Part shown: positions 1 through 34,190 of the stretch, one piece after another
Numbering within the stretch: position 1 is the first letter of the stretch
Layout: every line of letters begins with the position of its first letter
IMG/VR virus record: IMGVR_UViG_3300009130_000084
Coordinates: 1 to 34,190 of that record
Strand: one strand, 5' to 3'
From: a virus
Length of the DNA stretch: 34,190 nt
Notes under the pieces: generated by a model
Database searches by the model: none
What the model was told of the DNA's origin: nothing
The model's input: the letters and a program-made list of their open reading frames with translations, nothing else
Translations under genes and position numbers: made by a program

Positions 1-144
1 CAACTTTTCAAGAAACCAGACGCGCATCCGAATAGGGAGATTGTAGGATTCAAAAAAGCTCCAGCCGCCAAAGTACTTTAGATCAAAAAGTTGATTATAA
101 ACGGCTTGCAGGTATTCATCATTGAGGCCAAAAAAAGTCCACAC
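1..144 (-). CDS. Partial small baseplate-associated protein, GTG start, cut by window edge
   Basis: The reading frame is open from a GTG at 144 to the window edge (48 codons) and overlaps the end of the preceding baseplate gene by 26 nt. A strong GGAGG lies about 9 nt upstream of the GTG; an in-frame TTG one codon earlier is an alternative start. The peptide contains LKYFGGWSFFESYNLPIRMR followed by a VWFLEKL-like stretch. From memory, this aromatic 'lkYfG.wSFfEaYnLPi..R.WF...L' pattern is typical of small proteins encoded next to gp26/gp51-type baseplate genes in T4-like phages. The only ATG near the junction, at 119, gives just 13 codons before a stop, so the overlapping GTG frame is preferred. 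The gene is 3'-truncated and its role is inferred from position. Confidence 0.6.
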   Translation of the reverse strand, partial: MWTFFGLNDEYLQAVYNQLFDLKYFGGWSFFESYNLPIRMRVWFLEKL

Positions 145-1012
145 CAAGCGGAACCTCCATGTCCGCTTCATGCCCACAGTTGGTGCAAGCATAATTTTGA
201 GTCATGTCAATGTTAGGAACCAGTGACGCATACGTTTTTCGGAGGTGCCGAGCATCACGTGCCGGCAGATTTTGGATCAGTGTCTCTTTCATTATGGCGG
301 AAGGGTCACCATTGACAGCCACAATATACGCCCGGAAAACATCCGTGGTCGTAGTCTCTTCTTGTTTTCGTCTACTTTTGCGCTCCGCTTGTTTGGCTAA
401 CAACACTTCATCAGTTCCACAAAGAAGACGACACTCTACGGTGACCTCTGTCATGGGCAACGTTATCAGAAAGGTATTATTCGGCGTGAGAGTAACCCCT
501 TCCGCGGTCTCCAGATTTTCCTGGAAATTATTAGTTGGTGGATCTTCCAAATCAAAACTGAAAGTATCGGCAACATTGCAGGACGGACATGTTACTTCCG
601 TCTCATATAAGGCACCATAACCCGTGCGGCGTGCCGCGACGAGCAACGCATTCTTATCCCCCACCAGTAGATCCCCTACATTAATAGAAGGGTCCACCAA
701 TAAATTCTGAAGCATTCTATCCAGCGCCAAGCCTTCCTTAAGGAGGGATCGCGAAGTGAGAATATCTTCCTCCTTCGCTGTCATATAGCGAAGTTCCACC
801 ATCTCAATGTTGTAGAGAGAATGTCCTTCGGGATAAAATATACCCCCGCTGGGCAATTTAACAAACTCGGTAGGAGTTGCCCAATTAAAAGCCGGTGTGT
901 TAGCGGGGGCGTTGGTTGTGCCCGGCGGGTTAGTTACAATTGGAGCAGGGCTTTCCTCTTGATGCTGAAAAACATCTTCGGGAAGCCCTGTCCTGTTTTG
1001 ATTACGACTCAT
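119..1012 (-). CDS. Baseplate hub assembly protein, T4 gp26/gp51-like (T4_baseplate family), with two CxxC pairs
   Basis: This 297-aa protein resembles the T4 baseplate family (gp26/gp51 type). After a low-complexity, Pro/Thr/Asn-rich N-terminus (residues 1-45), the conserved core reads LPSGGIFYPEG (about 53-63), then MVELRYMTAKEEDIL, and a region with DLLVGDKNALLVAARRTGYG (about 114-133). C142-C145 (CPSC) and C276-C279 (CTNC) can form a zinc-ribbon-like site, as in many phage relatives. It lies 65 nt downstream of the tail tube gene, the expected sheath-tube-baseplate order. An AGAAAGG sequence precedes the ATG. Known family members act in baseplate hub/wedge assembly; which T4 protein this one replaces is inference. 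It is longer than T4 gp26 (about 208 aa), mainly through the N-terminal extension. Confidence 0.75.
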   Translation of the reverse strand: MSRNQNRTGLPEDVFQHQEESPAPIVTNPPGTTNAPANTPAFNWATPTEFVKLPSGGIFYPEGHSLYNIEMVELRYMTAKEEDILTSRSLLKEGLALDRMLQNLLVDPSINVGDLLVGDKNALLVAARRTGYGALYETEVTCPSCNVADTFSFDLEDPPTNNFQENLETAEGVTLTPNNTFLITLPMTEVTVECRLLCGTDEVLLAKQAERKSRRKQEETTTTDVFRAYIVAVNGDPSAIMKETLIQNLPARDARHLRKTYASLVPNIDMTQNYACTNCGHEADMEVPLGVDFFWPQ

Positions 1013-1077
1013 TCATAGAACCTTTCTTTTCCCCATCATATCATATCTGGGAAAAATGTTTAAGTGGGGTGGAGTTT

Positions 1078-1644
1078 TCAGCCGCCCGCAGCGCCTGATC
1101 CGCGACCAGCGCCGGAGATCTCCAATTTCGCCCAATCGAATTGCATTTCAATTGTGACCTCGTTCATCTCATCTGAGGTGTAATCGAGGGAACCGCCGAA
1201 ATCGACACTGGTGATGAAGGGGTTCTGAAGAGCCCATCTTTCAATTATCTTTCCGTCTTCGTCTATCTGGTCAATAAAGACCTGTCCAATTTGCTCCGTA
1301 AACTTGCGCTTACTAAGACTGGCTTTCGACTGTGCCGCGGTCGTGGGAAACTTATATCCACTTGCGCCTAAGACATCCAAAAATGCAAAAGACAAATCAG
1401 GGTGCACAGGGTCTACCAACGTAATAGTGATAGGATCCCAGGTGACGCGCCCTGGATACTTAAACGTGTGATCAATATACTGGTGTTCGATTAGGGAGAC
1501 GTTGGCTTTAGGCTTAGTTGCCGTCTTCACGGTCCAAACCGGGATTGCTCCTTGTCCGCCGGACGAGCGGCTGCTAAACTTAAGTTCAAATCGAAACCGG
1601 CGTTTTGGCTCTGTCCGTACGTCATTCCAAAATAGTTCTGCCAT
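1078..1644 (-). CDS. gp19: Tail tube protein, gp19-like
   Basis: At 188 aa it is close to the usual size of T4-type tail tube proteins (gp19, 163 aa), and it follows the sheath gene as in T4. It has the family layout: an N-terminal strand region (RRFRFELKFSS), a mid-region with a tube-type strand pattern (TFKYPGRVTWDPITITLVD, about 61-79) and a closing strand pair ending in NEVTIEMQFDWAKLE. The C-terminal tail is Gly/Ala-rich (GAGRGSGAAGG) and probably disordered. Gp19 monomers stack as hexameric rings to form the inner tube through which DNA and any injected proteins pass. The ATG at 1644 is preceded by GGGAG at about 11 nt. Identity rests on synteny plus strand pattern. Confidence 0.8.
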   Translation of the reverse strand: MAELFWNDVRTEPKRRFRFELKFSSRSSGGQGAIPVWTVKTATKPKANVSLIEHQYIDHTFKYPGRVTWDPITITLVDPVHPDLSFAFLDVLGASGYKFPTTAAQSKASLSKRKFTEQIGQVFIDQIDEDGKIIERWALQNPFITSVDFGGSLDYTSDEMNEVTIEMQFDWAKLEISGAGRGSGAAGG

Positions 1645-1685
1645 TGTTTTAAATACTCCCTAATATATTTAGTATCGCTCTACGA

Positions 1686-4600
1686 TTAATCCTCGAAAGC
1701 GGCTCCGCTATTTGTAACCACAAAGTCGATGGCGAAGAACTCAACAGCACGTGTCGGCTTGACAAGCAACTTAGCGTAGATTATATTCCGGTCAATCAAG
1801 TCCGGAGTAGTAGTGGCATCATCCAACACAAGTCGGAAGTCTTCGATGCCGTATTCAGCCTTGACACTCTCCAGCAATGGAGATGCCTGCCCCAAGAATC
1901 TATCCCAAGTGTCTTGAGTATTGGGGCTAAACAGCAGTCGCGAAGCGATGAAAGAAATCTCGCGCTTGAGATAAATCATCAAGCGACGTACATTGATGCG
2001 GTCCAGAGCACTGGCCGTTTGTTGTAGAGTTTTCTGTCCAAAGATTACGATACCTTCGGCGGGAAACTTAGCGATGGGGTTGATGTTCGTCTCATATAAC
2101 GAATCGCGTTGTTCCGACGAAAGGCGTTGCGACACATCCAACACCGGAAGACCTGCTGCGCCTTCGCTCAACCCACCGCGGGTGAATCCGGCTGGGGCAA
2201 ACCACGGAGCCTGAAGACGATCCGTGCTTGAGAGTACTCCCAAAGCTGCAACACTCGGAGGTGCCCACAAGCTTTGATTAGTGTTCGTATCTAAGATCCG
2301 CACCCATGGATAATAGGTGGCACCATAACTGTTATTTATAGAACGTGTCTGCATGGTGATGACCGCAGCCGCTGGGGTGTTGGCTGCGTTGGCATCATAT
2401 TGTCCCACATTAGTTTCAGTATCCGGCGTATAGGCGTCTTCAATGTCAATAATGCCTAACACGTCCGCGCGCTCTTCTGCTATTTCTAAGAGATAATCAG
2501 TGACCGTCGCCTTAGTAACGCCCGGAATAGTGAGGGCATTACCCTGCACATAATCAGGATCCGAAACAATATTGAGTGCTTTGCGCAATGAGAACAACTC
2601 ATACGATGCTTTTTCATCGGTAGTGGAGATGGCACTGTTGCGGAATGGTTCGCGCTCAGTAATATTATACCCACTGGTACCGCCGTGCAATAACGTACTG
2701 AAGCGATCAATGCCGGCGGACAAGACAGTCTTATACGACGCATCACCTGGGGCGCTCAAGCTCGTGCCGCCGCGGCGTTGTCCTGCTGCGTAAGTATAGC
2801 CCGCAGCACTCGATCCCGAAACATCGTCCAGGGAGAAGACCCAAGAGGTAACGATAGCACTTGTGCCCATGTTCGCTGAAGTTTGTCCTTGAATATCATA
2901 GGTGGTGGCCGCCGGATTGGCGCTCTCCCCACTGCTCTGCACGTCAAACGAGCGTGCGCGGAGGAGGTCCGGTAGCTGGCTGCTGTAAAAGGTCTCGCTG
3001 GCGGTGCGTCCTGACCAGGCACCCCAGTAGCAACTACGAAGTGACCGAGGTGCACCCCAGGTACTAAGCTGGCGCAGAGGGACAGTGGGGAAAATGATAG
3101 AGCCACTGAATCCGGTGTTGGCATCGGTTTCTAAGATGTCGTCCGAGGCAGAGGAATGACCCGCCAGACCAAATGTCACCGAGGAGCCCCCCGCCAACAT
3201 GGTGTTGACTGCGGCAACCACGCCGGAGACTGGAGTTGAGACTGAATCGGACCAGCCCGACGATCCCGAGACAATCCCGACATCACGATATTTCGGAGGA
3301 CCCCACATACCGAAGGGCAACCAACGTGGCTCGCCGCTACCAGCTTCCACATCTTCGTCCATCACAACTCGAACATAATTCGACTGGTTGGTATATTGTC
3401 CATACTCTACATTCCGTAGATTCTCTTGGTCATATCGTTGATAACGATCACCAATTTGTTTGGCGATATAATCCGGTGACGCCGGATTGAGATTAAGATT
3501 ATCGAATCTTTCAATGATTTGAGGGGAAGTGTCGCTATCGCCTAAACGGCGAATCAAGACGGAGAACGATCCGTATGACTGATAGTCTCCCTCGGGTGCC
3601 TTAATATTCGCAATGGATATTTTGACTTCCCGCTGAACACTCTCTCCTGCTGTCAAGGCTTCTAAGCGGAACAACTTCTGCATCTCGCTGGGATAGTAAG
3701 CAGCATTATTGTTACTTAAATCCTGAGAGATAAACCATCCTGTGCTGCCGCGGATGGCAGCGCCCTCAAAGTCATTTTGCTGTTGCACATAACTGCCCGT
3801 GGGAACCGCCATCGGAAATAGAGCGGCATGAATCTTCCCGCTATTAATATCAGCAGAGAGAACCCCGATAGAGTTAGTGCCTTGAGCTACCAACGAGCGT
3901 TCGAAGGATTCCCCAAGAAAATATTTACCCCCTTGGTAGTAGTCTTGGGTCGCTGTTGTGGTAATAGCCGAATTCGTAATAGTAGGGTTCGTATTCAGAA
4001 CCTTCCGAATGAAGTTTTCACTCTCTGGATTTAGGCTAACTGTTGCTTTTTTAGACAGATTGCTGCCCGTAAAGTGAAGTGTAAAGCTGTCGATATCCGG
4101 AACTTCTATAAGCGTGGAGCCGTTTTCTCCCGTAGCTGAAACCGCGCCGGAGACCGCTAAGGTTCCCGATAGAAGGGCGCGCCCCTGATCCACATAAATT
4201 TGAGCCGCCACAGCGCCGCCCACGAGGGTCGGTGCCTTAGTGCTAATACTGCCCGAGGGCCAAACCACGAGGGCATAAACACCACCCGAATCAGCGCCTT
4301 CATCAGTCGCTCCTGCGGTGCCCACTTTCCAGCCGGCTTTACCCGCGGATGTGGCTTGATCAGATTCGTCGCCCAGTACTCTCATAAAGGTCACGGGACC
4401 ATTATTAGTGAGCCATGCCTTTGCAGCAAAAGGGGCATAAGTAGGGGCACTATCGTCGCCGATGCGCCACACATCTCCCGACTTGCCGCCAGGAACAGGA
4501 TTCCCGAACGTTTGCACAAAGTCCGAAAAGGAAGTCAGGGTGACAGGTATGTTGGCGGGTCCTTTGGCGGCGCGGCCAATAACAATGGGACCAACGGCAG

Positions 4601-4691
4601 TAGGCAGATCAGGTAACTGAGAGTTATCAATCTCCTCCACAAACACACCGGGGGAAATAAACTTAAATCTTCTTGAAGAGTTATCAGCCAT
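1686..4691 (-). CDS. gp18: Contractile tail sheath protein, gp18-like, enlarged
   Basis: A 1001-aa protein with hallmark ends of tail sheath proteins. The N-terminus has FKFISPGVFVEEIDNSQLP (about 9-27). The C-terminus has the conserved fold around INVRRLMIYLKREISFIASR, then LFSPNTQDTWDRFLGQ and a final domain with DRNIIYAKLLVKPTRAVEFF. T4 gp18 is 659 aa, so roughly 340 residues are extra. The conserved terminal parts form the core that attaches to the tube and contracts; the enlarged, Ser/Gly/Thr-rich middle is expected to protrude outward. It lies between gp15-like and gp19-like genes. A GAGGAG ribosome-binding site precedes the ATG, with candidate promoter elements in the 110-nt upstream gap. 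Confidence 0.9.
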   Translation of the reverse strand: MADNSSRRFKFISPGVFVEEIDNSQLPDLPTAVGPIVIGRAAKGPANIPVTLTSFSDFVQTFGNPVPGGKSGDVWRIGDDSAPTYAPFAAKAWLTNNGPVTFMRVLGDESDQATSAGKAGWKVGTAGATDEGADSGGVYALVVWPSGSISTKAPTLVGGAVAAQIYVDQGRALLSGTLAVSGAVSATGENGSTLIEVPDIDSFTLHFTGSNLSKKATVSLNPESENFIRKVLNTNPTITNSAITTTATQDYYQGGKYFLGESFERSLVAQGTNSIGVLSADINSGKIHAALFPMAVPTGSYVQQQNDFEGAAIRGSTGWFISQDLSNNNAAYYPSEMQKLFRLEALTAGESVQREVKISIANIKAPEGDYQSYGSFSVLIRRLGDSDTSPQIIERFDNLNLNPASPDYIAKQIGDRYQRYDQENLRNVEYGQYTNQSNYVRVVMDEDVEAGSGEPRWLPFGMWGPPKYRDVGIVSGSSGWSDSVSTPVSGVVAAVNTMLAGGSSVTFGLAGHSSASDDILETDANTGFSGSIIFPTVPLRQLSTWGAPRSLRSCYWGAWSGRTASETFYSSQLPDLLRARSFDVQSSGESANPAATTYDIQGQTSANMGTSAIVTSWVFSLDDVSGSSAAGYTYAAGQRRGGTSLSAPGDASYKTVLSAGIDRFSTLLHGGTSGYNITEREPFRNSAISTTDEKASYELFSLRKALNIVSDPDYVQGNALTIPGVTKATVTDYLLEIAEERADVLGIIDIEDAYTPDTETNVGQYDANAANTPAAAVITMQTRSINNSYGATYYPWVRILDTNTNQSLWAPPSVAALGVLSSTDRLQAPWFAPAGFTRGGLSEGAAGLPVLDVSQRLSSEQRDSLYETNINPIAKFPAEGIVIFGQKTLQQTASALDRINVRRLMIYLKREISFIASRLLFSPNTQDTWDRFLGQASPLLESVKAEYGIEDFRLVLDDATTTPDLIDRNIIYAKLLVKPTRAVEFFAIDFVVTNSGAAFED

Positions 4692-4734
4692 GGAAAATTC
4701 TTCTCCTCTTTAAAAACGCGTGTATATTAGCACA

Positions 4735-4743
4735 AGTATACCA
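4735..4743 (-). promoter_or_regulatory. Candidate extended -10 (TGGTATACT) upstream of sheath gene
   Basis: On the coding strand this reads TGGTATACT, matching a TGn plus -10 hexamer arrangement, 44 nt upstream of the sheath ATG in a 110-nt gap. No clear -35 hexamer was seen. The same gap carries ACTATTTATT at 4753-4762, so which element, if either, is used is unknown. Confidence 0.3.
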
Positions 4744-4752
4744 AATGCTACT

Positions 4753-4762
4753 AATAAATAGT
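4753..4762 (-). promoter_or_regulatory. ACTATTTATA-type element upstream of sheath gene (ACTATTTATT)
   Basis: The coding strand reads ACTATTTATT, one base from the recurrent ACTATTTATA element, 61 nt upstream of the sheath ATG in the gap after the gp15-like gene. The candidate function is a phage promoter element. A weak hairpin (CCAAT...ATTGG) lies just after the upstream stop codon but lacks a clean T tract. Confidence 0.4.
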
Positions 4763-4801
4763 CAGTCACAAAACCAAACACCCACCAATATCTGAGATTG
4801 G

Positions 4802-5683
4802 TTAGCGTCTATATTTATCTTTACGTCCTGCTTTGAATTCGGGCTCGTCACCAACAACTGTTCTCTCCCGACCAATCGTTACTTCCGCTGCCGACTCCCT
4901 CACTACCACATTGGGCGTCTCTTGGTTTACATCAGCGCCGATGAGGTGACCCAACACTTTAATATTAATAGTTGTTTTGAAGAGCCTCTCCGCCGTTTGA
5001 AGTTCGGCATTGTTGCTCTCATTCGCAAACGATTCATTAACAAATGCTTCGTAGGTGTTCCCTTCGTGGTGAATAGAGAAGACCGCAGGTGTAGAAAATT
5101 GACTCAAGACGGGGGCCAGCATCTCATTCATCTGCTGTTGATAGGATGATATTAACTTAATCTCGTATTCAATCTCAATAAAAGTAGGATAAGGAACCAT
5201 CAATGTTTCATAGACAATTTTTTCGTTGTCGAAGGGGAAGGTTTCATAAGTTGTATTAGTTCCGTTGCCAAAACGTCGAAGGGCTGTTGCATTTGCGCGT
5301 TCTCTTGTTTTCCCCTGCATCACACGGCGAGCAATAGGGATGGAAGCCTTCCTTTTATAATAATCATAATAAGGGGGCACATATACACCATATCTCCCTT
5401 TATTCTGAGGGTTTTTAATCATATTTCCCCGGACGATGGCGATCAAAGGATATTCTAACACTCGATCGTTAGACCGTAAGTCCCGATGTTCTTTAATTGA
5501 AAATGACCGCTCGGGGCTCGCAAAAATAATGGGCACTTTGGCGAATCCTTGGTTACTGGTGCAGCTAATAGTTAAATCATCATTGAGATAATTGTACAAA
5601 GCCTGGTCAATATCCTCAATAGTGGAGGGACTCAGAGGATAAGTGGCTTTCAAATCTTGGTTTAATATAGTTCGTTTTGGCAT
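4802..5683 (-). CDS. gp15: Tail terminator / proximal sheath stabilizer, gp15-like
   Basis: This 293-aa protein has the layout of T4 gp15 (272 aa). An early region FAKVPIIFASPERSFSIKEH (about 47-66) corresponds to the gp15 'VPITYASKE' segment. It is followed by LEYPLIAIVRGNM and a central segment, VPYPTFIEIEYEIKLISSYQ, then a region QMNEMLAPVLSQF, matching the gp15 segment ending in 'FTRYEDDMFQIVEQILPYF'. Gp15 caps the completed tube and sheath and forms the tail side of the head-tail joint. Position between the gp14-like gene (4 nt upstream) and the sheath supports this. The C-terminal ~40 residues are charged and look flexible. Identification comes from recalled motif similarity and synteny. 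Confidence 0.75.
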   Translation of the reverse strand: MPKRTILNQDLKATYPLSPSTIEDIDQALYNYLNDDLTISCTSNQGFAKVPIIFASPERSFSIKEHRDLRSNDRVLEYPLIAIVRGNMIKNPQNKGRYGVYVPPYYDYYKRKASIPIARRVMQGKTRERANATALRRFGNGTNTTYETFPFDNEKIVYETLMVPYPTFIEIEYEIKLISSYQQQMNEMLAPVLSQFSTPAVFSIHHEGNTYEAFVNESFANESNNAELQTAERLFKTTINIKVLGHLIGADVNQETPNVVVRESAAEVTIGRERTVVGDEPEFKAGRKDKYRR

Positions 5684-5686
5684 AGT

Positions 5687-6241
5687 CTATTTTCCTGTTG
5701 ATCCTACTGCACCGCGCCGGATGCCGCCTAATACCGACCCAGGATCAAAGAGTCCGAGCCGGGCTTCACGGCAAGTGATACTCCGTGACTGCATATACCC
5801 ATCTGCAAAGCCGGTGTCCTGTCCAAATAGATTTTTAGCGGAAGCGGCGACGTCTATAATCTCAAAAAAGGTCTCATCATACTGCACAAAATCCCCAATC
5901 CGGAGGTAGAGGTCCTGATCCTGAGAAATGCGGCGATCATTGAACCGGGACTCTATCATGCGGACATTATCATAACCGTACACTCCTTGTACACGCTCCG
6001 ACTCCATATATGCAGTCAAACAATAAACTCGTAAAGGGGATAAAAAGTTCTTTTCTAATGCCTCGCCATAAAAGTTATAATTGGTTCTGTCAACATCGAC
6101 CGGAAAATATAATATTTGTTGTCCGATGACCTTTTCGATGACTTCATCGTTAATTTGTTTAACAAAGTTACGTTCAGCGGCACCAACGAATAACGGGGGT
6201 GGTGGCTGAAGAGGTTGTGACCATCGATTTTGGCTTGCCAT
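5687..6241 (-). CDS. gp14: Neck / head completion protein, gp14-like
   Basis: A 184-aa protein matching the core of T4 gp14 (256 aa). ILYFPVDVDRTNYNFYGEAL (about 43-62) parallels 'YYVPREYVSPDLIFGEDL'. The later stretch IGDFVQYDETFFEIIDV, followed by LFGQDTGFADGY, parallels gp14 'EGDLIYFPMDNSLFEI' and 'YQLGQ'. Gp14 with gp13 forms the neck that seals the DNA-filled head and receives the tail. The T4 C-terminal extension is absent. It sits 4 nt downstream of the gp13-like gene and 3 nt upstream of gp15-like, a compact co-transcribed neck block. Confidence 0.75.
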   Translation of the reverse strand: MASQNRWSQPLQPPPPLFVGAAERNFVKQINDEVIEKVIGQQILYFPVDVDRTNYNFYGEALEKNFLSPLRVYCLTAYMESERVQGVYGYDNVRMIESRFNDRRISQDQDLYLRIGDFVQYDETFFEIIDVAASAKNLFGQDTGFADGYMQSRSITCREARLGLFDPGSVLGGIRRGAVGSTGK

Positions 6242-6245
6242 TTAT

Positions 6246-7493
6246 TTACCCTACAAAAATGCCAACTGGAACCTTGCTTGCGGCGTCAGTTAAGCTATTC
6301 TGGAGACTCATTTCTTTTTCCGCCAGCACCGAGTAGACCATTTCGTCCAAGACGGTCTTTAATTCATCCCGCAAAGCTGCCTGCTCTTCTTTTGCTTCCG
6401 TTACTAAAGCTGGTCCATTTAAGGTGACCTCGGCATTGGGGATCGGAATCGCGGCTAATTTGGAGCGAACCTGCCCCAGTGTTTCCTTAACTAAAGCTAA
6501 TGCATAGCGCCGAATCCACTGCTTACCAATACTGTTGATATTCATGTAGGGAATATTAGGAAAAGGTAACGTATTAACATTGTTGATGCCCTCGACCCCA
6601 TATTTTCTGGTGGGGTCATCTTTCATTGGATCATCCCAGGGTCTAAAATCAACCCAGAATTTTGTAGGGTCATTGTCCGGTGTTGGAAAAAGACGTAATT
6701 TGTTATTGTTGATACGGAAAGAGTAGTGAGATGCACGTACATGCATATCTTCCTCAAAAGTATAAGCCTGAAGTACATTTTGCCATGCGGGAACAAGCTG
6801 GAAAGTGCTATCATCCGCATACATACCATAGGTGGATAAATTCCCTACGGTTCCGACAGGGTAGCCCCCGAAGAAATTCCACATCACCGATGGCGTTTTG
6901 TAGTAAACGCGAATAATGTTAATCGCACGGTCACCTACGAGCCCAAAAAAGTCAGAGGTCGGATCTAAAGATTGACTATAGATAATATCCTGTAAATCAT
7001 AATCTTGTACCCTAATCTGGCTTGTAAATGAGGCTGAGTAAATCGTTTCAGAAGCTCCAATCCCAACATGGGTACTGTTGGCTTTACCCATGGTGGTCAA
7101 ATACCGTAGTTGGAATTTGGGCAGCTTTAACTGTGGGTTTTCGGTTACGCCGTCAGCATACGCAGTGAATTCCCCATCTTGATCAAAAGAGCCCGTGGTC
7201 GCCCCAAGTAATTCAAAGAGTACATTTTTGGACTGATGGGAATTAATAAGATAGGAATATTCAAGGCACGCCTCTTCATAGGCGCTATAAACATTGCGCG
7301 GCTGAATTTCTAAATCGAGGACATTACCCCCCAACTTATTGTAGGTATGAGCTACTTGATCGACTGCGCCGCTGATAAACGCGGAAGTATTATAAATCCC
7401 ATACGCTAACGCGGATGCAACATCTGACGCTGTTCCTGTAGCAGGTAAGACGACAGCACTTTGAACACTCTTAGGTTGTAAATTTAATGGCAT
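6246..7493 (-). CDS. gp13: Neck protein, gp13-like
   Basis: This 415-aa protein is longer than T4 gp13 (309 aa) but keeps recognisable parts. The early YEEACLEYSYLINSHQSKNV (about 71-90) resembles the gp13 helix that begins the conserved region. The C-terminal helix region WIRRYALALVKETLGQVRSK, followed by LNGPALVTEAKEEQAALRDEL, is the adaptor-type 'YA.A..KE.LG..RSK....LNG..L..EA..E' signature, and the protein ends in VPVGIFVG. Gp13 binds the portal side of the head and forms the neck with gp14. It is the first gene of the neck/tail block after the terminator, with an ACTATTTATA element 19-28 nt upstream of the ATG. Confidence 0.75.
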   Translation of the reverse strand: MPLNLQPKSVQSAVVLPATGTASDVASALAYGIYNTSAFISGAVDQVAHTYNKLGGNVLDLEIQPRNVYSAYEEACLEYSYLINSHQSKNVLFELLGATTGSFDQDGEFTAYADGVTENPQLKLPKFQLRYLTTMGKANSTHVGIGASETIYSASFTSQIRVQDYDLQDIIYSQSLDPTSDFFGLVGDRAINIIRVYYKTPSVMWNFFGGYPVGTVGNLSTYGMYADDSTFQLVPAWQNVLQAYTFEEDMHVRASHYSFRINNNKLRLFPTPDNDPTKFWVDFRPWDDPMKDDPTRKYGVEGINNVNTLPFPNIPYMNINSIGKQWIRRYALALVKETLGQVRSKLAAIPIPNAEVTLNGPALVTEAKEEQAALRDELKTVLDEMVYSVLAEKEMSLQNSLTDAASKVPVGIFVG

Positions 7494-7511
7494 TGTAAAT
7501 CCTCACTACCC

Positions 7512-7521
7512 TATAAATAGT
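7512..7521 (-). promoter_or_regulatory. ACTATTTATA element starting the neck/tail block
   Basis: The coding strand reads ACTATTTATA, 19 nt upstream of the gp13-like ATG and about 30 nt after the terminator behind the capsid gene. Transcription of the neck/tail block beyond a terminator needs a promoter, which makes this the best-supported copy of the recurrent element. No classical -35/-10 pair was seen here. Confidence 0.55.
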
Positions 7522-7550
7522 TTTTTACTTTCCCAAACTTTCGGCTAAAC

Positions 7551-7588
7551 GAAAACAAAAAAGAAAACCCCGCCACAAGGACGGGGTT
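7551..7588 (-). terminator. Rho-independent terminator after the major capsid gene
   Basis: On the coding strand, AACCCCG pairs with CGGGGTT (7 bp; inner CC/GG pairs around TTGT with one bulged T). It is followed directly by the T-rich run TTCTTTTTTGTTTTC. It sits 40 nt after the capsid stop codon, where T4-like phages often isolate the abundant gene 23 transcript. A second, smaller hairpin (TTCAC TTGA GTGAA, 7602-7615) lies between the stop codon and this terminator and could protect the 3' end of the mRNA. Confidence 0.85.
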
Positions 7589-7627
7589 CCCTTCAGTGTT
7601 ATTCACTTGAGTGAACGATTATCTCGT

Positions 7628-9349
7628 TTACACCAAGTCCGCAACAACAACTAGACCGTACATGTCAGGTCTCACCATCTTCTTCGCGTAGCGAGTCATG
7701 ACACCCTTACGGGGCACGAAATCTTCCGGTCCAAAGATTGTGGGCGTGACTTGCAGCGGCACATACGGGGCGTAGACATAGCCGCTTTCGAGGAAGCTTT
7801 GGCCACGACGACCCACGAGAATCAGATTCCGTGGGAAGTAAGGATCTACATGAATGTCCATCTTACGGCTGATCGAGCCAACCTTGTGGACACCCCAACT
7901 ACCCTTGTCATCATCGACGGCTGCCGAAGCACGGAAGCCGCTGGTGAACTCAAGGATATTTGCCACTTCGGGAGAGCAAACAAGGAAGTTTGCGCCACCA
8001 CGCAGGGTCTTACGGTGAATACGAGCACTCACGTCGTTCACACGTTCCAGGCACGTTTCGTACCATTCGGACACGTTACCCGTGAAATCCGGATATTGTG
8101 TCGTGTTCAACAGAGCACCTGTTTCAGCGTTGAGGAACTTGCCTGGGCTACGGCTCCAGTACAATGTACCGGCGGTCGCACCATTGATCAGGTCTGCCAG
8201 AATCTCTTGATCGATTTCAAGAGCAATCTGCTCAGACAAGATGCTTGTCAATTCAACTTCGGCGTCGAGGTTGTGATAAGCATTCAAATCCTGAGCAAGT
8301 TCAGGGCTCCACTTAGCCTTCAGCTTTTTGGTGTTCGCAGTCACCGCCACCGAATCGATCTTAATATCGATCTGGGGAAGGTTCACGTTATTTTCCAACT
8401 GCCACGGCACGGAGCCTATGACAGAACCAATGGCTCCACCCTGTGCCCACGTGTCATCCAGCGGGAAGCGAAGACCGACCAGAGTAGCAGCAGATGTTGC
8501 CAGTGCATTACAGTCTTCACCCGTACTCGTCAAGACCATGCGAAGCACGGTTGTCGAGCTACCAGAGTACTCCGTCAAACGGCGGACTTGGAAGCCACCG
8601 CTATTAAGAGTTCCGTCCGGACCTTCAGTACCCGAAACACAAATGGCAACAAAATCCTTGAGATTCAGCCCAGCCGGTACGGCCGAGGAGAGAATCACAT
8701 AGGGGCTGCCAGTTCCGAGAGCGCCCGAAACAAAAACGGGATCGTCACGAAGGACGTCGAAGAGCGCGCCGCCGGGGCTCGAAGCTGCATCGCCGAACGT
8801 ACCAGAGGCATCAACGGTGACAGCCTGAACGCTCGAACCAGTCGGTCCAGCAAAGCCATTATTGAGGCTGTAAAAGCTGGACTCGCCGAGGCGATTGCTC
8901 AAATCCACACCACCGGTGATCTGTTGACCGACAACACCACCACCATACAGCGAACCGCTAGAACGGTTAGCCAAACGAGCAGTAATACCATTGACGGTCG
9001 TCATTGCGTCCGACCCATCGTATTGGAAGTCGAGGAAGAAGATGAGTCCACTGGGGAGGCTCATCGGTTGGACCGACACAAGGTCCTGGGCCAAAAGGTT
9101 GCCGAAAACACGGCGCACAATTGGGAAAGCAACCGAGGCAAAGCCTTCGACGTCACCAGCAGCCATTGTACTGGTTTCTTTAAGCAGTTGAGCAGCTTGG
9201 TTTTCCAGAAGACGCGACATGTTACTACGAGTAACGTCGTCGAGACCTTCCAAAAGACCGGTCTGTTCCCACTTGCCGAGAAGAGCTTCACCCTCGTTGG
9301 CAAGAGAGCGTGCTCTGATGCCTTCTGTTAGGGTTTCAATTACAGACAT
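7628..9349 (-). CDS. gp23: Major capsid protein, gp23-like
   Basis: A 573-aa HK97-fold capsid protein of the T4 gp23 family (T4: 521 aa). The N-terminal propeptide has LLGKWEQTGLLEGLDD, then MSRLLENQAAQLLKE. The mature domain opens with FPIVRRVFGNLLAQDLVSVQ and PMSLPSGLIFFLDF. Later landmarks are KAKWSPELAQDLNAYHNLDA, LTSILSEQIALEIDQEILAD and, near the end, YVYAPYVPLQ with GVMTRYAKKMVRPDMYG. By analogy to T4 (cleavage after LTE at residue 65), the propeptide should end at L-L-K-E58, directly before TST. This gives the local cleavage rule used to read the effector peptides. AAGGAG precedes the ATG; scaffold gene upstream, terminator downstream. Confidence 0.95.
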   Translation of the reverse strand: MSVIETLTEGIRARSLANEGEALLGKWEQTGLLEGLDDVTRSNMSRLLENQAAQLLKETSTMAAGDVEGFASVAFPIVRRVFGNLLAQDLVSVQPMSLPSGLIFFLDFQYDGSDAMTTVNGITARLANRSSGSLYGGGVVGQQITGGVDLSNRLGESSFYSLNNGFAGPTGSSVQAVTVDASGTFGDAASSPGGALFDVLRDDPVFVSGALGTGSPYVILSSAVPAGLNLKDFVAICVSGTEGPDGTLNSGGFQVRRLTEYSGSSTTVLRMVLTSTGEDCNALATSAATLVGLRFPLDDTWAQGGAIGSVIGSVPWQLENNVNLPQIDIKIDSVAVTANTKKLKAKWSPELAQDLNAYHNLDAEVELTSILSEQIALEIDQEILADLINGATAGTLYWSRSPGKFLNAETGALLNTTQYPDFTGNVSEWYETCLERVNDVSARIHRKTLRGGANFLVCSPEVANILEFTSGFRASAAVDDDKGSWGVHKVGSISRKMDIHVDPYFPRNLILVGRRGQSFLESGYVYAPYVPLQVTPTIFGPEDFVPRKGVMTRYAKKMVRPDMYGLVVVADLV

Positions 9350-9373
9350 TTTAATATTCTCCTTAGAATTGTC

Positions 9374-10417
9374 TTATTTGTTCATTCCAGCGAGTGTAGC
9401 CCATCGATTATAGGTAGGATCGCTGTCTGTAGAGGCAGTACTCTTATGATGAGAGCCACCGAGAACCACCGAGGAAGTACGAGTCACAACTTCAGACAAT
9501 GATTGTGCACGAGCGGTATCCGAACCGCCGGCCAGTGTCTTTTGAAGAGTTTCATACATCATCTTCGCTTCATCTACGGACTTTGCTTTCCCGACCATAT
9601 CAACAACTTTATTTTTTTGCTGCTCATTCAAAGAGGGATCGGTTAGGACACGGTTCGCATATAGCAACCTGGCATTCTGAAGATTTGTTTCTTGCAGCTT
9701 GCCTTTCATTTTTTGTAAAATCTTAGTAATAACTTTATTTTCATTTTGAAGTCTATCGTTTTCAGCGGACACTTTTCGAAGGTGTTCGATGTCTTCTTGC
9801 TCCATACCATCGGTAGGAACAAAGAGACTTCCTTCGTCTTCCTCCTTTTGATCTTGCGTCAATGCTTCTTCCGCACGATCAAGCTCCACTTGAGGAATAT
9901 CAACCACCATCATCTCCTTAAAGATGTTGACCAATTCTGCTTCATTAATTTCAATTTCGTCGTCCGGACGATTCCCCGGCACATACATTGCCGCCTCGTC
10001 ATCAAGTTCAATTTCTACGTCTGAATCGGGTTCGTCCAAACTAATATCTATATTATCCGCCACATCTTCCACATCCTGGGAAAATTCATCGGTGGGCGAT
10101 TCAGCAGCCGCGGCGAGTATATTATCCAAGTCTACCTCCACAACCCCTTCATCTTCGAGATGGGCCATGGGGACTTGCTCCATGGTAGTGGTAGAGACCT
10201 CACCTTCGGCTTGGTCTAACTCCGGCGCATCGACCAAAGCTTCATCATCCAGGGGGTCTTCTTCAAGTCCGAGGGGGTCCTGTTCTGAGAGTAAGCGATT
10301 AACGGCGCTCTTTACTTCTGTAGAATATTTTTCGACTACGGCAGCTTCTGCGTTCTTGAGCGCAGCCTCCCGCAGAGCTTTGGCGTCAACAATGGCCTCT
10401 TCAAGCATACTGGACAT
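9374..10417 (-). CDS. gp22: Prohead core scaffold protein, gp22-like
   Basis: A 347-aa, very acidic, mostly helical protein directly upstream of the capsid gene, the position of T4 gp22 (269 aa). It starts with a helix around LREAALKNAEAAVVEKYSTE (about 15-34) and VKSAVNRLLSEQDPLGLEE, typical of gp22-like scaffolds. A long Asp/Glu-rich linker spans about 45-190, followed by a coiled coil (LRKVSAENDRLQNENKVITK, about 232-251) and a Ser/Thr-rich tail. Gp22 assembles the inner core around which gp23 polymerises and is degraded by the prohead protease during maturation. Assignment rests on position, acidity and coiled-coil content. GAGGA lies about 8 nt before the ATG. Confidence 0.8.
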   Translation of the reverse strand: MSSMLEEAIVDAKALREAALKNAEAAVVEKYSTEVKSAVNRLLSEQDPLGLEEDPLDDEALVDAPELDQAEGEVSTTTMEQVPMAHLEDEGVVEVDLDNILAAAAESPTDEFSQDVEDVADNIDISLDEPDSDVEIELDDEAAMYVPGNRPDDEIEINEAELVNIFKEMMVVDIPQVELDRAEEALTQDQKEEDEGSLFVPTDGMEQEDIEHLRKVSAENDRLQNENKVITKILQKMKGKLQETNLQNARLLYANRVLTDPSLNEQQKNKVVDMVGKAKSVDEAKMMYETLQKTLAGGSDTARAQSLSEVVTRTSSVVLGGSHHKSTASTDSDPTYNRWATLAGMNK

Positions 10418-10453
10418 ATATAATTCCTCTTCTTTTCGATGCTCTGCATCAAA

Positions 10454-10463
10454 ATTAAATAGT
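10454..10463 (-). promoter_or_regulatory. ACTATTTATA-type element upstream of scaffold gene (ACTATTTAAT)
   Basis: The coding strand reads ACTATTTAAT, 36 nt upstream of the scaffold ATG, in a 76-nt gap. It could drive the scaffold-capsid transcript that ends at the terminator near 7551-7588. Confidence 0.4.
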
Positions 10464-10493
10464 CTCGTGATCTTTTAAACGACCCTTAAAGTA

Positions 10494-10925
10494 TCAGTCA
10501 GTGATACCGGACCCTGTAAGGGCATACATATTAGACACATTAATGCCTGTGAGGGCTACATACATATTCCAGCCTCCAGGCGTGCCCGTGGGGGAAGAAA
10601 TGTATACACGGTCGGTCTTGACGTTCAGAACTACAGGGGGTGCCGACGCCCCCGCGCCGTTATTGGGAAAGGGTATCATATGGAAGCCGGGCGAGACACG
10701 ATCGGAGCCCGTTGGTGCAAAACTCAAATAAACAGTTTCGTTCAGAACGGTGGGAAAAAGAACGATCTCCTTACTGACGGTAGGTAAATTAATCCGCATC
10801 TCTTCCCCGGCGGCGAGCACCGATCCTGTCACAAACGGTCCCCCAGAAGCCTGATACGACGGGGTGTTCCCGAGCCCCACTTGAGGACCGGTATAGTAGT
10901 TTGTCTGGTCCGGTGAAATAGCCAT
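10494..10925 (-). CDS. Putative small beta-rich capsid-associated structural protein
   Basis: A 143-aa protein of unknown function, low in charge and rich in Gly, Pro, Ser, Thr and hydrophobics, with an alternating pattern suggesting a beta sandwich. The N-terminus NYYTGPQVGLGNTPSYQASG resembles, from memory, small virion proteins near the capsid gene in marine T4-like phages. There is no signal peptide, transmembrane segment or catalytic motif. It lies between the bS21-like gene (2 nt upstream) and scaffold, behind a strong AAAAGGAGA site, so it is probably made abundantly late. A head decoration or vertex protein is a reasonable guess from position only. Confidence 0.6.
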   Translation of the reverse strand: MAISPDQTNYYTGPQVGLGNTPSYQASGGPFVTGSVLAAGEEMRINLPTVSKEIVLFPTVLNETVYLSFAPTGSDRVSPGFHMIPFPNNGAGASAPPVVLNVKTDRVYISSPTGTPGGWNMYVALTGINVSNMYALTGSGITD

Positions 10926-10927
10926 GT

Positions 10928-11224
10928 TTATCTCCTTTTGCCGCGGATGCCGCTAAAGTTAAATAGTTCGTCTCTTTTTTTATTGACTTTCCGCACTAAT
11001 CTTTTTTTAGCTGCCTTGCGCTCCGAATTCTTTTCCGAGCCTTTTTTAAAGGTGCGGCGGTCACGTGCTTCATCTAAGATGCCGCTTCGTTTTACTTTTT
11101 TGCAGAATTTTCTTACCATCTTTTCCGCATCGCCGCGGCACTCTTCATGAGAAACAGTGATACACGTACGTAAAGGGGCGGAGTGTTGGTGGCGGAATGA
11201 TTTTGAATAGTTGTTACGTTTCAT
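10928..11224 (-). CDS. rpsU: Ribosomal protein bS21 homologue (phage-encoded)
   Basis: A 98-aa, strongly basic protein. After an N-terminal extension of about 22 residues, it aligns by eye with bacterial bS21. GDAEKMVRKFCKKVKRSGIL (about 31-50) matches 'fdvAlRrFkRscEKaGvL', the next segment DEARDRRTFKKGSEKNSERK matches 'aEvRrReyYEKPtterkRK', and a Lys/Arg-rich tail follows. bS21 joins the 30S subunit near the Shine-Dalgarno/anti-SD helix and affects initiation. Phage bS21 homologues are known from aquatic phages and thought to bias host ribosomes toward phage messages. It is inside the head-gene cluster, consistent with late expression. The N-terminal extension is unusual for bacterial bS21. 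No strong SD is visible before the ATG (AGAGAAAG only). Confidence 0.8.
   Translation of the reverse strand: MKRNNYSKSFRHQHSAPLRTCITVSHEECRGDAEKMVRKFCKKVKRSGILDEARDRRTFKKGSEKNSERKAAKKRLVRKVNKKRDELFNFSGIRGKRR
10958..10967 (-). promoter_or_regulatory. ACTATTTATA-type element inside the 3' end of the bS21 gene (ACTATTTAAC)
   Basis: The coding strand reads ACTATTTAAC, 32 nt upstream of the ATG of the small structural gene, overlapping codons at the end of the bS21-like gene. It is a weaker match to the element and partly constrained by coding, so it could be coincidental. Confidence 0.3.
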
Positions 11225-11255
11225 TTTTTAAACTTTCTCTGATGCATATTTATTT

Positions 11256-11648
11256 TTAATGCTGGTTTTTCGCATGGGCAAGAGTTCCCCAATTTTGCAT
11301 TCCCGGTATATTGGTAATATCGACGCCAGGATCACGTGGGTCCACTCCCGACAGGGCTCCGTGACCCTTGTCAGTCGGTACGGGTCGGGTTCCTTCAAAC
11401 AAAGCCGGGTTCTCAAATTTCTTCTTGGCGGCTTCATAATTATGAGGTTTTGTTTGCATCGCTTGACGCATTTGCTTCTTCACTTCGGAAGGGGGTGATG
11501 GATGGCGAGGGGAAGTGGTTTCGCGCAGGACCGACGCTCCCGATAACCCTTGGGCCACCTCCGTAATAATGCCCGACAAGACGCCCTCTTCAAAGATGAC
11601 CTCCTTCACGCATTCTTTAATAATATTTTTTAGTTCCGATTTTTTCAC
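11256..11648 (-). CDS. MKIS-type N-terminal peptide protein in head cluster, function unknown
   Basis: A 130-aa protein starting at a GTG (11648). Its N-terminus, MKKSELKNIIKECVKEVIFE, is a diverged member of the recurrent MKIS/MKIT peptide family seen at seven other genes here. F-E-E followed by G (about residues 19-22) is an acceptable prohead-protease-like site. The middle and C-terminus are Pro/Gly-rich and polar, probably disordered, with KKKFENPALFEGTRPVP as a possible short motif. It lies between the fibre-like gene and bS21. An internal or capsid-associated virion protein is inferred from N-terminus and position. No catalytic motif was recognised. Confidence 0.65.
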   Translation of the reverse strand: MKKSELKNIIKECVKEVIFEEGVLSGIITEVAQGLSGASVLRETTSPRHPSPPSEVKKQMRQAMQTKPHNYEAAKKKFENPALFEGTRPVPTDKGHGALSGVDPRDPGVDITNIPGMQNWGTLAHAKNQH

Positions 11649-11663
11649 TGTTTTCCTTTCCGT

Positions 11664-12680
11664 TTAAACTTGGTACCAAGCAGAGATTGAGGCGGTTGAA
11701 TAGTATACAAAATTGAGTGAGGTCTTTGCGCCAGGCATAAAGAAGTCAGATACGCCAAAAAGATTTCCGGCTATCTGAATAGGAATACTATTAGCGGCAC
11801 CCATATTTCCCTCTACAACCAGAGTCAGTCGTTGTCCGCTTGTGGTTCCGTTCGGGAGGGTTAAAGTGTGAATATCCATTCCCATCATTGCGTCAAAGAC
11901 ACCCGTTATGGAGGCAGCATCCAAAAACATCAAGCTTGAACCAATAGATAAAGTACTGCTGGTTCCGCTCCCCAAATCCTGTGTGGATGGGGTCGTTATA
12001 TAATAGTTGGATTGAGTGGTGCCCTGGACATCTAAGTCAACAGTGGGAGTGTCTGTATTGATCCCTACTCGGTAGTTGTTCGCATCACTCCTTAATATTG
12101 CTGGTTTACTCCCGTCATCACCATTAACAACAAAGTCAACATTATTGGTTCCATTGTTGACTGTGACTTGGTGAGGAGCCGATGCCTTTTGATGCATACC
12201 AAACAGATTGATTCCTCCAGCATTAAATCTTATTCTATCCTCAGTGAAGTTAATGTAAGTGTCGGCATCACCGTTGTGATAAATCTTTTGGTCAACTCCA
12301 ATATTTCCGGCTACATCAAGTTTATAGTCGGGGGAGTCAGTTCCGATGCCCACCTTGCCGTCAGCATCTATCACCATCGCCGGTTGGGCTTCTGCTCCTG
12401 CCTTGAAATCCAGACTGTCGTCACCGTAGTTGTTAAAGATAATCCACTTTCGTGTGCCGTTCTCGTAAAATTCAAGACCGGGATGGCTGTCCGTGTCGCC
12501 GTTTATTTTAATCCTAGCGTCGTCGCCGCTGATTTTAAACGATGTGCCCTCTTGTTCGACGGTTCCGGTAATTTGAAGTACATCGTCGGACGTATTGCCG
12601 AGAATTACTTTTCCGTCGGCAGTTGCTTTGAATCCCCAGGAGCCGTCGGCATCTATGGATCCGTAACCTACTCCAGTCAT
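11664..12680 (-). CDS. Fibre-like structural protein, possible head fibre
   Basis: A 338-aa protein with repeat composition typical of phage fibres: Gly/Asp/Asn-rich, beta-prone segments such as GKVGIGTDSPDYKLDVAGNI (about 109-128) and RVGINTDTPTVDLDVQGTTQ (about 207-226). These are the 'VGIGT.sP...LdV.G' repeats that precede S74 chaperone domains in tail spikes. No S74 domain follows; the protein ends in a hydrophobic beta-rich segment. It starts at a TAATG overlap with the prohead protease stop, with GGAGA 7 nt upstream, so it is translationally coupled to a head gene rather than placed with tail-fibre genes. A head-attached fibre or decoration is inferred from this location; a tail fibre in an atypical place is the alternative. 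Confidence 0.7.
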   Translation of the reverse strand: MTGVGYGSIDADGSWGFKATADGKVILGNTSDDVLQITGTVEQEGTSFKISGDDARIKINGDTDSHPGLEFYENGTRKWIIFNNYGDDSLDFKAGAEAQPAMVIDADGKVGIGTDSPDYKLDVAGNIGVDQKIYHNGDADTYINFTEDRIRFNAGGINLFGMHQKASAPHQVTVNNGTNNVDFVVNGDDGSKPAILRSDANNYRVGINTDTPTVDLDVQGTTQSNYYITTPSTQDLGSGTSSTLSIGSSLMFLDAASITGVFDAMMGMDIHTLTLPNGTTSGQRLTLVVEGNMGAANSIPIQIAGNLFGVSDFFMPGAKTSLNFVYYSTASISAWYQV

Positions 12681-13276
12681 TAGTCGTCTCCGAGTACGTC
12701 GTTAAGGGCTCGATTAATGCGGTCGGCTTTAGTGAGGTGGGTCTTAATTTTATTTTCCGCTACGAGAAAAGCGCCGGCAGTGCTGGGTTCTGAGACAAGA
12801 TCAAAACAAAGAAGCTGAAAGTCATCCTCGACCATCGTTACTCCATTTTCTTGTCGAGTAGAACCCAAGCCACGACTTGAGATACCCAAACAAACACCAC
12901 CCTCGACCAGTTGTTTCGCGATTTGTCCGGCGGGTGTATTGAGGATCTTCATTTTTCCCATCACATCGTTACCATTCCACCATATTTCGGTCATTACATG
13001 CGACGCATTCGAAAGATTAACAACGGCTCGATCAGGATGATCTAATTCCCCGACTGCCCTACCTTCCTTCACAAGTTTGGTATAGTTTTTTATTTCGCGC
13101 TCAAGAATTATCCGAGGATAGACTCGGTTGTTACCGTTTTTAGATTCTGCACATTGAATCTTGCCCGCCACAACGAGATGAAGTCCGGCTTTGTTACCTT
13201 CCTTTTCCTCCTCGGTGAGCAGGGTGTCACTGTAGTCTAATTCCATAAACTCTTGAAGAACATATTTTTCACTCAT
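12680..13276 (-). CDS. gp21: Prohead maturation protease, gp21-like serine protease
   Basis: A 198-aa protein of the T4 gp21 / herpesvirus-assemblin-like protease type (T4: 212 aa). Visible landmarks are NGNNRVYPRIILEREI (about 48-63), the histidine motif GELDHPD (H80) and the serine motif GISSRG (S133/S134), followed by LVSEPST (about 160-166). In T4 the enzyme cleaves after (L/I)-x-E in capsid, scaffold and internal proteins and then itself. This makes it the likely processing enzyme for the N-terminal peptides described elsewhere. AAGGAG lies about 9 nt before the ATG. The gene overlaps the preceding small ORF by 8 nt and the fibre-like gene by 1 nt. Confidence 0.92.
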   Translation of the reverse strand: MSEKYVLQEFMELDYSDTLLTEEEKEGNKAGLHLVVAGKIQCAESKNGNNRVYPRIILEREIKNYTKLVKEGRAVGELDHPDRAVVNLSNASHVMTEIWWNGNDVMGKMKILNTPAGQIAKQLVEGGVCLGISSRGLGSTRQENGVTMVEDDFQLLCFDLVSEPSTAGAFLVAENKIKTHLTKADRINRALNDVLGDD

Positions 13277-13535
13277 GGTTTGAACTCCTTATATCATTAA
13301 GTAGGATCTCTATATCATTCTCGTATTGTTGACCCTCTTCGGTACGTGGATCCCACGAATCTAAGATGTCTCGAATCTGCTGCTCAATTTTGGGAATATC
13401 CATATAAATCTCTGGCGACTCTGGCACCTCAACTCGTCGGGTGGGCCACGAGAAAGGAAGTCCACCGATAGCAGGGGTTTCGCTAACGATAACTTCCCGT
13501 ATGATATTCCTTATGTACTCTTTGTTTATTTTCAT
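13269..13535 (-). CDS. Small MKIS-type N-terminal peptide protein upstream of protease
   Basis: An 88-aa protein whose first 20 residues, MKINKEYIRNIIREVIVSET, belong to the recurrent MKIS/MKLT family. I-V-S-E followed by T (about 16-20) resembles a prohead-protease site. The remainder contains a Pro-rich stretch (GGLPFSWPTRRVEVPESPEI) and an acidic helix (IEQQIRDILDSWDPRTEEGQ). It overlaps the protease gene by 8 nt. T4 encodes small prohead-core proteins (gp67, gp68) between portal and protease; this could be a positional counterpart, but no similarity is claimed. No strong SD is visible. Confidence 0.6.
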   Translation of the reverse strand: MKINKEYIRNIIREVIVSETPAIGGLPFSWPTRRVEVPESPEIYMDIPKIEQQIRDILDSWDPRTEEGQQYENDIEILLNDIRSSNHE

Positions 13536-13571
13536 CGTGTTTCTCTGACGGGCGCTACCCGCCCGATACTG

Positions 13572-13916
13572 CTACCCCTGCAACACCTGGCGACTGGTCT
13601 TAGCATCCATTTCTGTGTCCAATGGGGTTGGGCTTCGATATTCATGCTGGAGACCTCCATCGCCGATAAGCATACATAATATGTAGGAGGTACCAGATGA
13701 AAGAGACCCTAAAAGAAATCCATTAACCCCACTAACTGTATAGGTAAATAGGTCGGTATAAGGACTCAACGACAAGAGAAGTACACCCACCCAAAATCCT
13801 ATACACATTGGACAATGAAAAAAATGATGAACCGGTCGGAGCCGATGTAGAAGGCGCGAAAATACTAAAACTTGCGTAATCCCATACGCGCACAAGATAA
13901 AATATAATAATTCCAT
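13572..13916 (-). CDS. Membrane protein with CPxCxGFW motif (DUF1360-like)
   Basis: A 114-aa protein with hydrophobic segments at about residues 1-20 (LLYFILCAYGITQVLVF), 38-52 (IGFWVGVLLLSLSPY) and 62-85. FHCPMCIGFWVG (about 33-44) matches the 'CP.C.GFW.G' signature of DUF1360-type small membrane proteins found in phages and bacteria. Their function is unknown; the two Cys suggest metal binding or redox-sensitive folding. The C-terminal ~25 residues are soluble and charged. It is an oddity among head genes between portal and protease. A coding-strand TTATACTAAG box lies 9-18 nt before the ATG. Confidence 0.7.
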   Translation of the reverse strand: MELLYFILCAYGITQVLVFSRLLHRLRPVHHFFHCPMCIGFWVGVLLLSLSPYTDLFTYTVSGVNGFLLGSLSSGTSYILCMLIGDGGLQHEYRSPTPLDTEMDAKTSRQVLQG

Positions 13917-13924
13917 GAGTCTCT

Positions 13925-13939
13925 CTTAGTATAAATACC
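13925..13939 (-). promoter_or_regulatory. GGTATTTATACTAAG: candidate promoter box before the DUF1360-like gene
   Basis: The coding-strand sequence GGTATTTATACTAAG lies 9-23 nt upstream of the ATG and overlaps the end of the previous gene. It contains both a relative of ACTATTTATA (GGTATTTATA) and the 10-mer TTATACTAAG, which recurs exactly at 26651-26660 before the recombination nuclease gene. TATACT is a plausible -10. Confidence 0.35.
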
Positions 13940-14486
13940 CATAACCAGCGAAGGTATAGGTGGGATCGCCAATAGCATTGGCACCAGGCGTATCCTGATA
14001 GGGTGGGATCTTACCATAAGGAGTTGTTTCATCGTCGGGAGGATTAGCAAAGTTATCCTCAATATTATCTTCGTACTCTTCTGCGCGCATCTCTTCGTGA
14101 GCCGTCGTTTTTATAAATTCCGCAATCTGATATAAAACTGCTTGAACTGGATCGACATTTGCGGTGGGAGGATAAGATGCTTCCACCATTCCGAAGGTAG
14201 AGCCACCCTGGACGGGTCCATCGAGCACCCCACCTTTAAATAACGCATACATTAAGGCGTGCTGATAATCATATACATCCCTCTCTGCATAGGGCTTAGG
14301 AAGCGTTACTATCTTGCTCTCTTTGGGCATCACCACAATATCAATGTATTGATGATCATTAATCAAGAGATTGCCGTCCAATGTCTGGCTTATCTCCAGA
14401 GCAACTGTTGCTTGAGGGGGACTCGGAGGGCGCTGGCTGTCGGACCCGTGTATTCTAAACGTTACTGGCATCTGTTTCGTACTCAC
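13926..14486 (-). CDS. Conserved-looking protein of unknown function between portal and protease
   Basis: A 186-aa protein. The first in-frame start is a GTG at 14486 (MSTKQMPVTFRIHG); the ATG at 14471 (MPVTFRIHG) is equally possible, and neither has a strong SD. The body has a beta-rich N-terminal half (DGNLLINDHQYIDIVVMPKE), a helical centre (YDYQHALMYALFKGGVLDGP, then a VQAVLYQIAEFIKT-like helix) and an acidic, Tyr/Pro-rich disordered tail ending GYGYLY. It overlaps the preceding gene by 17-32 nt, so the two are probably coupled. Location suggests a role in head assembly or core; no family recognised with confidence. Confidence 0.6.
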   Translation of the reverse strand: MSTKQMPVTFRIHGSDSQRPPSPPQATVALEISQTLDGNLLINDHQYIDIVVMPKESKIVTLPKPYAERDVYDYQHALMYALFKGGVLDGPVQGGSTFGMVEASYPPTANVDPVQAVLYQIAEFIKTTAHEEMRAEEYEDNIEDNFANPPDDETTPYGKIPPYQDTPGANAIGDPTYTFAGYGYLY

Positions 14487-15291
14487 TTACCAATGTTTGG
14501 AGTTTAAGAATTTCTAAAATTTGCGCCTCACTTATAAACGACACATTAAATTTGTCTAATCTCTCCAAAACTTTCTTGGTGTTCCCCACCATCTGTGGGT
14601 CTTGGTTCACCTCTGGGAGCAAAAGGGATTTTTCTACCGCCTCCCGGATGCGCTGGAGTTCTCTGCCTACAGCTATTCGAAAATCCACATCTCCATCCCC
14701 AAAAGAAGTAACAAAGGAAGATAAAAGGTTTTGTTGTTCTGGTAAAAGATGTTGATACTTGTCATTATATGAGTGAGTAAACTTGGAAACCACCAGCGTG
14801 TCTATAGGTTGCAAATCTGTCACCGCCGGAGTATCAGGCTCGGACATCAAACCCTCCATAATCTGGCGTTCCATTAAAATGCGATTTTTAAGAGGGGCTT
14901 TTTCCCCGAAAATTTGGGACAACGTTGCATATGACTTATAGTTAGGCACAAAATTGTCATAGACCCCTTTCCCCAATTCGGTATTTATCTTCTTGATGAC
15001 GCGCGATTGTTCCTTAAAGATCTTATCTTGATCTAACGCTTGGTGAGAGTGGCGTGCACGGTGAATAGTTTTCTCGGCGGTATATTGATCCACCCCCTTA
15101 AGGTCCGTAATGGAATTAAAGCAATCCAGTTCACTAAACAAGACCATCCCTCGACCAAAATGTTCACGCAGAATACCTTTAATAACCGTACCTCGTTTGG
15201 AGTCCCCTGAGACCACAGTCTTTGTGAGTTCTCGGATGAGGGCTTCAAAAAGAAAAGCCGTATTTCTCTTTTTGTTATGTTTGATCTTCAT
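14455..15291 (-). CDS. Helical protein downstream of portal, probable head-core or assembly protein
   Basis: A 278-aa, mainly helical protein. Its N-terminus MKIKHNKKRNTAFLFEALIR recalls a conserved, uncharacterised family next to the portal gene in marine T4-like phages (from memory). The rest is a series of amphipathic helices with basic and acidic patches (RHSHQALDQDKIFKEQSRVI; LERLDKFNVSFISEAQILEI). No enzyme motif is visible. It starts 17 nt inside the portal gene's 3' end, behind GAGGA, so it is coupled to the portal. A prohead-core function analogous to T4 gp67/gp68 is inferred from position only. The start differs from the MKIS peptides (Lys/Asn-rich, no KEEL helix), so I do not group it with them. 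Confidence 0.65.
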   Translation of the reverse strand: MKIKHNKKRNTAFLFEALIRELTKTVVSGDSKRGTVIKGILREHFGRGMVLFSELDCFNSITDLKGVDQYTAEKTIHRARHSHQALDQDKIFKEQSRVIKKINTELGKGVYDNFVPNYKSYATLSQIFGEKAPLKNRILMERQIMEGLMSEPDTPAVTDLQPIDTLVVSKFTHSYNDKYQHLLPEQQNLLSSFVTSFGDGDVDFRIAVGRELQRIREAVEKSLLLPEVNQDPQMVGNTKKVLERLDKFNVSFISEAQILEILKLQTLVSEYETDASNV

Positions 15292-17218
15292 GTCTGTCCT
15301 CTAGTTGTTGAATAAGTTTCTTTATTTCATATTGGGTTTCAAACAACATTTCTTCTTCTCGGTTTAATCCTTCTCCCATTCCCATGGTCCCTTGTCCTAA
15401 ACGAAGAATGGGGTCACCACCATTAAATAGGTTCCTGTTACCCCGAGAGCCCTTTTCGCCGGTGACCGCAGATTGAATACTCCGGTTTCGAGCGCCCGAA
15501 CGTCTGCCGTCAATACTCCGTTTGATATTTTTATTGGTCTTTTTGTCTGTCCTGAACCCAGGGGCATCGGGGGTGCCTCCGCCGCCGGCGGGTGGTTCAG
15601 CTAAAAGGGTGCCCGGCTCAGGATCCTCTAGTGGGGCTGCTTCCTCATCTGCGCCTGCATCCCCCAGGAGGTCCCCGGCGGCACCGCCGTCGTCGCCAAG
15701 ATCAAGTGCTCCCGCAGCAGCACCTTCTTGAGCGGCCGCTCCTTCAATATCAGCGGCGAACTTGGCATCGCCGTATTGATCAATTTGGATACGCTCAATT
15801 TCTTCTTTAGAGAGTTTAAATATGTTCTCGTACACCCAACGCTTCGAAAAGTAACCTTCGGTAGCCGCACCCGCAATCTCAAAACGAGTCCGTAGAAATT
15901 CTAATTCTTGAAGCTCGGCAATTTTTGAAGGGTTATTGAGGCTTAAAGTGAACGACAGGAGATCATTGTTGCGATATCCCAAAGTAAATAAGTGAATAAT
16001 ACACATTTTCTCCAGTTCCGCGATCACCACCCTCTGGAGTCTCTGGATGGTTCGGGCGAACCGAATATCCTTTTGAGCTAACGTAGTTTTATCTTCTTGG
16101 GCATCACTTTGGGCCAAGTATGCTTTGGGAACTTTTAAAGCCGAGAAAAGTTTATCACGCAGATATTCTACATCATCGATGTCCCCGGTGAATTGTCCAC
16201 CCGCCAGGGTTTCAATACGGGTATTGTTGGTTGCGCCGCGAACCGGAATATAAAAATCCTCATCAACACTCATAGCATTGTAGCGCAAGTCCACCCGTCC
16301 CGAATCTTGATCCACAATCTGATTCCGCTTCATCTGGGTCTTTACTTGTTCAATGTATTGCTCTACATCTTCGGGGGCAATATTACCAACATCAATATAA
16401 AAAACGCGGCGCTCAGGAGATCTGACGATTCGATAAGCCATCATTGCATCTTCGAGAAGAACTAATTGACGCCATATGCGGCGGGCAGGTTCAAGTACTG
16501 AACTTCCATACGGAACATATTTATCATGACCTACCACTCTAAAGTGACACACCTGCCAGTTCTCAAACGTTACTCCCTTATTTCCTTCAGCCTGCTGCCA
16601 ATAAAACTGTACATAATTGGGATTAGTGGGGTCAGTGCCCTCAATTCTTTCCATCTCTCGCACCGGGAGGGGAACCACGTTCGTAATACCAAGCTTATCA
16701 TCGATGTCCATGTAGAGATAATAATCTCCGAATTTGCACATACTGCGAGCCCAGCCAAAAAGATTAGCCTCCGAGTTTAGAACTTTAAACAAGAGAGTAT
16801 TTATAATATCTTTGATTTCACGATTAGGGCAGTTTACTTGAATGATAGGATTAAAGATGGTCGAGGTCGTTATTTCGTCACCATAGATATCCAGAGCCGA
16901 CGCAATCTCCGGCATGTATTCCATTTGTTCAAAGTCGGTATAACGAAGTTGCTTGTTGCGCATCCCCAGGACAGCGTTAGTCTGATCTCCAAAGGGATTA
17001 TAATATTCCTTTTTCTTAAACTCTTTGCCGGTACTACTGGTGAAGGTGTATTTACCCACGTCGCGGCGTGTCCCCCGGATGACAGCGGGTCGATCATAGT
17101 TTACGATAGGACCACTAAAGAGGCGAGTTAACCTCTTGAAGAGTCCCGAGTCCTTGTTCCGGGGATTATTTTTTGAGGCACTTTGTTGAAGTGAACTTTT
17201 GTTATTATTATTTGCCAT
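15275..17218 (-). CDS. gp20: Portal vertex protein, gp20-like
   Basis: A 647-aa portal protein (T4 gp20: 524 aa). Family landmarks are YTDFEQMEYMPEIASALDIY (about 93-112), DEITTSTIFNP, FRVVGHDKYVPYGSSVLEPA (about 226-245) with RRIWRQLVLLEDAMMAYRIV, SPERRVFYIDVGNIAPEDVE (about 267-286), and VEYLRDKLFSALKVPKAYLA (about 350-369). About residue 490 onward is an extension absent from T4: a Gly/Ala/Asp low-complexity linker (about 490-550), a basic stretch (about 556-600), then a final helix (EEMLFETQYEIKKLIQQLED). The dodecameric portal is the DNA entry channel and head-assembly initiator. It follows the terminase by 3 nt, behind AAGGAT. Confidence 0.93.
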   Translation of the reverse strand: MANNNNKSSLQQSASKNNPRNKDSGLFKRLTRLFSGPIVNYDRPAVIRGTRRDVGKYTFTSSTGKEFKKKEYYNPFGDQTNAVLGMRNKQLRYTDFEQMEYMPEIASALDIYGDEITTSTIFNPIIQVNCPNREIKDIINTLLFKVLNSEANLFGWARSMCKFGDYYLYMDIDDKLGITNVVPLPVREMERIEGTDPTNPNYVQFYWQQAEGNKGVTFENWQVCHFRVVGHDKYVPYGSSVLEPARRIWRQLVLLEDAMMAYRIVRSPERRVFYIDVGNIAPEDVEQYIEQVKTQMKRNQIVDQDSGRVDLRYNAMSVDEDFYIPVRGATNNTRIETLAGGQFTGDIDDVEYLRDKLFSALKVPKAYLAQSDAQEDKTTLAQKDIRFARTIQRLQRVVIAELEKMCIIHLFTLGYRNNDLLSFTLSLNNPSKIAELQELEFLRTRFEIAGAATEGYFSKRWVYENIFKLSKEEIERIQIDQYGDAKFAADIEGAAAQEGAAAGALDLGDDGGAAGDLLGDAGADEEAAPLEDPEPGTLLAEPPAGGGGTPDAPGFRTDKKTNKNIKRSIDGRRSGARNRSIQSAVTGEKGSRGNRNLFNGGDPILRLGQGTMGMGEGLNREEEMLFETQYEIKKLIQQLEDRHEDQT

Positions 17219-17221
17219 GGC

Positions 17222-18793
17222 TTATCCTTTAATTATCCACCCTAAGTCGTGTGATCGCCCATCAGTACCCTTAAAGGTTTGTTGTCCCTGTTTGTAGCCG
17301 TGCTGTCCTTCAATTTTAGTATTTAACACAGTGTTAGAAACTGATATGCTATTGAGTAAGGCTTTATTATAATTAATCTCCCGTTGATTTACTGTTAAAG
17401 CTGTTTCTCGTACCCAACACGCAATAGACGTCGCAATAACCAAATCATCGTTATAACTCCGCATCGCTTGTGGTCGCCCATTGTGCCACACAAACGTTTT
17501 AATTTCGTTCGCCAAGCGCAATGAGTTAATTGTAATTAGCTTATTCCTGACGAATTCCTCAAACTTCGCAATAACAAGTGGGCGAGTCTTCATCGACATG
17601 GTAAAGCCAGGTACTCCTCCTACTGCTTGGGCAGTAAGCTCATCAACATATTCGTGAGTTGATTTTACACTATAATACAGATTGTTATAGAGCATCTCTT
17701 GGAGTCTATTAAGGACACCAATCCCTAAAGAATTATTCTCAATGACCAAAAGCGCATCATTATATTCTGACGCGATGGAGTGCAAAAGGGGAGCAAACAT
17801 ATCGGGAGTTATTTTCCCTTGATATTCCGCCACTTGTTCCATACTTTGGTTTTCGAAAACCTGGGCGACACTATAGTCACTACCGTCACCTCGTGCAACA
17901 TCAGCCACCAAGAGATATTCTCGGCTCGGTTCAGGCTCTTTCCATATCCAATAATTCCGGTCAAACCCGGTACGTTGCCGTGGTTCGGTGGCTCCCTCTA
18001 ATACTCTATGGAGGTCGTCTCCATGAACCACTGTCTCGCCCGATGCATTAAAATTACATTCTAATTCTTGTGCAATTTCTCGTTTAGACATGTTGCGGGT
18101 TTCTTTATGAAACCACGCCTGGTCACGTTCAGGGTGTACGTGCCACGGCAACAGAAGGGTCTGAAAGTCGTTTTTATTCTCTTTGGCTTCGGTATAGGTC
18201 TTATGAAACCAATTACCAACGCCATTGGGGGTAGATAAAGCTATACAGCGGCCACCTGTCGAAAGCGTCGGGTAAAGACCAGCCCATAGTTCATCCATCC
18301 CCTCCACAAAGGCAGCTTCATCCACCACTAAGAGAGAAAGCGCCTCAGAACGCCCGGCGTCGCCGGTGGTAGAGGATGCTTTAACTTGCGACCCGTTAGA
18401 CAATTCAAACGACTGGCGATTGTCAATAGAAATTTCCGCAATTTTAAGCCAGGGCGGCAAATGCTTATGGATAGCTTTAATCTTTTTAACTAAATTAGTG
18501 GCGGTTCCCAGCTTGGTAGCTACGACCAACACATTCTTATCGCGATGAAAGAGCATCAGCCAACAAACATAAGCCGCCACCGTAGTGGAAATGCCTAACT
18601 GGCGCGCTTTTAAAATAACAGTAAAACGATGCTTATTAAATTCGTCTAACGCTTCTTTTTGAAAATCATACAGATCAAAAGGAATCAGTCCCCGCATCGG
18701 ATGGGAGATCTGCGCATATTGGTTACAGAAATAAGCCGGATCTTTGCCACAGCGGATAATCTCCGCCATTGTTTCCCGCTTGGTGGACGGCAT
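17222..18793 (-). CDS. gp17: Terminase large subunit, gp17-like ATPase/nuclease
   Basis: A 523-aa DNA packaging motor (T4 gp17: 610 aa). The adenine-binding region PFDLYDFQKEALDEF is followed by Walker A KARQLGIST (about 62-70), Walker B LLVVDEA (D158, E159) and coupling motif ALSTP (about 185-189). The RNase-H-like nuclease domain shows acidic residues at D298 (LLVADVARG), E352 (LLVIENNS) and D449/D450 (YNDDLVIA). All key residues are present, so an active enzyme is expected. It starts at a TAATG junction with the upstream gene, with GGAGG 6 nt before the ATG. T4's longer N-terminus is missing. Confidence 0.95.
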   Translation of the reverse strand: MPSTKRETMAEIIRCGKDPAYFCNQYAQISHPMRGLIPFDLYDFQKEALDEFNKHRFTVILKARQLGISTTVAAYVCWLMLFHRDKNVLVVATKLGTATNLVKKIKAIHKHLPPWLKIAEISIDNRQSFELSNGSQVKASSTTGDAGRSEALSLLVVDEAAFVEGMDELWAGLYPTLSTGGRCIALSTPNGVGNWFHKTYTEAKENKNDFQTLLLPWHVHPERDQAWFHKETRNMSKREIAQELECNFNASGETVVHGDDLHRVLEGATEPRQRTGFDRNYWIWKEPEPSREYLLVADVARGDGSDYSVAQVFENQSMEQVAEYQGKITPDMFAPLLHSIASEYNDALLVIENNSLGIGVLNRLQEMLYNNLYYSVKSTHEYVDELTAQAVGGVPGFTMSMKTRPLVIAKFEEFVRNKLITINSLRLANEIKTFVWHNGRPQAMRSYNDDLVIATSIACWVRETALTVNQREINYNKALLNSISVSNTVLNTKIEGQHGYKQGQQTFKGTDGRSHDLGWIIKG

Positions 18794-19350
18794 TATGCCT
18801 CCGGCGTATCAGGATTTTTTTTAGCTTTATCGTTAGAAGGCCGTTTAGCTTTCGCCGTATTCCAGAAATCCTTGAACTGACTGTAATATGGGTCATCGCG
18901 GTGATTTTGGGAATCCGTACGAATGGCTTCCGCTCCCGCTTTTTCGAGTCCGCCGATACTATACTGCTTAGATGCCTGGACCCAGGTGCGATACTTTGAA
19001 GTGGCTTGAACCAGAATATCCACGCCATCTTGTGGCTTCAGGGTGATAGAATCTTTAGTGATATTTTTATATTCTTTTTTAAGAAACTTGGCGATGTCTT
19101 TGAACTTTTCCTCAATCTCGTTCTCAAAACGGTTGCGCGGATGAAGTTCTTTAACTTGCATTTCGCTCTGATAGTTTATAACAAGCTTATCGCCGGCATA
19201 TTTAACCGCGAACCCATCAATCACACGACTGTCGATAAGAGGATTCCCCTCTTCGCGCTTGAGTCCAATTTCTTTATCCAGATGGGCTCCATCGTAAGCA
19301 TTTGCTGCGGCTTGAGCCAGCCCTCGAATAATCTCTAATGTAGTAGCCAT
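18793..19350 (-). CDS. Conserved phage protein coupled to terminase, function unknown
   Basis: A 185-aa protein. The N-terminal helix MATTLEIIRGLAQAAANAYD is followed by GLKREEGNPLIDSRVIDGFA (about 29-48), a beta region (VKYAGDKLVINYQSEMQVKE), a charged helix (FENEIEEKFKDIAKFLKKEY) and a region with VDILVQATSKYRTWVQASKQ. From memory, this pattern is conserved near terminase or structural genes in aquatic T4-like phages. It shares a TAATG junction with terminase, where T4 has small terminase gp16, but I see no DNA-binding helix-turn-helix or gp16-like coiled coil. A minor structural protein is the main alternative. Confidence 0.6.
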   Translation of the reverse strand: MATTLEIIRGLAQAAANAYDGAHLDKEIGLKREEGNPLIDSRVIDGFAVKYAGDKLVINYQSEMQVKELHPRNRFENEIEEKFKDIAKFLKKEYKNITKDSITLKPQDGVDILVQATSKYRTWVQASKQYSIGGLEKAGAEAIRTDSQNHRDDPYYSQFKDFWNTAKAKRPSNDKAKKNPDTPEA

Positions 19351-19767
19351 TTATGTTCTTCTCCTTGAAAGCGTAGAATCTATATAATCATCATCGGGTC
19401 GCCAACCTGTTGTCCATTGTTCTTCCCGAGATTGAACAAAATCGTAATAACACGGACGACATACTTGAAACCTATTCATATATAGGTCATCAGCGGCTGA
19501 AAATGAATATGTTTTACACACGGGGCATGTTCGCCCTCCGGTTTTCACCTTTGGTCGTTTGCGTACAGTAATTTCCCCTATTTGTAATGTTTCCCGCGAA
19601 GGGGGTCGGTTCTGTGTTTTCGTGCGGCGGACAGACAATTGGGAAAAATATTCTTTTTCTTTATCCTCTTCCCAGTCGCAGCGGAAATCTTGCACTGCCT
19701 CTTTGCCATACTTTTGAGCAATAGCTTTTTCAATGGCTGCAACTTGATCCCAGTCTTTCTTGCTCAT
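19351..19767 (-). CDS. Zinc-ribbon protein of unknown function
   Basis: A 138-aa, highly charged protein with a treble-clef/zinc-ribbon pattern: CPVC (about 81-84) and CRPC (about 103-106), 18 residues apart, with the intervening TYSFSAADDLYMNRFQV. The N-terminal half is helical (WDQVAAIEKAIAQKYGKEAV) and the C-terminus is Arg/Asp/Trp-rich. Such small zinc proteins often bind nucleic acid or a polymerase, but nothing here fixes the partner. It ends directly before the next gene and starts in a 4-nt ATGA overlap with the preceding stop, so it belongs to a tightly packed operon. Confidence 0.6.
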   Translation of the reverse strand: MSKKDWDQVAAIEKAIAQKYGKEAVQDFRCDWEEDKEKEYFSQLSVRRTKTQNRPPSRETLQIGEITVRKRPKVKTGGRTCPVCKTYSFSAADDLYMNRFQVCRPCYYDFVQSREEQWTTGWRPDDDYIDSTLSRRRT

Positions 19768-20144
19768 CGCTGGTACACCGCATGAACAATTCCCACCGAC
19801 AACCCGGTCCCAAGGAGCAAACCCGTGAGAACACCGAGAGTTCCACGATTTCTGTCAAACCATGAGTTGTTTTTTTTGAGTTGATCTTCGAGCTTGATGA
19901 TGGAGGATTTATAGGTCTCCTGCATCTGCGTACATACCTTTTTATCTACCGAACAATCTCCCAATAGAGCATTGGTGTCTATTTTGTTCTGGAGAAGCTT
20001 GCGGAAATCTTCTTCGCTTATCAAGATTCCCACATAGGTGTCCCCTTCTACCTCAACCGCCGCAGGGCGTGGGTCAAAAGTGACGACCTCGGCACCTGCG
20101 GCGTTAAGTGAAAAGAATAATATGCACGCAACTATTTTCTTCAT
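19764..20144 (-). CDS. Exported membrane protein with signal peptide and C-terminal TM segment
   Basis: A 126-aa protein. The N-terminus MKKIVACILFFSLNAAGAEV is a clear signal peptide with a likely cleavage site after AGA (about 18). The mature part has an acidic beta region (VEVEGDTYVGILISEEDFRK), two Cys (about 63 and 70: CSVDKKVC) that could form a periplasmic disulfide, a short coiled coil (IIKLEDQLKKNN) and a C-terminal TM helix (GVLTGLLLGTGLSVGIVHAV). The predicted topology is a periplasmic domain anchored by its C-terminus. Neighbouring holin- and spanin-like genes suggest a role in lysis or envelope modification; no family recognised. Confidence 0.6.
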   Translation of the reverse strand: MKKIVACILFFSLNAAGAEVVTFDPRPAAVEVEGDTYVGILISEEDFRKLLQNKIDTNALLGDCSVDKKVCTQMQETYKSSIIKLEDQLKKNNSWFDRNRGTLGVLTGLLLGTGLSVGIVHAVYQR

Positions 20145-20145
20145 T

Positions 20146-21279
20146 TTATTTAAGGAACTTCTTTAGTCCCTCAATACGCTTAGAGGGTCGCTTCAGTCCG
20201 CTGACCAACGTATAGGTGACGAGCTTATCCCTCTTATCATCTTCATAAATGCCGCGATGAATGATGGCACCGCCCGTCAAAGCGGCCAGCGTATCAAATC
20301 CAAATTCAATACTATCCATCAACCCTACAGTCTCTTCAAAGATTTCTTCGCCCCCGACTACAATACAGGCTGCGCCCGTCGCAGTGGTCAAATCAAAGCC
20401 CTCTGCCAGCAGAGTTTTCTCCAGATTTTTCTTAAGAGCATTAGAGATAGCTGTTTCACTCTCTACATCTTTGACGCTGGTAACACCCATAATCATGCAC
20501 CCAGACTGTCGCATAATGCTGTCGTAATCGGTAGCATCAAAGGTTGTGTATTCTGAATCCTGATTTGCCAGGACGTTAAAGACGTGGAACAAGCCCGCGA
20601 CTGTATTGTTGATGGTGGTCCAAAACTTCTTCACTGTCAGTTTAGGGTAAAGTTTTTTAATCTTCTCGTTGTCCACCATAATGAGGGGGGCAATCTTCCC
20701 TTTCTCTGCGAGCCCGCAAAGTTGGTTAATGCGATTGTGAGCATTCTTGGCTACCGTGGGGGAAGCCGACTCGCCAGCCGTTGGAAGGGAAGCTATGACG
20801 CCAACCCGCTGGTCCACATCTTCTACACCAATGTAAGTGAAGTACTTTTTGGCGACTTTTATCAGGGTATTAACTGTCCCTCCACCAGAACCACCCGAAA
20901 CCCCAAGGCAAATCATGATGCGATCAACGTTGGTCCCGAAAATTTCACGGAACTTGTTGAACACTTCTTGTTCTTTGCGTTCGATGGCTGCTTCGGCTTT
21001 GGCTTGGTCTTTGCCGGCACCCTGTTCACCATGTTCGTCCACTAAGAACTTTTGCTCGTCGGGAATATCCAATCCATTAAGATCTGAGCGAGCGGTATTC
21101 ACCGCCACCGTCTTGGTATAACCCATGTCGTAAAACGCCTTTGCCATACGACCGCCGCCTTGGCCAGCGCCAACTATAGCATAAGTGAGCGCGCCGCCAG
21201 ACTTATCCTCGACGGTTTCCTGCTCTTCATTTAAGTCGGGATCATAGTCCTCGATTTCAAGTGTAGGAATGTCTACCAT
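20146..21279 (-). CDS. FtsZ/tubulin-superfamily GTPase
   Basis: A 377-aa protein with the tubulin/FtsZ nucleotide-binding plan. After a 30-residue acidic N-terminus come AIVGAGQGGGRMAKAF (about 34-49), VAVNTARSDLNGL (about 58-70, like FtsZ 'VNTD.q.L'), the GTP signature LGVSGGSGGGTV (about 125-136), and a likely T7 loop FDATDYDSIM (about 247-256) with acidic residues D248, D251 and D253. Phage tubulins (PhuZ, TubZ) polymerise to move or position DNA or capsids; bacterial FtsZ drives division. Which applies is unknown. It is among late genes upstream of the terminase block, behind TAAGGAG. No long C-terminal FtsA/ZipA-binding tail is evident. Confidence 0.8.
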   Translation of the reverse strand: MVDIPTLEIEDYDPDLNEEQETVEDKSGGALTYAIVGAGQGGGRMAKAFYDMGYTKTVAVNTARSDLNGLDIPDEQKFLVDEHGEQGAGKDQAKAEAAIERKEQEVFNKFREIFGTNVDRIMICLGVSGGSGGGTVNTLIKVAKKYFTYIGVEDVDQRVGVIASLPTAGESASPTVAKNAHNRINQLCGLAEKGKIAPLIMVDNEKIKKLYPKLTVKKFWTTINNTVAGLFHVFNVLANQDSEYTTFDATDYDSIMRQSGCMIMGVTSVKDVESETAISNALKKNLEKTLLAEGFDLTTATGAACIVVGGEEIFEETVGLMDSIEFGFDTLAALTGGAIIHRGIYEDDKRDKLVTYTLVSGLKRPSKRIEGLKKFLK

Positions 21280-21291
21280 TTGTTTTTCTCC

Positions 21292-21606
21292 TTAGATGTC
21301 TAATTCCTTATGAAGTCTGATGAGAGCTTTCAAACGTTCTTCCCGATCGTCTATTTTTGCGGTGTCCCGCAGGCGATTTTCAAAGACGCTCTTGACGGCT
21401 CCAATCTTATCTTTTTCCAGTCTACCACGTAACTCGGATTCCTTTAAGGCTACTGTGGCTTCTGTCTTTATGGCTTCCAAATATTTTACTTTATTATGTC
21501 CGGGTTTTAGCAGCCGATAAAAGTAAATCAGGAGGCTTGCCACGACGACAAACCCCAGTACAAACTTCCACCACCCGGACTTGAGCTTGTACCATAACCA
21601 TTTCAT
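21292..21606 (-). CDS. Membrane-anchored coiled-coil protein, Rz/i-spanin-like candidate
   Basis: A 104-aa protein, taking the ATG at 21606. A longer frame to 21681 exists, but it overlaps the upstream gene and starts with an unlikely Cys-rich stretch. The ATGA overlap with the upstream stop supports the shorter form. Residues about 12-32 (WKFVLGFVVVASLLIYFYRL) form one TM helix after a short basic, aromatic N-terminus. The rest is a charged helix (LRGRLEKDKIGAVKSVFENR; DDREERLKALIRLHKE). This N-anchor plus periplasmic coiled coil is the architecture of inner-membrane spanins that disrupt the outer membrane at lysis. The small holin-like gene directly upstream fits, but no o-spanin partner is certain. 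Confidence 0.55.
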   Translation of the reverse strand: MKWLWYKLKSGWWKFVLGFVVVASLLIYFYRLLKPGHNKVKYLEAIKTEATVALKESELRGRLEKDKIGAVKSVFENRLRDTAKIDDREERLKALIRLHKELDI

Positions 21607-21788
21607 TTTCCGTGTTTCCACCTGGCAGCAATATCGGCTGCTCCTTGTAATCCGATGTAGGCAAGCGATACAGCCACCCAATCGCTACTGGATAGAGCAC
21701 CTGTTGCCAAGAAAGCTGTGGAAGTCATCCATACCATTAATTTTCGTGATGCCCATTTTCCGAGCCATTGGTCTATTTTTTCGTGCAT
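21603..21788 (-). CDS. Small membrane protein, holin-like
   Basis: A 61-aa protein with two short hydrophobic segments (LMVWMTSTAFLATGAL and WVAVSLAYIGLQGAADIAA) separated by SSSD, a charged N-terminus (HEKIDQWLGKWASRK) and a basic C-terminus (ARWKHGK). Size, hairpin topology and charged ends are typical of class II holins. From memory, similar 'W...s.aYiG.Qg..D' sequences occur in T4-like phages. It overlaps the spanin-like gene by 4 nt and has GAGGAGG about 11 nt upstream. No endolysin is in the window, so the function rests on topology and neighbour only. Confidence 0.55.
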   Translation of the reverse strand: MHEKIDQWLGKWASRKLMVWMTSTAFLATGALSSSDWVAVSLAYIGLQGAADIAARWKHGK

Positions 21789-21811
21789 ATCTACAGCACC
21801 TCCTCTGTAGA

Positions 21812-21821
21812 TATAAGTAGT
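21812..21821 (-). promoter_or_regulatory. ACTATTTATA-type element upstream of holin-like gene (ACTACTTATA)
   Basis: The coding strand reads ACTACTTATA, one base from the recurrent element, 23 nt upstream of the ATG. The context GGACTACTTATA parallels GGACTATTTATA at the next gene upstream, and the spacing to the GAGGAGG site is similar. Confidence 0.4.
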
Positions 21822-21839
21822 CCAACCGAAAGGTTTTAA

Positions 21840-22289
21840 CTACCCCACGTCAACAGGGTCTTCAACCACCTCATCAGGGGGAACGACAGCCTCGGCTTCA
21901 GCCTGCGCGTCTTGAGCCTCTTGTGCCGCCGCGGCAGCAGCCGCAACAATGGTGCGTTTCAAAATACCGGCAAATTTCTTAGCTTGAGCGTCAGACAAAC
22001 CCATCTCCAGGGCAGCCTTTTCGGCACCTAAGCCTAAATTGGCGACGGTAGCCTGCTCGTCTTTAAATGCAATCAAATATTTAAGAAAAAGTCGTGAACC
22101 ATCCATGAACTCTTTGGGTCCCTGAAGTCTATTGACGGCAAGCCAGGCCGTTTTTCCATCCGCAGTTCCCGGCTCGAAAGGAACCACCCCTCTTTGACCG
22201 TCTTCCTTCAACAAACGGTGGATTACTTTCGGATTCTTCATTAACTCTTCTTTGAGGAGTTTGGTTAAATGACTTCGAGAAATCTTCAT
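21840..22289 (-). CDS. MKIS-type N-terminal peptide protein with Ala-rich helix
   Basis: A 149-aa protein starting MKISRSHLTKLLKEELMKNP, a member of the recurrent MKIS peptide family. R-L-L-K-E followed by D-G (about 25-31) resembles the L-K-E boundary of the MCP propeptide and the effector peptides. The body has a small folded region (DGKTAWLAVNRLQGPKEFMD; LFLKYLIAFKDEQATVANLG) and an Ala/Glu-rich helix (KRTIVAAAAAAAQEAQDAQA), ending in an acidic Pro/Val tail. No catalytic motif. GGGAGGG precedes the ATG, with an ACTATTTATA element 22 nt upstream. An internal virion protein is the working interpretation. Confidence 0.65.
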   Translation of the reverse strand: MKISRSHLTKLLKEELMKNPKVIHRLLKEDGQRGVVPFEPGTADGKTAWLAVNRLQGPKEFMDGSRLFLKYLIAFKDEQATVANLGLGAEKAALEMGLSDAQAKKFAGILKRTIVAAAAAAAQEAQDAQAEAEAVVPPDEVVEDPVDVG

Positions 22290-22310
22290 TATATTACCCT
22301 CCCAGGTGTC

Positions 22311-22320
22311 TATAAATAGT
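22311..22320 (-). promoter_or_regulatory. ACTATTTATA element upstream of MKIS-type gene
   Basis: The coding strand is an exact ACTATTTATA, 21 nt upstream of the ATG at 22289 and followed by a GGGAGGG ribosome-binding site. It is one of three exact copies in the window (7512-7521, here, 28936-28945). Confidence 0.5.
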
Positions 22321-22332
22321 CCATAAGATAGT

Positions 22333-22518
22333 TTAAAGATGTTTCTTTTTCGACCGCTGGTGAAGTTGTGTCAAGGATGAGCGTACTCTAATTTCTTTTC
22401 CCTCGTAAATAATGGTTGCGATCTTCTCCCACTTGTGGTATTCTTTTAGGAGACCTACCTTCCATCCTTCGTGGTCCGACCATGTGTATTTAAATCTTAC
22501 AAGGTCGCCGGCTCTCAT
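22333..22518 (-). CDS. Small SH3-like basic protein (AGDLV paralogue 2)
   Basis: A 61-aa protein beginning MRAGDLVRFKYTWSDHEGWK, with VGLLKEYHKWEKIATIIYEG and a basic C-terminus (QRSKKKHL). The alternating hydrophobic pattern and the opening 'aGDLVrf' suggest a compact SH3/KOW-like beta barrel. The upstream neighbour starts with the same MKAGDLV motif and overlaps by 4 nt (ATGA), so the two are probably diverged tandem duplicates. Small barrels of this type are common in phages, and their roles are mostly unknown. Confidence 0.55.
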   Translation of the reverse strand: MRAGDLVRFKYTWSDHEGWKVGLLKEYHKWEKIATIIYEGKEIRVRSSLTQLHQRSKKKHL

Positions 22519-22739
22519 TCTTTATTTTTCTTTTTTGTGCCCGGCGATACGACAACTATGTCGGTTTCGTGAATGTCATAAATGCCGCCTTCGGCGACTT
22601 CCATCCTATCGTCGCTTTCGTAGCCGACCCACCACACATTCCAGTATCCAGGCAGGTCGCACGGACCCATTACAAGACCGTAGCCGCCTGAGCCACTGCT
22701 GCTGAATATAGTACTTTGGACTAAATCACCGGCTTTCAT
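22515..22739 (-). CDS. Small SH3-like protein (AGDLV paralogue 1)
   Basis: A 74-aa protein beginning MKAGDLVQSTIFSSSGSGGY, then GLVMGPCDLPGYWNVWWVGY and a short beta region (GGIYDIHETDIVVVSPG) with a basic tail (KKKNKE). The frame is also open to an ATG at 22751, but the ATG at 22739 forms a TGATG junction with the stop of the small upstream gene and aligns with its paralogue's start, so I prefer it. The predicted SH3-like barrel may bind protein or nucleic acid. No function assigned. Confidence 0.55.
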   Translation of the reverse strand: MKAGDLVQSTIFSSSGSGGYGLVMGPCDLPGYWNVWWVGYESDDRMEVAEGGIYDIHETDIVVVSPGTKKKNKE

Positions 22740-22906
22740 CATAGGTCCCATTCACTGTCCCATATATCTTTATTTTTTTTTGGTTGCCCGGCATCCTCTC
22801 GGAGCGTGGATATAATGGATAGTCCAGTAGGCAAACCAATGATCGTAGAAAGCAGCAAGCCGCTGACGTAGGGATTAAGCTCCATAAACCAATCAAGAAC
22901 AGGCAT
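22739..22906 (-). CDS. 55-aa single-TM protein (short gene)
   Basis: An ATG at 22906 opens a 55-codon frame to a TGA at 22741-22739, filling the gap between the cytochrome gene (stop 6 nt upstream) and the SH3-like gene (1-nt TGATG overlap). The product starts MPVLDWFMELNPYVSGLLLS, continues with the hydrophobic TIIGLPTGLSIIST (TM about 13-33) and ends in a charged, Lys/Asp/Trp-rich tail (KKNKDIWDSEWDL). The compact junctions at both ends and membrane-like composition support a real gene. An accessory lysis or membrane role is possible; no family recognised. Confidence 0.55.
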   Translation of the reverse strand: MPVLDWFMELNPYVSGLLLSTIIGLPTGLSIISTLREDAGQPKKNKDIWDSEWDL

Positions 22907-22912
22907 CGTGCT

Positions 22913-23251
22913 TTATTTGTCTCCGAAATTTATCCTAATGTAGTCGATTACGTTTAGGGCCTGCTCTACACTAAGAAGGTTCTTCCACGGTGGCATCCGC
23001 CCTTTACCTTCAAAAATACTTTGGAGCAATGTACCATCGGGTTGAGCGAGGATAGACTTATCATTCACAAAGTCCGCCCCTAACCCGCCAAGTCCAGTCC
23101 CGTCATAACCATGGCACGACGTACAGTACATTATATAGGTTCGTTCGCCGGGATGCCGTGCGGCATCGTGTTTGGTTACTTCTGTTATTCCCGCATCAGA
23201 CGGGGTGGACTGGGAGCATCCGATTAGGGCGACAAGTATTATCTTTTTCAT
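22913..23251 (-). CDS. c-type cytochrome, predicted lipoprotein
   Basis: A 112-aa protein, taking the ATG at 23251 that has AGGA about 7 nt upstream (the frame also extends to 23284). The N-terminus MKKIILVALIGCSQSTPSDA has a lipobox (LIGC, Cys12), so it should be lipidated and placed in the periplasm. The mature domain has the haem c attachment motif CTSCH (C43, C46, H47), and GRMPPW (M86) supplies the usual axial Met; it ends in the helix LNVIDYIRINF seen in small class I cytochromes. Maturation would need the host cytochrome c assembly system. It could shuttle electrons during infection; the target is unknown. A bacterial origin is likely. Confidence 0.85.
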   Translation of the reverse strand: MKKIILVALIGCSQSTPSDAGITEVTKHDAARHPGERTYIMYCTSCHGYDGTGLGGLGADFVNDKSILAQPDGTLLQSIFEGKGRMPPWKNLLSVEQALNVIDYIRINFGDK

Positions 23252-23267
23252 TTTACTTCCTAGGGGG

Positions 23268-23492
23268 TTATATCTCACATTCACACTCTTTTATTTTGTT
23301 CCGACGATTTCTGACTCTACACAAAGGGCACCGAATATAATGTGAATCACTTTCATAAAACATAGCCCAAAGTCTGGGAACCCTCAACGCTATTCTCCAC
23401 GGTCCAATAAACCACAGGATACAACACCGAGGTATATTAGAATGTCGTCCGCACTCCCAGTGGTATTTTATTTTATTGAGATACGAAAGCAT
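23268..23492 (-). CDS. Small Cys-rich putative zinc protein
   Basis: A 74-aa protein (ATG at 23492; in-frame ATGs at 23498 and 23516 are alternatives). It contains YHWECGRHSNIPRCCILWFI (about 11-30), then YIRCPLCR (about 55-62) and a final CEC. The 'CGR.S.IP.CCI.WF' pattern is, from memory, typical of a small uncharacterised phage/bacterial family with an apparent membrane-seeking Trp-rich segment and a CxxC zinc site. It overlaps the end of the SbcCD-like gene by 20 nt and precedes the cytochrome gene. The Cys and His could bind zinc. Function unknown. Confidence 0.55.
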   Translation of the reverse strand: MLSYLNKIKYHWECGRHSNIPRCCILWFIGPWRIALRVPRLWAMFYESDSHYIRCPLCRVRNRRNKIKECECEI

Positions 23493-26400
23493 ACCCATCT
23501 TGACGCTCAATGTCAATGGTCATATCGGCAATATCTTTGAGACTATCCAAGTGAGTAATCAAAAGCACAGTCTTGTAGTAGCCCTTAATCATTTCCATCA
23601 CTCGCATAAAGCCTTCAAGGTTTTCGGCGTCCAATGCTGTGCCTGGCTCATCCATAATCATAATGTCAGATTTTGGTAGGGTTGAGACGTTGGTTAGGGC
23701 GATGCGGATGGCGATGGCTGCAAGCGTTTTCTCTGCGCCGGAAGCCATCTCTAAAGGTCGTGCTTCGTACTTGGGGTGCTTGATGAAAATATCTAATTTG
23801 TTTTTTTCTGCCTCGAAAAACACCTCAAAGTCGGTGACGTTGGAAAGTACCGTGCTGATTTCCTCGTTGATGAGGGGGAGCATCCGCTTGACCACATCAT
23901 AGCTGATTCCGTTGGGGTGGCAACAACGCATAAATAAGTCGTAGGCCGCATACTCGGTTCGCAGGTCTTCAAGTTCCTGCTTCTTGTCTTCAATATTGGC
24001 AATCTGGGTTTCAATCCCGCCGTGTTGTTTTACAAGGTCGAGCACCTTGGCTTCGCAGATAGCAATGTCGCTCTCCATTTTGAGGGCTTTTTCCTTCAAG
24101 TCGTCCTGCTCTGTGATAAGTCCCTCTCGGTTCTCAATCGCTTCCTTGTTGAGTTCATAGACTTCAATCTTGGTTTTGATGCTTGCCATCTCGTTGGTGA
24201 GAAGATGGAGTTTGTTTTTGGTTTGCGCTAGAAGTAAGTCAAGGTTGGTTGCCTCGGTACAGAGGTCCGCGTATTCCTTATCTCTGTCTTTATAAAGTTG
24301 GTTAGCTGCCTCCAGTGCACTTACATCCAGCCCCTCAAGAGTGGTGAATAATTGAGAGCGGCGGCGTCGCCACACCATCAAAGTCCGGCGCACGTCCGCA
24401 AGAAGTTCCTTAGCCTCGTAAGCGTCCTTAATATATTTACGCAATCCGCAATCAGGACCACAAGGCACCTCTTCCAAGACAGCCAATTTCTTCTCATAGG
24501 TCTCTTTATTACGTTCTTCAAGGACTATTTGACTTTCTAAGGTAGAAAGCTCGTTCTGTATTTCTTCGCAGTGAGTAAGCTTCGTGCGAAGGGAGGTCAC
24601 ATCAGTATCCTCCAGAAGCTTCTTTAAGGTTGCCGCCTGAGATAGTACATCTTTCTTTTGGTTTTTGGTTTGGGCTTCCTTCAAATTAAGGGAGGAGTAT
24701 TCTTGTTTCGCTTTCTCCAAGCGACGAGACTCTTTGGTGATATTGATAATTTCAACTGGGGCTGAAGCAAACTGATCTTCGATCTCTTTAATCCGAAGAT
24801 TAATAGAAGACAAGTCGTTAGTGAAAGTGGTGCACTTCTTTTCTTGCTTCTTTCGCGCCTTATCATTATCGGACAGTTCTTGATGAAGTTGCGTAATATC
24901 TTCCTCAAAAGTATTTCCCTCTAATTTTCTTAACAGGGCACGAGTCTCTATACTGTCATTCTTGGAGGCTCGGAATTTCTTCTCAAACTGGTCAAGGTCT
25001 AAAAATTTGGCGAGGATTTCTTTACGCTTAGTTGAGCCCTCGTTGATAAAAGTCATCGCACCCATTTGACTGGACATGCTCGTCAACAAGAAATCCTCAA
25101 TACTCCCAAAAACTTTACGGATGGCTTTGTCTGTGCCGTTCCGGTCCAGCGAATTCATGCTGGTCTCTTCTTCTGTCGCTGGGTCGTAAATTGTAAATTC
25201 TACATCGGTCTTGGCTTCAAGGGTTTCTTCCCCATGAAGTTTCTTGGTGTATTTCTCTGAGTTCCGTTCGATGATGTAGGTCTTGCCGGCAATCTCGATC
25301 TCGGCTCGTCCGCAACCGGACGGCTTATTCTGGTTGATAATGTTCAGATTCTTACGATTGTTTTTGCTAATTGAATTATATACCGTATAAAGCATACTGT
25401 CAACAACAGAACTCTTGCCTGAGTAGTTCTTTCCGAAGACGCCGACGACGCCATTCAACTTATCAAAATTGATCGTGTTGCCCTCACCGTAATTGAAGAG
25501 GTTGTCCCACTCCAACTTTTTCAAGGACCACTCTACATTGCGGAGTCCAGCATCTTCGCCGTTTACGGTGGAGTCATACTTAGAATTAAGTTGAAATACT
25601 TTTTCTAATGTCTTATCGTCGGGTTCATACTCTTTTAAGTATTCCCGAATTAATCGCTCTTGAACTGCGGGGTCTCGTAGGTTCTCTGTGTTGCCGAGGT
25701 CGTCTACGTTTACGCTGTCTCGTTTTAGTCCCGCTTTATTGACGAATGAAAGGCTTTCAGGCTTGAACCGGCTCTTGGCTATATCCATCACTCGGCGGAT
25801 TTTATCAAGGGAAACCTTGTGATGAGTTACCACACGAAGCCGGGCCCCTTCTGGAATGTTTACTTTGCGAGGGAGATTTCCCTTCTCCGTCATCTCAATC
25901 GTCATAAAGGGCTTGACGTTTTTCACAAGGTGGTGCTCCACCGTGAAGTGAGTCTTGCTTTTAATATCCCAAATCAAGAAGCCCTTGTCGTTTGTTTCGC
26001 CGTGGTTTTGCTGAATGGTAGATCCGCAATAGCGAATCGTTCCGCTCTCGTTTAGGACTTGATTAGTCTTGTGAATGTCGCCGAGCATCGCATAATCAAA
26101 CTTATCAAACACCTTAATGTCGTGGTCGCCGTAGTCCATCACCCACCCAAGGTCGGTTTGACTATTATTAATTGCTCCGTGATAAAGAGCGATGTTGATA
26201 GCCTCTGTGTCTGTCGGGTCTGTCCAATTGGTCTCATCAAAGATTGACAAAACGTTTAGAGTCAGGTCATCTTCTAACTGGACCTCTCCTGAATACTTGT
26301 GTAGGATTAGGCTTGGGTGGTTGAGTGCTTCCACAATCGGAGTGATGGCATCTTGCCGACTACTGTTGCGTAGGTTACCGTCGTGATTGCCCAGGATGAT

Positions 26401-26625
26401 GTGAGTCTCGGCGATGTCAGCCAAGTTCTTTAGGAACTCAGTGGCTAATTCAAAATACTCTGGCGAGAGTTGTGTTTTTGTGTGAGCCAAATCGCCAGTG
26501 TGGACGATATAGTCTACCTTCTGTGCCCGCAGGGTCTTATAAATCTCCTCAAATGCTTTTCTATATTCATAGTGATATTTCAGATTTTTGATATGGGTAT
26601 CCCCGAAATGTGCAATCCGCACCAT
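23473..26625 (-). CDS. Fused Mre11/SbcD nuclease - Rad50/SbcC ATPase (gp47-gp46 fusion)
   Basis: A 1050-aa polypeptide joining two normally separate proteins. Residues 1-220 carry metallophosphoesterase motifs: GDTH (8-11), GDLAHT (44-49), GNHDG (79-83), H149 (YHG) and GDIHKT (182-187). Residues 366-1045 are an SMC-type ATPase: Walker A GKNYSGKS (398-405), coiled coils (about 545-715 and 735-895), ABC signature ASGAEKT (961-967), Walker B DIMIMDE (987-993), D-loop ALDA and H-loop H1025. T4 gp47 and gp46 resect DNA ends for recombination-dependent replication. The hook region is CGPDC (722-726), so three rather than the usual two residues separate the Cys. AAGGAG lies 8 nt before the ATG. Confidence 0.93.
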   Translation of the reverse strand: MVRIAHFGDTHIKNLKYHYEYRKAFEEIYKTLRAQKVDYIVHTGDLAHTKTQLSPEYFELATEFLKNLADIAETHIILGNHDGNLRNSSRQDAITPIVEALNHPSLILHKYSGEVQLEDDLTLNVLSIFDETNWTDPTDTEAINIALYHGAINNSQTDLGWVMDYGDHDIKVFDKFDYAMLGDIHKTNQVLNESGTIRYCGSTIQQNHGETNDKGFLIWDIKSKTHFTVEHHLVKNVKPFMTIEMTEKGNLPRKVNIPEGARLRVVTHHKVSLDKIRRVMDIAKSRFKPESLSFVNKAGLKRDSVNVDDLGNTENLRDPAVQERLIREYLKEYEPDDKTLEKVFQLNSKYDSTVNGEDAGLRNVEWSLKKLEWDNLFNYGEGNTINFDKLNGVVGVFGKNYSGKSSVVDSMLYTVYNSISKNNRKNLNIINQNKPSGCGRAEIEIAGKTYIIERNSEKYTKKLHGEETLEAKTDVEFTIYDPATEEETSMNSLDRNGTDKAIRKVFGSIEDFLLTSMSSQMGAMTFINEGSTKRKEILAKFLDLDQFEKKFRASKNDSIETRALLRKLEGNTFEEDITQLHQELSDNDKARKKQEKKCTTFTNDLSSINLRIKEIEDQFASAPVEIINITKESRRLEKAKQEYSSLNLKEAQTKNQKKDVLSQAATLKKLLEDTDVTSLRTKLTHCEEIQNELSTLESQIVLEERNKETYEKKLAVLEEVPCGPDCGLRKYIKDAYEAKELLADVRRTLMVWRRRRSQLFTTLEGLDVSALEAANQLYKDRDKEYADLCTEATNLDLLLAQTKNKLHLLTNEMASIKTKIEVYELNKEAIENREGLITEQDDLKEKALKMESDIAICEAKVLDLVKQHGGIETQIANIEDKKQELEDLRTEYAAYDLFMRCCHPNGISYDVVKRMLPLINEEISTVLSNVTDFEVFFEAEKNKLDIFIKHPKYEARPLEMASGAEKTLAAIAIRIALTNVSTLPKSDIMIMDEPGTALDAENLEGFMRVMEMIKGYYKTVLLITHLDSLKDIADMTIDIERQDGYAFVSQ

Positions 26626-26653
26626 AAGCGCACTCCTTCTATCAGTGTGCCTT

Positions 26654-26662
26654 AGTATAACA
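26654..26662 (-). promoter_or_regulatory. Candidate extended -10 promoter (TGTTATACT) for the recombination nuclease
   Basis: The coding strand reads TGTTATACT followed by AAG, 28 nt upstream of the SbcCD-like ATG and within the 54-nt gap. TGn before TATACT fits an extended -10 for a host-type sigma70 promoter; no good -35 was found. TTATACTAAG recurs exactly at 13925-13934. Confidence 0.35.
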
Positions 26663-26679
26663 GGTAATGTTTAGGGTGT

Positions 26680-27000
26680 TTAGTCCTTGTAATCGTCTAG
26701 GAAGCCAGGGGCAGCTAGCATTGCATACTCATATCCACCACGGATAAAATCCGGATGCTCTTTGGCTTTTTCTTTGGCCTCTTCTCTACTTGATGCCATC
26801 ACATGAACTCTAGTGCTCTCGATTGTATTTCGCCCGACATCTTTACCAATCTTAACTTCATACTCTTCTTTGGGTTTCTTTGACCCATAACTTGAGCCCC
26901 GTACATTAGAAGAAGGATGTCCTCCCGAAGTGTAGCCGGCGAATATCTCGTTAAGCTCTTCTTTGATTATCTTTCGTAGTTGAGACTTGGTGATTTTCAT
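26680..27000 (-). CDS. MKIS-type N-terminal peptide protein, function unknown
   Basis: A 106-aa protein starting MKITKSQLRKIIKEELNEIF, the clearest form of the recurrent MKIS peptide; E-E-L-N-E lies at about 14-18. A Gly/Ser-rich linker (GYTSGGHPSSNVRGSSYGSK) follows, then a small mixed alpha/beta domain (EYEVKIGKDVGRNTIESTRV; SSREEAKEKAKEHP) and a final segment RGGYEYAMLAAPGFLDDYKD. It overlaps the preceding gene by 4 nt (ATGA), with AGGAGAGGG upstream. Peptide, linker, domain is what an exported or packaged cargo protein would look like. Confidence 0.65.
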   Translation of the reverse strand: MKITKSQLRKIIKEELNEIFAGYTSGGHPSSNVRGSSYGSKKPKEEYEVKIGKDVGRNTIESTRVHVMASSREEAKEKAKEHPDFIRGGYEYAMLAAPGFLDDYKD

Positions 27001-27932
27001 GAGCTTAAACCCTCTCCTATATGTGTAAGTGCCGGACTTGCAATTAACCGCTGAAGGATTTCTTCTACAATATTATCAGAGCGGTTGCCCGGTCTGTTTT
27101 GTTTTCTGCTTGCGCTCGCCATCTGACGCTTGGCTTTGCGTTTCTTTTCTGCGCCGGCGGCAGGGCGTCTGGCTGGACGTTTCGATGCGCGTTCTTTAGC
27201 TTGAGCAGCTAAGCGCGCCTGTCTGTTGGGTCCAGGTTTTACCGAAGCCAATACTTTATCCCCTTCGTTTTTGAGTATTTCAACTTGTTGGGTGCGGTAA
27301 GCACGGGCTTCGGGAGATTTGGAAGTAGACTTTTGGAAGAAGTCGTATATAGCCATTAGATCTGCCGATTTTCCACTCCCAGCAAATTGAGTATCACCCC
27401 CTTCCGCACTTCCAGCGTGGGCTTTAATTTTGGCATGAGCCCATTTTTCGAGGGCTTTTTTGAGATTGCCTGCGCGGCCCCGAGGGTCTTGAGTTATTTT
27501 TCCGGCACGGTCAACATAATACCTGAGTTGTTCAGGATTGCCCAGTACTTCTAAGTTGCTATCCAACGCACTCACTATTCCTAAATAAACCAAAGCAGCT
27601 TCGCGATTATTATTGGGGAGATCCGCAACGTAATTGGCGGCAATCTTTTTGGCTAAGCGTTGTGCCTCGGCGTCATCTTTTGGAGGAAAACCAGCAGTCG
27701 GTGCCTGGTTAAGCGCATCATAATCAATTATAAAAGATGCCAACTCTTCGCGGGCTTCCGCTGCTTCGCCAGATTTGGCACCTTTATTTTGTTGAGCCAG
27801 TTGACGAAGACGGGCAGCTTCCTCTTTCCCAAAACACTGTTCGGGTGTATAACAGGGGACGTTTCGCTCGTTTAAAGTTTGCGTGATCGAGACCTGAATT
27901 AGTTCACGAAGGTGAGATTTCGTGAGTTTCAT
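26997..27932 (-). CDS. MKIS-type protein with basic, DNA-binding-like C-terminal region
   Basis: A 311-aa protein starting MKLTKSHLRELIQVSITQTL, a diverged MKIS peptide; L-N-E at about 20-22 could be a processing site. The middle (about 45-200) is helical and polar. Residues about 235-290 are extremely basic and Ala-rich (for example KRPARRPAAGAEKKRKAKRQ), resembling a histone H1-like tail. A basic internal protein that helps compact or neutralise packaged DNA is inferred. The protein ends in a predicted helix (IVEEILQRLIASPALTHIGE). C27 and C33 lie within a few residues of each other. It abuts the next gene upstream (2 nt). Confidence 0.6.
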   Translation of the reverse strand: MKLTKSHLRELIQVSITQTLNERNVPCYTPEQCFGKEEAARLRQLAQQNKGAKSGEAAEAREELASFIIDYDALNQAPTAGFPPKDDAEAQRLAKKIAANYVADLPNNNREAALVYLGIVSALDSNLEVLGNPEQLRYYVDRAGKITQDPRGRAGNLKKALEKWAHAKIKAHAGSAEGGDTQFAGSGKSADLMAIYDFFQKSTSKSPEARAYRTQQVEILKNEGDKVLASVKPGPNRQARLAAQAKERASKRPARRPAAGAEKKRKAKRQMASASRKQNRPGNRSDNIVEEILQRLIASPALTHIGEGLSS

Positions 27933-27934
27933 GG

Positions 27935-28267
27935 CTAGTCTTTGCCTGGTTTTGCCGATGCCTCTGTGGTTTCGATGCTGGGATATTTCGATTTCACGTG
28001 CCTTTGAACCGTCTTAACTAAACTGGAGAGGCTTCCCTCATACCACTTCGGAACGGATGAATACTGACTGGCACGTGCGAGAGCGTTGCGTGCTTGAGAC
28101 TCGCTATTGATTGGGAAATGATCCTTATCATCTTTTACTTTGGAGCTTTCAGCGGAAAATACTACATCACCGCGGTTGCGTACCTTAGCGTCCGGATCCT
28201 TCTTTTCCGAAAGGCGAGAAACCTCTTCTTGAACGAGTTGGCGTAGATAGGAGCGGTTGAGTTTCAT
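27935..28267 (-). CDS. MKIS-type N-terminal peptide protein with DUF6582-like domain
   Basis: A 110-aa protein starting MKLNRSYLRQLVQEEVSRLS; R-L-S-E precedes KKD (about 18-24). The domain contains SSKVKDDKDHFPINSESQAR (about 41-60), NALARASQYSSVPKWYEGSL and a last helix (LVKTVQRHVKSKYP). From memory, this 'kvKdgkDHFPi.te.qArnALaRv.qy...P.Wy.GsL..l...V...V..kyP' layout matches a small uncharacterised family (DUF6582-like) often inside larger phage proteins. Here it stands alone behind the peptide. Basic at the C-terminus; no catalytic role known. Confidence 0.65.
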   Translation of the reverse strand: MKLNRSYLRQLVQEEVSRLSEKKDPDAKVRNRGDVVFSAESSKVKDDKDHFPINSESQARNALARASQYSSVPKWYEGSLSSLVKTVQRHVKSKYPSIETTEASAKPGKD

Positions 28268-28276
28268 AGTATTGCC

Positions 28277-28489
28277 CTAGTCTTCGTCACGATCTTCGTG
28301 CCGGTCTTCGGCGCGGTCATGCTGATGCTTTAAGTAATCGATATGGCGATTCATCTCTCGGCGAATATCTTCAAGATGATCAACATCCATGTCATCATGC
28401 CTTTCCTCGTCATGAAAAGTGTCCTCTTTCATGACTTTGGTCAGTTCCTCGCGAATAACTTGTAATAGTTTAGATTTAGAGATTTTCAT
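28277..28489 (-). CDS. Small MKIS-type protein with charged His/Asp-rich body
   Basis: A 70-aa protein, taking the ATG at 28489. A longer frame to 28738 exists but runs through the upstream gene and would bury the MKIS peptide. The start MKISKSKLLQVIREELTKVM is almost identical to the next gene's peptide, at DNA level too; V-M-K-E is followed by D. The body is extremely polar (FHDEERHDDMDVDHLEDIRR; HIDYLKHQHDRAEDRHEDRD), one charged helix with about ten His, which could bind metal. It may act as a packaged peptide or spacer. GGTGG lies shortly upstream. Confidence 0.6.
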   Translation of the reverse strand: MKISKSKLLQVIREELTKVMKEDTFHDEERHDDMDVDHLEDIRREMNRHIDYLKHQHDRAEDRHEDRDED

Positions 28490-28493
28490 ATTA

Positions 28494-28913
28494 TTACCAC
28501 CCGTAGCCGCCTTGTCCACGAGCTTTCCTTGCGTACCACTCCCTATCGCCGGCTTTCTGTTGAGAGATTCTTTTACTCCCAATAGCTGTGCCGCCGCCGG
28601 GGATGCGGCTGTCCCTCGAACTCGTTGGGTTGCTCCATCGTGCAGGTCCGGATGATCCGTATCCTCTAGGATTGACGCCACTTGTAGAGTCGCCCAGTCG
28701 AGCAGCCTCTTCATCCGTATCCGGACGTTCGCCTTCAAGTTCGTCGTGACCGGCTTCCTTCAGAAGCTTATTAAGAGCACGGCGGTTTTGGCGAGCATAG
28801 CGCCAGAGCGAATCGATGTTCTTGTCTTCGCGTTCATCGGCTGACTCCTCCGCAAGAACAGCGGTAAGTTCTTCTTTGATGACCTGAATCAGTTTAGATT
28901 TAGAGATTTTCAT
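28494..28913 (-). CDS. MKIS-type N-terminal peptide protein, disordered Gly/Arg-rich body
   Basis: A 139-aa protein starting MKISKSKLIQVIKEELTAVL; V-L-A-E precedes ESADE (about 19-27), a possible processing boundary. A helical region (SLWRYARQNRRALNKLLKEA) is followed by a Gly/Ser/Arg/Pro-rich, disordered part (GVNPRGYGSSGPARWSNPTS) and a C-terminal KARGQGGYGW. The Arg/Gly/Tyr composition resembles nucleic-acid-binding low-complexity tails. It has a strong GGAGGG site and an ACTATTTATA element 23 nt upstream, so it may head a transcript covering the MKIS genes. Confidence 0.6.
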   Translation of the reverse strand: MKISKSKLIQVIKEELTAVLAEESADEREDKNIDSLWRYARQNRRALNKLLKEAGHDELEGERPDTDEEAARLGDSTSGVNPRGYGSSGPARWSNPTSSRDSRIPGGGTAIGSKRISQQKAGDREWYARKARGQGGYGW

Positions 28914-28935
28914 TCGTTTAACCCTCCGAGGTTAA

Positions 28936-28945
28936 TATAAATAGT
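28936..28945 (-). promoter_or_regulatory. ACTATTTATA element heading the MKIS gene run
   Basis: The coding strand reads an exact ACTATTTATA, 22 nt before the ATG at 28913, in the 34-nt gap after the M50 protease gene. Its position before five consecutive MKIS-type genes suggests a transcription start for that run. Confidence 0.5.
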
Positions 28946-28947
28946 CA

Positions 28948-29751
28948 TTAAATCCCCGCAAGTCTCAAAACATCTGATGTTATTGCTAAAACGAAGATTC
29001 CGAGCACCATAACGGCACCAATAATATTTAGTACGTTGCGAGTCTTTACAGCCAATTTTTTCCGTCTTATTCCTTCGACTACAGAAATGCCGATATGTCC
29101 ACCATCTAATACTGGGATTGGTAGTAAGTTAATTACACCGAGATTGATGGAGAAAAAGGCAATCCAATCTATTAAGAATCCCCAGTCTCCTGTGTCTGCG
29201 CTGCGTTTTCTTGCTTGTTCCGTAAATTCATAAACGGCTACAGGTCCGCCCACTTCTTTAATAGACATAGGCTCTTTGCGAGGCATTGTTGCGGCTTCCC
29301 AAATGCTGCTATACATCTTCACCGATATTTTATGAGAGTAGCCAGCCGCTTCCATTACGCCGATGCGGTGGGGGATAGCTCCCTCTGGCACATAAACATC
29401 AGGGTATGGCTGCCCGACCAAGAGCATAAAATATAATGGCCACGGCAACAACAAATTAAACACCGGACCCATCACCGCTATGAAGGCTCGCTTCCATGCC
29501 GACACCGACCAAAAAGATTCGGGGTCATTTTTCTTGTTGTGATAATCATCTTCGCCACGAGGTTTGATGTAGCCGCCAAGAGGTATGAGCGACAAACGCC
29601 ACTCAGTTCCCCATAGTTTCTTCTTAAGGAGGACTTTCCCGAACCCTATTGAAAAACTATCAACGGCGACGCCCATTGCTCGGGCTGCGACATAATGTCC
29701 CAGTTCATGAACAAAAATTACTAAAACAATTATTCCAAGAAAGGTAAGCAT
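28948..29751 (-). CDS. M50 / site-2-type intramembrane metalloprotease
   Basis: A 267-aa membrane protease; the ATG at 29751 has GGAGG about 8 nt upstream (a TTG at 29769 is possible). The zinc motif HELGH (H15, E16, H19) lies in the first TM helix and the third ligand motif NLLPIPVLDGG (N208-G218, D216) in a later one; AVMGPVFNLLLPWPLYFMLL is another TM. E. coli RseP (about 450 aa) has two PDZ domains; here only about 40 residues (YPDVYVPEGAIPHRIGVM) lie in that place. Cellular S2P enzymes cut membrane-bound anti-sigma factors or signal-peptide remnants. A role in altering the host envelope stress response or maturing phage membrane proteins is inference. Confidence 0.88.
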   Translation of the reverse strand: MLTFLGIIVLVIFVHELGHYVAARAMGVAVDSFSIGFGKVLLKKKLWGTEWRLSLIPLGGYIKPRGEDDYHNKKNDPESFWSVSAWKRAFIAVMGPVFNLLLPWPLYFMLLVGQPYPDVYVPEGAIPHRIGVMEAAGYSHKISVKMYSSIWEAATMPRKEPMSIKEVGGPVAVYEFTEQARKRSADTGDWGFLIDWIAFFSINLGVINLLPIPVLDGGHIGISVVEGIRRKKLAVKTRNVLNIIGAVMVLGIFVLAITSDVLRLAGI

Positions 29752-30236
29752 AGGTTGCCCTCCTGACAAACGTTTGTGGATTGTGGCATGTGGTGTGGGA
29801 GTTGGTAATCCCTGAATAATATATTAGGACCCTTGGACCAGGCATCGTCTTCTTCGAATATTTTACACCTTTCGGCGGCTCTTCTTTGGGCGTCCATCGG
29901 AGTCCAGAGTTGCAGGTAGTTGTGTATCTTTTTATTTTCTTCCCGCAGTTTTTGCATCTCCGTGCTCTGGGCTTTAATGGTAGTCTCTAGGCTGTAGATT
30001 GCTTGACTGGCAGCCTTTTCCAGCCGTTCCTCTATATGGCTCTCATTCACGACATACAAAAGGAGACCCATAAAAATAGTACAAACAACAGCCGCCACGA
30101 CCGAAGTCCAAACGACTGCTGAAAGATAGTTAGTCTTAATCTTGGTAGCAGGCGGAGTGCTATAGTCCTGCGTGTATTGGACAGAGTTCCGTGCGTTTTC
30201 TCTGATTCTGTGGAATGCGTCCCTTTCTCGGCTCAT
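29730..30236 (-). CDS. Single-TM coiled-coil membrane protein
   Basis: A 168-aa protein with a cytosolic basic N-terminus of about 40 residues, one TM helix (VVWTSVVAAVVCTIFMGLLL, about 41-60), a coiled coil (EERLEKAASQAIYSLETTIK; AQSTEMQKLREENKKIHNYL) and a C-terminal region with three Cys (about 123, 157, 162) that would be periplasmic and could form a disulfide. The topology is spanin-like, but the globular Cys-containing end is unusual for spanins. The gene overlaps the protease start by 22 nt, so the two are probably coupled and could be substrate or partner. There is no visible SD; an ACTATTTACT box sits 2 nt before the ATG. Confidence 0.6.
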   Translation of the reverse strand: MSRERDAFHRIRENARNSVQYTQDYSTPPATKIKTNYLSAVVWTSVVAAVVCTIFMGLLLYVVNESHIEERLEKAASQAIYSLETTIKAQSTEMQKLREENKKIHNYLQLWTPMDAQRRAAERCKIFEEDDAWSKGPNILFRDYQLPHHMPQSTNVCQEGNLCLPFLE

Positions 30237-30238
30237 AA

Positions 30239-30248
30239 AGTAAATAGT
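30239..30248 (-). promoter_or_regulatory. ACTATTTATA-type element abutting a start codon (ACTATTTACT)
   Basis: The coding strand reads ACTATTTACT, ending 2 nt before the ATG of the TM/coiled-coil gene. If it worked like a -10, transcription would start inside the gene, so either the message is leaderless, the real start lies elsewhere, or this copy is not a promoter. Confidence 0.25.
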
Positions 30249-30270
30249 TTGCGAAAGGTGTTTTAGTTTT

Positions 30271-30591
30271 TCATCGCCTTATAAACCTCAAATCACCATC
30301 AGTATTGGCTATCTGGCTTGGTTTGGCTTCAAAGTCTTCACCAACATAGCGATATTCCCCTGGGTTGTCTGCCTCTTGTATATCGTCTTCATCTACAAAC
30401 GCATAAACTACATAGAAGTCCTCGTCATTATAGATTGCCGAAGTAACAGCGTGTTCGCCAGCAAACCTGCGGGACAAAGTTACATAATCATTATTCCTAA
30501 TAACTTTTGTGAAAGCAGGTTGTGCTCGGAAGATTTTTACCTTCTTCCCTTCTTTCAAAAACTTCCGCCACTCTGTTAGTAGTTTTTTCAT
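30271..30591 (-). CDS. Signal-cassette protein with small ART-like domain
   Basis: A 106-aa protein: residues 1-14 are the cassette peptide MKKLLTEWRKFLKE, followed by GKK. The rest (about 18-100) reads VKIFRAQPAFTKVIRNNDYV, TLSRRFAGEHAVTSAIYNDE and later NPGEYRYVG. An Arg in an early strand (R22), a 'DYVTLSrrFAgeHA' segment and a late Glu (E79) resemble small ADP-ribosyltransferase-like folds (the 'R-S-E' plan), though I cannot confirm an active site. T4 packages ADP-ribosyltransferase Alt in its head, which makes the idea attractive. If processed after L-K-E14, a domain of about 92 residues would be delivered. Confidence 0.6.
   Translation of the reverse strand: MKKLLTEWRKFLKEGKKVKIFRAQPAFTKVIRNNDYVTLSRRFAGEHAVTSAIYNDEDFYVVYAFVDEDDIQEADNPGEYRYVGEDFEAKPSQIANTDGDLRFIRR
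30551..30591 (-). repeat. Signal-cassette DNA repeat, copy 1
   Basis: A 41-nt segment ending at the ATG and encoding MKKLLTEWRKFLKE minus its last base. Used as the reference copy, it matches copies 2-5 at 38, 40, 38 and 33 of 41 positions, counted by eye. It lies at the start of a gene whose downstream part is unrelated to the other carriers. Confidence 0.85.
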
Positions 30592-31016
30592 TGTTCCATC
30601 ACCATGGTGATCACCATTATTGGGTTTCCGCCACTATCTTTGCCGACAACCTCAAAGCCATATCCTTCATACCAATCTACTAGACTGAAACCTTCTGCTT
30701 GGCTTTGTCCCAAGTCGGCTATGAGTATTGTAGTGTAAGCACCCGCATCAGCGGCTTGGCTCATAAAGTCTTCAACCAATTGGTTCCCAACACCTTGTCC
30801 TCTGTTTTCTTCGGGGACAAAAGCATTTTTCATTATAGCAACAGGTAGTTCAAGGTTTTGTATCACCTCTTCACTAACACCTTCTTTGTTCGCCCAGTTC
30901 ATTAGCCGGTCGATATTGCTATGAATAACACCACCGATAGTAGCACCTTCTATATCAATTGATATTTCTTGGGCTTCTTTCAAAAACTTCCGCCACTCTG
31001 TTAGTAGTTGCTTCAC
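30588..31016 (-). CDS. Signal-cassette protein with GNAT acetyltransferase domain
   Basis: A 142-aa protein starting with GTG (31016): cassette peptide MKQLLTEWRKFLKE, then AQE. The rest is a compact GNAT domain: LPVAIMKNAFVPEENRGQGV (about 57-76) with the acetyl-CoA loop R-G-Q-G-V-G (72-77), helix NQLVEDFMSQAADAG, and WYEGYGFEVVG (115-125), the usual 'fYek.GFe..g' end. GNAT enzymes acetylate amines on proteins or small molecules; some toxins acetylate aminoacyl-tRNA. The target here is unknown. It overlaps the ART-like gene by 4 nt. L-K-E followed by A fits the T4 prohead protease consensus exactly. Confidence 0.8.
   Translation of the reverse strand: MKQLLTEWRKFLKEAQEISIDIEGATIGGVIHSNIDRLMNWANKEGVSEEVIQNLELPVAIMKNAFVPEENRGQGVGNQLVEDFMSQAADAGAYTTILIADLGQSQAEGFSLVDWYEGYGFEVVGKDSGGNPIMVITMVMEQ
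30976..31016 (-). repeat. Signal-cassette DNA repeat, copy 2
   Basis: Identical to copy 1 at 38 of 41 positions, including third codon positions across the centre. The differences are at the 5' end, where ATG is replaced by GTG. Confidence 0.85.
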
Positions 31017-31412
31017 CTAATAAACCTCTGTGTATTTGTCCGCAAATGGTTCGGTATCAAATTGTTCTGCCGCTGCGTCAAATATAATTTCTGAACCATT
31101 ATCATTAATAACGATCCAGTCGTGGACGACGCCATCGCCGCCATCATCGAACAAACCATCTCTTACATCTCGGGCATCAAACCCAGCGTCGGATAAGGCT
31201 TTTAGCCAGAAGTCAGTATTCGCATCGCAGGAATCAAGCGGACGACCTATGTCGCACAAATACTGCTGTGATTGTTCATAGTTATCCGCTATTGCTTTGG
31301 CTAACTTAGGCGATGGGTTTTGAGATAGCCATATGGATTTCATCCACTTAGGTTGCCCGTCACCCTCTTTCAAATACTTCCGCCACTCTGTTAGTAGTTT
31401 TTTCATTTTCAT
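31017..31412 (-). CDS. Signal-cassette protein with possible transglutaminase/papain-like fold
   Basis: A 131-aa protein beginning MKMKKLLTEWRKYLKE, then GDG (ATG at 31412; the ATG at 31406 gives the standard cassette start). The domain has CDANTDFWLKALSDAGFDAR (C62 onward), VHDWIVIND (H97) and EIIFDAAAEQFD (D112). A Cys before a helix, then His-x-Trp and 'fDa.a.QF', is the order of Cys-His-Asp triads in transglutaminase-like and related cysteine peptidase folds. C53 is a second Cys that could be catalytic or structural. The assignment is by pattern only. It abuts the GNAT gene without a gap and overlaps the upstream gene by 4 nt. Confidence 0.6.
   Translation of the reverse strand: MKMKKLLTEWRKYLKEGDGQPKWMKSIWLSQNPSPKLAKAIADNYEQSQQYLCDIGRPLDSCDANTDFWLKALSDAGFDARDVRDGLFDDGGDGVVHDWIVINDNGSEIIFDAAAEQFDTEPFADKYTEVY
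31366..31406 (-). repeat. Signal-cassette DNA repeat, copy 3
   Basis: Matches copy 1 at 40 of 41 positions; the single change converts the Phe of RKFLKE to Tyr. The gene's first ATG lies 6 nt further upstream. Confidence 0.85.
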
Positions 31413-31867
31413 CTAACAGAATCCTGGGGGTTACCTGTTAAATTTGCTAAAGATATATGAAAAATTCTTTCAGGTTCAGGGTCTGTGTTTTTCTCACCGA
31501 GGAGTTCCATAACCTGCCGCACGTAGTCTCGCATCTCATCTTGGTTTTCTAACTCAACAGCCCAAGACATTTTTCCTTCATCCGTTTTTACCTGAATTTC
31601 TTTATCGAAGTCAATGATCGGCTCAGGGGCGTCAGGAAGTTCCATCTTTTTTATTTGTTTCCGATGAGGTTTTAAGATACTTTGATGAACCAGAGTTACG
31701 TGTAAAGCCTTTTCAGGTAAACTTATTGCATTGGGATCCCCTATTTCCTCCTGTAGTCCCTGAATCTGCTGAACCAAGTCCGGATTTAGCTTTACTTTAA
31801 GAATGCCGCTGTATTTAGCTTCGGCTTCCTTCAAAAAGTTTCGCCACTCTGTTAGTAGTTTTTTCAT
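31409..31867 (-). CDS. Signal-cassette protein with 2H phosphoesterase domain
   Basis: A 152-aa protein: cassette peptide MKKLLTEWRNFLKE, then AEAKYSG. The body has two H-x-T/S motifs about 80 residues apart, LHVTLVH (H56, T58) and RIFHISLANLTG (H137, S139), the hallmark of 2H phosphoesterases (LigT, CPDase, AKAP7). Members cleave 2',3'-cyclic phosphates or cyclic oligonucleotides. The T4 anti-CBASS nuclease Acb1 belongs to this superfamily and destroys cyclic-nucleotide alarm signals. A packaged enzyme of this kind could act at once after injection. Substrate unknown. L-K-E followed by A fits the protease consensus. Confidence 0.75.
   Translation of the reverse strand: MKKLLTEWRNFLKEAEAKYSGILKVKLNPDLVQQIQGLQEEIGDPNAISLPEKALHVTLVHQSILKPHRKQIKKMELPDAPEPIIDFDKEIQVKTDEGKMSWAVELENQDEMRDYVRQVMELLGEKNTDPEPERIFHISLANLTGNPQDSVR
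31827..31867 (-). repeat. Signal-cassette DNA repeat, copy 4
   Basis: Matches copy 1 at 38 of 41 positions. The first 25 coding bases from the ATG are identical to copies 1 and 3. The gene starts in a TAATG junction with the preceding stop. Confidence 0.85.
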
Positions 31868-32208
31868 TAGCTGACCTTTTCAAGTCCGCCCAAGTATCTC
31901 ACTTTTTTGACGCCTGGCACTGTTTTGATTTTATGGAGAAGTTTCTTTGCTCCTGACTTCGGGCTTTCCAGTTTTTCGGGGATAAACTTGATTATTATTT
32001 CCGAAAAATAATCTGAGTCGTTTTCTTCCGCTGTGTCTGGTTCTTGCTTGAGTGTGACTATTTCCGCAATAGCTCGAATCTCTGAGAAGGTCTGGCTCTT
32101 GTCACCGCCAACATCCTTGGAGATAACCAACGATGCACGGAACTCGTGCATTCTTTCGTCATAATCTTCTTTCAGAAACTTTCGCCATTCGTTGATTAGC
32201 TTTTTCAT
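31867..32208 (-). CDS. Signal-cassette protein with ferredoxin-like unknown domain
   Basis: A 113-aa protein: diverged cassette peptide MKKLINEWRKFLKE, then DYDERMHE. The domain reads FRASLVISKDVGGDKSQTFS, EIRAIAEIVTLKQ, an acidic loop, EIIIKFIPEKLESPKSGAKK and a final helix/strand (LLHKIKTVPGVKKVRYLGG). The strand-helix-strand pattern with 'i..ipGVk.V.yl' suggests a ferredoxin-like fold; from memory it is a common unassigned family in aquatic phages. P1' after L-K-E is Asp, less favourable than Ala/Gly in T4. No catalytic residues evident. It overlaps the NUDIX/ART gene by 4 nt. Confidence 0.65.
   Translation of the reverse strand: MKKLINEWRKFLKEDYDERMHEFRASLVISKDVGGDKSQTFSEIRAIAEIVTLKQEPDTAEENDSDYFSEIIIKFIPEKLESPKSGAKKLLHKIKTVPGVKKVRYLGGLEKVS
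32168..32208 (-). repeat. Signal-cassette DNA repeat, copy 5 (diverged)
   Basis: Matches copy 1 at about 33 of 41 positions while keeping EWRKFLKE, so it is the oldest or most drifted copy. Both synonymous and conservative changes are present. Confidence 0.75.
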
Positions 32209-34151
32209 TCTTCTTCATCCTCATACCATTCGGGATACTCAAAAACGCCCTGACCCAAAGTGTCCTTTGTCTCTATATAGATGGCAGCTTCCTCTGGGGT
32301 CGCTTCCATATACTCTCCCAAGCGAGCGTCATACATTTCCGAGGTGCTCATAGTCTCTTCTGCGTTCATCAAAATGTCGTAGGCAAAAATAGCAGAGGCC
32401 GGAACTCTTCCCTTGTAACCATAGACGCCCACTTCACGAGACAAAGAAAAACTATCAGTGTCTAAGTTGCCAGCCTGGCGACTTCTCAGGGTGTGACAAA
32501 TATAATCATAACAACCTGTATCGCCTGCTCCCATATCTACATCATAGTCGGGAATCAATAGGTCAGGATCCGGAACCTTAAGATTCACTATGACAGGATC
32601 TCCTCCGACTTTGCCGGCTGTATGCACAGCGTGGTGCTGAGCTTCTTCCATTCGCGAAGAAAAGAAAACGGCGTTGGGGTGAGATATGCCTTCGTAGTTA
32701 GTCTTAGATTCTCCGGGTACCAATCCAAACTTTAAAATGTTTTCAAGATAGTTGCTAGTCGTGCCGTGATACATTACATCAGCAACTTTTCCCCTGGCTC
32801 CATAAAAAGGAACTTCTTCTTCGTCGCCCCAATTGTAATCGGCTGGATAGACGATTTTACGAGCGCCAAGCTCTTTAACTACTTTCTTAACAAGGATTGA
32901 AGATTTGGGGTCTAACTTAAAACTTCCAATCTGCTCTATGTGTAAAGTCCTTCCACCTTCAAGAAGTGAGCCAAATAAAACATCCATACGGTTTTCATTG
33001 TCAAGTTCGTCCTTGAGATCATAGTATCCTTCCCACTCTGCCTCTATTCCAATTGAGTCATTGATATCGTCACGGACTTCATCGGAAGGAATATCTCCCA
33101 TACGCCAGATGTTTTCTCTGTAAGCGACAATGTTATCGCCGTCGGGGTCTCCTTTGACGAACATCTCAGAAATTATTTTATTTTCCACGATCCTTATCTG
33201 AACATCATAATTGTGGAACTGTTCTAACTCTTCTGCCTCTTCTGAGAAGGCCCAGCGTTCGATATCTTCTGGGAATATACCTGTCACTTGAACTTCAACA
33301 TCAGTATCCCGATCTTCAGGATCTCTGACGAAGCCATACTTTTCCATATCATGGGCTATTTGTTCCTCGCGAGATAACGCAGAGGAGCCAATCCTCTGAA
33401 TATCTCTAATCTCTGCTTCTGGAAAAAAGTCTTGAATTTGTTGTTGAATGAAGTCTTGCCAGTTTTCGGAAATTATTCGGTGTTCCGACAAAGGTATATC
33501 TTCCATAGCTGTCAAAATAGCATCTTTATATTTTGGTGTCAGATTATCATAGCCTGGGATCTCTTGGATGTCAACCATTTTATACTCAGTGTGTTCTGGG
33601 CTTAATCTAATCTTTCCTTCCGGAAGGCTTGTGATATAGAATGTCTCATGCTTGTAAGGGTAAAGTTCATTTACCTCGCCGATCACCAGCCCAGTTTCTT
33701 CTTCTACTTCCCGCCGAAGTCCGACTTCTTTATCTTCACCCACATGAATATGTCCACCCGGCAAATCCCACTTGTTAGGAAAATTCTCGTGCAGATCTGA
33801 TCGTTTGATAAGCAAAACTCGTCGTCCATCTTGAATGACCACCTTTGTTACCTCTGGGCTATCTTCCTGCTTTTCTCCAATGGCGACCTTGATCTGTTCG
33901 CCAATCATACCTTTTAACAATTGAGAAAAATCTTGGCTTTCGTTTTTCCCGAACAATTGTTTATTCCAGTCGTTGGCTTCTTGGTCTTGTGTTTCCCACT
34001 CTTTTGGCTCTTTTGCTTTTGATTTCGTCATTGGCTTCTTTTTGTAAGCACCTTGAGCAGTCAGGTATCCTTCAATTGCACTGCCCTGGCTGTGCCTCAG
34101 ATCATACTCGGGCTTATCTTTTATGCTTTCATAAAGATCTCGAAGATACAT
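32205..34151 (-). CDS. Multidomain NUDIX hydrolase / ART-like protein
   Basis: A protein of at least 648 aa. Residues about 97-215 form a NUDIX domain with a complete box from G133 to L155 (GGHIHVGEDKEVGLRREVEE is its first part), preceded by FPNKWDLPG. Residues about 240-320 include IGSSALS and DTDVEVQV, which might be a nucleotidyltransferase-like domain (low confidence). Residues about 455-600 look ART/KptA-like: VMYHGTTSNYLENILKFGLV, AVFFSSRMEEAQHHA and REVGVYGYKGRVPASAI. NUDIX enzymes can hydrolyse ADP-ribose or NAD, so pairing with an ART suggests NAD/ADP-ribose chemistry. The ATG at 34151 lacks a nearby SD and the frame stays open to the window edge (13 more codons, ending GKVSPKFL), so the true start may lie outside. 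Confidence 0.75.
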   Translation of the reverse strand: MYLRDLYESIKDKPEYDLRHSQGSAIEGYLTAQGAYKKKPMTKSKAKEPKEWETQDQEANDWNKQLFGKNESQDFSQLLKGMIGEQIKVAIGEKQEDSPEVTKVVIQDGRRVLLIKRSDLHENFPNKWDLPGGHIHVGEDKEVGLRREVEEETGLVIGEVNELYPYKHETFYITSLPEGKIRLSPEHTEYKMVDIQEIPGYDNLTPKYKDAILTAMEDIPLSEHRIISENWQDFIQQQIQDFFPEAEIRDIQRIGSSALSREEQIAHDMEKYGFVRDPEDRDTDVEVQVTGIFPEDIERWAFSEEAEELEQFHNYDVQIRIVENKIISEMFVKGDPDGDNIVAYRENIWRMGDIPSDEVRDDINDSIGIEAEWEGYYDLKDELDNENRMDVLFGSLLEGGRTLHIEQIGSFKLDPKSSILVKKVVKELGARKIVYPADYNWGDEEEVPFYGARGKVADVMYHGTTSNYLENILKFGLVPGESKTNYEGISHPNAVFFSSRMEEAQHHAVHTAGKVGGDPVIVNLKVPDPDLLIPDYDVDMGAGDTGCYDYICHTLRSRQAGNLDTDSFSLSREVGVYGYKGRVPASAIFAYDILMNAEETMSTSEMYDARLGEYMEATPEEAAIYIETKDTLGQGVFEYPEWYEDEEE

Positions 34152-34190
34152 TAAAAATTTCGGACTTACTTTTCCTCGCTTAGTCCCAGT

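Follow-up and report, generated by a model that had tools for sequence, protein, structure and literature searches.

The Alt protein of bacteriophage T4 is an injected ADP-ribosyltransferase (ART). To our knowledge, T4 has only a handful of known injected internal proteins, and these were found by biochemistry. The T4 protease gp21 cleaves the capsid protein gp23, the scaffold, the internal proteins and Alt after L/I-x-E (PMC9026906, PMC5694885). The T4 leader is both a targeting signal and a substrate, and the freed proteins are ejected (PMC9026906, PMC5694885, PMC3012670). An Asp at P1 permits targeting but blocks processing, so that the two functions are separable (PMC9026906). That one protease matures both the capsid and the injected effectors is already known from T4.

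How does an uncultured marine phage compare? We analysed a 34,190-bp virus fragment, here called the window, in which all the main genes lie on the minus strand. The gene order is portal (15275), protease (12680), scaffold by position (9374) and major capsid protein (MCP; 7628). The features of the head module are as follows.

7628–9349, minus strand: gp23-like MCP, 573 aa (PF07068, E=4e-72, 244 bits, above cut-off)
9176–9349, minus strand: predicted MCP propeptide, residues 1–58, ending QLLKE before TST, with hydrophobic-x-Glu at the propeptide boundary in 59 relatives
9374–10417, minus strand: gp22-like scaffold by position and acidity, with sites LRE17 before A, LNE265 before Q and LSE309 before V/A
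11256–11648, minus strand: conserved head-module protein between protease and scaffold, with an N-terminus like leader family 2 (below); a predicted propeptide (11520–11648) ends VLRE43 before T
12680–13276, minus strand: gp21-like prohead protease, 198 aa (PF03420 Peptidase_S77, E=1.4e-31; PHROG 207, E=9e-53; PDB 5jbl, 4.8e-20)

The sequence-only reading had called 12680–13276 a gp21-like protease, and the Pfam, PHROG 207 and 5jbl matches agree. The Peptidase_S77 profile scores 110 bits against a curated cut-off of 27, and 5jbl, matched at E=4.8e-20, is the solved structure of T4 gp21. The candidate catalytic triad is H80, S133 or S134, and D159; the motifs GELDHP (H80) and GISSRG (S133/S134) are the same in relatives and in T4. 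Judged by these matches, the protein is a true Peptidase_S77 of the gp21 family. Its predicted specificity, from the conservation of the substrate sites described below, is L/I-x-E.

Several neighbouring genes are recorded here as side observations. A ribosomal protein S21-like gene (10928–11224, minus strand; E=4e-5, under the cut-off) lies between protease and MCP, and Microcystis phage Mel-JY01 has an annotated RpsU at the same place. This T4-like phage head/tail region also holds a tubulin/FtsZ-like gene (20146–21279, minus strand; PF00091, E=2e-9; TubZ-like C-terminal domain, E=3e-8). A phage-borne gene for a small c-type cytochrome lies at 22913–23284 (minus strand; Cytochrome_CBB3, E=1e-11; CxxCH).

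Is the MCP cut where T4 gp23 would be? Translation confirms the L-L-K-E before TST at residue 58 that had been read in the MCP: residues 55–61 are L-L-K-E58-T-S-T, with the E58 codon at 9176–9178. A single LKE is in itself little evidence. The remaining proteins of the window, 9,111 residues in total, contain [LI]xE 112 times, and besides E58 the MCP propeptide has hydrophobic-x-Glu at E5, E9, E34 and E49, five sites in all. We therefore used conservation as the test. The Glu aligned to E58 is invariant and hydrophobic-x-Glu is kept in 59/59 aligned relatives, whose sites read LLKE, LLRE, LVVE or LVTE; the next residue is in most cases T, S, Q or A. Conservation is tight up to this Glu; directly after it the alignment is variable, with length differences. 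Distant T4-like MCPs have LLRE before A/S, Flavobacterium phage immuto has VSE before A, Mel-JY01 ISE before A and T4 gp23 itself FLTE before A. The mature T4 gp23* chain is alignable with the window MCP from residue 64 on, which would fit a cut at residue 58 without fixing its position.

The other head-module proteins carry comparable sites. In relatives of the scaffold-position protein, hydrophobic-x-Glu is kept at E17 (69/76), E265 (85/85) and E309 (83/83). Since Pfam and PHROG profile searches gave no significant family match for 9374–10417, its name rests on gene order. In the core protein at 11256–11648, for which no homologues were found in isolated phages, a hydrophobic-x-Glu with S, A, T or Q as the next residue stands at the junction of the conserved and variable parts in 62/67 relatives. 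A portal-adjacent protein (14455–15291, minus strand) starts with MKIKHNKKRNTAFLFE before A, with hydrophobic-x-Glu16 in 97/97 sequences, and is possibly another processed core protein.

At the other end of the window, five overlapping or abutting minus-strand genes (30271–32208) share a MKKLLTEWRKFLKE-like leader. Translation likewise upholds the earlier observation that their leaders end in L-K-E, with G, A, G, A and D as the next residues.

30271–30591, minus strand: cassette protein 5; leader 30550–30591, MKKLLTEWRKFLKE before G; weak ParB-C/ART-like domain (PHROG2579, E=2.4e-6)
30588–31016, minus strand: cassette protein 4; leader 30975–31016, MKQLLTEWRKFLKE before A; GNAT-like domain
31017–31412, minus strand: cassette protein 3; leader 31365–31412, MKMKKLLTEWRKYLKE before G; possible papain-like fold
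31409–31867, minus strand: cassette protein 2; leader 31826–31867, MKKLLTEWRNFLKE before A; paired H-x-T/S motifs
31867–32208, minus strand: cassette protein 1; leader 32167–32208, MKKLINEWRKFLKE before D; domain without assignment
32205–34190, minus strand: Nudix protein upstream of the cassette, its N-terminus outside the window (NUDIX, E=6.7e-16), with an ART/PARP-like C-terminal hint (PARP, 0.021)

Cassette protein 4 matches Acetyltransf_7 just under the cut-off (E=3.5e-5) and Acetyltransf_10 just over it; the sole domain hint in cassette protein 3 is Tox-PLDMTX (E=0.014, below cut-off). Profile searches with cassette protein 2 gave no family match and no homologues were found in isolated phages. 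Its two H-x-T/S motifs (H56-V-T and H137-I-S/T, both also present in a relative with 58% identity) suggest that it is probably a 2H phosphoesterase. AlphaFold models of 31409 (pLDDT 45) and 30271 (pLDDT 47) were poor and not used for fold search, and a PDB search with 31409 and 30588 found no match. The region homologous to 32205–34190 in contig G001 (near 92950) is part of a 1868-aa ORF. This ORF begins with MKDLLHSWNQYLAD, which matches the leader weakly (p=0.0004) and has Asp at position 14.

Is the end of the effector leader conserved as a protease site would be? We scanned IMG/VR DNA with a pattern that fixed M1, K2, E7, W8, R9, an aromatic residue at 11 and hydrophobic residues at 4, 5 and 12, left 13 and 14 free, and kept ORFs of at least 60 aa; at least 139 ORFs were found. 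Among the matches listed (139 ORFs), E14 is present in 122, and in a further 14 a one-residue insertion keeps hydrophobic-x-E15. Hydrophobic-x-Glu thus ends the leader in 136/139, though the final Glu is absent from the pattern; of the three exceptions two have D14. Among the matches listed, 59 of 61 cargo groups without clear mutual similarity keep the rule (chance about 17%, p about 5e-43). That the leader ends in hydrophobic-x-Glu far beyond chance is beyond doubt. In these same listed matches E14 carries 3.8 bits of information, residue 13 carries 1.7 and residue 15 carries 1.0, with a fall to about 0.4 past residue 16; no position inside the leader is less conserved than residue 13 (P2). 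To judge from this profile, P3 and P1 fixed, P2 free and little kept past P1' is the signature of a short module that ends at a protease-like motif. The exact cut is not fixed by it, because the leader holds a second [LI]xE, LTE7 before W.

Could E14 instead be merely part of a helix that is never cut? A leader that docks uncleaved into the prohead core or some other phage structure would agree with the low-confidence helix prediction for the conserved stretch, with the replacement of E14 by Asp in two of the three exceptions among the matches listed, and with T4, in which Asp at P1 keeps targeting in the absence of processing (PMC9026906). However, the one-residue insertion moves the Glu to another face of the helix, yet hydrophobic-x-Glu is retained; moreover P2 varies freely between a fixed P3 and a fixed P1, and conservation ends directly after the Glu. 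We regard an uncleaved helix as unlikely, although it is the strongest of the alternatives. The D14 proteins, taken together with the block that Asp imposes in T4, suggest that cleavage may not be universal among the tagged proteins.

What do the leaders carry? Among the matches listed, Pfam recognizes in 63 tagged proteins ART-PolyVal, DUF3990, GNAT, SAM-lyase/DUF3293 and papain-like peptidases of the C39 and C70 types, and also Nudix, AAA_33, RNase_T and kinase-like domains. Polyvalent proteins, which are predicted to be injected, typically contain ART, GNAT and Nudix domains (PMC5512222). Where tagged proteins were scanned one at a time, the Pfam domain begins past residue 18, so a cut at residue 14 would leave it whole. 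A relative sharing 50% identity with one DUF3293 cargo lies within an 11-kb gene that in Flavobacterium elemo phages bears the annotation structural protein (MT497075, 1381–6608). Annotated phage genomes searched with leader peptides of 20–21 aa gave no useful match, these queries being too short.

As a positive control we clustered N-termini blind within whole genomes, T4 included. In T4 this returned MKTYQEFIAE before A, carried by the two genes with the annotations ipII and ipIII; it is the experimentally defined capsid-targeting sequence of T4. The hypothetical T4 gp61.1 (NC_000866, 18966–19130, minus strand) also clustered; its MKTFKEFIKE before D resembles that sequence. In the relatives of the window two families emerged, the effector leader and MKITKSQLRKIIKEE, with about 12–20 leader genes per relative of 170–190 kb. 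The leaders found in Flavobacterium phage immuto (MENFDLKKFLVE before N) and Mel-JY01 (MIKLKSLLQE before I) also end in hydrophobic-x-Glu. Clustering alone does not identify leaders, because it also returned ordinary paralogue families such as homing endonucleases and short MKVGDLV proteins. The window ending FLKE before A and the T4 internal-protein ending FIAE before A are alike, but too short for a homology test.

The second leader, MKITKSQLRKIIKEE, is common to many small genes and to the conserved protein between protease and scaffold. All but the sixth of the following window genes were found by blind N-terminal clustering.

13269–13535, minus strand: leader family 2 gene adjoining the protease, MKINKEYIRNIIRE before V
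21840–22289, minus strand: leader family 2 gene, MKISRSHLTKLLKE before E
26680–27000, minus strand: leader family 2 gene, MKITKSQLRKIIKE before E
26997–27932, minus strand: leader family 2 gene, 311 aa, MKLTKSHLRELIQVSITQTLNE before R; E14 lost, LNE22 present
27935–28267, minus strand: leader family 2 gene, MKLNRSYLRQLVQE before E
28277–28489, minus strand: leader family 2 gene, 70 aa, probable start 28489, MKISKSKLLQVIRE before E
28494–28913, minus strand: leader family 2 gene, MKISKSKLIQVIKE before E

E14 is present in 58/67 family-2 members, though E is absent from the pattern. Hydrophobic-x-Glu is enriched at residues 12–15 (54/61, shuffled 29) and also at 17–30 (48/61, shuffled 29), with no enrichment beyond. 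Propeptides with several cutting sites are known in T4 and in giant phages (PMC5694885). In the window clade the N-terminus of 11256–11648 matches the family-2 profile at p <= 1e-4, and through this match leader family 2 is linked to the head, with a chance resemblance between amphipathic helices as a less probable account. Amid the leader-tagged genes lies a site-2 protease gene (28948–29769, minus strand; Peptidase_M50, E=1e-57).

Does the protease carry a leader of its own? T4 gp21 has LIE9 near its own start (PMC9026906), and the window protease has VLQE9 before F near its N-terminus, with LQE9 kept in near relatives. The protease of sister lineages starts with MKLLTEWCAF, MKNLLTEYFEL or MSKKLLREYYEL. 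Among the N-termini scored against the effector-leader profile, those of the protease in three sister genomes rank 4/233, 6/220 and 8/190, and come first or nearly so once obvious cargo is set aside. For the window-clade protease the likeness is not significant (p=0.10), so we claim a leader-like protease N-terminus for the sister lineages only. The simplest reading, as we infer it, is that the effector leader and the protease N-terminus dock to the same surface of the core.

These observations bear on a further alternative, in which the leader sends proteins elsewhere (for example to the tail, to a compartment formed by the phage or to the membrane of the host) and its L-x-E resembles the MCP site by coincidence. 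Amphipathic N-terminal helices are common targeting devices, and the window encodes a TubZ/FtsZ-like tubulin. Against this, the same method recovers the T4 capsid-targeting sequence with the same ending, a head-module protein whose conserved N-terminal part ends in hydrophobic-x-Glu shares leader family 2, and the protease N-terminus resembles the first leader in sister clades. A destination outside the head is in our judgement very improbable.

Do leaders travel with the protease and the capsid gene? Among the matches listed, S77 and Gp23 are both found in 8 of the 9 leader contigs of at least 140 kb, setting apart G001–G003, which were found through these two genes and contain both. The exception, G035, is colinear with G040 (they share cassette positions) and stops at about 28 kb of G040; the protease of G040 lies at 14 kb and its MCP at 17–18 kb, and G035 ends before the head module. 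Contigs G055 and G056 have neither S77 nor Gp23, and their ‘leader’ matched by chance, in an ORF that is very short. Leader contigs below 100 kb mostly have no S77 among the matches listed, as is expected of fragments, though it is not proof. We take this co-occurrence as consistency and not as an enrichment test.

The constraint on the leader acts on the peptide, because codons 7–14 are mostly as diverse synonymously as the background of the same genes while their residues are near invariant (E14 is GAA or GAG; L12 and R9 each use six codons). We therefore rejected a DNA-level explanation for codons 7–14, and a shared nucleic-acid element (translation start, promoter or recombination site) in place of a peptide signal is the least probable reading of all, even though codons 2–6 are more uniformly A-ending than background and a coding-strand TATTTATA precedes some leader genes. 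As an observation in its own right, TATTTATA stands 13–22 nt before the starts of genes 6246, 13572, 21840 and 28494 (4/6 occurrences; 0.2 expected). It also occurs in G001–G004, G037, G040 and G048, and is a possible promoter element of the window clade; T4 late promoters have TATAAATA.

How, then, might the system work? We think it likely that the leaders are capsid-targeting sequences of the T4 type, removed by the gp21-like protease; by analogy with T4, the effectors would be packed, freed and ejected. Late in infection each effector would be docked in the core of the prohead by its 14-residue leader. In that prohead the gp21-like protease would also be active, cutting after L/I-x-E at the sites predicted from sequence: MCP E58, several places in the scaffold, the core protein 11256–11648 and leader residue 14. 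The folded effectors would be freed in the head and, as in T4, ejected with the DNA, so as to act in the following host ahead of phage gene expression. The second leader family would do the same for many small proteins.

The proposal of the sequence-only reading, that one L/I-x-E rule is shared by capsid, effectors and a gp21-family protease, is thus well supported comparatively and has an exact precedent in T4. Its preference for A/G/S at P1' was over-stated: among the matches listed, A, G or S follows the leader in 21/59 cargo groups (background 19%, p=0.002), and Glu is the most frequent P1' residue, with Ser and Asn next. That effector release is tied to head maturation would follow by T4 analogy alone. 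The conserved 14 residues are probably first of all a targeting signal, a point the earlier reading overlooked, as it did the second leader family.

Should these leaders indeed target proteins to the capsid, genes for injected effectors could be picked out by the dozen in uncultured marine phages with a simple motif, which would also predict the start of each mature protein. The enzymes so marked would include ADP-ribosyltransferase, SAM-lyase-like and papain-like proteins, with a possible role in blocking host defence or remodelling the host. The coupling of effector delivery to head maturation would become testable as well. Because two distinct tag families are carried by many different enzymes, the injected toolkit would be readable from DNA. 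More tentatively, and with somewhat less than even confidence, we suggest that two address codes for the head core are in use among marine T4-like phages, the first similar to the N-terminus of the protease and the second also found on a conserved core protein. With them each genome would load about a dozen different effectors or more; acquiring a leader would mean injection, and the arsenal could be read from leader-Glu signatures. No report of the leader strings was found in the open literature, where absence does not mean that they are unreported. As far as we searched, there is no earlier description of the leaders, of their number per genome, of the second family with its head-module link or of the likeness to the N-terminus of the protease.

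The closest known system is that of T4. There too a short N-terminal leader with an MK start and an L/I-x-E end sits on unrelated injected proteins (IPI–III and Alt), an S77 protease cuts gp23, scaffold and leaders, and the cargo includes an ART (Alt). The window clade differs in its 14-residue leader with an E-W-R core, as against the 10-residue MKTYQEFIAE of T4; in its two leader families, with about 12–20 tagged genes per genome by blind clustering against the three that clustered in T4; and in the cassette of overlapping effector genes, which is unlike T4. In phiKZ and SPN3US the head S80 proteases remove propeptides from both capsid and ejected proteins. The principle is shared, but their propeptides are longer with motifs of the A/S-x-E type, whereas the window clade has short leaders and L/I-x-E. 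The polyvalent proteins (Iyer et al. 2017, PMC5512222), predicted to be injected, contain the same types of cargo domain (ART-PolyVal, GNAT, Nudix and ParB-like). They are giant fusions, whereas the tagged genes of the window clade mostly encode one domain each, though the G001 homologue of the upstream Nudix protein is 1868 aa long.

Follow-up and report, generated by a model that had tools for sequence, protein, structure and literature searches.

The 34-kb virus record analysed here (the window, 34,190 nucleotides and itself a fragment) encodes a bona fide GTPase of the tubulin/FtsZ superfamily, with a similarity far beyond chance. The protein represents a separate, highly constrained phage tubulin subfamily carried on about 135 metagenomic viral contigs, and its closest cellular relatives found are chromosomal genes of one order of Planctomycetota. 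What is established is its place in the superfamily and its fold, with the catalytic residues intact; so are the extreme conservation of the gene, its fixed order among neighbours in close relatives and the lack of chimallin in long ones. As to function, we propose that this member of a distinct phage/planctomycete subfamily builds filaments driven by GTP, which would organise packaging or assembly late in infection, and we consider the odds of this about even.

GTP-binding loops and fold of the phage tubulin

The tubulin gene lies on the minus strand, at exactly the coordinates given in the initial annotation (Table 1); the plus-strand frame at the same place is interrupted by several stops. 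Its product matched the Pfam families Tubulin (E = 2.3e-9) and TubZ-like_C (E = 3.2e-8), exceeding the curated cut-off in both cases (34.1 bits against 26 for PF22453, TubZ-like_C), which bears out the earlier call of an FtsZ/tubulin-like GTPase. The GGSGGGT signature, the VNTARSDL segment and the acidic T7 loop on which that call had been based are all present. In an alignment with FtsZ and TubZ, the T1 (GxGQGG), T4 (GGSGGGT), T6 (DN) and T7 (FDxxD) elements fall into register and both T7-loop aspartates are retained, so that, as judged from the alignment, the catalytic loops are intact.

Table 1 Features of the tubulin gene and its surroundings in the window
Feature	Position	Strand	Basis or remark
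Tubulin/FtsZ-superfamily GTPase CDS, 377 aa	20146..21279	-	ATG 21277-21279, stop 20146-20148
Conserved N-terminal motif IPTLEIE (aa 4-10)	21250..21270	-	Alignment of phage and planctomycete members
T1 nucleotide loop GAGQGGG (aa 37-43)	21151..21171	-	Alignment
VNTARSDL segment (aa 60-67)	21079..21102	-	Sequence
T4 G-box GGSGGGT (aa 129-135)	20875..20895	-	Sequence and alignment
T7 catalytic loop FDATDY (aa 247-252), retaining both acidic residues	20524..20541	-	Alignment
Likely ribosome-binding site AAGGAG of tubulin gene	21288..21293	-	Sequence
Preceding gene, 129 aa, apparent membrane-spanning segment	21292..21681	-	In 66/80 close relatives
Following gene, start resembling a signal peptide, apparent membrane segment at the C terminus	19764..20144	-	In 79/80 close relatives
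Terminase large subunit, end of tubulin gene run	17222..18793	-	Family matches
ACTATTTA octamer, candidate late promoter	22313..22320	-	Ahead of gene at 22289 leading into tubulin/terminase run

A structure model built from 30 diverse family members was of high confidence (pLDDT 89.7, pTM 0.89) and replaced an earlier, poor model from 21 near-identical sequences (pLDDT 49). Foldseek ranked TubZ first. A second fold aligner likewise placed TubZ at Z 37.8, with 333 residues superposed at 2.4 Å, followed by CetZ2 (35.9), phage c-st TubZ (32.8) and FtsZ (31.7); families missing from its list are not thereby excluded. With the loops intact and the model superposing on TubZ, the GTP-binding geometry, whose loss the initial annotation had named as the observation that would overturn its reading, is kept.

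Near the N terminus, the motif [IL]Px[LI]x[LI]E was found in 163 of the 166 phage sequences retrieved, among which some contigs had been fetched twice, and in nearly all planctomycete sequences. It precedes the T1 loop by 30–35 residues in phage members and mostly by 32 in planctomycete members, a spacing so constant that it points to a defined element for docking. A partner or a neighbouring subunit would be likely to dock at the IPxLxLE motif, but model confidence there is low (pLDDT about 49), so this role is a guess. IPTLEIE also resembles the FtsZ C-terminal peptide, a reading that we dropped as the residues following the motif differ. At the other end, the protein stops directly after the C-terminal domain with KRIEGLKKFLK, which is short and basic rather than acidic.

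Late-gene context, spread and constraint

The window carries genes for T4-like tube, sheath, MCP, head protease, portal, T4-type terminase large subunit (TerL) and T4_baseplate family proteins, in keeping with the T4-like genome that had been described. Transcription of the tubulin gene run proceeds from 21681 to 17222, in the order 21292–21681, tubulin, 19764, 19351, 18793 and TerL. This minus-strand run thus ends in TerL, and its order is kept in close relatives, so the placement upstream of the packaging genes also held. The tubulin start lies 12 bases past the preceding gene and its end just ahead of the following one; each immediate neighbour tested was present in 66–79 of 80 close loci, and the following gene has, as far as tested, no part in tubulin function. 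Among distant relatives, tubulin is near the terminase gene in part of them only, and the tie to packaging may therefore be a mere tie of late expression.

The octamer ACTATTTA occurs on the minus strand of the window at 4755, 7514, 10456, 10960, 22313, 28938 and 30241. Each of the seven precedes a gene start and lies on the coding strand, against an expectation of 1.29; in the close relatives (loci L002–L081) the coding strand carries 166 and the opposite strand 1. Structural genes and the gene run leading into tubulin are both preceded by these strand-specific octamers, making ACTATTTA a candidate late promoter of the phage clade and supporting the late expression that we propose for the tubulin.

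About a dozen small proteins on the minus strand (11256–11648, 13269–13535, 21840–22289, 26680–28913 and 30271–32208) have shared N-termini, for example MKKLLTEWRKFLKE or MKISKSKLIQVIKEEL, resembling the capsid-targeting sequences of T4 internal proteins that are cut at (L/I)xE; by this analogy they are possibly a packaged, injected set. The minus strand also encodes a tail sheath of 1001 aa (1686–4691), roughly double the length of the sheath profile that it matches best, and a 1050-aa ORF (23473–26625) in which SbcD-like and SbcC-like halves (T4 gp47 and gp46 type) are fused. In the late region, 22913–23284 and 28948–29769 (minus strand) encode a c-type cytochrome (Cytochrome_CBB3) and a site-2-protease/RseP-like membrane protease. 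The protein encoded at 32205–34151 (minus strand) has 648 aa, including a NUDIX domain as well as other regions that are uncharacterised; a GNAT-like protein (30588–31016) lies nearby.

Using successive IMG/VR scans, we found the tubulin family on about 135 distinct viral contigs, at 50–97% identity. The full-length proteins form 25 clusters at 85% identity, the lowest at ~50% to the window protein. Family-bearing contigs reach 241 kb, and one relative of 190,528 bases is probably near full length because its ends are co-linear and similar. The carriers are many T4-like phages known from metagenomes alone; the sole match in a cultured phage was gp138 of Bacillus phage G (22–27% identity), and matches among plasmid proteins were TubZ-like, at ≤26% identity.

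Compared with 72 relatives, the tubulin has a median amino acid identity of 93.1% and a pN/pS of 0.05, with synonymous sites near saturation (pS 0.74), which indicates purifying selection. Median identities were 81.3% for TerL and 69.0% for portal, and the tubulin is the most constrained of the neighbourhood genes measured. Such extreme conservation is as expected if most of the tubulin surface makes filament contacts.

In the filament account that we favour, the tubulin would probably be produced late in infection, together with terminase and structural proteins. Its subunits would polymerise head to tail, the nucleotide pocket of one meeting the T7 loop of its neighbour, and predicted GTP hydrolysis would drive the filaments. 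As an internal scaffold or motor, these may bring replicating DNA, capsids or packaging sites into position, with the N-terminal motif docking a partner or a neighbouring subunit; neither a phage nucleus nor a TubR/tubC partner would take part.

Chromosomal relatives in Planctomycetota

A narrow profile gave no matches in a scan of genomes, whereas a diverse profile recovered one contig, from a Planctomycetota MAG, whose protein is 50% identical. On inspection of the sequence, its neighbours are bacterial (AccD-, aminotransferase- and sugar-transporter-like), and the MAG holds three copies of the family. We found the family in 4 of 392 genomes drawn across Planctomycetota, all 4 belonging to a group of 28 family-bearing genomes among the 161 of one order, where 1–3 paralogues, often 2–3, are present. 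These copies score up to 575 bits against the family profile. Another lies on a 2.96-Mb contig with genes for a dehydrogenase-E1/transketolase-type enzyme, HPPK, pantoate ligase and housekeeping functions nearby; on the strength of this second contig and of the bacterial-housekeeping-like neighbours of the first, we rejected a mis-binned phage. The separate phage/planctomycete lineage was not foreseen in the initial annotation, which was right that the GTPase is real.

None of the 28 family-bearing genomes has a canonical FtsZ above the curated cut-off, which 13 of 14 control genomes reach; matches to the FtsZ model in the 28 score ≤58 bits and lie at the places of the tubulin family itself. 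The absence is firm as a pattern only, because MAG completeness is not given, and it agrees with reports that planctomycetes lack FtsZ (PMC5147048, PMC11929135).

Most active planctomycete copies begin with about 48–271 residues of which 24–46% are Lys or Arg, nearly free of acidic residues and rich in Ala, Thr and Pro. Their resemblance to histone H1-like tails suggests DNA binding. Some planctomycete copies are tail-less, and none of the phage copies is tailed. Some paralogues are without a G-box: second planctomycete paralogues of about 351–364 aa (L218, L219, L220 and L222) keep IPELELE and have lost the GGGTGGG G-box.

Phylogenetic analysis placed phage and planctomycete proteins in two groups, split by one branch in 200 of 200 bootstrap trees and likewise in a quick tree; the trees held no CetZ set, and the outgroup was too distant to root them. 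On these sequences, the two appear as deep sister groups without recent exchange. The simplest account is one old transfer, in either direction, as the position of the root is unstable (for the phages as one clade, AU p = 0.485).

We also compared 20 kb of the window with the 161 genomes of the order. The only clear match was at the tubulin gene, beside a few short matches at chance level and no convincing spacer-like match, indicating that, for those 20 kb, tubulin is shared as a single gene and not via a prophage. There was no close terminase of the phage clade in the same genomes (the best is 34% identical), and we found no CRISPR-spacer or prophage link to this order.

These relatives give rise to the main rival of the filament account, in which the phage protein joins, caps or displaces homologous host tubulin filaments in planctomycetes lacking FtsZ; a tail-less phage partner would free the host chromosome or block division or segregation. 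The homologues in 28 of 161 genomes, all without canonical FtsZ above the cut-off, fit this idea, as do the phage–cellular identity of about 50–55%, the common N-terminal motif and spacing, and the basic tail missing in phage copies. Against it stand the single, deep phage/cellular split and the lack of spacer-like and close terminase matches in this order, and we regard host-filament interference as rather unlikely. Equally tentative is a broader conjecture: in some FtsZ-less Planctomycetota, the lineage may be an H1-tailed, chromosome-binding cytoskeleton that could replace FtsZ or a partition system, and abundant T4-like phages would have exchanged genes with this lineage, their tail-less version perhaps serving to organise the cell or to hijack it. 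The chromosomal tubulins of the 28 genomes without a canonical FtsZ above the curated cut-off, most of them tailed, are a concrete candidate for how FtsZ-less planctomycetes divide or segregate DNA, and the family may reveal a filament system common to viruses and FtsZ-less cells.

Comparison with known tubulin systems

Most phage tubulins known so far come from nucleus-forming phages, phage c-st and phage G. PhuZ of phiKZ and 201phi2-1 is, like the window protein, a phage-encoded tubulin, and a PhuZ-type spindle centring a phage nucleus would suit the large phage that carries the gene; PhuZ-like proteins do appear among the viral fold matches. Those matches are much weaker, however (TM 0.51–0.56 among viral models, against 0.71–0.77 for TubZ), the match to the PHROG PhuZ family was non-significant (E = 0.086; best of 30 members 0.0089), and the C-terminal end is basic, not acidic. 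Scores against the family profile were 3–9 bits for PhuZ, 69–80 for TubZ and 101 for phage G gp138. The nuclear-shell protein chimallin, suggested earlier as a check, was absent from nine long relatives; the same search did detect it in the two control phages (phiKZ, 1.8e-232; 201phi2-1, 1.2e-220). Absence from fragments is weak evidence, strengthened here by the 190-kb contig with overlapping ends among the nine. A search for a single-subunit RNA polymerase gave nothing above the cut-off. The PhuZ spindle, already weakened, thus appears highly improbable, and the kinship to PhuZ raised in the initial annotation was not borne out, while the GTPase with intact loops, the T4-like genome and the adjoining packaging genes stood. 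Because long family contigs are without a shell gene, a phage nucleus may be dispensable for spindle-like organisation.

The general homology to FtsZ leaves room for an inhibitor of FtsZ in an ordinary FtsZ-using host. The protein is far from FtsZ, however, scoring 48.3 bits where the equivalog cut-off is 295.2, and is without the C-terminal conserved peptide for FtsA, ZipA or SepF. That the catalytic residues are intact and the whole family is constrained points to assembly of its own rather than a poison, and we give inhibition only a slim chance.

The open papers searched, a fraction of the literature, contained no account of the phage subfamily, nor one of the planctomycete proteins with tails, so novelty is unproven. 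The best viral fold match, an uncultured Caudovirales phage FtsZ (BFVD A0A6J5RW92; E = 2.9e-32, TM 0.85), is an uncharacterised database entry with 26% identity to the window protein. Archaeal CetZ (4b45, 4b46), which has a role in cell shape, resembles it in fold (Z 34.7–35.9) at about 21–24% identity, a likeness that by itself does not settle whether the two group together. Gp138 of phage G, annotated as a putative FtsZ-like protein, scores 101 bits against the family profile but groups with TubZ in trees, outside the family, and its gene sits among nucleotide-metabolism genes rather than packaging genes. The planctomycete tubulins, at 50–55% identity, share the motif spacing of the phage ones.

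The nearest solved relative is Bacillus TubZ/RepX (4ei7; E = 1.8e-10 with a single sequence, 1.2e-24 with the family profile), and a further rival is accordingly a TubZ-type DNA segregation system that would let the phage genome persist in the manner of a plasmid, as an episome. TubZ/RepX of Bacillus plasmids (4ei7, 2xka) is the best relative in both sequence and fold; the TubZ-like_C domain and the T1, T4, T6 and T7 loops are found in the phage tubulin, and one plasmid TubZ gene follows a small, probably TubR-like ORF. The ORF preceding the phage gene is instead of membrane type and matches no DNA-binding family, although TubR is too divergent to be excluded elsewhere. No iteron array of the tubC type was found in 19300–23500 around the gene, nor did 25 diverse relatives have a conserved small partner gene in common, and the genomes resemble those of lytic T4-like phages; episome maintenance is therefore improbable. 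At about 21% identity to TubZ/RepX, the phage tubulin combines a short C-terminus with a conserved N-terminal IPxLxLE motif, and it belongs to lytic-looking T4-like phages.

Follow-up and report, generated by a model that had tools for sequence, protein, structure and literature searches.

We identify in a virus record a gene coding for a small c-type cytochrome, probably a lipoprotein, and we consider it probable that this gene is an accessory moron of a lineage of large T4-like myophages, its product being a host-matured electron carrier that would support respiration during infection. Such a gene would be an unusual means for a virus to control the energy supply of its host. The window, that is the whole stretch of DNA analysed, is a 34,190-base virus record in which all substantial genes lie on the minus strand. 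By computation we obtained the assignment to a cytochrome family, the conserved motifs, the location in phage genomes, the accessory distribution, the signs of purifying selection and the mosaic divergence.

The cytochrome reading frame and its motifs

The original prediction of a c-type cytochrome reading frame with its motifs is borne out, with the strand corrected to minus. Specifically, the 112-aa frame, the LIGC lipobox, CTSCH and GRMPPW are every one found at 22913-23251(-), and a Shine-Dalgarno-like sequence precedes the ATG, where a good one had been claimed. Translation of this frame reads MKKIILVALIGC / SQSTPSDAGITEVTKHDAARHP / GERTYIMYCTSCHGYDG...EGKGRMPPWKNLL...YIRINFGDK, and its elements are as follows.

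22913..23251 (-): gene for a single-haem c-type cytochrome lipoprotein, 112 aa, stop included (PF13442 match and syntenic homologues in eight other IMG/VR contigs)
23256..23261 (-): Shine-Dalgarno-like AGGAAG, 4 nt 5' of the ATG (read from the sequence)
23216..23251 (-): residues 1-12, predicted short signal peptide with lipobox L-I-G-C12 (lipobox kept in 8/8 aligned)
23150..23215 (-): residues 13-34, variable linker (mean pN 0.19, pS 0.41)
23111..23125 (-): haem-attachment motif C43-T-S-C46-H47 (C, C, H and G48 invariant in 8/8 aligned)
22985..23002 (-): G84-R-M86-P-P-W89, with the Met predicted to be the sixth ligand of the haem, and a conserved Trp (G84, M86, P87 and W89 invariant in 8/8)

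The window protein matches the Pfam family Cytochrome_CBB3 (PF13442) with E 7.7e-12 and 45.8 bits, well above the curated cut-off of 27 bits, and the homologues in contigs L138 and L151 plus five scanned cytochrome-bearing records also score above this cut-off. Cytochromes in the PDB match it by sequence at E 3e-11, the best being CcoP subunits of cbb3 oxidases; the PHROG families gave no match. Residues C43, C46, H47, G48, M86, P87 and W89 are all invariant in an alignment of homologues (n=8), and a chance origin is excluded, since homologues on eight other contigs keep the motifs unchanged or almost unchanged. By profile and motifs the window protein is a c-type cytochrome with predicted haem ligation, M86 being the putative sixth ligand from its place in the family. 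An AlphaFold model built from eight sequences is of low confidence (pLDDT 66, pTM 0.57), and the fold neighbours listed for it are c-type cytochromes or cytochrome domains that form part of redox enzymes, at weak scores (best Foldseek E 0.02, VIA Z about 5). The model is in line with the sequence evidence and contributes little beyond it.

The domains that carry c-type haem are versatile, and this versatility would also suit some other periplasmic job for the protein, for example to bind a gas (NO, O2), deal with peroxide or capture haem. The invariant Met in the usual sixth-ligand place argues against such a job, since it predicts a closed electron-transfer haem and not an open ligand-binding one, and we regard this alternative as very unlikely.

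The listed open reading frame includes an alternative upstream GTG start that would add 11 extra codons. However, two relatives (L003 and L010) have an in-frame TGA immediately 5' of 'AAA ATG', and in L138 the cytochrome start overlaps the preceding gene as ATGA, which supports the ATG as the start. All eight aligned homologues retain a lipobox, in the form LIGC, LLSC, LTGC or LAGC, after a charged n-region. The lipobox Cys is at residue 12-13, which is shorter than usual for signal peptidase II substrates, and the predicted signal of 11-12 residues ahead of the Cys is very short for this enzyme. The PROSITE lipoprotein rule asks for a Cys at 15-35 and would thus miss the signal of the window protein, where the Cys is residue 12. 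From the conserved lipobox we consider the protein to be probably lipid anchored through Cys12. By the E. coli sorting rule, Ser at +2 directs a lipoprotein to the outer membrane; the Ser at +2 here would predict the same, which fits an inner-membrane carrier less well and counts somewhat against it.

Genomic setting and accessory distribution

The genes of the window include a T4-type tail sheath, a major head protein, a portal and a large terminase (terL). The cytochrome gene has the following surroundings.

23473..26625 (-): SbcD/SbcC fusion-like gene, upstream bound of a variable interval (phrog_77 / phrog_100, interval comparison)
22739..22906 (-): membrane protein of 55 aa with one predicted transmembrane pass, immediately downstream of the cytochrome (relatives' gene order)
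22333..22751 (-): two small genes, r at 22515-22751 and q at 22333-22518, in the same low-divergence block as the cytochrome (mean pS 0.31 and 0.49 vs terL 0.84)
20146..21279 (-): FtsZ/tubulin-like gene, outside the variable interval on its downstream side (TIGR00065, E 9e-13)

A scan of IMG/VR revealed six contigs from six metagenomes with cytochrome proteins 73-88% identical to that of the window. The cytochromes of L138 and L151, which were reached via terL/tubulin-like contigs with the window genes mapped onto them, are 48-49% identical. A further scan added L195/L196, where the cytochrome is 41% identical and has a lipobox, and L197-L199, where it is 43% identical and has an ordinary signal peptide (AYA|D) without a lipobox, the signal type being read from the sequence. 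The head protein of the L197 and L199 contigs is 64-65% identical to that of the window, indicating that these are related phages. In one related phage, whose capsid protein is 65% identical, the cytochrome is a soluble, non-lipoprotein form and sits elsewhere in the genome.

The window and eight close or intermediate relatives have the cytochrome upstream of the terL/portal block and on the same side, and where both flanks are present the gene lies between the SbcD/SbcC fusion and the small genes leading to the tubulin-like gene. This synteny with phage structural genes in independent contigs confirms that the gene is phage-encoded, as had been proposed. The proposed rarity of such genes is also upheld among catalogued phages, where tblastn of the window protein against 50,697 phage records gives nothing at E<=1 and a query with a divergent homologue finds a single unannotated cytochrome, in a 735-kb phage that is deposited twice.

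The interval from SbcD/SbcC to tubulin is itself variable, with the cytochrome present in 5/27 distinct intervals of relatives (L010, L011, L012, L138 and L151) and other small genes in its place in the remainder. It also occurs in the window and in contigs that are truncated on one side (L005; L008/L009), and PF13442 is absent from near-full relatives of 172-190 kb. This distribution indicates that the cytochrome is an accessory gene; a core gene is rejected since most relatives lack it.

In L138 and each of the six close relatives the gene for the 55-aa membrane protein adjoins that of the cytochrome, but it also occurs where the cytochrome is missing. A first scan had hinted at exclusive co-occurrence, but distant versions lack the cytochrome and the idea of a dedicated partner was therefore dropped. 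Neither Pfam nor PHROG gave a match to this protein, and no FixQ/CcoQ-like match was found. On the upstream side, one frame of 1050 aa encodes both SbcD and SbcC (phrog_100 + phrog_77), and in L012 the two again share a single frame. The tubulin-like protein is 93-94% identical in close relatives and 85-97% identical in nearly all related contigs found, with catalogued phages giving only a 22% match (Bacillus phage G); L005 lacks the gene at the corresponding place.

Several further features of the window were observed. An RseP-like site-2 membrane protease is encoded at 28948-29769(-) (TIGR00054, E 2e-55), which is unusual in a phage and is also encoded in several of the related phages at 59-91% identity. 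The 648-aa protein at 32205-34151(-) has a Nudix domain joined to a region matching phrog_11974. An amphipathic N-terminal peptide (MKKLLTEWRKFLKE or MKITKSQLRKIIKEEL) is common to runs of unrelated small proteins, which are located as follows.

30271-32208, 13269-13535, 21840-22289 and 26680-28913 (-): small proteins with an amphipathic N-terminus

Together with a prohead-protease-like gene at 12680-13276, these peptides resemble T4 capsid-targeting sequences, and the proteins that bear them may be packed into the head and injected. A CTATTTATA/GTATTTATA motif lies 14-23 nt 5' of ORF starts at minus-strand positions 28943, 22318, 13937 and 7519, and these four sites are all of the minus-strand copies of TATTTATA in the window. 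The window has six TATAAATA/TATTTATA sites versus 1.2 expected by chance, and the CTATTTATA/GTATTTATA motif is possibly a phage promoter.

Selection, exchange and origin of the gene

In the close group the haem domain has a mean pN of 0.06 and a mean pS of 0.42 (pN/pS about 0.15), with values for the whole cytochrome gene of about 0.14-0.38 by pair. Purifying selection on the haem domain is strong, and the low pN relative to pS indicates that it is the part of the protein that is kept by selection. These values bear on the alternative of a lipoprotein for superinfection exclusion or envelope modification in which the haem fold is a mere scaffold. Small receptor-blocking lipoproteins of the envelope are commonly encoded by phages, and other lipoprotein-like genes are present in this interval in relatives (L093:6835-7290 and L107:7522-8028), both of which favour such a role. 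However, the linker and signal vary with the haem domain frozen, inclusive of C, C, H, M and W, and related phages have a soluble form. The frozen haem domain, variable linker and soluble form together speak more for a haem-based function than for one as a lipoprotein alone, and we judge this alternative to be unlikely. The soluble version in a related phage also suggests that the haem domain, and not the anchor, is the constant function.

In the run of genes from the cytochrome to the small genes r, q and o inclusive, silent-site differences average 0.31-0.49 per site, relative to 0.74 for the tubulin-like gene and 0.84 for terL, where they are saturated. The lower silent divergence of the cytochrome block than of terL fits an exchanged cassette, one that was likely passed from phage to phage after the terL lineages had separated, with short genes or codon constraint as possible contributors to the difference.

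No close cellular source was found among 398 Pseudomonadota genomes, where the best match, about 41% identical, is one domain of a protein of 362 residues that has two CxxCH motifs. A pattern-based scan of 84,980 species yielded a single match (32% identity), and matches on plasmids reach at most 29% identity. Cellular respiratory genes are known in metagenomic virus data sets (PMC3877843), which gives some ground for viewing the gene as host DNA in the assembly, by contamination or chimerism, or as a recent unselected passenger copy. Contamination or chimerism was also the event that the original prediction had named as fatal to it. It is contradicted, and rejected, by the conserved arrangement of the cytochrome with the phage genes for terL, portal and tubulin, which recurs in independent contigs. 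The pN/pS of the haem domain and the failure of genome scans to find a near-identical cellular homologue argue in the same direction, so that we give this explanation as a whole almost no credence.

Regarding the host, which had been conjectured to be an aerobic Gram-negative bacterium, large lipoproteins are encoded beside the cytochrome in two contigs, at L197 3563-5931 (secreted, appearing VWA-type) and at L195 4960-5925 (a trypsin-like protease, phrog_9683). By eye these look Myxococcota-style, which is a possible host clue.

Proposed role and relation to known systems

For export, lipidation, haem loading, redox partners, electron transfer and benefit to the phage we infer the following course. 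The cytochrome would be exported and lipid anchored in the envelope through Cys12, and the host's own cytochrome maturation system would attach haem to CTSCH with Met86 as the sixth ligand. The haem domain, on a flexible linker, would then function as a one-electron carrier from host donors to a terminal oxidase or a reductase of the host, and would thereby sustain both respiration and the proton motive force of the infected cell. The nearest sequence matches of the cytochrome are cbb3-oxidase CcoP and other electron-transfer cytochromes. Against a carrier are the unusually short signal peptide, the low confidence of the structural model and the fact that most relatives manage without the gene.

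The phage records searched, several of them fragmentary, contain neither PF01578 (cytochrome assembly) nor PF00115 (haem-copper oxidase, COX1), and no redox partner for the cytochrome was found in them, which also counts against a carrier. The cytochrome could therefore only plug into host machinery, and the lack of PF01578 suggests that the host cytochrome c maturation system would be needed. This also weakens the earlier suggestion that the phage supplies a whole respiratory route, and a complete phage route is rejected for these records. The presence of a stand-alone CcoP-like domain on contigs where oxidase and assembly genes were not found could also suit an interfering cytochrome, which would divert electrons or compete for haem or maturation and so shut down or re-route host respiration. 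Full haem and Met ligands under purifying selection suggest a working carrier, but weakly so since a decoy could keep them as well; we consider interference rather unlikely. The sequence itself fits either direction of benefit, with host respiration supported or diverted.

Regarding known systems, the window protein is like CcoP/FixP (PF13442, TIGR00782) in its single cytochrome domain type with CxxCH ... MPxW. However, CcoP possesses a second haem domain and a membrane helix, as opposed to the one domain, one CxxCH and lipobox of the window protein. CcoP itself is rejected as an identity, with TIGR00782 scoring 31 bits versus a cut-off of 180 for this 112-aa protein with one CxxCH. The 735-kb phage LR756501.1 (L176 3827-4243), which ranks with the largest phages known, has an unannotated lipoprotein cytochrome (PF13442, E 4.7e-12) that is likewise a phage gene, with lipobox LGSC, CKFCH and MPP. 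It is unlike that of the window in having about 24-31% identity, an unrelated location and a separate position in a domain tree, which is built on about 75 residues and has modest support. Phages of the 735-kb size class are predicted to infect Bacteroidetes, and the main text of that study makes no mention of cytochromes (PMC7162821).

The published neighbours that we found in the literature on phage cytochrome c are SoxD and a viral cbb3 oxidase subunit I. SoxD, a thiosulfate oxidation auxiliary, is likewise a c-type cytochrome domain in phages, but it is part of the SoxCD enzyme and some phage copies are without haem motifs (PMC8190135), in contrast with the cytochrome of the window, which retains all motifs and would be a stand-alone carrier. 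The Indian Ocean cbb3 oxidase subunit I genes (PMC3474794) come from the viral fraction and belong to the same cytochrome oxidase branch, but they are a different subunit known from reads or short sequences, whereas the phage gene order of the window cytochrome is known. A study of oxygen-depleted waters reports no cytochromes or respiratory carriers in its phages (PMC8115048), and cyanobacterial phages carry photosynthetic electron-transport genes (PMC5082946). Phage auxiliary electron-transport genes are thus an already known kind, and c-type cytochrome domains in phages have precedents; what is new is a stand-alone, lipobox-bearing cytochrome that is kept and probably exchanged within one phage group.

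For non-cyanobacterial hosts there are few direct, context-backed examples of phage respiratory electron carriers. A conserved, selected and probably exchanged phage cytochrome c opens the question of whether phages manage host respiration to test with one small protein. More tentatively, widespread large uncultured phages may exchange a dedicated respiratory carrier cassette, anchored or soluble according to need, that re-wires the electron flow of the infected cell. If this is true, it would be the virus that sets how its dying host respires.

Follow-up and report, generated by a model that had tools for sequence, protein, structure and literature searches.

The head module and the tagged genes of the window

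The window, which is the whole stretch of DNA analysed here, is an IMG/VR virus record of 34,190 bp. Nearly all of its genes are on the minus strand, and a T4-like head and tail module is included. A gp17-like terminase (17222-18793), a gp20-like portal (15275-17218) and a gp23-like major capsid protein (7628-9349), next to which the tail genes are found, are named from the gene order and from homologues occurring in the same order elsewhere. The gp21-type prohead protease (12680..13276, minus strand) is a Peptidase_S77 (PF03420, E 1.4e-31), and the gp22-like scaffold (9374..10417, minus strand), for which a 28-sequence alignment is available, is likewise named from gene order and homologues and is located between gp21 and gp23. 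The window encodes in this way a gp21-type protease together with a gp22/gp23 head.

Eight minus-strand genes of the window start with a peptide (the tag) having the consensus MK(I/L)(S/T/N)(K/R)SxLxx(I/V/L)IxEE(L/V), or a degenerate form of it. Five of these (cargo genes 1-5) are contiguous, at 26680-28913, and the remaining three are located elsewhere. Cargo gene 1 (28494..28913, 139 residues) has the tag MKISKSKLIQVIKEELTAVLAE at about 28848-28913, with LAE at residue 22, and none of the about 25,000 ORFs in the fetched loci is homologous to its body. Cargo gene 2 (28277..28489, 70 residues) has the tag MKISKSKLLQVIREELTKVMKE in front of an acidic, His/Asp-rich body; the presence of the tag at 28489 favours the internal ATG at this position over the longer ORF start at 28738. 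Cargo gene 3 (27935..28267, 110 residues, tag MKLNRSYLRQLVQEEVSRLSE), cargo gene 5 (26680..27000, 106 residues, tag MKITKSQLRKIIKEELNE) and cargo gene 6 (21840..22289, 149 residues, tag MKISRSHLTKLLKEELMKNPKVIHRLLKE) have bodies that are orphans in the fetched loci, as is the basic body (net charge +15) of cargo gene 4 (26997..27932, 311 residues), which follows the degenerate tag MKLTKSHLRELIQVSITQTLNE. The tag of cargo gene 5 scores 41 bits, the top score within the window, where no tagged gene is below about 15 bits. Tagged gene 7 (13269..13535, 88 residues, tag MKINKEYIRNIIREVIVSE) is immediately upstream of gp21, in the slot corresponding to the gp68 position in the T4 gene order, and in the fetched loci its body is matched only in the near-identical genome L002. 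The eighth gene (11256..11648, 130 residues), referred to as the resident gene, has a GTG start, and its N-terminus, MKKSELKNIIKECVKEVIFEE, is a tag-like peptide.

All eight starts are present as described in the earlier note, in which related N-terminal peptides were seen on unrelated bodies, and the hydrophobic-x-E site that was noticed in most of these proteins occurs in all eight. This site ends at residue 18 in the gene starting at 27000, 22 (start at 27932), 21 (28267), 22 (28489), 22 (28913), 29 (22289), 19 (13535) and 20 (11648); the motif copies of the genes starting at 27932, 13535 and 11648 are degenerate. The near identity in DNA claimed for the starts at 28489 and 28913 is seen for the first 23 nucleotides, which are identical, and is lost beyond these, with 77% identity over the 48-nucleotide tag and 62% over 90 nucleotides. 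The body of 27935-28267, which had been described as DUF6582-like, has no Pfam or NCBIfam match, and searches of the window bodies with Pfam, PHROG and NCBIfam give nothing convincing. For seven of the eight bodies, the fetched loci (about 25,000 ORFs) contain no homologue outside one near-identical genome. The eight genes, having been grouped as alike, do share the peptide, but the gene starting at 11648 is of a different kind, being a conserved resident gene and not an accessory gene.

Recurrence, modularity and selection of the peptide

When IMG/VR is scanned with a DNA pattern, at least 120 stretches of viral contigs have the motif right behind a start codon; in 257 Gb of genomes of bacteria and archaea, the same pattern occurs in 8 stretches. 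The prokaryote contigs with several tag copies resemble phage contigs binned into MAGs. When a profile is used, 2-27 tagged genes per contig are detected in all 29 motif contigs with a length of 50 kb or more, compared with none in the 20 control contigs, which were selected with an unrelated random 15-mer. The tag scores of the 955 predicted genes of eight contigs are bimodal, the tagged genes having about 9 bits or more and the others 5 bits or less. Part of the conservation at motif positions 1-6 and 11-15 is built in, since the DNA pattern used for the collection required them; free of this bias are positions 7-10 and those from 16 onward, the genome-wide score distribution and the loci that were fetched by gp21 alone. 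The latter, in which the motif was not used for retrieval, have 18 tag matches, every one on the strand of gp21.

For cultured phages, tblastn of the bare peptide is too insensitive and was replaced by searching whole records with a profile. The closest cultured carrier is Flavobacterium phage immuto, with four weak tag matches only, and the huge phage LR756508 has 16 tag matches. The peptide is not detected in T4 and RM378 with profile A1 (for T4 at E up to 1). The open-licence PMC literature yielded no virion proteome for any phage having clear tag copies and no paper on capsid targeting and metagenomes, and the search on capsid targeting and cyanophages gave only the T4 head review (PMC9026906).

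The tag is modular. Clustering of the bodies of the 314 distinct tagged proteins gives 228 clusters, of which 192 are singletons; body sharing is seen in one cluster of 19 and in several of 2-4. The similarity among tagged proteins collapses abruptly after the LxE site, beyond about residue 22. Recognisable bodies are few and diverse among the 118 that were scanned, and include GNAT, pentapeptide-repeat, LRR, DnaJ, EF-hand and FliG_C. In the ORF G014|19, which encodes a fused protein, tags are found at two internal places, one of them without a methionine, and the third module of this ORF is a separate gene in G001. The peptide itself is under selection, with pN/pS values of 0.12-0.45 for the tag codons and 0.85-1.18 for codons 25-38 of the same genes. 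Synonymous sites are saturated across the tag (pS 0.53-0.84), with the amino acids kept, which shows that the peptide is conserved and not the DNA.

The glutamate site, the gp21-type protease and the resident gene

The sequence [LI]xE is present within residues 16-32 in 150 of the 233 non-redundant proteins, as compared with 67.5±6.2 in composition shuffles, and its glutamate peaks at residues 21/22. The Glu:Asp ratio at the tag [LI]x site is 110:4, whereas it is 161:225 after L/I-x in the bodies (p = 1e-29). The sequence [LI]..E is also mildly enriched (89 vs 64), and the LxE pattern could in part be a continuation of the amphipathic helix. T4 gp21 cleaves after Glu (PMC9026906, PMC5694885), and in T4 IPIII an Asp at position 10 blocks the processing, with the targeting being unaffected (PMC9026906). 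By analogy, the preference for Glu over Asp at the tag site fits this gp21 rule. In the gp23-like protein, the LKE sequence of residues 56-58 (9176..9184, minus strand) is, by alignment, at the place of the FLTE cleavage site of T4, and the gp23 N-termini of the clade have a conserved QLLKE-TSTM sequence. From this alignment, an LxE specificity in the lineage is predicted by the conserved LLKE, which takes the position of the T4 site.

The tag is associated with gp21. A Peptidase_S77 is found in 24 of the 29 tag contigs (at least 50 kb) and in 6 of 20 random contigs (p = 3e-4), these tests being phylogenetically non-independent since the tag contigs, which are fragments, belong to one broad clade. 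The outcome that the earlier note had named as speaking against a targeting role, with matches mainly in genomes lacking gp21, is therefore not what is seen. In the five tag contigs without gp21, gp23 is likewise undetected (in a search without a positive control), which suggests that these are probably fragments missing the head module. Five of six contigs have their tag array upstream of gp17, at 0-10 kb from it.

The resident gene has 46 distinct homologues, which mostly follow gp21 at a distance of 17-2100 nucleotides, and the N-terminal sequence of the resident gene, MKKSELKNIIKECVKEVIFEEG, is a variant form of the tag. In three contigs the tag score of the resident gene is 16.2 bits, whereas untagged genes have about 5 bits or less. 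The gene is present in 21 of the 24 contigs having both the tag and gp21 and in none of the six tagless controls with gp21. One of the three contigs with tag and gp21 in which it is missing, G021, ends just after gp21. It is absent from T4, RM378, Mel-JY01, Melnitz, S-T4 and S-CREM2, and it is not detected in LR756508, despite the 16 tag matches of this phage. The gene at 11256-11648 is a core head gene and not accessory cargo, and from its N-terminal sequence we read its product as a core protein that would bear the same address label as the cargo.

A resemblance to the tag is also seen in the scaffold. The gp22 motif of the clade, E(I/V)x(I/L)(D/N)ExxLV(D/N)(M/L)FKE(M/L)L, aligns in register with the tag, as shown in the window by INEAELVNIFKEMM (9908..9949, minus strand; gp22 residues 157-170) when compared with the tag ITKSQLKQIIKEEL. 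This motif is the top tag-PSSM window in most of the clade scaffolds, and for Flavobacterium phage immuto and Microcystis phage Mel-JY01 the top window of the scaffold is a similar one. The likeness is modest (single-scaffold p values of 0.003-0.6 within the clade) and at the level of sequence it is suggestive only. The AlphaFold2 prediction of the gp22 scaffold (28 sequences; pLDDT 65, pTM 0.30) has helices, including, at low confidence, an isolated helix of residues 159-170, and that of the resident protein (42 sequences; pLDDT 65, pTM 0.21) is also helical. Neither model has a usable fold, and consequently no docking site or receptor can be read from them.

The earlier note treated the present tag as a second class of peptide, perhaps addressed to a different virion compartment. 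Such a separate compartment is not supported: both classes have an LxE site at their end and occur in the same genomes, the present tag is also the N-terminus of the resident gene near gp21, and no result of the analysis sets the two destinations apart. The class-1 peptide MKKLLTEWRKFLKE resembles the N-terminal LLxKW...LLEG region of gp23. It is possible, although on balance doubtful, that the tag mimics the N-terminal helix of the resident protein and the gp22 motif and uses one docking site, the class-1 peptide using another, as in a two-address injection. With such mimicry, one docking site would serve for the loading of interchangeable cargo proteins in arrays of up to about 27.

A candidate capsid-targeting propeptide

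The idea of a targeting peptide, put forward in the earlier note, is well supported by the unrelated bodies, the selection on the peptide, the LxE site, the co-occurrence with gp21 and the likeness of two cargo bodies to a virion protein. The tagged protein G001|214 has the CYHKVKARYDVWPSAYASGALVKCRK domain, which is found in 366 phage records, nearly all of cyanophages. The protein S-CREM2 gp160 (128342-129235) has 95% identity with G001|214 over 40 residues and 47% identity with the tagged G001|230 over 45 residues (E 1.7e-8), and seven unique peptides of the gp160 ORF were found in the virion (PMC10665884 Table 3). From these domain matches it follows that two bodies that are tagged in one lineage are parts of a virion protein in another. 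S-CREM2 gp160, which belongs to T4-GC 119 (PMC10665884, PMC3037559), is without the MKITKSxLxxIIKEEL tag, and unlike in the tagged proteins the two domains are fused in a single protein. In the cyanophage proteins IxE-G directly precedes the CYHK domain, and the T4-GC 119 gene adjoins gp16/gp17 in other cyanophages.

We consider that the tag, which is shared by a family of marine T4-like phages, is a cleavable capsid-targeting propeptide, functioning like the capsid-targeting sequence (CTS) of T4 without detectable sequence kinship to it, with a probability of about 80%. The function is transferred by analogy, as the peptide is missing from T4, RM378 and the typical cyanophages, the latter as seen in S-CREM2 gp160. 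The amphipathic helix of about 16 residues would bind to the prohead core (the gp22 scaffold and/or its partners) and carry the protein into the assembling head. The gp21-type protease would then cut off the tag after the [LI]xE at residue 18-22, and the freed body would stay packaged with the DNA and probably be ejected into the host.

The T4 CTS of IPI, IPII, IPIII and Alt (Mullaney and Black 1996, via PMC9026906 and PMC5694885) is similarly a short N-terminal peptide on unrelated, variable and in many cases small proteins, having an LxE/IxE end for gp21 in a gp21-gp22-gp23 genome, and in T4 the peptide is removed by the protease. By sequence the tag has the shared peptide with unrelated bodies and the [LI]xE end of this functional class, but at the profile level it is unrelated to the MKTYQEFIAE-like sequence family of the T4 CTS, profile A1 having no match in T4. 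The T4 CTS has 10-20 residues and the present tag about 16+6, and unlike the T4 CTS the tag can recur on as many as about 27 genes of a contig and is carried by a conserved gene beside gp21. The N-terminal head-loading signal of P1 DarB, for which a reporter needs no more than the first 30 residues, is compared here by its published description (PMC9024508); it belongs to another head system, without a separate scaffold, and concerns a single known large protein and no peptide array. In phiKZ and SPN3US, propeptides of head proteins are cut after Glu by the prohead protease, and gp53/gp54 of giant phages have an identical N-terminal 15-mer (PMC5694885). Unlike the tag, the phiKZ/SPN3US propeptides are mostly longer than 100 residues, have AxE or SxE sites and occur on few proteins.

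An unlikely alternative is that the tag is a general assembly or oligomerisation helix, directing proteins to the neck, the tail, the baseplate or an assembly factor without any processing by a protease. Its amphipathic, helix-like nature and the tagged genes outside the head module agree with this, but the Glu over Asp preference at a fixed LxE, the gp21 association and the peptide on the gp21-adjacent gene all point to the prohead. It is still less probable that the tagged proteins are fast-diverging paralogues of one ancestral family with the N-terminus as the best-kept part, as the tandem arrays and the bodies held in common could suggest. The bodies have unrelated folds (GNAT, LRR, pentapeptide, DnaJ, EF-hand), most are without detectable similarity, the likeness stops abruptly after the LxE, and one cargo domain is tagged in one lineage and untagged in cyanophages. 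A paralogous family with decaying bodies is rejected for most members, their bodies being unrelated or orphan. Very improbable is a signal that works in the host cell, be it the infected or the new one (on the membrane, the nucleoid or a host protein) and not in virion assembly; the recognisable bodies do resemble small soluble effectors, but the LxE site, the gp21 linkage and the peptide of the gp21-adjacent resident gene are left unexplained. A DNA- or RNA-level element at gene starts (a promoter, a translation enhancer or a recombination seed), for which the 23 identical nucleotides of two neighbouring genes could be quoted, is the least probable, being largely refuted by the saturated synonymous sites of the tag with its amino acids kept, and by the fused ORFs in which tags are internal, one such tag lacking a start codon.

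The sea holds T4-like phages in great abundance, and most of their genes are orphans. The head cargo injected by T4 includes anti-restriction and host-modifying proteins. If the tag is a capsid-targeting propeptide, then a recognisable tag gives, from sequence only, a list of proteins that are probably carried in the capsid and delivered at injection, and hundreds of unrelated 'hypothetical proteins' become a testable set of injected cargo. The loading of proteins into phage heads would gain new tags as well, and the tag bears on what a capsid-targeting sequence binds. The mimicry reading, if true, would mean a general-purpose, two-address injection system.

Class-1 peptides alongside the class-2 tag

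The class-1 peptide, MKKLLTEWRKFLKE, is the N-terminal peptide common to five neighbouring genes of the window (30271-32208), and a GNAT domain is one of the bodies that follow it. Sequence comparison shows that the peptide ends in LKE, a motif likewise found in the N-terminal region of the major capsid protein gp23, and that the gp23 stretch LLGKWEQTGLLEG is similar to it. Class 1 occurs together with class 2 (the MK(I/L)(T/S)KSxLxxIIKEEL tag) in each of three contigs, being the window, G001 and G014.

Genes within the head module and beside the tag array, and other window genes

A ribosomal protein S21-like gene (10928-11224; PF01165, 3.7e-5, just under the cut-off) is flanked by the tag-like resident gene and gp22. 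S21-like homologues are found at the equivalent position in other contigs. In Microcystis phage Mel-JY01 a gene annotated as RpsU lies nearby. Immediately upstream of the tag array is the gene of a membrane M50 (site-2) metalloprotease (28948-29769; PF02163, 1.2e-57).

Within the T4-like structural region sits a Tubulin/FtsZ-family gene (20146-21279; PF00091, 2.3e-9), whose product has a TubZ-like C-terminal domain (PF22453, 3.2e-8). The window also encodes a cytochrome c, similar to cbb3 subunit III (22913-23284; PF13442, 9.9e-12), and a single 1050-aa ORF (23473-26625), which is probably a fused gp46/gp47 (SbcCD-like) protein, because metallophosphatase and SMC-type ATPase domains are combined in it.

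Tag arrays and N-terminal peptides in other phages

Judged by its sequence, locus L349 (G026:C1:9-15099) is a repeated-cargo array, having eight tagged genes in one array, several of which share an acidic DEYDDYD...EEELTPAQK stretch downstream of the tag.

In the cultured Flavobacterium phage immuto, several more recurrent-looking N-terminal peptides with xE at the end, such as MKKQILSEQFRRMQKLAGIITE and MENFDLKKFLVENKLTTNSKILKE, are observed close to the head genes (L305:4250-5641 and 11698-11997, L305 being the immuto locus). These peptides are possibly other tag classes.

What the first reader, a model, noticed from the sequence alone, without database searches (positions are those of the whole stretch)
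32205..34190. NUDIX plus ART-like fusion heading the effector operon
Seen: a perfect NUDIX box at residues 133-155 and an HGT...VFFSS...GRVPASAI ART/KptA-like region at about 460-590 in one protein, with a possible nucleotidyltransferase-like segment between. Known: T4 Alt is a packaged ART; NUDIX enzymes act on ADP-ribose, NAD or nucleotide caps. Inference: a composite effector acting on NAD/ADP-ribose or RNA ends, for example attaching or removing groups, or countering NAD-depleting defence.
Basis: partly seen in the sequence, partly recalled or inferred. Interest (0 to 1): 0.7.

Follow-up and report, generated by a model that had tools for sequence, protein, structure and literature searches.

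The report
Phage packaged-enzyme polyprotein with leader-like linkers
A virus of bacteria appears to make several host-attacking enzymes (a NUDIX hydrolase, a small unknown domain and an ADP-ribosyltransferase) as one long chain whose joints carry the same cut signal as its individually packaged proteins, so the capsid protease could snip the chain into separate enzymes before they are injected.

Summary
ORF 32205-34190(-) carries an intact NUDIX box (Pfam E=7e-16) and a C-terminal ART fold: an AlphaFold2 model (pLDDT 80) matches Tpt1/KptA best (Z 11.3, 2.2 A over 95 residues). The middle "nucleotidyltransferase" is unproven.

The fusion is more than a two-domain enzyme. Homology to a 1,871-aa ORF in a related phage begins upstream of the first ATG, so the window holds only the C-terminal end of a larger chain. 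Relatives carry the same ART either alone, directly behind a short leader, or fused behind other modules. The residues before the ART are [L/I]-x-E, the published T4 gp21 prohead-protease site, in 13 of 15 homologues. In the window every module joint has two such sites. In two related phages the linkers are decayed copies of their own N-terminal leaders. A gp21-type protease gene lies in the same contig.

Best reading (~0.65): the end of a polyprotein of packaged effectors, cut in trans by the prohead protease and injected with the DNA. This is a new variant of the known "polyvalent proteins", which were proposed to be processed by embedded metallopeptidases. No proteomics supports it yet.

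The parts
32205..34190 (-). C-terminal part of an effector polyprotein ORF; 661 codons in frame, open at the contig edge; first ATG at 34151
   Evidence: frame homologous to L011 ORF (1871 aa) from upstream of the ATG
33867..33926 (-). linker before NUDIX, residues 76-95, with IGE-85 and IGE-93 sites
   Evidence: aligned to L011 linker KSLLKNMIME, itself a leader-like match
33507..33866 (-). NUDIX module, residues ~96-215, intact NUDIX box 133-155
   Evidence: PF00293 6.7e-16; L011 module 53% identical over the aligned stretch
33465..33488 (-). joint LSE|HRIISE| (sites at residues 223 and 229)
   Evidence: L011 has LSE|NKIISE| at the NUDIX-ART joint
33183..33464 (-). middle module ~230-323, alpha/beta, GSS and DTDVEV motifs; identity uncertain
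   Evidence: no family or homologue found; single-sequence model pLDDT 58
33165..33188 (-). joint IVE|NKIISE| directly before the ART module (sites 323 and 329)
   Evidence: [LI]xE at this column in 13 of 15 homologues
32208..33164 (-). ART module, residues 330-648; H462, VFF 495-497, E573, GYKGR 578-582; belongs to the KVP40.0290 / phrog_11974 family
   Evidence: phrog_11974 1.8e-32; AF2 m5c09116de9b2 pLDDT 80; Tpt1 Z 11.3
31867..32208 (-). leader-bearing small protein (MKKLINEWRKFLKE|)
31409..31867 (-). leader-bearing 2H-phosphoesterase-like protein (HVTL, HISL)
31017..31412 (-). leader-bearing protein, weak papain-like toxin fold hit
   Evidence: PF15645 E=0.014
30588..31016 (-). leader-bearing GNAT acetyltransferase
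   Evidence: PF13508 3.5e-5
30271..30591 (-). leader-bearing small protein, 102/106 identical to a neighbour of the L011 polyprotein
12680..13276 (-). T4 gp21-type head maturation protease, the proposed processing enzyme
   Evidence: phrog_207 9.2e-53;
7628..9349 (-). major head protein with an L-K-E site at E58 (T4 gp23 loses a 65-residue propeptide, PMC5694885)
   Evidence: phrog_138 1.4e-68; site position

Best explanation
The ORF is the C-terminal end of a polyprotein of virion-packaged effectors. A T4-type leader (capsid-targeting sequence) brings the chain into the prohead core. The phage's gp21-type prohead protease cuts it after [L/I]-x-E at the joints, freeing NUDIX (~94-229), a small middle module (~230-329) and ART (330-648). 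They are injected with the DNA. The ART, of the H-class Tpt1/KptA-like lineage, uses NAD+ to modify a host target; the NUDIX hydrolyses an ADP-ribose or nucleoside-diphosphate-X compound, possibly clearing ADP-ribose left by the ART or by NAD-depleting host defences. Shown: the domains, the ART fold (predicted model), the continuing ORF, conserved joint sites, leader-like linkers in relatives, and a protease gene in the same contig. Inferred: packaging, cleavage, injection, substrates.
For: L011 (178-kb phage) has an 1871-aa ORF starting with a class-1 leader (MKDLLHSWNQYL), then modules, NUDIX and an ART 58% identical to the window's, with no middle module. L012 has a 695-aa ORF with the leader copy QSLRNIIKEVKSSLNE directly before ART and another at its C-terminus. 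L020/L021 has 1128 aa: ART-NUDIX-ART-others, joints KIAKLNKVA, KIASLHKIA, KIAKLHKLA, with KITSLHKIA at the N-terminus of a separate ART-like protein in that phage. Standalone ARTs start right after a leader, e.g. L013 MKLLMESWRRYLNE|, KVP40 MKNLKSFMEELQSLNE|; [LI]xE at that column in 13/15. Leader score: the four best hits not near an ORF start, bar one at position 44, are linkers of L011 and L012. Leader identity is 0.80 up to the E and 0.07 after it across 13 proteins. Each of three window joints has two [LI]xE sites; 0 of 20,000 shuffles match. T4 gp21 cuts L/I-X-E and 10-residue CTSs suffice for packaging (PMC9026906). gp21 homologue E=9e-53 in the contig. ART fold. NUDIX and ART are adjacent genes in SCTP-2.
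Against: No virion proteome or cleavage data. The joint windows for the shuffle test were chosen after seeing the sites, and the leader model was trained on the same phages' N-terminal leaders. The window's own NUDIX linker scores poorly as a leader (1.35 bits); only the cut tripeptides remain. Other [LI]xE sites lie inside the modules (122, 159, 178, 197, 398, 613), so the motif alone does not mark borders. The L021 joints end in KIA, not [LI]xE, and no gp21 homologue was found there, so its processing enzyme is unknown. Leader retention could be a passive relic of recent gene fusion. The Tyr of the classic H-Y-E triad is Phe here, and the Glu is absent in KVP40-type relatives.
Confidence: 0.65

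Rival explanations
1. An uncleaved polyvalent protein: the fused domains are packaged and injected as one multi-domain effector, like those of Iyer et al. 2017, and work tethered together.
For: Architecture (ART with other enzyme domains) matches polyvalent proteins, some of which are transferred unprocessed (PMC5512222). NUDIX-ART co-occurrence recurs.
Against: Conserved [LI]xE at the ART border in standalone and fused copies, paired sites at each joint and leader copies as linkers are not expected if the chain stays whole. No HExxH metallopeptidase is embedded.
Confidence: 0.2
2. Leader remnants are passive scars: neighbouring packaged-effector genes fused by loss of stop codons, without functional cutting at the joints.
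For: Leader-bearing genes sit head to tail in this operon and in L011, which is the raw material for such fusions; linkers are partly decayed.
Against: The tripeptide is kept at the ART border in homologues as low as 24-28% identical; a different leader type (KIA) fills the joints in another phage.
Confidence: 0.15
3. One reading: a single composite enzyme acting on NAD/ADP-ribose or RNA ends, for example RNA 2'-phosphate or cap chemistry.
For: ART lobe is closest to Tpt1/KptA; NUDIX enzymes can act on capped RNA or ADP-ribose.
Against: The domains occur separately and in different orders in relatives; the Tpt1 RNA-binding N-lobe is not matched and KptA models stay far under their cut-offs.
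Confidence: 0.1
4. Assembly artefact: unrelated genes joined in a metagenome contig.
For: All polyprotein examples come from uncultivated contigs.
Against: NUDIX-ART fusion recurs in L011 with the same joint; L020 and L021 are the same ORF in two separate metagenome assemblies.
Confidence: 0.02

Closest known systems
Polyvalent proteins (Iyer et al. 2017, PMC5512222)
   Same: Large phage proteins joining ART, NTase and other enzyme domains, predicted to be packaged and injected
   Different: There, release is proposed by embedded zincin or C-terminal assemblin-like peptidases; here no HExxH is present and the joints look like the phage's own leader / prohead-protease sites, so cutting would be in trans
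T4 internal proteins and Alt with capsid-targeting sequences (PMC9026906)
   Same: Short N-terminal leader ending in [L/I]-x-E, gp21-type protease, host-acting cargo including an ART
   Different: T4 cargo is one protein per gene; Alt is an R-S-E ART, this one is H-class
KVP40.0290 / phrog_11974 family
   Same: Same ART module (window residues 323-614; 30-32% identity), also behind a leader ending LNE
   Different: Standalone in Vibrio phages; the E573 equivalent is R or K there
Packaged phage Nudix domains fused to head proteins (PMC9503650; L063 here)
   Same: NUDIX tied to the head: relative L063 is fused to DUF2213
   Different: Here fused to an ART through a cleavable-looking joint rather than to a head protein
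Tpt1/KptA RNA 2'-phosphotransferase
   Same: Nearest solved fold for the ART lobe (Z 11.3)
   Different: RNA-binding N-lobe not matched; no family-level sequence match

Membership tests
Nudix hydrolase superfamily | NUDIX box GX5EX7REUXEEXGU and family profile match | tested here: met
   Perfect box 133-155; PF00293 59 bits vs cut-off 21.1
Nudix hydrolase superfamily | Hydrolysis of a nucleoside diphosphate-X compound | not testable with these tools
   needs an enzyme assay
ADP-ribosyltransferase (ART) superfamily | ART fold | tested here: met
   AF2 pLDDT 80; ART toxins, DarT and Tpt1 are the top Foldseek hits; Tpt1 Z 11.3 over 95 residues
ART, H-Y-E class | H, Y and E active-site residues | tested here: inconclusive
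   H462 invariant; Tyr position is Phe; Glu573 present in window, L011, L012, L013, L014, L021 but D/H/R/K in others; residue equivalence from sequence only
Tpt1/KptA | Family-level profile match | tested here: not met
   NF002014 14.7 bits vs cut-off 239
Tpt1/KptA | N-terminal RNA-binding lobe | tested here: inconclusive
   alignment begins at model residue 82 / chain residue ~60
T4 Alt/ModA/ModB (R-S-E) | R-S-E active site | tested here: not met
   First motif is invariant HGT; no Alt family hit in Pfam or PHROGs
T4-type prohead-protease substrate / CTS cargo | [L/I]-x-E cut sites at the borders | tested here: met
T4-type prohead-protease substrate / CTS cargo | gp21-type protease in the same phage | tested here: met
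   phrog_207 9.2e-53
T4-type prohead-protease substrate / CTS cargo | N-terminal leader on this protein | not testable with these tools
   N-terminus lies beyond the contig; the L011 homologue has one
T4-type prohead-protease substrate / CTS cargo | Found in virions in cleaved form | not testable with these tools
   needs virion proteomics
Polyvalent proteins | Several domains of unrelated activity in one chain | tested here: met
   NUDIX + ART here; more in L011 and L021
Polyvalent proteins | Embedded processing peptidase (common, not universal) | tested here: not met
   no HExxH or HExxxH in the four chains; other peptidase classes not specifically sought
Pol-beta nucleotidyltransferase (middle module) | GS...D-x-D/E motif with NTase fold | tested here: inconclusive
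   GSS-255 and DTDVEV-282 present; no profile hit; model pLDDT 58 with no significant match

The most novel reading that the evidence does not exclude
Some T4-like and jumbo phages make their injected enzymes as true polyproteins, with internal copies of the capsid-targeting leader at the joints cut in trans by the capsid maturation protease: a bacteriophage counterpart of RNA-virus polyproteins in which packaging and processing use one signal.
Probability: 0.55. Interest if true: 0.78.

Novelty: new variant of a known kind. Interest (0 to 1): 0.64.

Why it matters
If the joints are cut, leader-like linkers become a sequence signature for finding packaged effectors and for splitting 'multi-domain' phage proteins correctly, which changes how fused domains such as NUDIX-ART should be read (separate enzymes, not one reaction). 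It would also explain how phages add cargo modularly by gene fusion. The KVP40 family, with cultured phages, makes the ART half testable now: KVP40.0290 is predicted to be a packaged ART with its leader cut at LNE.

Tried and rejected
Whole-protein and C-terminal single-sequence scans of viral contigs found nothing; only alignment queries worked. The middle module has no homologue in phages or viral contigs and its low-confidence model gave no significant fold match; scattered nucleotidyltransferase rows there are not evidence. No relative in genome contigs. A strict leader regex in the L021 phage found only the polyprotein; a scored search then found further copies. Considered and set aside: KptA function, T4 Alt membership, toxin-antitoxin (neighbours are leader-bearing cargo, not an antitoxin pair; not specifically tested), assembly artefact. 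My reading of the last L021 module as HsdS-like was not supported by Pfam but was by PADLOC. No paper describing leader-type joints or KVP40.0290 in virions was found in the searches made; that library lacks most subscription papers and preprints.

Full report
What is there. The window is a 34,190-base IMG/VR virus record with a T4-type head and tail module on the minus strand: terminase, portal, head maturation protease, major head protein and tail sheath by PHROGs. The finding is the ORF 32205-34190(-). Its NUDIX box is perfect and the domain passes the Pfam cut-off with E=6.7e-16. Residues 323-614 belong to phrog_11974, the family of KVP40.0290, in which one member was annotated as a poly(ADP-ribose) polymerase.

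ART fold. Sequence hits to PARP and KptA models were weak. An AlphaFold2 model of residues 330-648, built on 11 aligned sequences, has mean pLDDT 80. Foldseek's best solved structures are ARTs, and VIA-align ranks Tpt1/KptA first with Z 11.3, 2.2 A over 95 residues. Active-site residues: H462 is invariant, the Tyr position is Phe, and a Glu (E573) sits where PARP-like enzymes carry theirs, in the window and its nearer relatives only (equivalence judged from sequence). Activity is therefore likely but not certain.

The gene is longer than the window. The nearest relative, in a 178-kb phage (L011), is one ORF of 1871 aa whose end matches the window: ART 58% identical, and 44% over the stretch that holds the NUDIX. 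The match begins upstream of the window's first ATG, and that ATG has no clear Shine-Dalgarno, so the window holds the C-terminal part of a bigger chain.

Modules move independently. The ART is a standalone gene in L013, L014, L017, L027, Vibrio phages and Salicola phage SCTP-2. In SCTP-2 a NUDIX gene follows it. In L012 it follows a different N-terminal region. In L020/L021 a 1128-aa ORF carries ART-NUDIX-ART and further modules; PARP and NUDIX both pass Pfam cut-offs there. The window has an extra middle module between NUDIX and ART that L011 lacks, and the joint IISE is present on both sides of it.

Leaders and joints. Standalone proteins in this operon start with MKKLLTEWRKFLKE or MKITKSQLRKIIKE. 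Across 13 proteins with the first type, pairwise identity is 0.80 over the last ten leader residues and 0.07 over the 30 residues that follow: a shared leader on mostly unrelated proteins. T4 gp21 cuts after L/I-X-E and a ten-residue leader is enough for packaging (PMC9026906). A gp21-type protease gene is in the contig, and the major head protein has an LKE at residue 58, near T4's processing position, since T4 gp23 loses a 65-residue propeptide (PMC5694885). At the start of the ART module, [LI]xE is present in 13 of 15 homologues, fused or standalone. In the window each joint carries two such sites (85/93, 223/229, 323/329); no shuffle of 20,000 did, although the joint windows were set after seeing them. 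A score matrix made from N-terminal leaders, run over about 163,000 positions, gave as its best hits away from ORF starts the linkers of L011 (before module 2 and before NUDIX) and L012 (before ART and at the C-terminus), with one other hit at position 44 of a 275-aa ORF. In L021 the joints have a different sequence, KIAxLHKIA, and that sequence also starts a separate ART-like protein of the same phage. The joint thus tracks the phage's own leader. That phage has no gp21 homologue that phrog_207 detects, so its cutter is unknown.

Interpretation. The simplest account is that packaged-effector genes, each with a leader, fused head to tail, and the cut site was kept so that the prohead protease can separate the products. 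The known neighbours of this idea are polyvalent proteins, which were proposed to be processed by embedded peptidases (PMC5512222), and packaged phage ART and Nudix proteins (PMC9503650). I found no HExxH in the four chains. Packaging, cutting, injection and substrates remain inferred. NUDIX relatives L063-L065 were found in other phages; L063 is confirmed fused to DUF2213, which fits a head association.

Limits. The middle module is unidentified. The evidence is sequence-based, from few and mostly uncultivated phages, and some statistics are post hoc. A passive-relic origin of the linkers is not excluded.

Noticed in passing
20146-21279 (-): TubZ/FtsZ-like tubulin gene next to the head genes (PF00091 2.3e-9, PF22453 3.2e-8); possibly a phage cytoskeleton protein.
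   Followed up: partly
31409-31867 (-): Leader-bearing 2H-phosphoesterase-like protein (HVTL at 56, HISL at 137): could be a packaged enzyme against cyclic-nucleotide or ADP-ribose signals.
   Followed up: no
23473-26625 (-): One 1050-aa ORF matching both SbcD-like and SbcC-like families, i.e. a nuclease-ATPase fusion.
   Followed up: no
L021:8357-11740, last module: The L021 chain ends in a stretch resembling a type I restriction specificity subunit (PADLOC 4.8e-4), which might be an injected anti-restriction decoy.
   Followed up: partly
G006:C1:246682-250125 (-): A second long ORF (1148 aa) in the L021 phage with an internal leader copy QIEKLHKVA at 326 behind an ART-like YHAT region: a second candidate polyprotein.
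   Followed up: partly
30271-30591 (-) and L011:12059-12379: 102 of 106 residues identical, far above the 58% of the neighbouring ART, suggesting recent exchange of cargo genes.
   Followed up: no
L063-L065: NUDIX relatives; in L063 fused to DUF2213, which I take to be a head-protease-type domain.
   Followed up: partly
28948-29769 (-): M50 site-2-type membrane peptidase (PF02163 1.2e-57) in a phage late region.
   Followed up: no
G006: A second recurrent N-terminal motif resembling LIKLATHLDERGLVKEADYL among that phage's ORFs, function unknown.
   Followed up: no
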